From: a virus | Length of the DNA: 37,747 nt | Strand: one strand, 5' to 3' | IMG/VR virus record: IMGVR_UViG_3300024518_005611 | Coordinates: 1-37,747 of that record | Shown here: positions 1-37,747 of the stretch, in pieces | How positions within the stretch are numbered: the stretch's first letter is position 1 | Layout of the letters: each line of letters begins with the position of its first letter | Program-made: the position numbers and the translations under genes | The notes under the pieces: generated by a model | Told to the model about the DNA's origin: nothing | Database searches by the model: none | What the model saw: only the letters and a program-made list of their open reading frames with translations

Positions 1-1125
1 ATAAGCAACACCAACTTTACCATCGTTCCAAATTTGTCCACCTTCCTGTTGTTCGATCATGTATGAAGCGGGAACACGAAGTCCACGCCACACTTTACGT
101 TGGAAGTATTCTAAATCTGACAATTCGCCAAGACCTGCACCACCTGGAAGTGTCTCTACACGAGAACCACGACCATCTGGACGAGATGCAAAGAAGAAGT
201 CTTCCGACATTGATTGAGGATTATAAACTGAATCAACTTCAGTCTGTCCACCATGAATGTTTGGAATCTTCTTTTGTTTAATTTCGTTCTTGATATTTTC
301 AAGATATGTTTTTACACGTTGTGGAGGCATTTTACCAACATCGATATAGAACACGCGACGTTCTGGAGCACGCTGTACACGATAGATGATAATAGCATCT
401 TCAAGTAATTCTTTTTGTTTGTGAGCTCGGTAAACAGATCTTAGAATAGATTCACCAAAAGGAGATGTGTCAGACATATCATCGTTCAAAGTGAATCGAA
501 CCATATGACGATCGTCTACAATTTCAGTTTCATATTGAGTATCTTGTTTTGCGCCGAGAGGCATTCCGTAACCAGATTTTGCCTTCTTTGGATCTTTTTT
601 AATCTGCCATGCAACAACTTTGGTTACATCGTCAGGAGCAACAACCGCTGCTACAACATTCTTAGGATGAATGAACATCCACTTAGTGTGAACGCTTTCT
701 GGATCTTTACGAAAGAATACGTCACCGTACTTAACAACCATACGTGAAACTTTGAACAAGCGATTTTCCCAATCGTGAATTCTGTTCCAACGATCGAGCG
801 CTGCCTTAACAGTTAATACTTCAACGCCCTCATATTCTTTAACGTCTTTTGTTTGGATATCAATTTCAAGAGGTTCGTCGGTCTTAGGATTGTTACCAGT
901 CATCTCTTCAGCGATGGTATCAACAGCACGTGCAACTTCAACATCGTTATCCATAAGATCATATTCACGGTATCTCGTCATACGAGAAGCCGATCCTTGT
1001 ATTAATCTTTGGTACCACGTGTAGTTGTTGTACGCACCGACGTCAGCCATTTCCTGGCTGTCGGTCATCTTGATCCGGCCTGGATCAGGGGTTACAACTT
1101 TAAAATATCCGGTCCATTTACTCAT
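1..1125 (-). CDS. 20: Portal vertex protein, gp20-like (partial, C-terminus outside window)
   Basis: The reading frame starts at ATG 1125 and stays open through the left edge, giving 375 residues. It contains QRAPERRVFYIDVG at about residues 255-268 and DMSDTSPFGESILRSVYRAH just before, which are hallmark stretches of T4 gp20, followed by an SRVETLPGG segment. In the family, twelve copies form the portal ring at one capsid vertex, through which terminase packages DNA and to which the neck attaches. It lies 74 nt downstream of the probable tape measure gene on the same strand. A near-consensus late promoter (GATAAATA on the minus strand) ends 29 nt before the start codon; the ribosome binding site is weak. 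The missing part should be the C-terminal third or so, judged from T4 gp20 (about 520 residues). Identity is near certain; completeness cannot be judged. Confidence 0.95.
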   Translation of the reverse strand, partial: MSKWTGYFKVVTPDPGRIKMTDSQEMADVGAYNNYTWYQRLIQGSASRMTRYREYDLMDNDVEVARAVDTIAEEMTGNNPKTDEPLEIDIQTKDVKEYEGVEVLTVKAALDRWNRIHDWENRLFKVSRMVVKYGDVFFRKDPESVHTKWMFIHPKNVVAAVVAPDDVTKVVAWQIKKDPKKAKSGYGMPLGAKQDTQYETEIVDDRHMVRFTLNDDMSDTSPFGESILRSVYRAHKQKELLEDAIIIYRVQRAPERRVFYIDVGKMPPQRVKTYLENIKNEIKQKKIPNIHGGQTEVDSVYNPQSMSEDFFFASRPDGRGSRVETLPGGAGLGELSDLEYFQRKVWRGLRVPASYMIEQQEGGQIWNDGKVGVAY

Positions 1126-1153
1126 TTATTATAGTTCTCAATGTTTAATAAAG

Positions 1154-1161
1154 TATTTATC
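1154..1161 (-). promoter_or_regulatory. T4-type late promoter for portal gene
   Basis: GATAAATA on the minus strand, one mismatch from the T4 late consensus TATAAATA, 29 nt before the portal start. It lies between the tape measure stop and the portal start, so the portal can be transcribed independently late in infection. Confidence 0.6.
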
Positions 1162-1199
1162 ATCACTTTTAATAGGCTACGCAATAGTTGGGTAATTAA

Positions 1200-3269
1200 T
1201 TACGATCGTGGTGCACCTCGAAAGTATTTTCGTCTATTAACGTTTTCGGATCTGGTTTGATTATCAACTGCTGAAGTTTGTCTGTCTGCTTGTTCTTCTG
1301 CGGATCGGTATCGTCTCCCTGCTAGAAAATTTGACTCTTTTTGTAGTTCAATTAATTCATCAGTCTTTTTCCCATTCGTCTCTTCAAGCAGTCTGCGACC
1401 TTCCGCAATTTGTTTTTCTTCCGCAGTATCTTCAATGCCGACCAAATTTTGAAGACCATCAACCATATTCCCGATTCCACCAAAGAACCAATCACCAGCC
1501 TTAGACATTTGATCCGGAATGAGATTCATCAATGTTTTCTCAATACCCGTTCCAATGGCATAACCAACTGCACCTGCTGCTGTTAATGCGGCACCGGTGG
1601 TTGCGAGTGCTGCGCCACCGCTTGCTAAACCAGTTAATGCCTTTGCACCGCCCACTGTTTTTGCAGCCACGCTCGCTCCTCCACCTCCTAACATTTTCAT
1701 GGCTGATAAGAATCCGGCGCCTGTCAGTACACTTGTTAGAGCTGACATTGGTCCTTCAGTCATAGCTGCTGCAAGAGCTTGAGTTGCTAATGTTAATTTA
1801 ACTTGTGATTCTGTTAGGTCTACAGAGTTTTGCGTGGTCATTGCTCCCGTAGGCCCACTAACAACATCTCCAATTTTTCTTCCTTCTGCCAATGCCAGTT
1901 CTGCCATTGCTCCACCTGGACCAAATCTATCCATCATCCCAGTGCTTTCCAGTAATTGAGAAACAACCATTTCTCTTCCAAAATCACCACTCGACATCTC
2001 AGAGCTTATTCTTTTCGTAAGCATGGCCGAAAGTTCCGCGAAACGAGCTTTGTCACCTTTACCACGTAAACCGCCTCGTTGTAAACGAGCCATTTCTTCA
2101 CCTTCGGCGCCCATTCCCAACGCGCCCGCCAAGGCTTGCATTTTAGCTGCTTCTTTCAAACGTGTTTTTGGTGCTGCTGCACCCATTGCTTGCATAGCTT
2201 CAACAGCTCTCATTGCTGCTTCTTGTGTTAATCCATCGATAAATAATTGTTTAGTTACAGATTGTAATTCAAGGAAATACAAACCACGACGTTTTATATC
2301 CATCTTAAACATTTGTTCTCGAGTGGTTTGACCATTAAGTAACTGTGAGTTCATTTCTTTGAATTGATCAGTTGTCATTGACAAGGTGCTGTGTAAATCC
2401 TTGTATATGTTTTGTTGCTCTTTTAAAAATTCTGTTTGCGTGATTCCCACCGCTCCTAGGTTTCTAAACGTTCGTGTACTTTCTGCTGCAAACAGTGCAC
2501 CTTCTTTTAGACTTCCTGTGAACTCACCCAGTTCCCATGCACTCTTCTCCATCATGTCACTGAATGCATCACTAGACATACCTGACGCTTCAATTGCGTT
2601 ACGATACTGACCTTGGGTTTCAATCAATTCAACTTGAGACATTCCCATCATTCGAGCTTGAAGAATTCCCTGTTGAGTCATGTCAACACCGGAACGCATC
2701 GAAGCAGTAGTTACGTCATATAGTTGCTTACCTGCGGCCATGGCAAGAACCTTTACTGCGTTAAAGGCTTTTCCTAATCCTTCACTTCTCCGCCCTGCTT
2801 GTTCAAGTTTTTCGTTTACATCGCCCAGTATTTCAATTTGTTCATTATATCTGTCCGAAACAATTACAAGGGGTTTCTCCAAATCACTAAGTCGTGCACC
2901 AATCTCCCTGAGTTGTTCTTCTGCTTGTTGTTCTGTGATTAAGTTTTTTTCTTTTTGTTCCTTGATCTTTATGAACGTTTTTATATTAAACTTGTTGTAA
3001 CGTTCTTGTGCTCTATACACATCATCAATGTTTTTAATCAACCTGCCTTGTGCTCTTATCTGTTTATTGGCAGATTTTTGCATTTTCTTTGACATTTGGT
3101 CAGCTAATTTCTGTGAGCGTTTTGCTATTGCTGCTTCTTCATCACTAACAGCACCGCGACTTTTGAGCGCTGATCCGCCTCCCATGCTACCTTCCGATTC
3201 CATAGTTTTATGCATAGCCTTAAGTTCGGCTAACATTTGGGATTGTATTATGGTTGGATCTGTGGCCAT
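1200..3269 (-). CDS. Probable tail tape measure protein (gp29-like role)
   Basis: The 689-residue protein starts at ATG 3269 (MATDPT). The frame stays open 61 codons further upstream, but that stretch runs through the divergent promoter region and into the opposite gene, so I reject the longer start. The N-terminal 200 residues are charged and coiled-coil-like. Residues about 505-575 form a long Gly/Ala-rich hydrophobic segment (around GGAALATTGAALTAAGAVGY), and a charged helical tail follows. This is the usual architecture of tape measure proteins, which fill the tail tube and set its length. At roughly 0.15 nm per residue it would predict a tail near 100 nm (inference). The divergent neighbour is gp26/gp51-like, and tail assembly chaperones normally adjoin the tape measure gene. 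No diagnostic gp29 motif was recognised; another internal or membrane-active virion protein is possible. Confidence 0.65.
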   Translation of the reverse strand: MATDPTIIQSQMLAELKAMHKTMESEGSMGGGSALKSRGAVSDEEAAIAKRSQKLADQMSKKMQKSANKQIRAQGRLIKNIDDVYRAQERYNKFNIKTFIKIKEQKEKNLITEQQAEEQLREIGARLSDLEKPLVIVSDRYNEQIEILGDVNEKLEQAGRRSEGLGKAFNAVKVLAMAAGKQLYDVTTASMRSGVDMTQQGILQARMMGMSQVELIETQGQYRNAIEASGMSSDAFSDMMEKSAWELGEFTGSLKEGALFAAESTRTFRNLGAVGITQTEFLKEQQNIYKDLHSTLSMTTDQFKEMNSQLLNGQTTREQMFKMDIKRRGLYFLELQSVTKQLFIDGLTQEAAMRAVEAMQAMGAAAPKTRLKEAAKMQALAGALGMGAEGEEMARLQRGGLRGKGDKARFAELSAMLTKRISSEMSSGDFGREMVVSQLLESTGMMDRFGPGGAMAELALAEGRKIGDVVSGPTGAMTTQNSVDLTESQVKLTLATQALAAAMTEGPMSALTSVLTGAGFLSAMKMLGGGGASVAAKTVGGAKALTGLASGGAALATTGAALTAAGAVGYAIGTGIEKTLMNLIPDQMSKAGDWFFGGIGNMVDGLQNLVGIEDTAEEKQIAEGRRLLEETNGKKTDELIELQKESNFLAGRRYRSAEEQADRQTSAVDNQTRSENVNRRKYFRGAPRS

Positions 3270-3300
3270 ATTTTTGCTCAAGTGGATATGATTAGTAGAG

Positions 3301-3308
3301 TATTTATG
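3301..3308 (-). promoter_or_regulatory. T4-type late promoter for tape measure gene
   Basis: CATAAATA on the minus strand (one mismatch from TATAAATA), 32 nt before the ATG at 3269. It is divergent from the late promoter at 3345-3352. Confidence 0.65.
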
Positions 3309-3344
3309 TACAGGGTACCGTGAGTTTTGCCAAGGGGTACATTC

Positions 3345-3352
3345 GATAAATA
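3345..3352 (+). promoter_or_regulatory. T4-type late promoter for gp26-like gene
   Basis: GATAAATA followed by C, 34 nt before the start of the gp26-like gene. A GGAGA ribosome binding site lies between promoter and start. Together with 3301-3308 it forms a divergent late promoter pair in a 116-nt intergenic space. Confidence 0.65.
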
Positions 3353-3385
3353 CTTGACATACAACATATTCGGAGAATATAAGAA

Positions 3386-4243
3386 ATGACCAATGAACAA
3401 GACACTGTTGCTGAACTATCAGCTGGTGTTCCCACACAACCAGCACCAACAAACCCTCTACTTGCTAGAATTCAAATGCCAGGTGAGACCTTTAAACTAC
3501 CATCGGGTGGTTTATTCTATACTAACGGTGAATTAGCAGATCATGTAAAAGATGCTGAAGTACAAGTGCATCCAATGACAGTTTTGGATGAGATAATGAT
3601 CAAAACTCCTGATATGTTATTCAGTGGTAAGGCTGTTCAAGAAGTGTTTGGCCGATGCATTCAAGATGTCATCAAGCCTAATCAACTATTAGCAAAGGAT
3701 GTGGATTTCTTGTTGTTATGTCTTCGAAAGGTATCATATGGTGATACGCTTGAGATGGAAGATGTGCACTACAATTGTCCAGCTAAGAAAGAGAAGGAAG
3801 AAGAACCAGAAGCTCACACATACCCTATTGATATCAACACATTCATCAAGAATAGTAAGTTAATGGATCCAACCACAACCAAGCAATACTTTTTTGTAGA
3901 GTTACCAAATCAACAAAAAGTTAATATAACTCCGATTAGATTTGAAGATTTTGTTACTTTGATGCAAGTTCAAGACGACGATGTAAAAACTCCTGAGGAG
4001 CAGGTATTTGAATTAACAAAAACACTGGGTAACATCATAGTTAATGTTGACGAGACAACTGATAAGAAATTAATTGTAGAATGGTTGCGTAAACTTAAGC
4101 CCGAATATTTGAGAATACTACACGCTCGTTTGGAAGATACTGTTCAATGGGGACCAGATTTTAAATATACCTACAACTGTAAAGATTGTGGTCAGGCGCG
4201 AGAGGTCGTCGCTCCAATGAACCCTTTAGCTTTTTTTACATAA
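3386..4243 (+). CDS. 26: Baseplate hub assembly protein, gp26-like
   Basis: A 285-residue protein with the layout of the T4 gp26 baseplate family: an N-terminal LPSGGLFY element (about residues 38-45), a helical middle, a YNCP cysteine element near residue 130 followed by a charged KKEKEEEPE insert, and a C-terminal YNCKDCG zinc-binding-like pair followed by MNPLAFF. In T4, gp26 is needed to build the baseplate hub; in related myophages this gene sits in the tail assembly chaperone position. T4 gp26 is about 208 residues, so this one is longer. The stop codon lies immediately after a run of seven T residues, which appears to be a -1 frameshift site into the next frame. GGAGA precedes the ATG by about 10 nt. 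Family assignment is from motif pattern only. Confidence 0.8.
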   Translation: MTNEQDTVAELSAGVPTQPAPTNPLLARIQMPGETFKLPSGGLFYTNGELADHVKDAEVQVHPMTVLDEIMIKTPDMLFSGKAVQEVFGRCIQDVIKPNQLLAKDVDFLLLCLRKVSYGDTLEMEDVHYNCPAKKEKEEEPEAHTYPIDINTFIKNSKLMDPTTTKQYFFVELPNQQKVNITPIRFEDFVTLMQVQDDDVKTPEEQVFELTKTLGNIIVNVDETTDKKLIVEWLRKLKPEYLRILHARLEDTVQWGPDFKYTYNCKDCGQAREVVAPMNPLAFFT

Positions 4244-4467
4244 CGATCAAGAACGGAATCGTTGAAGATATTCAACGAATGTTTAATGGACTTGAGCGTG
4301 ATATAGACATTCTACTTCAGAATGTCATTGAACTGTGTTATTTTATGCGTGGTGCTATTTCTTACGAAGAAATGATGATGAGAACGGCCGGTGAAAGACA
4401 ACGTATAGGCGATTTCATCAGGAAGCGACTCGAAGCAGAATCGAAGAAGATGAATCCAAATTACTAA
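4186..4467 (+). CDS. 51: gp51-like baseplate hub assembly segment, probably translated as a -1 frameshift extension of gp26
   Basis: This frame is -1 relative to the gp26-like gene. Its only upstream start candidate is a TTG at 4186 inside gp26 with no evident ribosome binding site, and the first ATG is at 4279. The protein-like sequence begins at the slippery run (YITIKNGIVEDIQRMF...) and contains CYFMRGAISYEEMMMRT and ERQRIGDFIRKRLEAE, the pattern of small T4 gp51-like hub assembly factors. Slippage at 4231-4237 would give one 360-residue gp26-gp51 fusion (284 plus 76 residues). Initiation at ATG 4279 would give only 62 residues. T4 has separate gp26 and gp51. Presence of a real coding segment is well supported; the way it is translated is inference. 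Confidence 0.75.
   Translation: MWSGARGRRSNEPFSFFYITIKNGIVEDIQRMFNGLERDIDILLQNVIELCYFMRGAISYEEMMMRTAGERQRIGDFIRKRLEAESKKMNPNY
4231..4263 (+). promoter_or_regulatory. Candidate programmed -1 frameshift site (slippery T7 plus stem-loop)
   Basis: Seven consecutive T (4231-4237) are read as T TTT TTT in the gp26 frame, followed by ACA and the stop TAA. Four nt after the run, AACGAT (4242-4247) can pair with ATCGTT (4258-4263) around a 10-nt loop. A slip of -1 bypasses the stop and enters the gp51-like frame at TAC 4237. This resembles the T TTT TTG-type sites known in tail assembly genes of other phages; the stem is short. Confidence 0.6.
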
Positions 4468-4476
4468 TCTTCTTCG
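4442..4476. terminator. Hairpin between convergent gene ends, possible bidirectional terminator
   Basis: CGAAGAAGAT (4442-4451) and ATCTTCTTCG (4467-4476) form a perfect 10-bp stem with a 15-nt loop. It covers the end of the gp51-like frame and abuts the stop of the prepilin gene. No T tract follows on either strand, so it may instead act by structure alone. Confidence 0.45.
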
Positions 4477-5139
4477 TTAGTGTCCTGCCATCTTCCAAGC
4501 TAAATGATATCTTTCCGATGAGGTATAAGATGCAGCTGGCGCTGAATCTGAATTCATATTATCTGTTGTAGCAGCACTACGAATACTTCCCGTATCTGCT
4601 TTATCATCATCGTGCCACCCATCAATGATACGTGCATATTCACCTGTCATGTTACTAAAAATTATAACATGTTGACCTATACCTAAAGATCCATCTTGAA
4701 TACCAATGTCACTACTATCAAATGGATGAGGTGGGCGGGTAAGATCGTTTCCAGTTCCAGCAATTAATCCTGCTGCCCGCAAGTGAGCAAAAAATTTGAG
4801 TGTTTCCTGTTCACCATTTGTAGGTGGTGTAGACTCGTCTAAATTCCAATCATCTCCATATCCAACATAACCATTACCGTCGCCGTTCATTTCGGGCATT
4901 CCAGTATACATAGTAAATGTAACATCAGCGGATGGATCATCTCCTGGGAATTCACGATAACGATCGTAATACAAGTCTCTTGCTGAAACCAATCCGCTTT
5001 GCACAACTTGCATTTTTTTCAATTTAGTATTGGTAACCATTTCTGAAGCTTTTAATACTCCACCCACAAGCAATGCAATGACAATTAATATCATTGCAAT
5101 TTCTACTAATGTGAATCCTTTTTGAGTATCATTTTTCAT
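4477..5139 (-). CDS. Type IV prepilin / pseudopilin-like protein
   Basis: The 220-residue protein starts at ATG 5139; a TTG start 18 nt earlier is less likely. It has a classic class III prepilin signal: leader MKNDTQKG, then FTLVE with the conserved Glu at mature position 5, then a hydrophobic helix (about residues 14-33). The globular part has a YYDRYREFPGDDP element, NGDGNGYVGYG, a LKFFAHLRAAGLI helix and an ERYHLAWKMAGH end, the pattern of bacterial pilin-like proteins. A prepilin peptidase would cut after Gly8. It lies 5 nt after the stop of a small membrane protein gene, with a host-type promoter upstream of both, and is oriented against the late gp26 block. The phage role is unknown; being swapped into or jamming a host pilus or type II secretion pseudopilus is an inference. 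Acquisition from a bacterial chromosome is likely. Confidence 0.88.
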   Translation of the reverse strand: MKNDTQKGFTLVEIAMILIVIALLVGGVLKASEMVTNTKLKKMQVVQSGLVSARDLYYDRYREFPGDDPSADVTFTMYTGMPEMNGDGNGYVGYGDDWNLDESTPPTNGEQETLKFFAHLRAAGLIAGTGNDLTRPPHPFDSSDIGIQDGSLGIGQHVIIFSNMTGEYARIIDGWHDDDKADTGSIRSAATTDNMNSDSAPAASYTSSERYHLAWKMAGH

Positions 5140-5144
5140 ATGTG

Positions 5145-5366
5145 TTAATCCATACAATCGTATCCTTGACCAATGTCGAGACCATTATACTTTTGTGGAG
5201 GACGTTCTACCTTCTTACATTGAGTATAATCAACAAACACTGCTTGTTTCGCAATAGAGTCAGATGAAATGATGACTATACTGATAGTGTGTTGATGAAA
5301 AAGAAAGATTGATCCTACTCCAATTACAAAGAATAAGATTATCCCGTTTAAAATATTGCTTACCAT
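5145..5366 (-). CDS. Small single-pass membrane protein, unknown function
   Basis: A 73-residue protein with one N-terminal hydrophobic helix (about residues 5-24, ILNGIILFFVIGVGSIFLF) and a polar C-terminal domain of about 45 residues containing two cysteines (TQCKK and YDCMD). GGAAAGG lies 2 nt before the ATG. The gene is the first of a two-gene unit with the prepilin, which starts 5 nt after its stop, under a sigma70-like promoter. The context suggests envelope function, possibly assisting or anchoring the prepilin, but nothing in the sequence identifies it. Confidence 0.7.
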   Translation of the reverse strand: MVSNILNGIILFFVIGVGSIFLFHQHTISIVIISSDSIAKQAVFVDYTQCKKVERPPQKYNGLDIGQGYDCMD

Positions 5367-5394
5367 TACCTTTCCAGTTAAATTATGTTAGGTA

Positions 5395-5422
5395 ATTATA
5401 CCACATGACCCTAAAAAGTCAA
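5395..5422 (-). promoter_or_regulatory. Sigma70-type (early) promoter for membrane protein/prepilin unit
   Basis: On the minus strand TTGACT (5417-5422), a 16-nt spacer and TATAAT (5395-5400). The -10 is followed by TACC, exactly as in the promoter before the late sigma gene (14354-14381). It lies 29 nt before the ATG at 5366. Confidence 0.75.
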
Positions 5423-5454
5423 GCGTTAAAATAGGTAATAATGGCTTGTTTGAA

Positions 5455-7062
5455 TCAGATCTTTTTATATGAATCTTTCCACCATTCTGGCAAGAGTTGG
5501 TGGGTTTGTTGATGCAAATAACCAAAGGATTCGTCGAGAATGTATACAGATCCAACGTCCTCAGGACCACGTACAATGCGTCCTCCGCCCTGAATAATGT
5601 CAATTATGGCACATCTACGGTACCACTCATTTGACATATCCATACGGCGTTTAATCCACTGATCACCGAGTGATCCAAACGGAACCTTGGCAAAGATAGC
5701 AAAACGCGCCAAATCATCCTTCAAATCGAGTCCTTCGGTGCTTGAAGGTGAGATTAAAACGCTTGGTCTTGATGAATCAATAAATGCAGTAATAACATCA
5801 TTTCTATTGAGACCTGAATCGGGATTATGATGGTATATTTCTTGATTAACACGTCCTTCAAGCTCACTGACCAACCACTCAGCTATTTTGAAATTGCCTG
5901 TGTGAATGAGGCCACTTTCTTCGCCGTGCATTGTCAACAATGTTTTGATACTCTCGGACATTGCATCCTTCCCTGCTTCGTTTTCAGCCCACTTCCAATT
6001 CATCTTGGTTTGTGGCATGTAATACACCGGACGATTCTCAATGGGAAATTCAGACGGGAGTGAAAGGAATGCTGCTTCGTCTGGATTGATTCCAAGATCG
6101 CGACAAAATCCATCTTTGTTTAAAACTGTAGATGACATAAACAAGAATTGTTCAGCCATTGGTTTGACGATTGTATTAAATGCGTGAGCACCTTTCAATC
6201 TACGAAACTCGAATCTGACTTTGTCGTAAACAAGTACATACTCTTCTTCCATTTCTTCCAGTCGGTCCATCGTATATTCACGTGCTTCACTGAGATGCTT
6301 TTCCAATTCAGCTAATTCTCTCATCTGTGAAAATTCTGTTTTGGACATTTGCGAAACATCCATGCTTTCAAGATATTCCAAATTCTCTTTCATATCGAAG
6401 AATGTCTTTGATATCCCTGGCACATACACTTCCTGTACATATGCAACAGCGTCTTCAAGATTTGTTGCCTGTTGAAATTTTACTTTATAATGTTTGCACC
6501 GCCACTCTGCTATTTCAAGAATATCAAATCCAACGAGCTGTTCTTCAAGTGTGTGACACTCATCCAATATCATTAGACGTCGTTTCTTAATTGATCTATC
6601 ACTGTTTCTGAATAAATTTGTATAAGCCCATACTCCCAAACCAAGTCTGTAATTCATAACTGTGTTAGTAGCGGCTACTGCTCGATTACGGCTTTGCTCA
6701 TAAGGACAATGTTCGCATACTGGTTTAACTAAACTACCAATAGCACAGTTTGTGTTTCTCGATTTGCAGGTGTAATTTGATTTACCATAAAATGAAGATA
6801 GATCAATACGATCTACATCATAAAATGATTCTTCATATTGTAATTGTAAGATACGTTGAGGTGTGAGAACAAATGATTGTCCGCCCCGATATAATCCATA
6901 TGTGAGTCCTATATTTGATTTACCAGCTCCCACAGGTGCTTCTAATATTAAGTATTTTTTGTCTTCATTTTCAGCAAGCCACGGAAGGGCTATTTCTTGA
7001 TTCTTACGAGGAGGGTAATCGAATGGCCATAGCTCCATAATGTTTTCAGGTTTATTCATCAT
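5455..7062 (-). CDS. XPD/DinG-like superfamily 2 DNA helicase with iron-sulfur cysteines
   Basis: A 535-residue protein counted from ATG 7062 (a TTG at 7074 and an ATG at 7059 are alternatives). Walker A APVGAGKS is at residues 42-49. Four cysteines at about 99, 106, 116 and 119 lie between motifs I and II, where XPD/DinG/Rad3 helicases bind a 4Fe-4S cluster. The DEAH-type box DECH is at 167-170, a central long charged helical insert follows, and motif VI QGGGRIVRG lies near the C-terminus. Relatives unwind DNA 5'-3', including forked or D-loop structures, so a role in phage replication or recombination is likely. This is not a T4 core gene. No good ribosome binding site is visible; a sigma70-like promoter overlaps the start region. 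Family call is confident, role inferred. Confidence 0.88.
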   Translation of the reverse strand: MMNKPENIMELWPFDYPPRKNQEIALPWLAENEDKKYLILEAPVGAGKSNIGLTYGLYRGGQSFVLTPQRILQLQYEESFYDVDRIDLSSFYGKSNYTCKSRNTNCAIGSLVKPVCEHCPYEQSRNRAVAATNTVMNYRLGLGVWAYTNLFRNSDRSIKKRRLMILDECHTLEEQLVGFDILEIAEWRCKHYKVKFQQATNLEDAVAYVQEVYVPGISKTFFDMKENLEYLESMDVSQMSKTEFSQMRELAELEKHLSEAREYTMDRLEEMEEEYVLVYDKVRFEFRRLKGAHAFNTIVKPMAEQFLFMSSTVLNKDGFCRDLGINPDEAAFLSLPSEFPIENRPVYYMPQTKMNWKWAENEAGKDAMSESIKTLLTMHGEESGLIHTGNFKIAEWLVSELEGRVNQEIYHHNPDSGLNRNDVITAFIDSSRPSVLISPSSTEGLDLKDDLARFAIFAKVPFGSLGDQWIKRRMDMSNEWYRRCAIIDIIQGGGRIVRGPEDVGSVYILDESFGYLHQQTHQLLPEWWKDSYKKI

Positions 7063-7065
7063 TAT

Positions 7066-7094
7066 ATTATACAAGGTAGCTTCGCAATCGTCAA
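7066..7094 (-). promoter_or_regulatory. Sigma70-type (early) promoter at the helicase start
   Basis: On the minus strand TTGACG (7089-7094), a 17-nt spacer and TATAAT (7066-7071). Transcription would begin near 7059, at or inside the first ATG codons, implying a leaderless message or a later start (ATG 7038). The -35 element overlaps a 7-bp hairpin. Confidence 0.55.
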
Positions 7095-7483
7095 CGCCAT
7101 ACTGGCGTTTTCCGATTAATTGGATATAAATCCCTATTCGTAGGCATCCAAAAAAATTAGCGGATAACAGTCACAGTTTTATTTCCCCCAGCGTTTACCT
7201 AGAAGGAAGGTGCCTTAACGATGAAGTATCGCATTTATACCTGTTTTACAAAACATAATTTTTTGAAGGAATGGTCTCACTTGCAAGGTTCACTGTTGAG
7301 GTTCGACTATTGGTTATTTTGTCGCCAACAAACACCGTTGTGATAGCACACCAATTCGGGCGAGGAAGGATGCCCACGGAACCAGACGCAATGCGTCTAT
7401 CTGATCACTACTCAGCTTCGGTATCCTGCTAATTTAATAGCCAGGAACACGGCCCGTTGGTGAGTCAGAAAGAATTCTCTTTC
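7075..7483. other. Hairpin-rich intergenic region without a convincing gene
   Basis: About 400 nt with no long frame on either strand. It holds three clean short stems: 7093-7109 (AACGCCA/TGGCGTT, 3-nt loop), 7384-7398 (AGACGCA/TGCGTCT) and 7467-7484 (AGAAAGA/TCTTTCT, 4-nt loop, touching the stop of the minus-strand gene at 7484). The base composition looks more GC-rich and less AT-skewed than the genes around it. No tRNA, tmRNA, RNase P or SRP RNA could be matched by eye. A minus-strand GTATAAATG resembles a late promoter near 7235. It may encode a structured RNA or be a remnant; I cannot decide. Confidence 0.5.
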
Positions 7484-7484
7484 T
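7467..7484 (-). terminator. Hairpin directly after the stop of the 7484-7852 gene
   Basis: AGAAAGA/TCTTTCT, 7-bp stem with ATTC loop, overlapping the TAA stop of the minus-strand gene. No U tract follows, so it may be a weak terminator or an RNA 3'-end stabiliser. Confidence 0.35.
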
Positions 7485-7852
7485 TATGCAACCGCTACTT
7501 CGAGCGGCATTGACTCTATATTATGTTTTATATTCTTTGCTTTCGCTTCGCGTCTTTGCTTTTCTACGTCTTTGATTAGTTTGTGGAGATTTGGAACAAC
7601 ATCTGTTCGTAATATCTCTAAACTGTTTCGCGTCTTAGGTATGATTATTTTCACTCCATCCCGCACAATCGTTTCTGTTGTTGTTACTGGAGTGTTCCAA
7701 TACTGTCTAAATTCTTCTGATTTTTTATCTAATTGTTTCAGTTCTTTTAATTCTAAATCATTGTCGGTTGCAAAATTTGACAACGTTATCCAATTTAAAA
7801 TAGAATAATTATCCAACGTATCAAATAGTTGATTGATACGTTGGGAGGGCAT
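7484..7852 (-). CDS. Hypothetical protein, late unit
   Basis: A 122-residue protein that I do not recognise. The N-terminal half is mixed (RINQLFDTLDNYSILNWITL), the middle has a short beta-like stretch (ETIVRDGVKIIIPKT), and the C-terminal third is a charged, probably coiled helix (KLIKDVEKQRREAKAKN). Its ATG lies directly after the stop of the FmdB-like gene (7853), so the two are probably translationally coupled and share the late promoter at 8085-8092. It does not carry the C-terminal tag shared by the genes just upstream. Confidence 0.65.
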   Translation of the reverse strand: MPSQRINQLFDTLDNYSILNWITLSNFATDNDLELKELKQLDKKSEEFRQYWNTPVTTTETIVRDGVKIIIPKTRNSLEILRTDVVPNLHKLIKDVEKQRREAKAKNIKHNIESMPLEVAVA

Positions 7853-8062
7853 TTATTTGCCCGGATCCGTTGATATGTTGAACATGGATGTTGGATTACT
7901 AACTCCCAGTCCACCTATGCGGAAGCTAGTGCCTGGCACAATAATGCGCTTTACCGTTCCCTTCTTGCACAGTTTACATTTCTTTAACGGCTCATCGTGC
8001 ACGCTTTGTGTTTCTTCAAAACGCTCCTCACATTTTTTACATTCATATGTAAATGTTGCCAT
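7853..8062 (-). CDS. FmdB-like zinc ribbon protein
   Basis: A 69-residue protein with the FmdB/CxxC-CxxC pattern: YECKKCEERFEETQS at the N-terminus, DEPLKKCKLC about 17 residues on, then a VKRII strand and a glycine-rich FRIGGLG end. The four cysteines should bind one zinc ion. Members are common in bacteria and phages and are called putative regulatory proteins, but their biochemical role is poorly known. GGAG precedes the ATG by about 9 nt, and a perfect late promoter lies 23 nt before it, so it is expected late rather than with the early operon in front of it. Confidence 0.85.
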   Translation of the reverse strand: MATFTYECKKCEERFEETQSVHDEPLKKCKLCKKGTVKRIIVPGTSFRIGGLGVSNPTSMFNISTDPGK

Positions 8063-8084
8063 TTTTATTTCTCCAAATCGAGTT

Positions 8085-8092
8085 TATTTATA
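8085..8092 (-). promoter_or_regulatory. T4-type late promoter for FmdB-like gene
   Basis: Perfect TATAAATA on the minus strand, 23 nt before the ATG at 8062. It overlaps the TAA stop codon of the upstream tagged gene, so a late unit is embedded at the end of the early operon. Confidence 0.8.
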
Positions 8093-8678
8093 CGATGAAC
8101 TTCATAGCACGGTCGTAGTTGTCTTCGTGACTATCGTCAACTGTTATTTTACATTCACCATCACTGAAAATAACTGAACGAAATACAACAGTTGGCTCTG
8201 GTAAATCAGCAAATGCTGCACTCGTGTACATTACTATCGCAGTACGTACCATCTCCTTTGCGTAATTTTCCTTCCTTTCAATTGGTAGGGTTGATTTAAC
8301 ATGCGCCCAAATTTTTTGGTATAACATCTCACTACCCAAACCATCAGTATCCATCTCACGGGCAAGTTGTAACATGTCATCTATAGTATACCACATTTCA
8401 GTAACCTGTCCCTTACTACCAATTTGATTAGTACCAATTCTACGAAGTCCAATATTTTCACCGTGTGGTGTAGGAAGACATGACGATTCTTCATACTGAA
8501 GGAATCCTTCGTTGGTTTTCTTCATACAAGCAGGAAGAGGTACTTCTTTTTCAGCCTCACAAGCTGCTAATGCCTCATCGCGTCTTTGTTGTTGTGATTT
8601 CAAATCAGCAATACATTCTTGTATTAATTGAGCACCGAGTTCTTCTTCATTAACCAAATTTTCGTATTCTTGCTCCAT
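8088..8678 (-). CDS. Hypothetical protein with shared C-terminal tag (196 aa)
   Basis: The N-terminal 45 residues are a charged helix rich in Glu/Gln, followed by a region with four cysteines (ACEAEKEVPLPAC, SSC) and a folded-looking domain (EMWYTIDDMLQLAREM, then EMVRTAIVMYTSAAFADL). No family is recognised. It ends SHEDNYDRAMKFIV, one of seven copies of a common C-terminal peptide in this operon. The start codon overlaps the stop of the preceding gene by one nucleotide (TAATG), implying coupled translation. It is the last gene of the early gp55 operon; its stop codon overlaps a late promoter. Confidence 0.8.
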   Translation of the reverse strand: MEQEYENLVNEEELGAQLIQECIADLKSQQQRRDEALAACEAEKEVPLPACMKKTNEGFLQYEESSCLPTPHGENIGLRRIGTNQIGSKGQVTEMWYTIDDMLQLAREMDTDGLGSEMLYQKIWAHVKSTLPIERKENYAKEMVRTAIVMYTSAAFADLPEPTVVFRSVIFSDGECKITVDDSHEDNYDRAMKFIV

Positions 8679-8989
8679 TATTTTATTATCTCCATTGCAT
8701 TATTGTATGAATCTTCGTCTTGTATTCTCTTTAAAAATTTCTTTGTGTCTTGTGCTAATTTTTTTGTTTCTTTGGGTGAGACTTGATCAGTCTCAATCGA
8801 CCCAAATAGTTCAAATATGTCTTCTATACTATCGTTGTCACTAGCTACGTAATCTATCGCTTGCTCTGTATTGTCAGGTGCAACATCTTTTCCAACATTC
8901 AATACAGCATCCGCTATATCGATTAAATTGTTTGCATTTTGAACAACAGCTTCACACTCTTCTATTGATTTAAATATTTCGTCATTCAT
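8678..8989 (-). CDS. Hypothetical acidic protein with shared C-terminal tag (103 aa)
   Basis: A very acidic, probably all-helical protein (EECEAVVQNANNLIDIADAV near the N-terminus, then VASDNDSIEDIFELFGSIE). The C-terminal part turns basic (KETKKLAQDTKKFLKRI) before the tag DEDSYNNAMEIIK. It overlaps the upstream gene by 4 nt (ATGA) and the downstream gene by 1 nt. Function unknown; such small acidic phage proteins are often regulators or inhibitors of host proteins, but nothing specific supports that here. Confidence 0.8.
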   Translation of the reverse strand: MNDEIFKSIEECEAVVQNANNLIDIADAVLNVGKDVAPDNTEQAIDYVASDNDSIEDIFELFGSIETDQVSPKETKKLAQDTKKFLKRIQDEDSYNNAMEIIK

Positions 8990-9210
8990 TTTATCACCGT
9001 CATCGCTCGGTTGTAATTCTCATTATATCCTTCGTCACCTTCCAACAAACGAAGTTCATTTGGATATAGTTCAATTACAACACCACTGATATTTCTTTTA
9101 ACTAATATGTAAGATCCGTCAACGTTAATAACCTCACCAATACGATCGTCATCAAATTCTTTGCCAGTCGGCGGCAATATTTCAACAAAATTGCCTTCTT
9201 TAATTATCAT
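8986..9210 (-). CDS. Hypothetical small beta protein with shared C-terminal tag (74 aa)
   Basis: The first 55 residues look like a small SH3/KOW-type barrel (GNFVEILPP, DRIGEVINVDGSYILVKR, then VVIELYPNELRLL), a fold often used to bind nucleic acid or protein. The tail is NENYNRAMTVIK, the shared tag. It starts 11 nt inside the end of the RuvC-like gene and ends in an ATGA overlap with the next gene. Fold is inferred from pattern only. Confidence 0.78.
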   Translation of the reverse strand: MIIKEGNFVEILPPTGKEFDDDRIGEVINVDGSYILVKRNISGVVIELYPNELRLLEGDEGYNENYNRAMTVIK

Positions 9211-9688
9211 TATTCATATCCTCTAATGTTCTTCCGAGCCAATAAGCATCGGTTAAATCTAACAAACCTGTACTCTTCTTCACCCCTAATTCGTCGAAAG
9301 TTTTACGGACATCATTTGGGAGATGTTCCAACAATGCTACCTTTTTAGCATTGCCCTTTCCTGTAGCAAATTTCTTAATTGTTCCAATTGGAACAACTCT
9401 CACATCATATCCACGACCATGTTTCAACTGTGTTATAATTGAGAATTGCAATCCTGCCAAATCTCTAGTGGCGTTTCCAAAGCTTGAAAATGATAGTGAT
9501 TCTAATGCAACAACATCAGGTTCGTGATCGCTATATATTTGACATAACTTCAGAATAACTTCCCAAGTCCGCAAATATATGTCTTTGCTCTTATCAGTCT
9601 TAAACGTTTCACAATGTAACATTTGACTGTCTTTCATAACGACTATTCCGGTACATGTAAAACTTTGATCTACGGCTAATATCTTCAT
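9200..9688 (-). CDS. ruvC: RuvC-like Holliday junction resolvase
   Basis: A 162-residue protein with the RuvC/RNase H-like pattern: AVDQSFTCTG with Asp7, VVALESLSF with Glu63, a GTIKKFATGKGNAKK element, and a C-terminal DLTDAYWLG with Asp144 and Asp147, together providing the metal-binding acidic residues. It should cut four-way DNA junctions formed during recombination or replication, clearing DNA for packaging. T4 uses the unrelated endonuclease VII (gp49) for this. It lies in the operon with gp46/gp47, surrounded by tagged small proteins, but has no tag itself (ends EDMNNDN). The start ATG follows a GGGA very closely. Confidence 0.87.
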   Translation of the reverse strand: MKILAVDQSFTCTGIVVMKDSQMLHCETFKTDKSKDIYLRTWEVILKLCQIYSDHEPDVVALESLSFSSFGNATRDLAGLQFSIITQLKHGRGYDVRVVPIGTIKKFATGKGNAKKVALLEHLPNDVRKTFDELGVKKSTGLLDLTDAYWLGRTLEDMNNDN

Positions 9689-9721
9689 TCCCTTATTTAG
9701 AGGGTAAAAGGAGGCGCTATA

Positions 9722-9916
9722 CTATAGTATTCCCATTGCATGATCGTATGCATCTTCGTCGCTGAATCCGTCTTTATCAAGAACCCAATCTTCACCGTCC
9801 CATACCACCGGCAAGAAATTCTTATCGGTGACGTCAATAATTTTTCCGTGGATTTGAATGATATAATTCTTATCTTGTGAATTCACCACACCATCTTTTA
9901 CGGTTATGTTGCTCAC
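9722..9916 (-). CDS. Hypothetical small protein with shared C-terminal tag (64 aa)
   Basis: A 64-residue protein: beta-like N-terminal part (NYIIQIHGKIIDVTD), a WDGEDWVLDKDG element, then the tag EDAYDHAMGIL. It overlaps the upstream tagged gene by 4 nt and is followed by a 33-nt gap before RuvC. No family recognised. The GxDW element resembles the strand-turn-Trp motif of its two upstream neighbours, suggesting the three arose by duplication (inference). Confidence 0.75.
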   Translation of the reverse strand: MSNITVKDGVVNSQDKNYIIQIHGKIIDVTDKNFLPVVWDGEDWVLDKDGFSDEDAYDHAMGIL

Positions 9917-10119
9917 AATATCCTCTTAACTCTGTCGTAGGCTTCAATAGGATCGAAAGTGTCCTTTTTCGGTGTCAACTCTGCTGGATCGGTTACTTTT
10001 AACCAACGTCCAACCCAAACATAAGTTTCATTGTGAGTGGTATCGTGCCATCTCTGTCCAACATAAGGTGATTGAGGTGCAATGTTTGTGTGAGTTACAT
10101 TCTTTATTTGGAGAGTCAT
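9913..10119 (-). CDS. Hypothetical small protein with tail-fibre-like motif and variant tag (68 aa)
   Basis: Residues about 15-42 read SPYVGQRWHDTTHNETYVWVGRWL, with the pattern P-x-x-G-x-x-W-x-D-T...V-x-x-G-x-W that is repeated in phage tail and baseplate proteins, including the giant protein of this window (for example near 27000-27090). The tail IEAYDRVKRIL is the most divergent copy of the shared tag (VK replaces AM). It overlaps both neighbours by 4 nt. A stand-alone single-motif protein of this kind is unusual; function unknown. Confidence 0.75.
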   Translation of the reverse strand: MTLQIKNVTHTNIAPQSPYVGQRWHDTTHNETYVWVGRWLKVTDPAELTPKKDTFDPIEAYDRVKRIL

Positions 10120-10340
10120 ATTACACCCATTGCATAATCATATGCTTCAATTGGATTATCTTTCATGACATCAAGCTGTTGTTGTATATGAGAAGAAAAT
10201 AGAAGCCATCTACAACCATCGTATACATATTGTGTTGTGTCATAACTTGGTGTGAATACTACTGTAAAGTAGTCACCAACAACAGCATTTGCAGGAAATG
10301 TAATGGTTGATTTGGAAGTTATTAATATGTTTGGTATCAT
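10116..10340 (-). CDS. Hypothetical small protein with shared C-terminal tag (74 aa)
   Basis: A beta-rich protein (ILITSKSTITFPANAVVGDYFTVVF... QYVYDGCRWLLF) related in layout to the 68-residue neighbour: a VGD element, a TTQYVYDG strand and a terminal tryptophan. A short helix leads to the tag NPIEAYDYAMGVI; the PIEAYD part is identical to the neighbour's, supporting recent duplication of the tail. ATGA overlaps on both sides indicate coupled translation. Function unknown. Confidence 0.77.
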   Translation of the reverse strand: MIPNILITSKSTITFPANAVVGDYFTVVFTPSYDTTQYVYDGCRWLLFSSHIQQQLDVMKDNPIEAYDYAMGVI

Positions 10341-10678
10341 ACCACACCCATTGCCCGATCATAATCTTCTGCTAACGTTGTTGGATTTTTGTAAGTTCCA
10401 TCTGGTCTTAAAAACAACACAAAACCATCAGCATCTCTGCCCGTTTCCCATATAACTTCTACTTCGATCCAAATGCGATCTTTATTTTTTTGATCAAGAC
10501 CAACCATAGCCTCTGCAGATATCATCGTTGTAGCACTCAAATGTAATTGTAAGACACGATTTACTGCATCATGCACAGCATCCCACGTCGCTAAGTCCAG
10601 ATGATCCCAAGACTTAAATTGTTCGGTTTCATCTATAATATCTTCTACAAGATCATTTCTTTGTTGAATTATGCTCAC
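10337..10678 (-). CDS. Hypothetical protein with shared C-terminal tag (113 aa)
   Basis: The N-terminal 60 residues look helical (QQRNDLVEDIIDETEQFKSW, then WDAVHDAVNRVLQLHL), and residues about 68-95 form strands (DRIWIEVEVIWETG, FVLFLRPDGTYKN). It ends LAEDYDRAMGVV, an almost consensus copy of the shared tag. Its start overlaps the gp46 stop by 4 nt, so it is the first tagged protein of the operon and translationally coupled to the nuclease subunit. No family recognised. Confidence 0.78.
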   Translation of the reverse strand: MSIIQQRNDLVEDIIDETEQFKSWDHLDLATWDAVHDAVNRVLQLHLSATTMISAEAMVGLDQKNKDRIWIEVEVIWETGRDADGFVLFLRPDGTYKNPTTLAEDYDRAMGVV

Positions 10679-12447
10679 GCTGCTTCCTCGTTGATATAAC
10701 TAAATCCCTTCGATAATTGAACAACTATTCGTTGATCAAATACACTTTCAAAATCTGCTATATGTGAGATGATATATAGTGATATTTTTTCATCTCGTGA
10801 TTTTATTTTTAACATTCTGGCTGCCGCTTGTTGACCAACAGCATCCAACCCAACATCCAAGAATTCATCCAACATGCATACATTAATTCGACCGTGAATA
10901 TTTTCCAATACGTCTTTAAATGCAAACGCCAAAGCAAGATTAACTCGAGCTCGCTGACCGTTAGATAGGTTACCAAAATCCATTGTTCTTCCGAATTGAG
11001 AAATCTGAGCTGTCATTTCGTGTGTAAATTCCACATTATGAGGCAATCCCAGGTCTTTCAAGTAATGAGTAAGCCTTGAATTCAAGAATGGTATGTTCTT
11101 ATTTAACAATGCTTTACGAACAAAGCTATCTTTTTTGGTTAGCAGCTTCCAAAGGAACTTCTGATGAGTAGATAACTCCGTTAATTCATTGATGGTTTCT
11201 AGGTTAATTGGATCAAGTTCAAGGTCCTGTAATTCTTCTAAAGGTTCGATAAATGGATTTGTAGCTGTCTTTAAATTATCCATTTCTTTTTCTAATGAAG
11301 CTGTCTTACCATTTATATCAATCAATTCTTCAATATCTGATACTACAATTTCTTGATCAAGCTCAGCTTGTTGCAACAATAACCCGTCGATAGCTTTATC
11401 TAGATCATCAAGCTCAGATTTTAACGACTTGAGACTCTTCTTCGCAGCCTTAATCACAATCTTACAATCAGCAATCTTCTGCTTAGCGTCTTTCAACTCT
11501 CGTAAACAATATGGACACTTTTCATCCACCAAATGAGCTAATTCCTGTTCAACATTTGATTGTTCGGTGTTTAATTCACGCATCTCACGTTCAATCTTTC
11601 CAGCTCGGGTATCTGCAACGTCTAGATCCTTCGTTACACCTTCTTGCATATTGATTAATTCTTTCTGACTCTCAATATCAACATTCTCAGCTCTTTTTAA
11701 CTTGGCTTTAATGGTTTTAATCTCTTGTCGATTTGATTTAACCCAATTGACAACACGCATTTCAGCAGATGTAATTTGCTTAGCGTGCCGTTCGTGTTCC
11801 TTTTCAAGTTGTTCAATTCGAGTCTTGTTAAACTTTATCGAAGCATCTGTTGCATTAATTTCCTTCTTCAAAATTACTGCATTTACTGACAAAGTCTTTA
11901 AGTTAAATAATTCTTCAATGATATCAGTCTGGTTAGGTTCGGTTGGGTGTCTTACCTTTAAGTCTAAGAACGGAACATGGTTAGCTGAAATCGCAACAAT
12001 TCGAATGAATAGGTCATAAGGAATCCCTATGATTTCTTCAATCAAATCATTCGTATGTGCCATGCTATCGGGAGTAATATCTTTACCATTTTCGGTCAAT
12101 TTAACCCAATTACCAGCAGCACCGACTTTCTCTTTACGAACTCTCTGAATGTGATAATGCTTACCGTTGGTATCAAAATCAAGTGTTACTTCCATGTTCT
12201 TTTTGTTAATGTTGTTGACAAGATTATCCTTAGAGATATCAGAAAGAGCCTTATCATATAAAGCATAAACGAGTGCATTAACAATTACAGTCTTGCCAAC
12301 ACCGTTGCCACCAACACCAGACGACACGTTGTCAAGATCTTCTCCAGTTATTAAAGTGGTTCCGCCTCTATCAAGATTGATTAAAGTAGTCTTCGCCCCA
12401 TAAGAAAGGAAGTTTCTCATTGTTAAAGTATTGAATGTTATATCCAT
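10675..12447 (-). CDS. 46: Recombination endonuclease subunit gp46 (SbcC/Rad50-like ATPase)
   Basis: A 590-residue SMC-type ATPase. Walker A GGNGVGKT is at residues about 47-54, long coiled coils flank a CPYC zinc hook at 311-314, the ABC signature LSNGQRARVNLALAFAF is near 500 and Walker B VCMLDEF near 530. With gp47 it forms the Mre11/Rad50-type complex that resects double-strand ends for recombination-dependent replication and helps degrade host DNA in T4. It overlaps the gp47 stop by one nucleotide (TGATG). Length is close to T4 gp46 (560 residues). Order 55-47-46 is as in T4. Confidence 0.95.
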   Translation of the reverse strand: MDITFNTLTMRNFLSYGAKTTLINLDRGGTTLITGEDLDNVSSGVGGNGVGKTVIVNALVYALYDKALSDISKDNLVNNINKKNMEVTLDFDTNGKHYHIQRVRKEKVGAAGNWVKLTENGKDITPDSMAHTNDLIEEIIGIPYDLFIRIVAISANHVPFLDLKVRHPTEPNQTDIIEELFNLKTLSVNAVILKKEINATDASIKFNKTRIEQLEKEHERHAKQITSAEMRVVNWVKSNRQEIKTIKAKLKRAENVDIESQKELINMQEGVTKDLDVADTRAGKIEREMRELNTEQSNVEQELAHLVDEKCPYCLRELKDAKQKIADCKIVIKAAKKSLKSLKSELDDLDKAIDGLLLQQAELDQEIVVSDIEELIDINGKTASLEKEMDNLKTATNPFIEPLEELQDLELDPINLETINELTELSTHQKFLWKLLTKKDSFVRKALLNKNIPFLNSRLTHYLKDLGLPHNVEFTHEMTAQISQFGRTMDFGNLSNGQRARVNLALAFAFKDVLENIHGRINVCMLDEFLDVGLDAVGQQAAARMLKIKSRDEKISLYIISHIADFESVFDQRIVVQLSKGFSYINEEAA

Positions 12448-13529
12448 CAGTTTTTATCCGGTGCAAGTTCAGAAGACTTTAATTTTGTGTATATGTTAAC
12501 CAACATATCATTATCAATGTGAGGAGTATCAATATCACCAAGCATACGAAGTACCAGTTCGTCAGTACTCACCCACTCTGTTTCTTCCCAATCCATTTCA
12601 GTTTCAGTTTCGGACATTGCTGCTTGAATTTCAGCAGATTCTTCCATTGTAAATTCACGCAGGTCATATTTTTCAGTATACTTTTCTCGTACTAGAGTAC
12701 TTTCTTCATATGAAATCGGAACATCGACAACACATTTGATTCTGGAGTTAGGATGTATTTTTACATCTCCGTTCAAAAGAGATGTCAAGTCAATTGAGAT
12801 ATATTTTGGACAATCGAGCCAATCTGTGAACTCATACTTTTGTGCAACGTGATCATACGTCATCATACCACGCTCAGTGTCACCAGCATCACCAAAATCC
12901 ATAGGAAAACAGTTTCCCATATAAATGATATTCTTTGCAATTTGGCGTTTGTGAAAGTGACCCGAAATAATATGTCTTGGTCCTTTGAAATCTTTTGGGT
13001 TTGGACCTGTCGGCATTCTTATACCATAACCAGTAACCAAAAATCCTTTGAATTCAAAGTGACCAGCCCAAAAAGGAATATTTAAATACTCCACCATATC
13101 AGCATATTCGTCGTGGAATAGGAATGGAGAGAACAAAGCCTTCCTTTCTATTTCCTCAACAATTCGAGGTTGATCTATGATAATAAAATTATCAAATTCA
13201 GCGAATGGAACAATCGAATGTATTTCTCTAGTGTGACGATGATATAAATCGTGATTACCAATAACAAAATATACTGGCACATTCAATTCATTTAATAGTT
13301 TAGCACCTTGATAAGAATAGTTGAGCGTGGCGATGTTGAGAGAACTTCGGTTCTCATTCCAATCGCCCAAGAAACCTACATAATCGATTTCAGGATCAGC
13401 TGCTACCTTTTCACAGAACCATTTGATAAAATTAATACAATCCTCATTATGAGATTTTGAATTAGATTTCTTTCCAAAATGAATGTCAGTAAAAAATGCG
13501 CCCTTTTTCAGAGTCTTATTTTTAGTCAT
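12447..13529 (-). CDS. 47: Recombination endonuclease subunit gp47 (SbcD/Mre11-like)
   Basis: A 360-residue metallophosphoesterase with the Mre11 motifs in order: FTDIHFG (Asp15, His17), GDWNEN (Asp56), GNHDLYHR (Asn92, His93) and SGHFHKRQ near residue 195, which bind the two manganese ions. It is the nuclease partner of gp46. The C-terminal 100 residues are acidic and presumably hold the Rad50-binding region. T4 gp47 is about 339 residues. An AGAG ribosome binding site precedes the ATG, and a 6-bp hairpin (13538-13554) lies between it and the gp55 stop. Confidence 0.95.
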   Translation of the reverse strand: MTKNKTLKKGAFFTDIHFGKKSNSKSHNEDCINFIKWFCEKVAADPEIDYVGFLGDWNENRSSLNIATLNYSYQGAKLLNELNVPVYFVIGNHDLYHRHTREIHSIVPFAEFDNFIIIDQPRIVEEIERKALFSPFLFHDEYADMVEYLNIPFWAGHFEFKGFLVTGYGIRMPTGPNPKDFKGPRHIISGHFHKRQIAKNIIYMGNCFPMDFGDAGDTERGMMTYDHVAQKYEFTDWLDCPKYISIDLTSLLNGDVKIHPNSRIKCVVDVPISYEESTLVREKYTEKYDLREFTMEESAEIQAAMSETETEMDWEETEWVSTDELVLRMLGDIDTPHIDNDMLVNIYTKLKSSELAPDKN

Positions 13530-13537
13530 TTTTCTCT

Positions 13538-13554
13538 GAAGCGTTTATCGCTTC
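13538..13554 (-). promoter_or_regulatory. Intercistronic hairpin before gp47
   Basis: GAAGCG/CGCTTC, a 6-bp stem with a 5-nt loop, in the 31-nt gap between gp55 and gp47, ending about 8 nt before the gp47 start. It could set the ratio of gp55 to gp47 by affecting translation initiation or RNA processing (inference). Confidence 0.35.
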
Positions 13555-13560
13555 TTATTG

Positions 13561-14328
13561 TTATATTGTTTCACCAGAATCTCTTGCTTCTCGTTCCATC
13601 TGATCTGCATCAGCGTCGTCGCTTGTTCCAGATCGTCTGTCAACAGCTTTATGCATTGCTGTATACGCCTTGTGAGCTTCTTGATAACTATACGATGGAT
13701 CTAATCCTTGATCAACAAGTTTAGAATCTCGGATATCTCTTTGACGCTTTTCTTGATTCAAAAATTGGATGAAAGAGTTTTTAATGCACTGCGTAAAGAA
13801 TGCGAACGGATTTTGACTCTTCTCAGGGTTAAATGAATTCCACGTACGAACCAACATCATCATAGCGTATGCTTGCATATCTTCATTGTAGGTGTAGTTT
13901 GCAAAATTACCCTTGCGACCATATCGAAGAGCTAGAGTTTGCAACATATGAGCAAGGCGATCAGTCATTTGTGGAGGATCGTTTGCTTTACTCAACATTA
14001 CTTGAATCATCAAATCTTTGTTATTGAGATAATTAACCTTTTTCGGCTTCTTCGGTTTTGGGGGTGCTTTGGTTCTAGCCTTCTTCATCTTAACTTTTGT
14101 GTTTTCTGCCTTCTCAACAGGTACACGAACGTGTGGACGTCTTTTAGCTAAATGGATATTTTTATATGGTCCTGGCGTAACTTTTTCAGCTAACACACGT
14201 CCAGTGGCTCTTTCAAACTTCACATATTGATTAGTTTCTTTGTTAAACCATTGGACAATATCAGGACGTTGAGATGTGCTCTTTTTGGGCGTTGGTATCA
14301 CCGCCTCGTTGTTATTATTATTCGACAC
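13561..14328 (-). CDS. 55: Late transcription sigma factor, gp55-like
   Basis: A 255-residue protein starting with GTG 14328 behind AAAGGAG, 6 nt away. Residues about 95-205 match T4 gp55: VNYLNNKDLM, the GNFANYTYNEDMQAYA segment and FNPEKSQNPFAFFTQCIKNSF followed by KKR-type basic residues, the conserved sigma region 2 that reads the late -10 element. T4 gp55 is 185 residues; this one has an extra basic, proline-rich N-terminal 95 residues (KKARTKAPPKPKKPKK). It should recruit host RNA polymerase to TATAAATA promoters, which abound here. A T4-like C-terminal clamp-binding SLDFL motif is not evident; the end is acidic instead (DDADADQMERE). It heads an early operon with gp47 and gp46. Confidence 0.92.
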   Translation of the reverse strand: MSNNNNNEAVIPTPKKSTSQRPDIVQWFNKETNQYVKFERATGRVLAEKVTPGPYKNIHLAKRRPHVRVPVEKAENTKVKMKKARTKAPPKPKKPKKVNYLNNKDLMIQVMLSKANDPPQMTDRLAHMLQTLALRYGRKGNFANYTYNEDMQAYAMMMLVRTWNSFNPEKSQNPFAFFTQCIKNSFIQFLNQEKRQRDIRDSKLVDQGLDPSYSYQEAHKAYTAMHKAVDRRSGTSDDADADQMEREARDSGETI

Positions 14329-14353
14329 GTGGATCTCCTTTATTGTAAGGGTA

Positions 14354-14381
14354 ATTATACTGAAAATCCACTAAAGGTCAA
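14354..14381 (-). promoter_or_regulatory. Sigma70-type (early) promoter of the gp55 operon
   Basis: On the minus strand TTGACC (14376-14381), 16-nt spacer, TATAAT (14354-14359), followed by TACC as in the 5395-5422 promoter. It lies 26 nt before the GTG start of gp55. Its -35 is only 3 bp from the divergent late promoter. Confidence 0.78.
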
Positions 14382-14384
14382 CGG

Positions 14385-14392
14385 TATAAATA
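14385..14392 (+). promoter_or_regulatory. T4-type late promoter for first baseplate unit
   Basis: Perfect TATAAATA inside the palindrome GGTATAAATACC, 24 nt before the ATG at 14416. A TGAGGA ribosome binding site lies between. Probably drives 14416-20143. Confidence 0.85.
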
Positions 14393-14415
14393 CCCAATAA
14401 TGAGGAATCGTAATA

Positions 14416-15129
14416 ATGGAACAAGACAACCAATTTAAAGTTAAATTAACATCAGCGTCATCACTAGACAGATTAACCGATCTCAGAGATTCGGTAGTGT
14501 TTGATGTCACACCTGATCTTATTGAAACTCGAAATGTTAATTATAAGTCACTCGAACCTCTACATGCGCCTGGTCAAGTGTTCGTGTACCAAAACACAAA
14601 TTCAAGAACGTTTAACATATCAAATGTTCGCTTGATATCTCGAACATCTCATGAAGCATCGTTAAATTTGGCCAGATTGTGGACACTTCGTGGATGGACA
14701 ACTCCACAATTCGGACAAGGTCCTCAAGCACACGAAGATGCGTGGATTGATGAGTTAGTTAAAAACAACCTGCCTGCTGTTCAAGCAAGAATGGCAAGAA
14801 ACAGACGATCTAGATCATCAACACCAAGAGTGAATAAATCATTTCTTGGAGCACCTCCGCAAATTCTATTACTGTCAGCGTACTCACGAACAGGTGCTGT
14901 AAATGGAACAAAAGGAATCGGCCACATTCGCAGAGTCCCTGTTATAATTCAACAGATGAGTATTCCATATCCAAGTGATGTTGATTATATTCCAACAGAT
15001 GATGAAAATCCAACTCCAATGCCAACAGTTATGACATTGGATATAACTTTGCTTGAAACACATTCACCAACTGAATATGAAAATTTTAGTCTTGATGATT
15101 ATAGACTAGGAAACTTGAAAGGATTCTAA
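14416..15129 (+). CDS. Baseplate tail-tube cap/initiator (gp48/gp54-like)
   Basis: A 237-residue protein. The C-terminal half has the pattern seen in tail-tube-like baseplate proteins of myophages: HIRRVPVIIQQMSIPYPSDV, then PTVMTLDITLLETHSPTEY and a final FSLDDYRLGNLKGF. In T4, gp48 and gp54 cap the hub and start tail-tube polymerisation. First gene of a late unit followed by a LysM-like gp53-type gene and the hub. The assignment rests on family resemblance and position; which of gp48 or gp54 it represents cannot be told, and no second such gene is seen here. Confidence 0.6.
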   Translation: MEQDNQFKVKLTSASSLDRLTDLRDSVVFDVTPDLIETRNVNYKSLEPLHAPGQVFVYQNTNSRTFNISNVRLISRTSHEASLNLARLWTLRGWTTPQFGQGPQAHEDAWIDELVKNNLPAVQARMARNRRSRSSTPRVNKSFLGAPPQILLLSAYSRTGAVNGTKGIGHIRRVPVIIQQMSIPYPSDVDYIPTDDENPTPMPTVMTLDITLLETHSPTEYENFSLDDYRLGNLKGF

Positions 15130-15131
15130 TC

Positions 15132-15488
15132 ATGCCAACAAGAAATCAAAGAGCAACAAATGCAACTGAAACTAAAACAGGACGATATACACAAGGCGGT
15201 CTTACAGATCGTTTTAATAGACGTCTGGGTTGGTGGGAACGATTCCCATTCGATCGCTCGACCGACGATATACAATTCGTCATTACAAAACAACACGAAT
15301 TTCGTCCTGATTTGGTAGCATTTGTGGTATATGAAAAAGCAACACTAGCATGGCTAGTATTACAATATAATAACATAGTAGATATTAACACCGAGTTCGT
15401 AACAGGAAAAGTTTTAACGTTGCCAACACCACAACGCGCACAAACAAACATCCTCAATCAACGAACTGGTGGAAATGTCGTAGAGTAA
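15132..15488 (+). CDS. Small LysM-like baseplate wedge protein (gp53-like)
   Basis: A 118-residue protein. Residues about 53-100 (EFRPDLVAFVVYEKATLAWL, a YNNIVDINTEF loop, then GKVLTLP) follow the LysM-type pattern of gp53-like wedge proteins, which hold the wedge and tube initiator together in T4. The N-terminal part has an FNRRLGWWERFPFD element. It lies 2 nt after the tube-cap gene and before the hub gene, as expected for this cluster. T4 gp53 is about 196 residues, so this is shorter; a gpX-like LysM tail protein is an alternative. Confidence 0.6.
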   Translation: MPTRNQRATNATETKTGRYTQGGLTDRFNRRLGWWERFPFDRSTDDIQFVITKQHEFRPDLVAFVVYEKATLAWLVLQYNNIVDINTEFVTGKVLTLPTPQRAQTNILNQRTGGNVVE

Positions 15489-15496
15489 AATTAATA

Positions 15497-17524
15497 ATGT
15501 CTAATCCTCCTAATCCCTTAGCGAACTTTAGAACGTATTCGTATCATCACATTCTTATAGTGACCGATGGTATGAAAACTGCCAGTGAGCTAAGCAATTC
15601 AAGCGATCTTCTATTGTTTAATAGACCCAACGTCCACCCAGATGCTCGATACAATGCTCGATTCCTTGATGATGCGGGGGAAAATGGATACGTAACATTG
15701 ATAGACGGAATGCAAGATGTAACATTTTTCGTTGAATCTATAAAGTGGGAAACTATCGTTGCTCCTAGTGGAAAAAGTGGTGGATCCAAGAGAGCAAGTA
15801 CTTTGGAAGTTGATGGTGAAATGACTATCATAGAGCCGCTTGGAGTTAAATTTCTTGAAGTATTAACAAACGTTGGAAGTGAACTTGGAACCGATCCTTC
15901 AGGATTTATATTTCTATTAAAAACTATATTTGTCGGCCACCATCACGATGGTAGACAGGAATTAATCAGCAATGTTCGTCCGTTTTTATTCACAATGATC
16001 GATGTTAAAGCTGTAATGGATGCTAGTGGAACAACATACAATTTAACATTAGTTGGTGTCAATAACGGAACAGCAAAACTCCCCCAAATTTCTCGAATCG
16101 CCGATGGAATAAATCTGAGTATTCCATCAGGAGCGTCAGTTCGAGTAGCACTCGGTCTTTTCTTTGATGAAATTAACAAGAGATATGCTGAGTTCAAAAA
16201 GAAATTAAGCGAGCAGTTGCAAGCTGCGAAATCAACCATCAATGTCGGTGCCGATTTTCGGTCCGTGAGATATGAAATCGCCACAGATGATACATATGAA
16301 GAGTATGTTGCCGCAGATAACAACACAACACCAGAATCAGATACCCCAGGTGATGCTGTTATCAATTGTGGTAAAAACTCCACAATCGAAAACTCAATTC
16401 AAAGAATAATGGATTCGAGTAAACAAGTCATGGATGACGCAGCAAAGAAAAATAAAGAAGAGAAAAAATTCATATACAAAATAGCTTCAACTATTCTTCC
16501 AGATTTGGTTGGTGATGATATGGTTGTTCAATATACTGTTCACCGATATGAGGAGATAACACAAACATCATCTAAGCCACTGGAACCAATTGCTGGTGAG
16601 TTTATCGAATTTGACTATATGTTCACAGGAAGAAATGTTGATGTTCTTGAATTTGATATCAAGATGGATATGGGTATGTCATTCTTTCAAACAGTTGCAA
16701 CAGCAGCGAGTGGATTGGGCAACCAAACAGGCGGATCAGTAGATAACACTAAAGTAATTTCTAAAAGTGTAGCAAAGGATACCGTTGCACGAGAAGTTGT
16801 TCCAGGTAAAACTCCTAGCCCACAAAGAAGTGTTAATCCACTTAATGCGGCAGCTAACCAACCAACCACAACAACACAAGCACCAAAACAAGTACCCAAA
16901 AAGAAAATAAAAACACCACTATTTTTGGGAACAACAATCAAAGATCCTGTAATTCGCAACAAACGGAATCCGCTTGAGTCAGCAACATTTGATGCTCTTT
17001 TATCTCGGCACGCAGCATATGAAAATGTTGAATGTGCAATGAAGATTGCAGGTAATCCACAATTATTAGATGAAACAACGCCCCAACCAATAGAAGTGCA
17101 ACAGGGCGGAATTCAACAAGATGGTACTGATAATAATGATGATAATACTGGAATGCAAAAAATGTTTACCACCCCTGCTCTCATAAAAGTCAATGTAAAA
17201 TTTCCAGATAATAACGAATTAACAGGTGTAACAGATTTTTGGTACAAAGGCTTTTATAACTTATATTCCATTACTCAAAACTTTGATAATGGATTATTCA
17301 CACAAGACATTCAAATGTTTAGTCTGCCAATTGAAGACGACGAAGACACGGAATCAAAACTATCATCATCAGAGGAAGAAACAACTCCAACATCACAAGC
17401 TTCGGCCTCATCGGATGCAGGATTATTCGATGCAGATGATGCAGGAACAACATTCGATGCATATGAAGAACCAGCAGAATTTCAAAACTTTCCTGGTGAT
17501 CCGAATCCGGATATATCACCATGA
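15497..17524 (+). CDS. Baseplate hub protein, gp27-like
   Basis: A 675-residue protein with an N-terminal beta-rich region (VTLIDGMQDVTFFVESIKW), a middle with hub-like strands (VQYTVHRYEEITQ, EFDYMFTGRNVDVLEFDIKM), a proline/threonine/glutamine-rich linker at about 430-480, a C-terminal domain ending in FWYKGFYNLYSITQNFDNGLF plus FTQDIQMFSLP, and a 60-residue acidic Ser/Thr-rich tail. The pattern and position just before the spike gene (ATGA overlap) fit the trimeric hub that joins tube and spike. T4 gp27 is 391 residues, so linker and tail are extra. Confidence 0.65.
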   Translation: MSNPPNPLANFRTYSYHHILIVTDGMKTASELSNSSDLLLFNRPNVHPDARYNARFLDDAGENGYVTLIDGMQDVTFFVESIKWETIVAPSGKSGGSKRASTLEVDGEMTIIEPLGVKFLEVLTNVGSELGTDPSGFIFLLKTIFVGHHHDGRQELISNVRPFLFTMIDVKAVMDASGTTYNLTLVGVNNGTAKLPQISRIADGINLSIPSGASVRVALGLFFDEINKRYAEFKKKLSEQLQAAKSTINVGADFRSVRYEIATDDTYEEYVAADNNTTPESDTPGDAVINCGKNSTIENSIQRIMDSSKQVMDDAAKKNKEEKKFIYKIASTILPDLVGDDMVVQYTVHRYEEITQTSSKPLEPIAGEFIEFDYMFTGRNVDVLEFDIKMDMGMSFFQTVATAASGLGNQTGGSVDNTKVISKSVAKDTVAREVVPGKTPSPQRSVNPLNAAANQPTTTTQAPKQVPKKKIKTPLFLGTTIKDPVIRNKRNPLESATFDALLSRHAAYENVECAMKIAGNPQLLDETTPQPIEVQQGGIQQDGTDNNDDNTGMQKMFTTPALIKVNVKFPDNNELTGVTDFWYKGFYNLYSITQNFDNGLFTQDIQMFSLPIEDDEDTESKLSSSEEETTPTSQASASSDAGLFDADDAGTTFDAYEEPAEFQNFPGDPNPDISP

Positions 17525-19167
17525 GTGAATTTGGCGTAATAGATGAAATATTAGAAGTAACGGGCGCAGATGAGTCGTTTACTAATATCACTATAGGTGA
17601 GGTTGTTGATACCAACGATCCGCAACAGATGGGACGTGTTCGTGCCGTTTGCCCTGCTATGGGAGACACTCGACAACAAGCTCTCAAGCATATTCCTTGG
17701 GCAATGTACGGTTCTCCGTTTGGTGGTGTTAATGAAGTAACAGCTCGAGGAAGAGGTAACGACAAATCTGAAGGTCCTGTCTCATATGGTATGTGGGCAA
17801 TTCCAAAAATTGGTTCACAAGTTTTGATCATGTGTATTGATGGAAATCCTGCTCATCGAGTGTGGCTTGGTTGTTTGCCAGGACAGTTCTTTCCTCATAC
17901 AATGCCTCATGGTAGATACTCTGCAAAACCTTCAGCTGGTAATCCTGAAGGTCCATTAACTTCAACTGAAAATCCTATCGAACCTCTTCACGGAAATCTA
18001 TCAGAAGCATTTTCGGGTGGATCAGCTGCTGCGCGTGAAAGTTTTGAATTTAGATCGCGGGGAGCAGATAATCAAGTTGCTCATCTCACCCCCGAAGAGA
18101 TCGCGGCGCGTGTAAAATTTTCAAAATTAGCTGACGATCGTGACGAAATAATTTCAGAAGCGGACGGAGAGTCTTTAAACCATTCACAAGGATATTCTAG
18201 AAGTAATATCGCTCCAAACAAAACCTTTTCCAATACTGGTGGAGTAAACTACGACTCCCACATATATGCTTGGACGACTCCAGGCTTTCATGCTCTTCAT
18301 ATGGACGATCGTGCTGAGAGTTGTCGTATGCGTTTTAGAACGACTGCTGGTCATCAAATTATTCTTGACGATACGAACGAGAGAGTTTACATCAGCACTG
18401 CTCAAGGTAAGACGTGGATCGAAATTGACGAAAAAGGAACGATTGACATCTACGGCGAACAAGATATATCAATACGATCAGATCAAGATGTAAACATATC
18501 AGCTGGTAAGTCGATCCGAATGAAAGCCAATGATGGTATTCATATGATAGCTGGGGATGAAATTAGACTACACGCGAAAGCAGAAGGAAACGATTTAAAT
18601 GGTGATCTCGGGTTACATTTCAAGAGTGAGGAAGACATCCACATTGAATCGGTTGGTACATTCGATCTTTTAACTGGTGGACTTACTCGTATACAAATTG
18701 GTTCCACGCTCGAACTTACATCGGGGAACACAGAGATTCAAACAGGAACGTTAGATATTACTAGTGGCAACACTAATATATCAACAAGTACGTTGAGTGT
18801 TGCAAGCAGCGCCTTTCAACTTGACACAGCGTCAGCAATTATAAATTCATCAACATTTGATGTAGATGGTGGTACCGCCATCACAATGACAGCAGGTGTT
18901 ATTGATTTGAATGGCCCACCAGCAGCATCAACTAGTATTTCATCACCTCCAGCGCCTGCTAACGCAGTAATAGCCCTTGAGTCTTTTGAGATTTCCCGTG
19001 AACCAGCTCACGAACCGTGGGCTCGTGTGTATACTACAATAGCTGGAGCAGATAACGACTTGGGTAATAGCCCAACACTAGAATTCTCTTACACGGATGC
19101 TGGTGTAGATCGATCCACAGCTCGACCAGATAGACCAAAAGATCGCAACTTAAGGTGGCACCGATAA
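17521..19167 (+). CDS. 5: Baseplate central spike protein, gp5-like without lysozyme domain
   Basis: A 548-residue protein. An OB-fold-type N-terminal domain (VVDTNDPQQMGRVRAVCP through YGMWAIPKIGSQVLI and NPAHRVWLGC, about residues 25-125) is the part of gp5 that binds the hub. Residues about 250-450 form the repeating beta-helix stretch typical of spikes (GHQIILDDTNERVYIST, DISIRSDQDVNISAGKSI, GIHMIAGDEIRLHA). The tail is a Thr/Ser-rich repeat followed by a short C-terminal domain. There is no T4-type lysozyme insert (no matching segment between OB fold and helix). It overlaps the hub gene by 4 nt and the PAAR gene by 1 nt. Confidence 0.85.
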   Translation: MSEFGVIDEILEVTGADESFTNITIGEVVDTNDPQQMGRVRAVCPAMGDTRQQALKHIPWAMYGSPFGGVNEVTARGRGNDKSEGPVSYGMWAIPKIGSQVLIMCIDGNPAHRVWLGCLPGQFFPHTMPHGRYSAKPSAGNPEGPLTSTENPIEPLHGNLSEAFSGGSAAARESFEFRSRGADNQVAHLTPEEIAARVKFSKLADDRDEIISEADGESLNHSQGYSRSNIAPNKTFSNTGGVNYDSHIYAWTTPGFHALHMDDRAESCRMRFRTTAGHQIILDDTNERVYISTAQGKTWIEIDEKGTIDIYGEQDISIRSDQDVNISAGKSIRMKANDGIHMIAGDEIRLHAKAEGNDLNGDLGLHFKSEEDIHIESVGTFDLLTGGLTRIQIGSTLELTSGNTEIQTGTLDITSGNTNISTSTLSVASSAFQLDTASAIINSSTFDVDGGTAITMTAGVIDLNGPPAASTSISSPPAPANAVIALESFEISREPAHEPWARVYTTIAGADNDLGNSPTLEFSYTDAGVDRSTARPDRPKDRNLRWHR

Positions 19168-19466
19168 TGCCATCTGCATGTAGATTAGGTGATCCGATTA
19201 AATGCGGTGACACGATGGCTGAAGGCAGTCCAAATGTCTTTGTGAATGGACTTCCGTGGACGAGAGTTGGTCCAGACAAAACAGCTGGACACGTTGTCGG
19301 CTCAAAATTCTTTCCGCCTATAGCTATAACAGCAGGAAGCGCCGACGTGTTTATAAACGGCTTCCCAGCAGCACGTGTAGATGATCCCACTGAACTGCAC
19401 CCAACAACCGGAACTCACAGCAGCACCGTTGATGTTGGTTCTCCAGATGTGAATGCAAACTTATGA
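19167..19466 (+). CDS. PAAR-repeat spike tip protein
   Basis: A 99-residue protein from ATG 19167, which overlaps the spike stop (TAATG) and follows AAGGTGG by 8 nt; a GTG at 19155 is less likely. It has the PAAR pattern: N-terminal ACRLGDPIKCGDTM, SPNVFVNGLPWTRVGD-like strand (here RVGP), HVVG, then a second SADVFINGFPAARV repeat and a SPDVNANL end. PAAR proteins cap the spike trimer with a metal-bound sharp cone. Equivalent to T4 gp5.4. Confidence 0.9.
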   Translation: MPSACRLGDPIKCGDTMAEGSPNVFVNGLPWTRVGPDKTAGHVVGSKFFPPIAITAGSADVFINGFPAARVDDPTELHPTTGTHSSTVDVGSPDVNANL

Positions 19467-20143
19467 GTTGTCAACCATCATACGTATATCGTCCAACGGA
19501 TCGTCCAATTCCGTCACAATCTGTTGCTGCGGTTGATGATGAGCACCGAAGTCGACTGTTCATTGGTGGAACATTCTTTAGAAGTATCGACCAAGGGATT
19601 GATGAAAATGATATATCACTAGAAGTTATTCTAACTCCCGTTGGTGGGATGACAGACGACATTACATTGAATGTTAGAGTGTTGGGTGTGATACAAGAAA
19701 CATTTTTAACATCACAAACGTTCAATGTGGGACCAGGCACGTATTCGGGTGGTATTTCCGCACTAAGAGGTGTAGTTGGTGATGGTGTAACCGTCATTCC
19801 TTCAGATAGTGATATTATCGAAATGTACCCGCGAGGAATATACCCAGCTGGTGATTTCTTTGACGTTTCTGGATCAGATGCGGCGGACAACGGTCTCGGC
19901 GCGTTTGCTGATACCTCAATGGTTGGTGGATCAGGACCACCATCAGTTCCACCACAAGTATTTTTAGATTCAATCTTTACAGGACCAGAACGAACAATCG
20001 TTATACTTTCTTCAACCGAAGATAGTTTGGGAGCTTCTATTTTCCCACCACCATCCAAAAGAATTCGGCAATATGATGGGATAAATTTTATTTCATATTG
20101 TAATGATGTGCAGGGAGCATGCCCGTTAGAGGGCACGTGTTAA
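19463..20143 (+). CDS. Hypothetical baseplate-associated protein
   Basis: A 226-residue protein of unknown family, with an ATGA overlap with the PAAR gene. The N-terminus is polar (PSYVYRPTDRPIPSQ). The body is beta-rich (EVILTPVGGMTDDITLNVRV, TVIPSDSDIIEMYPRGIYP) with a glycine/proline loop (GGSGPPSVPP). The last 20 residues hold three cysteines (YCNDVQGACPLEGTC), and a fourth is at residue 3, unusual for its neighbours. Position between spike tip and gp25 suggests a virion or assembly role. Confidence 0.75.
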   Translation: MSCQPSYVYRPTDRPIPSQSVAAVDDEHRSRLFIGGTFFRSIDQGIDENDISLEVILTPVGGMTDDITLNVRVLGVIQETFLTSQTFNVGPGTYSGGISALRGVVGDGVTVIPSDSDIIEMYPRGIYPAGDFFDVSGSDAADNGLGAFADTSMVGGSGPPSVPPQVFLDSIFTGPERTIVILSSTEDSLGASIFPPPSKRIRQYDGINFISYCNDVQGACPLEGTC

Positions 20144-20159
20144 CGGTAGAGGCACTATC

Positions 20160-20167
20160 AATAAATA
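20160..20167 (+). promoter_or_regulatory. T4-type late promoter for gp25/gp6 unit
   Basis: AATAAATA followed by C, one mismatch from TATAAATA, 26 nt before the gp25 ATG. AAGGAG lies between promoter and start. Confidence 0.6.
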
Positions 20168-20192
20168 CGTAGTAATAAGGAGCGAGTAGCAT

Positions 20193-20561
20193 ATGGCACT
20201 GTACAAAGGATATTCCAGTTTTGAATTTGAACGAATCAAACAGTTCGAACTTACTGACGTGGAATTGGTGAAGATGGATCTGTTGAATCATATCTTCACT
20301 CGTAGAGGTACACGTGTAATGATGCCAACATTCGGAACAGTAATTCCAGATTTGGTGTTTGAACCGCTTGATGAACAAACAACAGAAATTCTTGAAGATG
20401 AACTTCGAACAGTATTTGATTTCGACCCACGAGTCGAAACAGTTTCGTTAGACCTAGATGTTCAAGAAGATCTATATACGGTTACGGTATCAGTTCAGCT
20501 ATTTTATGTTGAATTGGATATCGTAGATAATTTCGAACTAAACATAGTGTTCGAGGGATAA
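20193..20561 (+). CDS. 25: Baseplate wedge protein gp25
   Basis: A 122-residue protein, close to T4 gp25 (132). The segment HIFTRRGTRVMMPTFGTV followed by LVFEPLD carries the conserved gp25 core with its EP motif, which gp25 homologues (also TssE of type VI secretion) use to start sheath assembly. It is followed by gp6 after 1 nt, giving the conserved gp25-gp6 pair; gp25, gp6 and gp53 together form the wedge core. Confidence 0.92.
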   Translation: MALYKGYSSFEFERIKQFELTDVELVKMDLLNHIFTRRGTRVMMPTFGTVIPDLVFEPLDEQTTEILEDELRTVFDFDPRVETVSLDLDVQEDLYTVTVSVQLFYVELDIVDNFELNIVFEG

Positions 20562-20562
20562 A

Positions 20563-23500
20563 ATGGCTAGAGAAATTTCAAGAACAGAAGCATTTGAACG
20601 AGCACATGAGATATTCTCTCAGGTGAATTTCAATTCATTTGATTTTAACACAATCAAGGAATCATTACTTGATTATATCAAGCTGTATTTCCCAGAAGAT
20701 TTCAACGATTACATTGAATCATCAGAATTTATCGCTATTGTTGAATTGTTTGCATATATTGGTGAACTTCTCGCTTATCGTGTTGACATCAACGCACATG
20801 AAAACTTTATTACAACTGCTCAACGTAAGGAATCTGTACTTCGCTTAGCGAAGATGATTTCATATAAAGCATCTCGTAACCTACCAAATCGTGGTTTGGT
20901 TAAACTTTCATCCATTCAAACAACTGCTACAGTATTTGACTCACTTGGTCGAAATTTAGCAAACAGAAAGATTTTCTGGAACGATCCTAACAACACAGAT
21001 TGGAAAGAACAATTCTTGTTGGTTATAAATCGTGTACTTGAACAAGAATTTGGAACAGTATCTCCAAGTGAACGTGTGCAGGTTGATGATGTTCTGTTTG
21101 AATTGTATACACTGAATAATAATCCATTATCGTCTGGTGCTGGTAGTGTATTTTCTTTTAACACAGCTGTTTCGGGACAAAGTGTTCCAATGGAAGCAGT
21201 ACCAGCTCAACTCATTTCAACAGGCCCAGAAGAAAAACGGCCTGAAGTAAATGCAAAGTTCTCTCTACTATTTGGTAATGATGGTCTTGGTGATGGATCA
21301 GATACAACTGGCTTCTTGATGTTCGTGAAGCAAGGATCGTTGCAACGTGTTCAAGCAAACTTTGATGGTATAACACCAAACCAAACATTTGATATCAACA
21401 CTGACGACATCAACGAAACAGACTTGTTTGTTAATAATGTTGATCCAGATACACGTGAAATTATAGTTACTGATCCCTTTGCAACTGCACTTCCTCACCT
21501 TGTATCAGAAGATCTTCGATTTGGTGAGTGGATAGAAGTTGATCTTGCAAACGCTCAAAACATTTTATTCAATACCAACAAAAATAGACACAAGTATGAA
21601 GTTGAAACACTTGATGAAGATCAAGTTCGTTTGGTGTTTGGTGATGGAGAATTCTCCGATGTTCCAAATGGTGCATTTGATATATGGTACAGAACTTCAC
21701 TTGATGAAGATCTTGCAATTCCAAAAAGCTCAGTAGCTGATGAATCATCATCTTTTACATATAATGATGTTGCTGGTAATGTTCAAACAATCTCATTTAC
21801 CTTTTCATTAATCAGTTCACTTCAGAATGGCTCTGCATCAGAAACGATTGATCACATTCGTCGAGTCGCTCCATCTGTTTACTATACACAGGATCGTATG
21901 GTTAATGGCCGTGATTACAATGTATTCATGTTACAAGACCCATCAATTCTTAAAATGCGTTCAATTAATAGAACGTTTGCTGGCGATTCAAAATACATTG
22001 CTTGGCACGATCCTCGTGAAAACTATGAAGACGTTAAGTTGTTTGGTGATGATCTTGGTTTGTATTGGGATGAGAAAGCACCAACATCTGGTGGTCTTAC
22101 AGCAATAAACTCTCCACTCGATACAAATGAACTCTTATTTGGATTCGTGGAACCACTTCTATCAAGTACAGACTTTTTTGCTGTCATTGGTCCAGAGATC
22201 GAAGCTCTTGGTGGTAATCCAGGCAGCATGCGTAGAACTTTCAACACATCAACAAATCCTTATGTTGCCGACCCTGGCCAGCATCCACTGGGCGATGATG
22301 AAGTAACAGCCATCTCTGCAGCGATCGATTTGGCGATTGGTGGAACGAATCCAGTCATAGATTTATACTACTCAACACTATATGATGAGTGGACAGTTGA
22401 TGCACATCCTTGTGATGTTCTTCCTAATCCTCCTTTCGTTTGCGCAGTTGGAACCTCTGATGCAATTTTTATGATCCGTATTCAAGTTATATTTGGCCTC
22501 CAAGGATTGACAGGTTGGGACATTCGTTTCAGAACTAGAACATTGACTGCAGACAGTCAAGTAACAAGATTTTGGAACACCAACCAAACTAATCAAATTC
22601 AAAACTTTGATACGTTAAATCCTGTAACAGATAAGATCGTCGTCCTTCAAGCAAACTCTGACGCTAATGGAACTGGACTTCTCGATACTAATAGAATTTA
22701 TGATATTCTAAGTCAAAGATTACTAGAACAGAACTTATCGAATGCTGGTCTTCCAGATATACATCGTTTGTCTATCCTTCCAGAAGATACAAATGGTGAT
22801 GGTATTCCTGATAATCTACTTCAACCGAACCTCTTCGATCTTGAAACAATTGTTGCAACAGGTAACACATTGACAGCAGGACAATCAGATTCAAGTTATA
22901 ACGGTGTAGGATCAAATGGAATATTTACAGCTGGTGCATCATATTTGGGCGGTGAGGTAATAACATTGTCAAATGGTACCACTGTCACGAACACTACTGG
23001 TGCACCAGGTATAATTACAGATTTTACAGTCGATACTGCTGGCGCTGAAGTTGTAACTGGTGTTGCATTAACGCAACTATCGGTGTCAGGTGGATCAGTT
23101 GGTACTGGATTTACATTAACACCTGAATCAGATAATGTAAAAATCCCAGAAATAACATTACCATTATCATATCTAGTTGGATTTGAAGATGTAGATGTTC
23201 AATTGTACCACGTTGATGGTGCTGGAGTTCGAACTAGACAACTTTTTGACACTGGTAAATGGATAACTCCTCCACCAGACGATGATCCTGCTGTTCTTAT
23301 TCGGTTTTTGGTTGACTTTACATCAACTACTTTGGCTTTAGATGAAACTATCGTGGTTAGTATAACAGATTATGTTTACTTTAATCGAGAAAGTTCAACC
23401 GATCCTTGGGCACCTCAAACTGTAACTGATTCAATTAAAACTTTATTCTTACAAGATGCAGCAACTGTTGAAGATGAGCGACGTTACAAACGCCACGAAG

Positions 23501-24126
23501 GTCGATATCCTTTGAACTTCGCTTGGTTCCATTTCACTCCAAGATTGAATTTAGTCGATCCATCAGCAACAAACATTATTGATATGTATATTATCACAGT
23601 TGGATATTATACCTCACTGTTGCGATTTTTAAATAATCAAACAGACAATGAACCAACATTGCCAACACCATTTGAATTAAGATCTTCATATGCGGATCTT
23701 CTTGAGAATAAGATGATTTCAGATACAGTAATACTTCACCCTGGAACATTTAAAATTCTATTTGGTTCACGTGCTGAAGAGTCACTTCGAGTAACATTCA
23801 AGGTAGTTCGTCCATCTGAATCTAATTTGACAGACAATGAAGTAAAGGTTAAGATAGTTGATAATATTCGCACATTCTTTGATATTAATTCGTGGGAATT
23901 TGGTGAAACTTTCTTCTTTACTGAACTAGCCGCATCAATACATGCAGAATTAGGACCTGAAATAGATTCGATTGTACTTGTTCCAACGTTCTCTTCAACA
24001 CAGTTTGGTGATTTGTTTCAAATACAAGCGCGTGAAGATGAAATGTTTATACCTGACATCGGTACAACGAATATTGAAATCATTCAATCGTTTACTCCAG
24101 AAAATATCAGACAGAACGAAAGTTAA
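20563..24126 (+). CDS. 6: Baseplate wedge protein gp6-like, enlarged
   Basis: An 1187-residue protein; T4 gp6 has about 660. The N-terminus matches gp6 (LYFPEDFNDYIESSEFIAIV, ELFAYIGELLAYRVDINA, HENFITTAQRKESVLRLA), as does a VRRVAPSVYYTQDRMVNGRDYNV-type element near residue 425 (here IRRVAPSVYYTQDR). The C-terminal 200 residues (RSSYADLLENKMISDTVILH, INSWEFGETFFFTELAASIH) match the gp6 end. Extra material lies in the middle, including a copy of the glycine-rich beta module A at residues about 773-859 and an aspartate-rich loop DTNGDGIPDN near residue 744 that looks calcium-binding. gp6 dimers form the inner baseplate ring. Confidence 0.92.
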   Translation: MAREISRTEAFERAHEIFSQVNFNSFDFNTIKESLLDYIKLYFPEDFNDYIESSEFIAIVELFAYIGELLAYRVDINAHENFITTAQRKESVLRLAKMISYKASRNLPNRGLVKLSSIQTTATVFDSLGRNLANRKIFWNDPNNTDWKEQFLLVINRVLEQEFGTVSPSERVQVDDVLFELYTLNNNPLSSGAGSVFSFNTAVSGQSVPMEAVPAQLISTGPEEKRPEVNAKFSLLFGNDGLGDGSDTTGFLMFVKQGSLQRVQANFDGITPNQTFDINTDDINETDLFVNNVDPDTREIIVTDPFATALPHLVSEDLRFGEWIEVDLANAQNILFNTNKNRHKYEVETLDEDQVRLVFGDGEFSDVPNGAFDIWYRTSLDEDLAIPKSSVADESSSFTYNDVAGNVQTISFTFSLISSLQNGSASETIDHIRRVAPSVYYTQDRMVNGRDYNVFMLQDPSILKMRSINRTFAGDSKYIAWHDPRENYEDVKLFGDDLGLYWDEKAPTSGGLTAINSPLDTNELLFGFVEPLLSSTDFFAVIGPEIEALGGNPGSMRRTFNTSTNPYVADPGQHPLGDDEVTAISAAIDLAIGGTNPVIDLYYSTLYDEWTVDAHPCDVLPNPPFVCAVGTSDAIFMIRIQVIFGLQGLTGWDIRFRTRTLTADSQVTRFWNTNQTNQIQNFDTLNPVTDKIVVLQANSDANGTGLLDTNRIYDILSQRLLEQNLSNAGLPDIHRLSILPEDTNGDGIPDNLLQPNLFDLETIVATGNTLTAGQSDSSYNGVGSNGIFTAGASYLGGEVITLSNGTTVTNTTGAPGIITDFTVDTAGAEVVTGVALTQLSVSGGSVGTGFTLTPESDNVKIPEITLPLSYLVGFEDVDVQLYHVDGAGVRTRQLFDTGKWITPPPDDDPAVLIRFLVDFTSTTLALDETIVVSITDYVYFNRESSTDPWAPQTVTDSIKTLFLQDAATVEDERRYKRHEGRYPLNFAWFHFTPRLNLVDPSATNIIDMYIITVGYYTSLLRFLNNQTDNEPTLPTPFELRSSYADLLENKMISDTVILHPGTFKILFGSRAEESLRVTFKVVRPSESNLTDNEVKVKIVDNIRTFFDINSWEFGETFFFTELAASIHAELGPEIDSIVLVPTFSSTQFGDLFQIQAREDEMFIPDIGTTNIEIIQSFTPENIRQNES
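22879..23141 (+). repeat. Beta module A, copy 1 (in gp6-like protein)
   Basis: About 87 residues: SSYNGVGSNGIFTAG, GGEVITLSNGTTVT, VALTQLSVSGG, GFTLTPESDNV. It is the most divergent of five copies found in three adjacent proteins. Confidence 0.7.
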
Positions 24127-24146
24127 TCCCTGAAAATTCGGTGATG

Positions 24147-24168
24147 TCCCCTTCTATAAATAAGGGGA
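24147..24168 (+). promoter_or_regulatory. T4-type late promoter inside a stem-loop
   Basis: Perfect TATAAATA at 24155-24162, 29 nt before the start of the giant gene. TCCCCTT (24147-24153) and AAGGGGA (24162-24168) can form a 7-bp stem with the promoter core in the loop; the same structure could work as a weak terminator for the gp6 transcript. Confidence 0.8.
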
Positions 24169-24190
24169 AATGATGGAGACACAATAACCC

Positions 24191-27100
24191 GTGGCAAACG
24201 ATAATTCAGATTACAATCTGCCGAGAACAAAGTTGCATGAACTGCTCGCACACCCGTTTGATTCAAATGTAAACAAGTCGGTCTTCGAGAACCTGTTCAA
24301 TCGATTCCTTACCAAACCAGAAACTCGTAAATTGGCTGGTTACATTGGTCAAGGAAATGAAGATGCACTCATCTCTCGCCAAATTGTTGAACCAACCATA
24401 GACCGTCAAGCGGCTCAACTTCAGCCAATTCTATTTAATAAAATTGGTTCGGTTGAACACATGGCTTCTTGGAAGGATATACTGAATGAATTAGTACGTC
24501 TGGGTGTTGACATCGATCGTCTACCAGAATGGGGCGAAGCACAGGTATTCAATTGGGTTCCACCAATTGATATTGATAAATTAATACACTACCAAGATTA
24601 TTATTGGGTTGATCCAAATAATCCAGCAGGTCAGCCACAATATCTTACTATTCGAAGCCGTTGTGCAACTGCAACATCTCAAGCTAATTTTCATCAACGT
24701 CTAGTAGACGAGTTTGGTGAAGATTTTCCAATATCCGGAACAGAAGCGGTTGATGGAGTACTTCCAACATTTGCTATTCTGTCAATTAGTACTGGTGCTG
24801 AGTCCATACTCGTTGCAGGTGATGCCACAGCTGACCTAACTTTCGAACAATTCTTTAACGTCACAGGAACATTATTTAACAACGGCGAATATCAAATTCT
24901 GTCCGTACCAGTTTTTGATGGTACTAATACAACGTTTGATGTTGGACCAGGCATATTGGTAGCGGATGAATTGACAATCGGCACCGTAAACGTACAACGA
25001 TTTGATACGTTAATTATTCCAGGCGAATTTATCAGATTATTAGAACCAGGCTTTGTATTCTTCTTCAAAAACACTACCAATGTAGACTTAGAAGATAGCT
25101 TCCTAACAGTTGTTTCAGCGAGTTATGATCAGACTGCAGATGTCACAACTATCGAAATCGACGTAACATTCACATCTAGTTCTACTGATGGTGACATCTC
25201 TCTAGTTGAACAGTTGAACATTTTCCTTGCTGAACAATCTTGTCAATGTGAAGGTTCTGTTGGTTGGGATATTTTTTCATGGGATGACAATCCAACAGAT
25301 CCACTGTGGGATGGTGATCTCGTTCCACTTCTCGCGAGCATTTCAAATCTAGTCGATCCAGTAGCACCTGGTGCTGAAGGTGAATTGTGGTTTAATACTG
25401 ATACAGATCAATTGTTCATATATGGTGCAGATGCTTTTGGTCCTGGCGTGCCAGGTTGGAAAGTAATATACAACAAGTTTTCAACTGTTGTTAGCGCTAC
25501 AGAAGGATTGGGTTTGTGGGATTTCACCCCCGATTGTGGTGTGCAATCTATCATTGATGCTGCGGACCAGTGGATCGATCAAAACAAATGGGTTCATAAA
25601 ACTGATGTTACGAACTTTTCTGTTGCCAAGCAAGCATCCCTACCAATCATCGAATATGATTGGGACTTGGAATTAAACGAATGGACATTTGCAAATCCAG
25701 TTTGGAAATATCGATTCGAAAGATTCATTCCATTTGCAGCCACTACGGCGCAGCCACAATTAATTGAACTCACGCCACTATTTGATTGGGTGCAAGGTGG
25801 ACTTGGTTTTGAAGCAAATATTATACTTGATGATCAGTATGGTGATTTAACTGAATCATTTACTCCAGGCTCGTTCTTCCAAACCCTCGATACTTCTGAT
25901 TTGTTGGAAGTTGTTAGTTCCAAATTTGAACAACCTGCTGCTGGGCAACCATTTCAAACAATAATTACACTCACCGTTGATGTTCCAGTAGGTATGATAG
26001 GAGCAGGCGCTCTTCGTCCTGACGGTGTAGCGGGGTTGAGACCTTTCAGAACTTCTCTGGGTGATCCTTGGAAAGCATATCACGATCATTGGTTGTTTGT
26101 TGAAACAGAATCAACAATCGCTATTAATCACCAACCAGTGAATCCATTTATTGCAGCACCCATAAGCTCACCAGTTGTTGACATTGAGTTTGAAACGCTG
26201 GGAGCAGGCACAGATGGAGAATATCAAACAACAGCATTTTCTCAAACATTCAATGTGCTAACTCCAACGCCTTTAACAAAATTTAAATTAGCTCCAACGC
26301 TTACAACCAACGCACTGGTGGGGTTTGACGACATCCGAGTGTATGTTAATGATATTCGAGTATTTGGAACATATCAAGAACTCACTCCCGATGGACCAGT
26401 AGCCGAAGTTGATTTGATAACAACTATTAGTGAAGATGTTTTTTATGTACAACAGATTGAATTTCTTGTTGGATTTGAAACAAAACAATTTGATGTAATT
26501 CGAATTGAAGTTGGTGAAGGTGCAATAGATGAAATCGGATTGGCTTCTGTCCCTGTTAGAACAATCGAAGATAATGATGCATTTAATAATCTTTCAACTG
26601 GTGGCACTCGCACTGTTAGTTTGATACAATTACGAAAAGCTGAGCAAGTTAAAACATTAAACAATCAATATCCATTATTTGACATATATGATACTACTGG
26701 TGCATCAGCCTTGAAAGCAAATTCAATTTTTGCCTTCGCAACATCGCCTGATGCTAACATTAATGTAGCAGTTGGTCTTCGTATTGTGGTTGATGATGCT
26801 GGTACGGATTTTAGTTTTGAACAATTCCTTTGTGATCCAGATACAAACGTTTTGCGTGCTTACCGTGATTACTCTAATGAGCCAGGAACATATTGGGCAG
26901 ATTCGGAAGCTCGGGAAGTTAAGTTTTGGGACGGATTAACATGGTCTGATAAAGGACTACAAGGATTACAATATGAACAGGCAGTTGTTGATGTATTTGA
27001 ACCAACATCTCCGTTCACTGGACAAGTGTGGTTTGATACTATATCAAATGAATTAAAAGTATATGATGGAGCAAATTTTGTTGTTGCATTAGCGTCAGAT

Positions 27101-30100
27101 GTGAACTATTTAAACTATGACATCACTCTACAAACGATTTGGAAGAAGGGACTTAACGATGAAACCTATGTTCCAGTAGTGGTTGATTGGAAGAATCGCA
27201 CAGTAGAAGAATATGACGCTGAGCAAGTACTGTTTGTATCTGAATCAGCTGAAGAATTGATTCTGGCGGATCCTACGTTAACTCTAGCAGAAGCAACAGC
27301 TCAAGCAACAACAACTTGGTATGCAAGTCAGGCCAATGATTTATCACCAACAGGATTTTGGAGTGGTGATTGGGAAATTCCAGATCCGTTATACTTCAAC
27401 AATCAACATGAAAATAGAAAAATATTGATGACGTCTGAATTGGTGTCTCACTTTAATTCTATCATTTCAGCACAACCAACAATCCCAGGATTTATTGGTC
27501 CTGATAGCGCTCGTTTCCATCTTATTGCAACAGAGAATGTCAACTATGGTGTGGGCGGTTTGATTAAAGAATTCAACAACGGATTTGATACATTCTTGTC
27601 TTCAATATTTGTAAACAACGTCACTCCACCAACGTTGTTTGAATTTGCTCACGATCAATATGAAACACTATTGAATGTGTTGAAGGAAGATTTTCGAAAT
27701 GATGCTAACGATTTAATGACAAACATAACTGTTGAGTCTCTGACAGATTTCTCAACATTTGCCACTAACACTATACTTGATGCGTTTGAACAAAACGATA
27801 ATGCAGCGTTCTTATATGGAGATAGCACAACATTTACCGATGTGACTGGGGCCGATGATCTGGGCGTTCGCAATTGGATTGCAACACTTCCATACCTCAA
27901 TTTGGTTAATCGTGTTGCTCCAGAAAAGATAGTTGATGATTTGCATGATATTAATAACATTACTCATCACGATGGACACAGCCAAGGATACGCATACACC
28001 GATGCAACGCTTGCCGGAATAGCTCGTATTGTTATTAACACACCAGATTCGCGTTCAACGTTAGCAGCACCAGATAATACATTTGGTAAGATAGATTCAG
28101 GATCGCCGCCAGATGATATTGTTGAGTTTGCAACAGCACCTTTCTTTGGTGAAACAATTTTAGGTCGTGAAGGTGTATATTGGTATCAGGTAGTGGGTGT
28201 TACTCGAAGACTTTACAGATTAGCAATAGCAGCTGTTGGTACAAGTGAACCATCATCTTCTTTGGCAGATGGAACTTTATGGATGGATATGGCACCACTC
28301 GGTGAAGTGCTTCGTGTTAAAAATGGTGTAACATGGGATGTTGTAAGTGGTTTAGCGATTGGTGATGGACGTCTACATAACGGAACCAACCCAGCAGATA
28401 TTACTACATCTTCCATTTCAGCGTGGCAGGAACTTGATCTTGATGAAATTCTTGTTAATATAATTCTCGAACTGGAAGAACGGTTGTATGAAAATGCACC
28501 TACACCAGTGGTACTTGATTATGATTTTGATGCACTACAAGACACAGCGGCCAAAGTTGCACTATATAATCAACTCCTTGAAAATGCTTTTCTTGCGTTT
28601 ACAAGATCGAGCGAAATTACTGCTCCTCTGGTTAATGGTGATTATGTTCCAACTGATCCTTTCACTTGGAATTATAAGCGATCAGTTCCAGGCGCGAATT
28701 TCCAAATTATTGATACTGACACAGTCGCAAATACCTTCACAATTGATGATACGTTTGCTGTATCCTTCCCAGCAGCATCAACATTCTTTGTTAAAAATTC
28801 TGGTGTAAATGATGGCGAATTTACAGTTGTATCTTCGGTTGAAGTTGCAGGTCCACAAACGGTTATCACCGTAGTTGAAACTGTACAAGACTCGTTGCTT
28901 GGTGTGATATACAAAGGAACATTACCATCACCAGATAATACAGGTTCTGAATCTGGTGGTGATTGGAGAGATTACTACAAGAAATTATACGGAACACCAT
29001 ATCCTCACCTCGAGCCTTGGATATTGCAAGGATACACAGATAAACCAACGTGGTGGGAAGCTGAGTACACAAACGATGACATAAGCATTTGGGGCAACCG
29101 CCGTTGGAAATATCTACACCAAACAGTAATTGAAGGACAATCTCAATTTCTTTACACGGGGTTTGGAGATAACGGAACATTTGTTGCCGGTGATGGAGCA
29201 GGTGGAACAGCATACGCACCAGGTGACACTATTACATTAAGTGACGGTTCTATCGTTACAGTAAATATCATTGATGGTGATGGAGATGTTGTCTTCTTTG
29301 ATGTAACAACTTCAAGTGGAATAATCGTAGTACCAGGCACCACATTAACACAAGTGTCAACTTCAGGTACTGGATTAGCGTTCACATTAACTCCAGAATT
29401 GTCTAATATTATCGGTGTAGGAATGTGGCAAAATATTCGAGCTGGTATAATTCCAGCTGGTCAATTGCTTCCAGACGGTGCAACAACATCAACTGGAGTA
29501 TTCATTCCAGGCTCAGTACCGTTATACAATTATTTTTCTGTTAACATCGCTGATGTAACAGTCACATCAAACGGTGGAGCCACAACATTTGATCCAGATG
29601 ACGTTTTTCCTCCTTTCTTTGATTATCTTGCAGCGGGTGAACCAGCGATTACACTTAATCGTTCTGTGTTCCGCGAATTTGCTATTGAGATTATATCACC
29701 AGCAGCAGATTACGCATTTGCAGATGCTGGACCTGTCGAGTTTGAGTGGCGCGAGTCATCACACTTTCTATACGATCAATTAACAATTGCATTCCAGATG
29801 GATCCAGTTAATCTTGTGAGCGATACCTTTGGATTTGATTACAATGTAATTGACCGATTGGAGATTGATAGCCAAACAGAACAAACACCTTGTCATTGTC
29901 GAACAGACTTTCATGGTGAAGTAGTTGATGATGAACTGTATCAAGTTGATGGAACAAATCAATGGTACGTAAATTTCAATCGTTACTTAGGATTCGACTC
30001 AAGCCTTTCAGATTTCCGTAGCTTGTGGACGTTGTGGACAGCACCAATGATGTATCAATTCTCATCATTTGTTGATACTTCATCTTTACAAGTTGCACAC

Positions 30101-33100
30101 AGATCAGTTCCAACGAGTGAATTTGATTTTCGTGTGGCGTCAAAACGCTCACCAGGCGCGGATGATTTCTGGTTAGACGCGCTTGATGTTACACTCATCA
30201 ACATTCCACCTAACCTTGCTCGTTATGATAATCAGCTTGATTGGGGATTGGAAGTTGATACCAATTCACCACTTAACAGATCAGTAGAGTACTATGATGT
30301 TCGAAACTTTCAATTCGATGTCGATGCTGCTACTGACGTTTGTACTCTATATTCTTACCCAATACAAGGCTTGGAGTTCTTTAATGAAACCTTCTTTGTT
30401 ACAGGAAATCAAGTGGGAATTTTCCCATTTGCAAGAACGTTTGATATAGTAGGTTCAACTGGTAACGATGGCAGCTACACAGTTGTCAGTTCAGTATATG
30501 ACGCAACAGTTAATCAGACACTAATTGAAATTAATGTGCCAATTCCATCTGCCGTTGTCGATGGCAATATTGTGGCTAACTATCGTTCTATTCCTTGGGA
30601 AACAGGAGATAGTGTTTGGTTCTCTACCGAAGAGACCTTACCAGCACCACTGAAAGGTGATCAAAAGCAAATCGGTCCAACACGATACTTTATAATTCGT
30701 TTGAATAACAATCAATTCCAAATTGCACTTACTCAATCTAATGCGCTTGCTGGACTCGAAATAGATTTAACAACAACTGGTACGAAGAATTCTTTCGTTG
30801 GACAAATATCCACAACATTCCAAGCATTGGACGGATCGCGCACCGAGACGTTGTGGCGTCACTACGTGATTGATAAAACCAACACTCTGACATTTACTCC
30901 TCCGTTTGATATACAGGGTATGCAAACGTTGGTTAACATTGTTGATGGTTATGAATCATTTTCATTTGATGAAGGTTTTAGAATAAACGAAAACAAAACT
31001 CGTCAAGATCCAGACACTGGTAGATTTGTGGATTGGCAGATTGAAACAGAGCGTTTCATTCACTTTGCTTATGGTCAACGTTTGCAACGCAATCGCAACA
31101 TCAACAACAGATACTCCGTATCTGTTGATGTAGGATCAAACGTATGGACATACACTGCTGAGAATGGTACATTTGTAACTGGTGCTCCGATTAATGCAAT
31201 TTCATCTAATACAATTCAGCCAGCACCAATTATTACCAACATAAAATACTTTATCATTGTTGATACTGCATCAACCTTCCGTTTAGCAACAACGCGCGCC
31301 AATGCAGAAGCTGGAGTTGAGATTGACATAACTTCCGATTTAGCGATCGGTGATCTGTTTATAACTTCTGCTGCTGACTTCAGAGCTGTATTGCCAAGTC
31401 AAGAGATTAATCCTTTCAAAAATGATTTATTCTTCAGACCAGCAGCTGGTATTGTTTCAAATCTTTTGACAGGACCATCTGAAGACATCAGAAATACACA
31501 ATTGTTGTTCGATCAATATGGCCGTCCTCTCAATCGCAAACAAATGCGTATACTGCGCGAAGATCAACAAACACAAATTACAATTATTGATGAGATTAAT
31601 AATGATGTTGAATTGACAAGCATATTCAACGATCCGTATAATTTCATACATCTTGGTGGAGCTCACATCTTTATTGATGCATACGAGCATGTATTAATAT
31701 TCAACAATTACACAACTGAAGATTCATTACTATATGATACGTTCCTTGGATTGAATGTAAGCAAATTTGAAATGTTATTCAATCGTCAGGTTGAATTCAC
31801 TCAACGTCCAAACGTTGGTGGTAGTTACTTTAAAACTTTCTTTAACCAAGGTGCTGAACTTCTTGATAATTTTGAAACTCAAATTGATAGCGTTCGCAAC
31901 TTATATGATTCGTTCAGAGTAATCGAAGCTAAGCCGTTGATACAAGAAGCAAGAAAGGCTCTCGGTTACGAAGGAACACGAGGCTATCTTGATAACATGA
32001 ACTTGAATGAAAAATCTCAGTTCTTGTTCTGGAAGGCTTTGATTCAACACAAAGGATCTCAACAATCAATTGATGCATTCATCAATTCTCGTCGTTTTAT
32101 TGATGCGAAGGTTGATGAATTTTGGGCTTATAAAATTGCAGATTTTGGTTCTTCACAAGATAAAGAATATCCTGAAATGTTTCTCAATACTACAGATGCT
32201 CAAACAAGCGATCTACGTCTTCAGTTTATTGAAGAAGATGATTTCTGTATCCCTGGTTTTGGTAATGATGGTTTTGATGAAGAACTATGCGGATTTGATA
32301 TCAGTCAGGAAGATTCAATTGCGCTCGATCCAGGCTTCATTGGTATTCTTCTTACAGATCAAGAACGTTGGTTTAACCAACCCGATCAACTTGAAGTTCT
32401 TAGAAACAACGGACTGTCATTATACTTTGATTTAAAACCAACTAACAGATTACCAATTGTTGTAACTGAAACAATACCAGTCGGTCTTGCAGCAGGCGAC
32501 GGGTGGCTTGATATATCTGTAAAACAATTACAACTTCAAGATGAAAGTTTTTATGATGGTGTTATCCCAAATGGTTCTTTTGTTGGTGGTGATGGTGTTG
32601 GTGGAACAGCATATTCCGCTTTCGATACGATCACGCTATCTAATGGAACCGTTCTTACCGTCGATACCGTTGATGGCGGCGGCGACGTTACTGGATTTAC
32701 AATAGCCACAGCTGGTGCTTCGTTAGATCACCTATCATTAATAGGTGTTACATTGACACAAACCAGCACATCGGGTACTGGTACATCATTCACATTAATA
32801 CCTGGCGCGGCCAACGTAACTACAGCTGAATATACATTCAACGTATTTGATCCGGATGCGGGCTTTGTTTTCAGCGGATTTTGGCTTAATACAGAATTAC
32901 CAATTCTACGCCACAACTTTTCTTCTGATAATGAAGTAGTTACAGTTGAAACAGTTATAGAAGGGACACGAATTGCACCAACAATCACGCCTGGGATAAA
33001 GTCAGTTATACTTTCTGAATTATACATTCCATTCACTAATCATATTCATGTATTCAGAAATGGAACAGAATTAGAACCGCTTGTCGAATACGTAGAAACA

Positions 33101-35749
33101 GTCGATGCACTTAGTAATACATTTTCAAATGAAATTGTTATGGTCGAGCCGTTGTTGGCAGGGGATGTAGTCGAGATTGTTTTCAGATCAGCTACTCTGT
33201 TAATCAATACTCACTTTGAACGAGTTAGTTCTAACACAATCAGATTGTTGACAAATGATATAGTAGATAATGCTATTAGTATGTCTGTGTGGGGTGAAGT
33301 TGTTAATGAATCTGCTCAAAGTCCTGCTAAAATTATAGACAAGGAAGCTGGTGTAGTTATATCTCCAGTTCAAATTTGGGATCCAGCAAGAGACTTCCAG
33401 TATAAGACACCACTCAAGGACATTGAATTAATCAAAGATGATGACCCAGCAGTTTACACAAACACAATCGAAACCGATCAAACTCCACCAGGCTCTGTTG
33501 TTCGTCCTTACATATTGTACAATACTCCATGGAATCAAATTGAAGTTGGAACAACATGGTTAGATTCTTTTGATTTAGACTACACATCATATTATGATGA
33601 AAATGCAATTACAGATTTAGATGATCGTCTGCGTATATGGGGAACATTAGCCGGTTGGGGTGGATTGAAAATATATGAGTGGATTGAATCAAACGTCCTA
33701 CCTGAAGAGTATGATGCACTGGCGATTGTTGAAGAAGGTGATCGAGACATTGAAGAACATCTACGAAAGGCTGGTAGAGCAAGACAAACAGTGTTTGAAT
33801 TTTCAAACGCACTGGATATCACATCAGTTACCGTAGCACCAACTAATGAAATTAAAGTAGCGGGTGATCAAACTGCCGATTATATAGCGGGCTTAACGGT
33901 TTACATAATCGGTTCAACAGGCAACAATGGTACATTCACATTATCTGTCGATTCAACATTTGCAGCTGGTGAAACAACAATAACTACAACAGAAGATATT
34001 ACTAACGCAACAGTAGACGGTTCTATCTTTTTTGAGTGGGTTCTACATAGAAATAAACATCAAGAATTTGATGTAGTAATTGAAGGCACAGAAACAGCAC
34101 CAGGCACATTTGAATTTACATTGGTCCTTGATCCTGAACAAATCGATCTTGGTGATCTAGTAAACGTTTACGTCAATGGAAGATTAATTCTCCCAGATCA
34201 AATTGTGACTGCTCCTATGGTTGTTACAGATTTGAAAGAAGCGGATCGTGTGAGATTTGTTAAGTTAGCACTAACAGATCAAGTAGATCTCGATGCTGGA
34301 ATTGCAGCAGGTACACATGATCAAGTTTATGAGTATACAGAAGTTCCTATCTTTGATGAATTTGGTATTCAACAAACAATTTATTACTTCTGGGTTGAAG
34401 AAAAGAGCACTCGTAACAAAACTCAAGAGATATCTCCAAAAGATGCACAAACACAATTGATCACAATACCTCAACCATATATGTTGACATTAAAACCGAA
34501 ACCAGCTGATGTTCGAACAAACGGTGTTCTGGTAGATTTGGATCGCTCATGGGAGCATGTTATTGTTGCAGAAGATTTGATTCATTTCGCTGAGCTCGGT
34601 CGTCAAATACTACTTGTCGGTTCAGCTATTAAAGAAGGAGACATCGCAAACCTTACTGTCACAGTTAACGGAACAGCTCTTGTTTCAACAACAGAGTACA
34701 CTATAAATGAAACTGGCAGAGAAGTTCAAATTGTGAAGGAGCATCTTTTCGTTGGTCAATCTGAATTAAACTACGATGGAACACTTCCAAACGGAGATTT
34801 TGTAGGTGGTGATGGTCCAGGCGGAACAGCTTATGTACCAGGCGATACTATCACATTGGATGATGGCTCAGTTATAACTGTTGACGTTGTTAACGTCAAT
34901 GGTGATGTTATTGAATTCACAGTAACAACATCGGGCGGAATCACTGTCATACAAGGCACTCCTTTGTTCCAAGCTAGTACATCCGGAACAGGAACTGGAT
35001 TCTCACTAACTCCTGAATTAAACAATGTTGCAGGAATTGTGTTTGTTGAACTGGACGAAGTTGGTTTTGATTATACAACAGAAGTTCCAACAGAAGTTTT
35101 CCATTTCCCAGACCGCCACACAGAAGCTGTAATTCGTGGTCTTCGAGGACTGATTACAAACGATCGGCGTTACACTTTACGCTTCACGAGAGACTTTACT
35201 CTTCGCGATGATCTTGAGCAGGGCGATTCTTCTCTTGAGCTAAAACAACACCATGAAGAGTGGCAACTGATTCGTCAAGAACAGCCTTTCTTGGTACCTC
35301 GCGCCTTGTGGGACAAGGTTACAGAATCAATGGTCGGATTTTTACTTACCGATCCGACTACACGTGTTCCGACACTTGAACGTGAATTATATGATACGTC
35401 TTTCTCTACCGAAACAAGATTCGGTTTACGTTCTGGTCAAGCGTTCACTGATGGGCCAACAGCGCTTCAAACAATTCTCGCTGATCTGAATAATCCAGAT
35501 AATGCTTTTCCAGCAGTTGACATTAATGCGTTCTTTGCTCAGAATGATTTTACCACGACTGACGGGATTATAGCAGCTATGAATTCCATATATACTCTCT
35601 TTACATTCACTGATGTGAATAGAATTTATTTCGCAACATTGCACGACGCTTTTTCGTTCAAGAAAGAATATCCAGACATATTCAAAACATCAATGGTGGC
35701 AATACACGGTATTCGACCATTCCAAGTAGCAGGACTTTTTGATGACTAG
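24191..35749 (+). CDS. Giant baseplate/tail protein (3852 aa), possibly in the gp7 position
   Basis: A single 11.6-kb frame starting with GTG (GGAGA 11 nt before; an in-frame stop lies just upstream). Residues 1-160 look globular (FNRFLTKPETRKLAGYIG, WVPPIDIDKLIHYQDYYWVD). The bulk is beta-rich and modular: at least three copies of module A (about 1649-1740, 2783-2877, 3521-3613), five or so of module B (GSTGNDGSYTVVSS-like), and four of a G-x-x-W-x-D-T strand-turn motif near 390, 910, 945 and 1360. A helical domain (FETQIDSVRNLYDSFRVIEA, NLNEKSQFLFWKALIQHKG) lies near 2560-2660. It follows gp6, where T4 has gp7 (1032 residues), so a peripheral wedge or tail-fibre-anchoring role is inferred. 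Direct gp7 similarity was not recognised. Confidence 0.8.
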   Translation: MANDNSDYNLPRTKLHELLAHPFDSNVNKSVFENLFNRFLTKPETRKLAGYIGQGNEDALISRQIVEPTIDRQAAQLQPILFNKIGSVEHMASWKDILNELVRLGVDIDRLPEWGEAQVFNWVPPIDIDKLIHYQDYYWVDPNNPAGQPQYLTIRSRCATATSQANFHQRLVDEFGEDFPISGTEAVDGVLPTFAILSISTGAESILVAGDATADLTFEQFFNVTGTLFNNGEYQILSVPVFDGTNTTFDVGPGILVADELTIGTVNVQRFDTLIIPGEFIRLLEPGFVFFFKNTTNVDLEDSFLTVVSASYDQTADVTTIEIDVTFTSSSTDGDISLVEQLNIFLAEQSCQCEGSVGWDIFSWDDNPTDPLWDGDLVPLLASISNLVDPVAPGAEGELWFNTDTDQLFIYGADAFGPGVPGWKVIYNKFSTVVSATEGLGLWDFTPDCGVQSIIDAADQWIDQNKWVHKTDVTNFSVAKQASLPIIEYDWDLELNEWTFANPVWKYRFERFIPFAATTAQPQLIELTPLFDWVQGGLGFEANIILDDQYGDLTESFTPGSFFQTLDTSDLLEVVSSKFEQPAAGQPFQTIITLTVDVPVGMIGAGALRPDGVAGLRPFRTSLGDPWKAYHDHWLFVETESTIAINHQPVNPFIAAPISSPVVDIEFETLGAGTDGEYQTTAFSQTFNVLTPTPLTKFKLAPTLTTNALVGFDDIRVYVNDIRVFGTYQELTPDGPVAEVDLITTISEDVFYVQQIEFLVGFETKQFDVIRIEVGEGAIDEIGLASVPVRTIEDNDAFNNLSTGGTRTVSLIQLRKAEQVKTLNNQYPLFDIYDTTGASALKANSIFAFATSPDANINVAVGLRIVVDDAGTDFSFEQFLCDPDTNVLRAYRDYSNEPGTYWADSEAREVKFWDGLTWSDKGLQGLQYEQAVVDVFEPTSPFTGQVWFDTISNELKVYDGANFVVALASDVNYLNYDITLQTIWKKGLNDETYVPVVVDWKNRTVEEYDAEQVLFVSESAEELILADPTLTLAEATAQATTTWYASQANDLSPTGFWSGDWEIPDPLYFNNQHENRKILMTSELVSHFNSIISAQPTIPGFIGPDSARFHLIATENVNYGVGGLIKEFNNGFDTFLSSIFVNNVTPPTLFEFAHDQYETLLNVLKEDFRNDANDLMTNITVESLTDFSTFATNTILDAFEQNDNAAFLYGDSTTFTDVTGADDLGVRNWIATLPYLNLVNRVAPEKIVDDLHDINNITHHDGHSQGYAYTDATLAGIARIVINTPDSRSTLAAPDNTFGKIDSGSPPDDIVEFATAPFFGETILGREGVYWYQVVGVTRRLYRLAIAAVGTSEPSSSLADGTLWMDMAPLGEVLRVKNGVTWDVVSGLAIGDGRLHNGTNPADITTSSISAWQELDLDEILVNIILELEERLYENAPTPVVLDYDFDALQDTAAKVALYNQLLENAFLAFTRSSEITAPLVNGDYVPTDPFTWNYKRSVPGANFQIIDTDTVANTFTIDDTFAVSFPAASTFFVKNSGVNDGEFTVVSSVEVAGPQTVITVVETVQDSLLGVIYKGTLPSPDNTGSESGGDWRDYYKKLYGTPYPHLEPWILQGYTDKPTWWEAEYTNDDISIWGNRRWKYLHQTVIEGQSQFLYTGFGDNGTFVAGDGAGGTAYAPGDTITLSDGSIVTVNIIDGDGDVVFFDVTTSSGIIVVPGTTLTQVSTSGTGLAFTLTPELSNIIGVGMWQNIRAGIIPAGQLLPDGATTSTGVFIPGSVPLYNYFSVNIADVTVTSNGGATTFDPDDVFPPFFDYLAAGEPAITLNRSVFREFAIEIISPAADYAFADAGPVEFEWRESSHFLYDQLTIAFQMDPVNLVSDTFGFDYNVIDRLEIDSQTEQTPCHCRTDFHGEVVDDELYQVDGTNQWYVNFNRYLGFDSSLSDFRSLWTLWTAPMMYQFSSFVDTSSLQVAHRSVPTSEFDFRVASKRSPGADDFWLDALDVTLINIPPNLARYDNQLDWGLEVDTNSPLNRSVEYYDVRNFQFDVDAATDVCTLYSYPIQGLEFFNETFFVTGNQVGIFPFARTFDIVGSTGNDGSYTVVSSVYDATVNQTLIEINVPIPSAVVDGNIVANYRSIPWETGDSVWFSTEETLPAPLKGDQKQIGPTRYFIIRLNNNQFQIALTQSNALAGLEIDLTTTGTKNSFVGQISTTFQALDGSRTETLWRHYVIDKTNTLTFTPPFDIQGMQTLVNIVDGYESFSFDEGFRINENKTRQDPDTGRFVDWQIETERFIHFAYGQRLQRNRNINNRYSVSVDVGSNVWTYTAENGTFVTGAPINAISSNTIQPAPIITNIKYFIIVDTASTFRLATTRANAEAGVEIDITSDLAIGDLFITSAADFRAVLPSQEINPFKNDLFFRPAAGIVSNLLTGPSEDIRNTQLLFDQYGRPLNRKQMRILREDQQTQITIIDEINNDVELTSIFNDPYNFIHLGGAHIFIDAYEHVLIFNNYTTEDSLLYDTFLGLNVSKFEMLFNRQVEFTQRPNVGGSYFKTFFNQGAELLDNFETQIDSVRNLYDSFRVIEAKPLIQEARKALGYEGTRGYLDNMNLNEKSQFLFWKALIQHKGSQQSIDAFINSRRFIDAKVDEFWAYKIADFGSSQDKEYPEMFLNTTDAQTSDLRLQFIEEDDFCIPGFGNDGFDEELCGFDISQEDSIALDPGFIGILLTDQERWFNQPDQLEVLRNNGLSLYFDLKPTNRLPIVVTETIPVGLAAGDGWLDISVKQLQLQDESFYDGVIPNGSFVGGDGVGGTAYSAFDTITLSNGTVLTVDTVDGGGDVTGFTIATAGASLDHLSLIGVTLTQTSTSGTGTSFTLIPGAANVTTAEYTFNVFDPDAGFVFSGFWLNTELPILRHNFSSDNEVVTVETVIEGTRIAPTITPGIKSVILSELYIPFTNHIHVFRNGTELEPLVEYVETVDALSNTFSNEIVMVEPLLAGDVVEIVFRSATLLINTHFERVSSNTIRLLTNDIVDNAISMSVWGEVVNESAQSPAKIIDKEAGVVISPVQIWDPARDFQYKTPLKDIELIKDDDPAVYTNTIETDQTPPGSVVRPYILYNTPWNQIEVGTTWLDSFDLDYTSYYDENAITDLDDRLRIWGTLAGWGGLKIYEWIESNVLPEEYDALAIVEEGDRDIEEHLRKAGRARQTVFEFSNALDITSVTVAPTNEIKVAGDQTADYIAGLTVYIIGSTGNNGTFTLSVDSTFAAGETTITTTEDITNATVDGSIFFEWVLHRNKHQEFDVVIEGTETAPGTFEFTLVLDPEQIDLGDLVNVYVNGRLILPDQIVTAPMVVTDLKEADRVRFVKLALTDQVDLDAGIAAGTHDQVYEYTEVPIFDEFGIQQTIYYFWVEEKSTRNKTQEISPKDAQTQLITIPQPYMLTLKPKPADVRTNGVLVDLDRSWEHVIVAEDLIHFAELGRQILLVGSAIKEGDIANLTVTVNGTALVSTTEYTINETGREVQIVKEHLFVGQSELNYDGTLPNGDFVGGDGPGGTAYVPGDTITLDDGSVITVDVVNVNGDVIEFTVTTSGGITVIQGTPLFQASTSGTGTGFSLTPELNNVAGIVFVELDEVGFDYTTEVPTEVFHFPDRHTEAVIRGLRGLITNDRRYTLRFTRDFTLRDDLEQGDSSLELKQHHEEWQLIRQEQPFLVPRALWDKVTESMVGFLLTDPTTRVPTLERELYDTSFSTETRFGLRSGQAFTDGPTALQTILADLNNPDNAFPAVDINAFFAQNDFTTTDGIIAAMNSIYTLFTFTDVNRIYFATLHDAFSFKKEYPDIFKTSMVAIHGIRPFQVAGLFDD
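24805..25215 (+). repeat. Beta module B, two divergent copies
   Basis: Residues about 206-257 (VAGDATADLTFEQFFNVTG, NNGEYQILSVPVFDGTNTTF) and 287-342 (LEDSFLTVVSASYDQTADVT, TTIEIDVTF, DGDISL). They share the GD-T...G...V-x-S-x-Y-D...T-x-I-x-V...DG-x-I pattern with later copies. Confidence 0.55.
28695..28930 (+). repeat. Beta module B, copy near residue 1500
   Basis: Reads FQIIDTDTVANTFTIDD, then NSGVNDGEFTVVSSVEV and TVITVVETVQDS, the same order of strands as the copies at 30420 and 33830. Confidence 0.6.
29134..29409 (+). repeat. Beta module A, copy 2 (giant protein)
   Basis: About 92 residues: GDNGTFVAGDGAGGTAY, GDTITLSDGSIVTVN, DGDGDVVFFDVTT, TLTQVSTSGTG, FTLTPELSN. Confidence 0.8.
30320..30580 (+). 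repeat. Beta module B, copy near residue 2080
   Basis: Best-preserved copy: DIVGSTGNDGSYTVVSSVYD, NQTLIEINVPIPS, VDGNIV. Confidence 0.65.
32538..32820 (+). repeat. Beta module A, copy 3 (giant protein)
   Basis: About 94 residues: PNGSFVGGDGVGGTAY, DTITLSNGTVLTVDTVDGG, VTLTQTSTSGTG, FTLIPGAANV. Confidence 0.8.
33830..34035 (+). repeat. Beta module B, copy near residue 3220
   Basis: NEIKVAGDQTADYIAGLTVY, IIGSTGNNGTFTLSV, ETTITTTEDI, DGSIFFEW. Confidence 0.65.
34751..35028 (+). repeat. Beta module A, copy 4 (giant protein)
   Basis: About 93 residues: LNYDGTLPNGDFVGGDGPGG, GDTITLDDGSVITVDVVN, QASTSGTGTGFSLTPELNNV. Confidence 0.8.
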
Positions 35750-37373
35750 TAATATCAAAGAACTCGATCCGGTTCAAGGTCTGATCGATTATATTGAAGA
35801 CATTAAACCCTACCACACTAAAGTGGTCGAGGTGTTGACTGAGTATGTCTACAATGAACTTATTGATACTACAATAACGGAAAGATTTGAATCAGCAATG
35901 GAGATGATTTATCCAAGTCCTGAACTTCAAGATGAAATACTTGCTTTGTGTGGATTTGGTGGTGGAAATCCGTGGGACGGGTTTACAGCATGGCCAGTAA
36001 TTCCTGAGAATGTAACACTTGTTCTCGGCCCGTTTGACGATACTCCAGCAGGGTATGATATCGTAGCAGATACGGTAAAAATAACTGGAGATCGAACAAG
36101 CCAATATCTAGTCGGGCGAGATATCACTATAGATTTGTACGCAGTAGATACTGTCCTCGATACAAGAACGGTTGGAGTTCAAACAGTTTACACCGTCACC
36201 GCTGCTGAATTTGTCACATTCGGACAAATAAACGGTATTGCTAATACTGAACATACTGTATTAACAGTAACAGGATTGCTCGATCCGACTGTTGCACTTC
36301 CGCCGTTAGGTATAAATGAAGTGTATGCAGCAGGTGTAAATTTTGATCCATATCCGATTGATTCTGTTGTTGGATATAGTAGTGCAGCTCCAGTATTTTA
36401 CACAGATGTGCCACCGGGCGCAGATCCGCTACCTACACCAACAGTTGGGAGTTTGTCACAAACTCCAGATGAAAATCCAGGCGCACTAATATTTTCAAAT
36501 TCGTTTGTATTGTTGGGCGATTTCGCGGGCAGCTTCCCTCAAGGTTTTATGCTCAATGTTATAGGTGGCACAACCGAAGGAGAATACACGGTCAAATATG
36601 CATTTTATGATAGCGTTGGCGACAAAACATATATCCGTGTTGTTGAAGAAATTGACACCGTAGGATTTGTCACTGGTGATATTCATGAACGCTTCTTTGG
36701 TTATGATGAGTGTGCGATCAATCAAGCCAACGTTCCTGTAGGATTGACAAACACTCAAATGGTTGAAAGTTTAGTGTTTAGTTGGAGCATTCCTGCATCG
36801 GTAACTGATATCATTGATGGCTTCCAATTCTTCGTAAATGAAGCAGTTACAGGAACATTCACCTTTAGAGTAAACGGAGATGCAACTGGTGATATTTTTG
36901 ATACCGACTCCATTCGTCTAATAGGATCACATACTAATGATGGTGTGTATACCGTTTCAGGTGCACCAGTTTTTGTACTTCCGTACACAGATATCACTGT
37001 AGTAGAAGCAATACCCGATACTCAAACAGGTACAACTGAATATGCTATACGTGAAGGACAATCAGAATTTAATTATGATGGTGTTGGTTTAAACGGCACA
37101 TTTGTTGGTGGTGACGGTGCTGGTGGTACAGCATACGTAGCACTTGACACAATCACTTTATCAGATGGATCTATCGTTACGGTAAATGTTGTTGATGGTA
37201 ATGGTGACGTTATAGATTTTGGTATTACAACTTCTGGCAATACTGTAGTAACACTTGGTGTAGCACTAACTCAATCTTCTACATCTGGTACTGGTACAGC
37301 ATTCACACTAACACCGGAATTAGCAAATGGATTTAGTACAGCTCGTGGTTGGGTTGAAAAATTTGCCCCTTAA
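35742..37373 (+). CDS. Baseplate/tail protein with modules A and B (543 aa), unknown role
   Basis: ATG 35742 overlaps the end of the giant gene and follows AGGA by about 9 nt; a TTG at 35739 is less likely. The N-terminal 80 residues (DPVQGLIDYIEDIKPYHTKV, VVEVLTEYVYNELID) look helical and unique. The rest is built from beta modules: a Val/Thr-rich region at about 85-200, two B copies (about 247-320 and 373-435) and one A copy (about 437-530), ending ARGWVEKFAP. Its position after the giant gene corresponds roughly to gp8 in T4, but I see no gp8 motif. Shared modules suggest it contacts or evolved with the giant protein. Confidence 0.78.
   Translation: MTSNIKELDPVQGLIDYIEDIKPYHTKVVEVLTEYVYNELIDTTITERFESAMEMIYPSPELQDEILALCGFGGGNPWDGFTAWPVIPENVTLVLGPFDDTPAGYDIVADTVKITGDRTSQYLVGRDITIDLYAVDTVLDTRTVGVQTVYTVTAAEFVTFGQINGIANTEHTVLTVTGLLDPTVALPPLGINEVYAAGVNFDPYPIDSVVGYSSAAPVFYTDVPPGADPLPTPTVGSLSQTPDENPGALIFSNSFVLLGDFAGSFPQGFMLNVIGGTTEGEYTVKYAFYDSVGDKTYIRVVEEIDTVGFVTGDIHERFFGYDECAINQANVPVGLTNTQMVESLVFSWSIPASVTDIIDGFQFFVNEAVTGTFTFRVNGDATGDIFDTDSIRLIGSHTNDGVYTVSGAPVFVLPYTDITVVEAIPDTQTGTTEYAIREGQSEFNYDGVGLNGTFVGGDGAGGTAYVALDTITLSDGSIVTVNVVDGNGDVIDFGITTSGNTVVTLGVALTQSSTSGTGTAFTLTPELANGFSTARGWVEKFAP
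36480..37045 (+). repeat. Beta module B, two tandem-like copies
   Basis: First copy: SNSFVLLGDFAG, NVIGGTTEGEYTVKYAFYD, TYIRVVEEIDT. Second copy: FRVNGDATGDIFDTDSIRLI, GSHTNDGVYTV, YTDITVVEAIPDT. They directly precede module A copy 5. Confidence 0.65.
37051..37330 (+). repeat. Beta module A, copy 5
   Basis: About 93 residues: FNYDGVGLNGTFVGGDGAGG, DTITLSDGSIVTVNVVDG, LTQSSTSGTGTAFTLTPELA. Closest by eye to copy 2. Confidence 0.8.
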
Positions 37374-37397
37374 ATTCTCTCCATAATGTGTTAATAG

Positions 37398-37405
37398 TCT
37401 AAATA
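37398..37405 (+). promoter_or_regulatory. Possible late promoter for DUF5659-like gene
   Basis: TCTAAATA, one mismatch from TATAAATA, 41 nt before the ATG at 37446. Weaker than the other late promoters and a little further away. Confidence 0.4.
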
Positions 37406-37445
37406 TAGAAAGGAGCAACACAGCTTCAGTTACAAGGACTTAAAC

Positions 37446-37676
37446 ATGAGTGAATACAGAACCACAGACATAATCTTAGCAGCTTGTTTGCGACTTGAAG
37501 GATTTCCTATGGAATCGATTGAGATCGCGGGCAATAAGGGAACTTTTGTTTTCGAAGACGTAGATCAGAATTTTATCAATTCATATGATCTAGGTCAAAC
37601 GTGTGTTGAACCAGTTACGTTTAACAATATGATAAAACAACTCACAACTAGCGTTCGTCGTATGACTCAACGATAA
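37446..37676 (+). CDS. Small DUF5659-like protein
   Basis: A 76-residue protein: YRTTDIILAACLRLEGF at the start, a KGTFVFEDVDQNFINSYDLG middle and a VEPVTFNNMIKQLTTSVRRM end. This is the layout of the small DUF5659 family (T-x-D-x-x-L-A-A...L-x-x-x-G; F-x-F-E-D; V-x-P...F...I-x-x-L), common in phages and bacteria with no established function. AAGGA lies 7 nt before the ATG. It stands alone between two possible late promoters. Confidence 0.75.
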   Translation: MSEYRTTDIILAACLRLEGFPMESIEIAGNKGTFVFEDVDQNFINSYDLGQTCVEPVTFNNMIKQLTTSVRRMTQR

Positions 37677-37696
37677 TTTTACGCTTGGGTAATAGT

Positions 37697-37704
37697 TATA
37701 AATA
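37697..37704 (+). promoter_or_regulatory. T4-type late promoter for the gene at the right edge
   Basis: Perfect TATAAATA, 34 nt before ATG 37738, with TTAGGAGA in between. Confidence 0.8.
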
Positions 37705-37737
37705 AGAGAAATACTCAGATTTAGGAGACGCAAGTCA

Positions 37738-37747
37738 ATGTTTGAAG
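37738..37747 (+). CDS. Start of next late gene (partial)
   Basis: Only ATG TTT GAA G is inside the window. The AGGAGA ribosome binding site and the perfect late promoter upstream make it a real start. Nothing can be said of the product. Confidence 0.7.

Follow-up and report, generated by a model that had tools for sequence, protein, structure and literature searches.

In the 37.7-kb IMG/VR virus record taken here as a whole (the window), a gene for a gp26-like protein runs into a second, coding-like frame that lies at -1 relative to it, and the question is how this second frame comes to be translated. A programmed -1 frameshift had been proposed at this junction from the sequence of the window alone. 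Having compared the locus with its relatives, we consider it highly probable that such a frameshift yields a short and a long form of a tail assembly chaperone; this reading is based on a conserved in-phase heptamer, a conserved -1-frame protein, an RNA stem and a predicted fold.

The gp26-like gene, its extension and the probable slip site

The gp26-like gene occupies positions 3386-4243 of the plus strand, ends with TAA at 4241-4243 and encodes 285 amino acids. Its product was matched by PF12322 with an E-value of 1.5e-9 (38.3 bits against a curated cut-off of 24.5), the alignment covering residues 51-284 and profile positions 14-218 of 219, and also by phrog_150 ("baseplate hub"; E 1e-15); on these two matches and on its homologues in 50 phage records, it is assigned as the short form of a tail assembly chaperone. 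The open reading frame closes with ATG AAC CCT TTA GCT TTT TTT ACA TAA. Because the seven T occupy 4231-4237 (plus strand) and the stop codon 4241-4243, the run stops one codon short of the stop, as had been noticed originally, and its phase in the 0 frame, T_TTT_TTT, suits tandem -1 slippage. Of the 25 genes of the window that were checked, indeed, none but the gp26-like gene carries a canonical X_XXY_YYZ heptamer 14 codons or fewer from its stop. Another heptamer of canonical form, C_CCT_TTA, is located three codons 5′ of the T run (4222-4228, plus strand) as a possible minor slip site; in the close relatives compared, it is common to the window and locus L025 and absent from L026, L028 and XacN1.

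When read in the -1 frame from the T run, the sequence starts with FFYITIKNGIVEDIQRMF and is open to 4464. The complete translation after the slip site is FFYITIKNGIVEDIQRMFNGLERDIDILLQNVIELCYFMRGAISYEEMMMRTAGERQRIGDFIRKRLEAESKKMNPNY, namely 76 codons (4237-4467, plus strand; YITIKNG...NPNY) with the stop at 4465-4467, and this stretch is assigned as the C-terminal domain of the long form from its translation, from homologous extensions and from pN/pS. Joining the 0-frame and -1-frame parts gives a product of 360 residues, the length that the sequence-only reading had expected. That reading had also found no ATG in the second frame before 4279 and a lone TTG earlier, and both observations hold: the earliest ATG past the run is at 4279, 14 codons beyond the slip, and TTG at 4186 is the sole start codon between the previous -1-frame stop and that ATG. 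In hmmscan, the extension alone hit no family above noise, and the phrog_150 match of the joined protein reaches residue 292 only.

A stem-loop past the run, again anticipated, was recovered as well; the segment 4238-4310 folds with -16.5 kcal/mol (z -3.1), and the stem-loop itself (4243-4299, plus strand) begins 5 nt past the heptamer, which falls within the spacing of 5-9 nt for stimulatory structures, and is a likely stimulator of frameshifting. The stem is laid out similarly in L025 (z -3.9), L026 (z -3.7) and XacN1 (z -4.5), with the outer stem at the same positions in the window and L025. When 33 loci were folded, the mean z was -1.62 directly past the heptamer versus -0.43 to -0.49 at the four positions that served as controls, and values below -2 were obtained in 13 of the 33 at the slip site versus 3 to 5 at the controls. 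The stem is not universal; some of the relatives folded, L028 for example, have none past the heptamer.

In the mechanism that we propose, translation of 3386-4243 would give the 285-residue short form, a member of the T4 gp26/gp51 family (PF12322). With TTT TTT occupied by two tRNA-Phe, a minority of ribosomes would slip one base back at T_TTT_TTT (4231-4237), probably aided by the stem 5 nt downstream, and the slipped ribosomes would pass the TAA at 4241 to make the 360-residue long form, whose C-terminal domain of 76 residues would run to 4464. If lambda gpG/gpGT are a guide, the tape measure protein may be coated by numerous short copies and a few long ones, and tail tube subunits may be recruited by the long form through its C-terminal domain. 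The same pair would be attained in T4 through two paralogous genes, 26 for the short and 51 for the long form. We infer the occurrence of slippage, its efficiency and the binding partners from sequence.

Conservation among relatives and other routes to the second frame

In a tblastn search with the joined protein as the query, 50 phage records were hit, and 16 of them, all jumbo phages, were matched in two pieces over both frames. The heptamer T_TTT_TT[T/C] was found at the equivalent Phe-Phe in XacN1, RAS14, Atu_ph07, PA5oct, Phosso, Vibrio 2.275.O, Munch, RaK2, GAP32, XaC1, 121Q, CBB, XbC2, SCTP-2 and Kaldavass, and in every one of these jumbo phages the -1 frame is open for 70-80 codons past the site. 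Synechococcus phage Syn19 and the KVP40-like Straboviridae phage ValKK3 likewise carry the site. In the search for related loci, the window protein, XacN1 and the wide alignment A1 returned nothing as queries, and narrower alignments returned loci: close IMG/VR relatives of the window (L025 with 67% identity, L026 and L027 with 51%, and L028 with 45%), more jumbo-like loci and 30 further loci of the T4-like/cyanophage type. Comparison of homologues had been proposed as a check on the T run and the overlap, and 62 loci turned out to keep the in-phase heptamer together with an open -1 extension. This -1 set, which includes the window and some near-copies and to which ValKK3 can be added, is made up of jumbo phages and T4-like phages or cyanophages in which T_TTT_TT[T/C] is followed by a -1 extension of 60-80 residues; the arrangement is present in 27 of 27 jumbo-phage loci and 33 of 33 T4-like/cyanophage loci with the junction read. 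LR756511 (L006) was counted in the set on its heptamer and open frame, with its slip site less sure as its extension resembles that of the +1 clade described below.

The homologues outside the -1 set are the +1 clade, Ackermannviridae and two-gene phages. The Ackermannviridae SFP10 and VAP7 (L080 and L081) have an open -1 frame beyond the gp26 stop with no T_TTT_TTY heptamer; the junction in VAP7 reads GTT TTT CGC TAATG, and the -1 frame of SFP10 matches the extension profile weakly (E 3e-4). This suggests a different slip site or re-initiation in these two phages, which were kept out of the statistics.

The codon choice at the site is peculiar. The codon before it invariably ends in T, and the amino acid that it encodes varies among Ala, Ser, His, Tyr, Asn, Arg, Asp and Thr. 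Taking the protein and codon usage of each locus as fixed, we calculated how probable it is that all preceding codons end in T and all first Phe codons are TTT, and obtained 10^-9.8 for the 16 loci with less than 45% identity and 10^-15.8 for the 24 with less than 60%; since the set was chosen by the preceding T and the open frame, these values measure the oddness of the codons and are no unbiased survey, and they overstate independence because the loci have common ancestry. Elsewhere within these genes, the in-phase T_TTT_TTY occurs twice in 16,279 codons.

The extension also appears to be constrained as a protein. Between the window and L025, pN/pS is 0.30 across the extension and 0.46 across the 14 codons 5′ of the first ATG, and other pairs in the clade give 0.46-0.63 for the extension and 0.42-1.08 for the part before the ATG, where sites are few. 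The residues directly past the slip, FFR..LL...PEEI, are kept in the wider jumbo set and are often encoded 5′ of the first start codon. As judged from these comparisons of sequence, the -1 frame codes for protein beginning at the slip site.

The second frame might instead be a separate small gene, gp51-like or, by the annotation of some records, a "baseplate hub assembly catalyst", with translation either from an independent start or through re-initiation coupled to termination of gp26. An ATG does overlap the gp26 stop in Atu_ph07, Phosso, 121Q and ValKK3, and a small open reading frame is often annotated there in the records. These relatives with the overlapping ATG nonetheless retain the heptamer, and re-initiation needs no T at the end of the preceding codon. 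In many relatives, furthermore, the window included, the first starts lie 14 to 30 codons inside the conserved part, and PA5oct (L004) has an extension of 73 residues with no ATG, GTG or TTG and no CDS annotated in that frame, which makes it a clean natural test for frameshifting. Conservation of the -1 frame before the first start, together with the start-less PA5oct, argues against a separate gene, which we regard as improbable for the locus, with re-initiation at the overlapping ATG possible in a minority of the relatives.

Alternatively, it might be the RNA polymerase and not the ribosome that slips at the T run, so that mRNAs of mixed length are produced. The run of seven T in the window and of eight in L028 would be in line with this idea, but in most relatives a C comes after six T. 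This speaks against slippage of the polymerase, for which a run of six T is short. Also, the features conserved are the codon phase and the downstream stem, and slippage of the polymerase is thus very improbable. As the window is an IMG/VR contig and homopolymer errors are possible at T runs, we also considered that the gene might be broken or the sequence wrong through an error of sequencing or assembly. This is refuted, to the point of being hardly credible, by the recurrence of the frame relation in dozens of independent genomes, cultured phages among them, and by the constraint on the -1 frame.

Relation to T4 gp26 and gp51 and the neighbouring genes

The AF2 model of the gp26-like protein has a mean pLDDT of 85, and its two best matches among solved structures are 3klu (Z 6.3), which is YqbN, a prophage tail chaperone of the XkdN type, and 2ob9 (Z 6.0), the tail assembly chaperone of HK97. 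Both matches span residues 167-254, and the following ones drop to Z 4.6 and then 3.3; the two best Z scores are middling on the tool's own scale, and the Foldseek E-value for 2ob9 is 0.44. The model therefore lends support to, and is no proof of, a chaperone fold in the gp26-like protein. By sequence, the profile of the 0-frame part gave no credible match to solved structures.

T4 gp26 and gp51 are both full members of PF12322 (E 8.8e-64 and 3.9e-52, respectively); their genes are on opposite strands, and gp51 is longer by about 48 C-terminal residues. The profile of the cyanophage-type -1 extensions matched T4 gp51 best over residues 211-243, with an E-value of 1.3e-4 for the whole gp51 protein in a search of 914 sequences. 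The jumbo and cyanophage-type extension profiles matched each other with a probability of 96 (E 2e-9); the jumbo profile gave no direct match to T4 gp51, and the link hence runs through the cyanophage-type intermediates. On these matches, gp51 corresponds to the long form and gp26 to the short one. The extension is, as far as these profile comparisons go, homologous to the C-terminal tail of T4 gp51 via intermediates.

The sequence-only reading had described the locus as a fusion of proteins that are separate in T4. It is supported with one refinement, namely that gp51 corresponds to the whole long form and not to an add-on. An equation of the extension with full gp51 was dropped, since T4 gp51 is itself a PF12322 protein and only its tail resembles the extension. 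In terms of sequence, the short and long isoforms with a common N-terminal part are present, and "gp26 fused to gp51" is better put as the short and long isoforms of one chaperone, for which T4 has two paralogous genes. In T4, gp51 is needed for assembly yet not found in the particle; both proteins, gp26 as well as gp51, are counted among the hub assembly chaperones (PMC3004832).

A tape measure gene next to the chaperone gene had also been claimed. A gene for 689 amino acids at 1200-3269 does adjoin, but it is on the minus strand and is thus divergent; its product gave no family hit, no phage match and no database match that names it. It likely encodes the tape measure protein, as we infer from its position, its length and a similar 695-residue neighbour in L025. 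The chaperone gene is directly followed by the annotated tape measure gene in immuto and LIS04.

Two further features of the surroundings deserve mention on their own. The open reading frame directly past the extension (4477-5157, minus strand) encodes an N-terminus resembling that of type IV pilins, MKNDTQKGFTLVEIAMILIVIALLVGG, which is unusual for a phage baseplate region. Also, a glycine-rich module, NGTFVGGDGAGGTAY...TITLSDGSIVTV, is repeated in three adjoining large proteins of the baseplate region (20563-24126, 24191-35749 and 35739-37373, plus strand), one of which has 3852 amino acids.

Possible evolution of the chaperone pair and comparison with known systems

In a distant clade of phages with PF12322 proteins, which comprises SP-15, LIS04, GXN1, Mel-JY01, immuto, RM378 and LR756508 (L010, L019, L020, L021, L022, L023 and L084), the frame that holds a related extension is +1 (or -2). 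The sequence CC CGA TTY just 5′ of the stop is common to SP-15, LIS04 and GXN1 and is a plausible +1 slip site. In the tree of the short domain, the +1 clade forms a single branch (94/84), while the root and the placements of T4 and RB43, with their long branches, are unsafe; the four groups need four changes on this tree, the minimum possible being three. We somewhat favour the view that frameshifting was the ancestral route to the T4-type chaperone pair, with the -1 mode kept in jumbo phages, cyanophages and KVP40-like Straboviridae, the +1 (or -2) mode in the clade of Bacillus, Listeria, Streptococcus, Flavobacterium, Microcystis and Rhodothermus phages, and gene duplication (26 and 51) in T4 and RB43; as the tree does not settle the deep branching order and long branches lead to T4 and RB43, "ancestral" is not proven. 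If this view is correct, T4 gene 51 would be a hard-wired former frameshift product.

For many sequenced jumbo phages and cyanophages, the frameshift would supply a long chaperone isoform that is likely missing from the records, where the extension mostly figures as a hypothetical protein in its own right (phrog_18291, of unknown function) or has no annotation. It offers a possible reason for T4 having both gp26 and gp51. It also provides a clear rule for annotation and a natural series (-1, +1 and two genes) for considering why tail assembly needs a fixed ratio of short to long forms.

A frameshifted tail assembly chaperone is of a known kind, and the gene in the window adds a member to it. 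In phage lambda, gpG/gpGT are produced by a conserved frameshift in tail genes (Xu, Hendrix & Duda 2004) at a slippery sequence different from that in the window, and the order there is G-GT-tape measure, whereas the likely tape measure gene of the window is divergent. In Vandenendeviridae and Andersonviridae, as described in the paper on phage Adele (PMC12846349), a -1 frameshift is conserved as in the window, there at a GTTTTT motif, and the extension would otherwise be recorded as a hypothetical protein of its own; these phages belong to a different group from the window. Phage 0305phi8-36 resembles T4 in that the paralogous genes for gp143 and gp144 mimic G and GT with no frameshift (PMC2147016), whereas the frameshift form is retained in the window.

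The closest known case is that of T4-like phages treated by Vladimirov, Gautam & Davidson (Virology 2022, doi 10.1016/j.virol.2021.11.003), as that work is cited in two later papers. According to the PRFect paper (PMC10885494), T4-like phages can have a short chaperone gene and, beside it, a longer (fusion) one with no frameshift, and, according to the Adele paper (PMC12846349), polyT -1 signals are known in the TAC-N genes of T4-like phages; the 2022 work may already cover the jumbo, KVP40-like and +1 phages. The T4-like gp26/gp51 proteins share with the window the PF12322 family, the short and long forms and the homologous tail, and the polyT -1 signals cited from the 2022 work are a further common feature. 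T4 and RB43 themselves have two separate genes, whereas the window has a single gene with a -1 frameshift.

Follow-up and report, generated by a model that had tools for sequence, protein, structure and literature searches.

A shared C-terminal tail on unrelated small proteins of giant T4-like phages points to a previously undescribed address tag

The shared C-terminal tails of small proteins in a group of giant T4-like phages point to a previously undescribed address tag. The tail, referred to here as YDxAM, is carried by many otherwise unrelated small proteins of this group, including seven encoded in the 37,747-nucleotide stretch of viral DNA that was analysed (the window). The best explanation is a docking peptide that brings bait or effector bodies to one receptor, a reading held tentatively at a probability of about 45%. 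A literature search found no description of such a tag, in agreement with the initial annotation, which knew of no described system with this tag.

The tagged cluster and its neighbours

The seven tagged ORFs, the RuvC, gp46, gp47 and gp55 genes and both promoter elements lie on the minus strand. W1 (113 aa, 10337..10678) ends in YDRAMGVV (tag codons 10340-10363), W2 (74 aa, 10116..10340) in YDYAMGVI (10119-10142), W3 (68 aa, 9913..10119) in the variant YDRVKRIL (9916-9939) and W4 (64 aa, 9722..9916) in YDHAMGIL (9725-9748). One residue follows the tail in the remaining three: W5 (74 aa, 8986..9210) ends in YNRAMTVI and K (8992-9015), W6 (103 aa, 8678..8989) in YNNAMEII and K (8684-8707) and W7 (196 aa, 8088..8678) in YDRAMKFI and V (8094-8117). 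The peptides and coordinates given in the initial annotation match these ORF ends, and its claim that different bodies stand under a common tail holds. Without their last 12 residues W1–W7 are not mutually similar (best phmmer E 0.04, best blastp E 0.095), and the cluster is therefore not one duplicated gene.

The neighbouring genes end without the tail, as had been noted for the same four genes before. A RuvC-like resolvase (9200..9688, phrog_159, E 1.2e-25) lies inside the tagged cluster. Upstream are a gp46-like recombination nuclease subunit (10675..12447), which served as the anchor for finding relatives, a gp47-like nuclease (12447..13529) adjoining gp46 as in annotated relatives, and a gp55-like late sigma factor (13561..14328, phrog_234, E 2.3e-29), the first gene of the operon. 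A strong sigma-70-type promoter, TTGACC-16-TATAAT (14354..14381), with 11 of 12 consensus positions and joint best of the region, lies upstream of this gp55-gp47-gp46-tag operon. A T4-type late promoter motif, TATAAATA (8085..8092), overlaps the stop of W7 and precedes an untagged FmdB-like ORF (7853-8062). Scanning the window with Rfam and for tRNAs revealed nothing.

A selected peptide in related genomes

The strict motif [YF][DNE]xAMx[ILVMF][ILVMF] occurs 50 times in about 15 related tag-bearing contigs (390,353 residues), 48 times within 0-7 residues of the C-terminus, and is absent from 342,669 residues of untagged control phages. From residue composition, a relaxed form of the tail is expected by chance at about 9e-6 per ORF, and at about 4e-35 on seven of eight ORFs. 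None of 1,788 control ORFs has it, and a chance origin is thus ruled out by the composition estimate together with the control ORFs. The tail codons differ (TAT/TAC, GAT/GAC/AAC, GCA/GCG/GCT and several Arg codons), with synonymous codons varying at every tag position where codons can vary, while the residues are constant, implying that the peptide is kept and not the DNA. The tail is probably a short amphipathic helix. The 72 regular-expression matches, which include a few probable chance or natural look-alikes, comprise 37 that are exactly terminal and a remainder with 1-7 residues after the motif. The earlier description of the tail as lying at or one residue from the C-terminus is thus correct for the window and too narrow for other contigs. 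The tails of GH19 endolysins (L154, L155) are natural look-alikes and were left out of the counts; a VRR-NUC-like tail (L090) is probably another.

The proposed motif search for further members was fruitful, and confinement of the tail to seven genes of one phage with homologous bodies did not hold. One 363-kb genome has 11 tagged proteins distributed around it, and tagged genes in related contigs occupy the gp46–RuvC and gp44–gp62 intervals, sit next to terminase and occur at other places. Among cultured relatives, no such tail was seen in XacN1, Paride, Munch, Atu_ph07, KVP40 or T4 within the scope of the searches, and RAS14 has two pattern matches, both internal. A search of 50,697 phage records gave no match to the tagged families linked to gp46. 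The F1 alignment has no conserved stretches usable for a profile search.

A second tag is found in the cultured Vibrio phage phiKT1024, where PExx[IVL]-COOH ends 78 of 341 ORFs, or about a fifth. It is unrelated to the YDxAM tail. One Cys-rich body has FxxAM tails in two tag-bearing genomes (G001 and G021), and in phiKT1024 its tail is PExFI. An unbiased test of C-terminal triples is decisive for phiKT1024 (log10 p -40.7) and not for G001 alone, with -7.9 vs -9.3 for XacN1, whose score includes several hits from duplicated genes. The late promoter TATAAATA precedes 0 of 52 tagged vs 31 of 266 other phiKT1024 genes (p 0.003); for G001 this comparison gives no information (p 0.52). Judged by the sigma-70 promoter and the missing late promoters, the tagged genes look early. 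The different tag of this other phage group, like the virion-protein origin of many bodies, had been overlooked in the initial annotation.

Tagged bodies and virion proteins

Partial matches to virion proteins are present in 9 of 67 tagged vs 14 of 1,370 untagged ORFs (Fisher p 3e-7); some virion-protein copies in the tag-bearing genomes are untagged. Two tagged proteins (L170:3400-3744 and L060:8795-10102) match the tail sheath C-terminal domain PF17482 of Pfam with 35.0 and 38.2 bits (cut-off 26.9), and tagged gp23 paralogues were found by a match to the Gp23 family. Another tagged protein (L074:2226-2897) matches the terminase ATPase family with 36.6 bits (Pfam cut-off 25.6). In the alignment its Walker A motif is changed from RQTGKS to RQVGVS (K to V) and LDE to LDN (catalytic E to N), and judged by these residues the ATPase is catalytically dead. 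A portal-like family (A2) matches portal by phmmer (E down to 6e-7) and by hhalign (96% over 24 columns), the match covering about 26 residues, and a fold search with its model (pLDDT 68) had no portal among the matches.

The W1 body is predicted to adopt the handshake fold of gp25 and the sheath C-terminal domain. In the AlphaFold2 model (pLDDT 78.5) the tail is below 50 and lies outside the folded body. VIA-align gave Z of 11.2 for a gp25-like baseplate protein, 10.3 for the sheath Lin1278, 10.1 for T4 gp25 and 8.9 for IraD, with unrelated rows at about 7.5 and below, under the gp25 and sheath scores, while Foldseek gave an E of only 0.05. The gp25 link is invisible by profile comparison, where the best value for sister families is 14%, and emerged only from structure. 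IraD/gp25-like proteins share this fold with sheath C-terminal domains. T4 gp25 and the sheath belong to the virion, and IraD is an anti-adaptor of RssB; neither gp25/sheath nor IraD is known to carry this tail.

The W3 body is fibre-repeat-like (VGQRWHDTxxNETYVWVGRW). Its family profile matches a structural protein of G001 (312003-314432) with an hhalign probability of 87%, and a relative (L003:7064-7315) matches the window protein 24191-35749 with E 1e-5 to 1e-3. W2 is of a YVYDGxxW type, a class assigned by eye, and gave no significant match in family searches; W4 has a tagged homologue (L003:7635-7832). Most tagged bodies have no recognisable function, and most tagged proteins, the Cys-rich family and eight tandem ORFs of G021 among them, cannot be recognised as virion domains. 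No anti-defence family was matched convincingly among the bodies searched.

What the tail may do

As a docking (address) peptide specific to one phage lineage, the tail would be joined to fast-changing early proteins, mostly of about 100 residues, and bring all of them to one common receptor. The bodies would be the variable part. A sizeable share of them are stand-alone copies of virion domains, namely the sheath/gp25 handshake, a portal-like segment, a dead terminase ATPase, a gp23 paralogue and a fibre repeat, and would bind the partners of virion proteins, whether assembly partners of the phage itself or of a rival, or host sensors. In the preferred mechanism the body would act as bait and capture a partner, and the tail as the address that delivers or tethers this partner to a common protein-handling hub, with a Clp unfoldase, a chaperonin or a phage hub as candidates. 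We infer the common receptor, the early timing and the bait function. Since the peptide is selected, the bodies are unrelated and members occur elsewhere, one shared receptor, as first suggested from the cluster, is the natural reading, but no receptor emerged, and a phyletic search for one confined to tag-bearing phages gave no clear candidate. Tagged and untagged phages both encode ClpP; phage GroEL was found only in the tag-bearing G001 and phiKT1024 and in Va1 (tails unscored), and not in the other, incomplete tagged contigs. Neither, therefore, marks the tag, and GroEL is a weak receptor lead.

Host sensors of virion proteins are known: Avs1-4 sense terminase and portal (PMC12931631) and CapRel senses the capsid protein (PMC9712102). 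Against DSR2, the phage protein DSAD1 fills the site at which this sensor would recognise a virion protein, the tail tube (PMC11087589). DSAD1 has no shared tag as far as described, whereas the mimics found here derive from virion proteins and their decoy role is putative. It is possible, if doubtful, that the tag serves a modular delivery system, in which a dedicated receptor reads the lineage-specific C-terminal peptide and new baits are added by fusion, including virion-domain decoys for the host sensors that detect capsid, portal, terminase and tail proteins.

Two other readings are unlikely. The first, already considered in the initial annotation, is a degradation signal by which the tail would pass tagged early proteins to a host or phage protease for scheduled removal. 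The small early proteins, the hydrophobic C-terminal residues and the ClpP encoded by these phages agree with it, and ssrA is likewise a short C-terminal peptide recognised independently of the body. However, ssrA-type ClpXP C-degrons need an exact free C-terminal end, whereas in about half of the matched tails the motif is followed by 1-7 residues, so that a classical degron of this type fits poorly. The tail also differs from ssrA in its consensus and in being gene-encoded on native proteins, ClpP is equally present in untagged relatives, and gp23 paralogues and a VWA protein are tailed as well. The second is assembly interference. Virion-domain mimics would then cap or time the assembly of heads and tails in a dominant-negative way, either for the phage that encodes them or for a rival infecting the same cell, and the tail would mark them for removal or placement. 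The bodies do include domains involved in assembly, from the sheath/gp25 handshake and gp23 to a terminase ATPase and a portal-like segment, but their identity to the phage's own proteins is about 40% or less, and in most tagged proteins no virion domain can be recognised.

Packaging as internal head proteins, another earlier suggestion, appears improbable. Here the tail would be the C-terminal counterpart of the capsid targeting sequence borne by the T4 internal proteins IPI, IPII and IPIII (PMC9026906), and would load hypervariable proteins into the head for injection. The two are alike in joining a constant peptide of about 10 residues to small hypervariable proteins of T4-type phages, some of the T4 ones being anti-defence proteins (PMC9026906). 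However, the T4 signal is N-terminal, is removed proteolytically by gp21 and belongs to head-packaged proteins (PMC9026906), whereas the tail here is C-terminal, has no consistent cleavage motif (an [LI]xE-type site lies within 8 residues upstream in 8 of 67, 4.1 by shuffling) and belongs to early-looking genes without late promoters, whose bodies include virion-domain copies. No N-terminal motif comparable to the T4 signal was found in G001 or phiKT1024. Docking to a replication, recombination or transcription partner, also put forward from the cluster, is quite improbable: tagged genes do sit among gp46, RuvC, gp44 and gp62, but others are found next to terminase and at many further loci, and the core replication proteins seen are untagged, so that no special tie to replication or recombination is apparent.

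It is highly improbable that the last codons merely supply the next gene with its ribosome-binding site and overlapping start. In phiKT1024 many tags end in ATGA overlaps, and PE is coded CCG GAG or CCA GAG, a Shine-Dalgarno, in 28 of 35 overlapping genes; this embedded Shine-Dalgarno is real, as a second layer. However, PExx[IVL] is retained, mostly with CCA GAA codons, in 20 phiKT1024 tags that lie more than 30 nt from the next gene, which largely rules out a ribosome-binding site as the sole cause; the codons of the tag vary, and downstream of a tagged gp23 paralogue of G001 there is only a convergent gene. Simple duplication of one gene family has a negligible probability, since local paralogy, as in the eight tandem tagged ORFs of G021, stands against window bodies that are mutually dissimilar and tagged bodies that span unrelated folds.

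Among the small early genes of large phages, most lack both a known function and detectable relatives. A tail specific to one lineage would mark dozens of small early proteins together as clients of one receptor, and a common pathway could be assigned to as much as a fifth of the proteins of a phage. The tagged copies of virion domains offer a testable link to bacterial immune systems triggered by capsid, portal, terminase and tail proteins, and with the tail consensus such proteins can be found where sequence similarity fails.

Terminal peptide in the window and its relatives

The window contig is part of the genome of a large T4-like phage, and its minus-strand operon, headed by a strong sigma-70-type promoter (14381-14354, minus strand), runs through a gp55-like gene (phrog_234), gp47 and gp46 to seven small ORFs, among which lies a RuvC-like resolvase. 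The initial annotation had read one terminal peptide on unrelated bodies here, and this holds: all seven small ORFs (8088-10678) carry the quoted tail, RuvC, gp46, gp47 and gp55 lack it, and the bodies show no mutual similarity once the tails are removed. The tail codons differ synonymously. A relaxed form of the tail is expected by composition in ~9e-6 of ORFs and was found in none of 1,788 control ORFs from XacN1, Paride, contig G008 and the cultured Vibrio phage phiKT1024. Elsewhere in the window, the ORF at 4477-5157 has a type IV prepilin-like N-terminus (GFTLVEIAMILIVIALLVGG) and no PHROGs match, and a PAAR-motif protein (19155-19466, phrog_281) adjoins the baseplate genes.

Forty-one relatives of gp46 were collected from viral contigs, and in more than 12 of these tagged ORFs lie immediately behind that gene. 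Scanning whole contigs with a DNA form of the motif gave matches far from gp46 as well, with one match to a reversed control pattern in 16 contigs, so that the expectation of further members elsewhere was borne out. The strict motif, [YF][DNE]xAMx[ILVMF][ILVMF], occurs 50 times in ~15 contigs (2,131 ORFs), 48 of them within seven residues of the end. In G001, a 363 kb contig, its 11 copies are scattered round the genome, all 0-2 residues from the C-terminus. A 324-residue ORF in contig G017 has one internal and one terminal copy and looks like two tagged ORFs fused. The consensus of 72 regex matches, a handful of which are chance, is Y/F, D (or E/N), R (or D/Y), A, M, any residue, I/V and L/V/I, preceded by acidic residues (28% versus 17% overall). 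The majority of members come from metagenomic contigs whose host is not known.

Bodies that carry the tail

Many of the bodies with a tag consist of virion-protein pieces. Above curated Pfam cut-offs, G001 and G009 have gp23 paralogues adjoining terminase, G017 has a sheath C-domain, and L074/G017 has a terminase ATPase domain in which the Walker A lysine and the catalytic glutamate are both replaced. A 435-residue mosaic between gp44 and gp62 (L060:8795-10102, equivalent to G001 223295-224602) joins sheath C-domain and portal pieces above the cut-offs to a weaker gp23 (capsid) piece and the tag; the same position in L114 holds another, different tagged ORF. Below cut-off, or by local similarity, are a sheath piece (L008), portal-like segments (L007, L027, L031), whose portal identity was not confirmed by fold, and fibre-repeat bodies (L003 and window ORF 9913-10119). 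Partial virion-protein matches were found in 9/67 tagged and 14/1,370 other ORFs of the same contigs (odds 15 times higher), a detection biased toward conserved segments.

The predicted structure of W1, a tagged window ORF of 113 residues (10337-10678, minus strand), has a pLDDT of 78.5 and an H-H-E-E-E order with the tail outside the fold. Structurally it comes closest to a gp25-like baseplate protein (Z 11.2), tail sheath (10.3) and T4 gp25 (10.1), followed by the gp25-like anti-adaptor IraD (8.9), with unrelated rows at ~7.5 and below; Foldseek alone gave only E 0.05 against sheath.

Some virion-protein pieces in tag-bearing contigs lack the tag. Outside their virion gene clusters, G001 (24225-25121, 3457-3840, 236003-236649), G021 (28637-29275, 46280-47164, 52116-52391, 69867-70460) and G023 (7446-7760) have untagged, diverged copies of parts of the major capsid, tail tube and sheath proteins, and virion-protein mimicry in these phages is therefore wider than the tag.

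Unrelated kinds of body also carry the tag: small ORFs of ~80 residues in tandem, a Cys-rich family, a VWA-like protein and a P-loop protein. The clearest amplified array, in G021 (L160:619-2583), consists of eight successive ORFs of 77-85 residues, all tagged, whose bodies appear by eye to be small beta-barrel-like, SH3-like domains. The VWA-like protein (L169:12929-13858 and homologues) adjoins phage adenylosuccinate synthase in Va1, Rhizobium phages and G001, and is tagged in G023 only.

A second tail in phiKT1024 and the timing of expression

A homologue of the Cys-rich body occurs in phiKT1024 (OM249648.1), in an array of small ORFs with the common C-terminus [YFH]PExx[IV]; one body thus bears different tails by phage group. 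PExx[IVL] ends 78 of the 341 phiKT1024 ORFs (loci L211-L220, e.g. L209:1764-6084), all on one strand and mostly of 64-144 residues, and only 15 of the 78 have a detectable tagged paralogue. Additional viral contigs have arrays with this tail; KVP40 and T4 have no such tail. Where the next gene overlaps, the PE codons form its Shine-Dalgarno sequence (CCG/CCA GAG, 28/35), and where no gene follows closely the peptide is kept with mostly CCA GAA, which shows that the peptide itself is under selection, with translation adding a second layer.

Among known systems the T4 capsid targeting sequence comes closest, with a constant peptide at the N-terminus of hypervariable internal proteins (PMC9026906), but the YDxAM tail shares neither its N-terminal position nor its gp21 processing, and late expression is unlikely. 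T4-type late promoters (TATAAATA) lie upstream of 0/52 tagged and 31/266 other phiKT1024 ORFs, a test that is weak for genes deep in operons and gave no significant difference in G001. In the window this motif (8085-8092) shares bases with the stop codon of the last tagged ORF and stands ahead of an FmdB-like zinc-ribbon ORF (7853-8062). Together with the sigma-70 promoter upstream of gp55, these promoter positions point to early expression of the tagged genes. No description of a shared C-terminal phage tag was found in the literature searched, of which coverage was incomplete.

A proposed receptor for each lineage

One receptor per lineage best accounts for a constant peptide that sits on unrelated, fast-changing bodies and itself differs between phages. 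The tail would be a docking helix that binds this receptor, which fits better than a free-end C-degron since the YDxAM tail can be followed by further residues. ClpP is encoded by tagged and untagged phages. Phage GroEL was found only in G001 (121097-122722), phiKT1024 (51752-53257) and its relative Va1 (MK387337.2, 147453-148958), being absent from the untagged relatives searched, and is a weak lead to the receptor.

The bodies would be the source of specificity, and for virion-domain copies the obvious partners would be assembly partners or host proteins that sense virion components. Avs1-4 sense terminase and portal (PMC12931631), CapRel senses capsid protein (PMC9712102), and DSR2, which DSAD1 is known to inhibit competitively, senses tail tube (PMC11087589). 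The tagged mimics may be decoys, dominant-negative assembly caps, or adaptors for removal.
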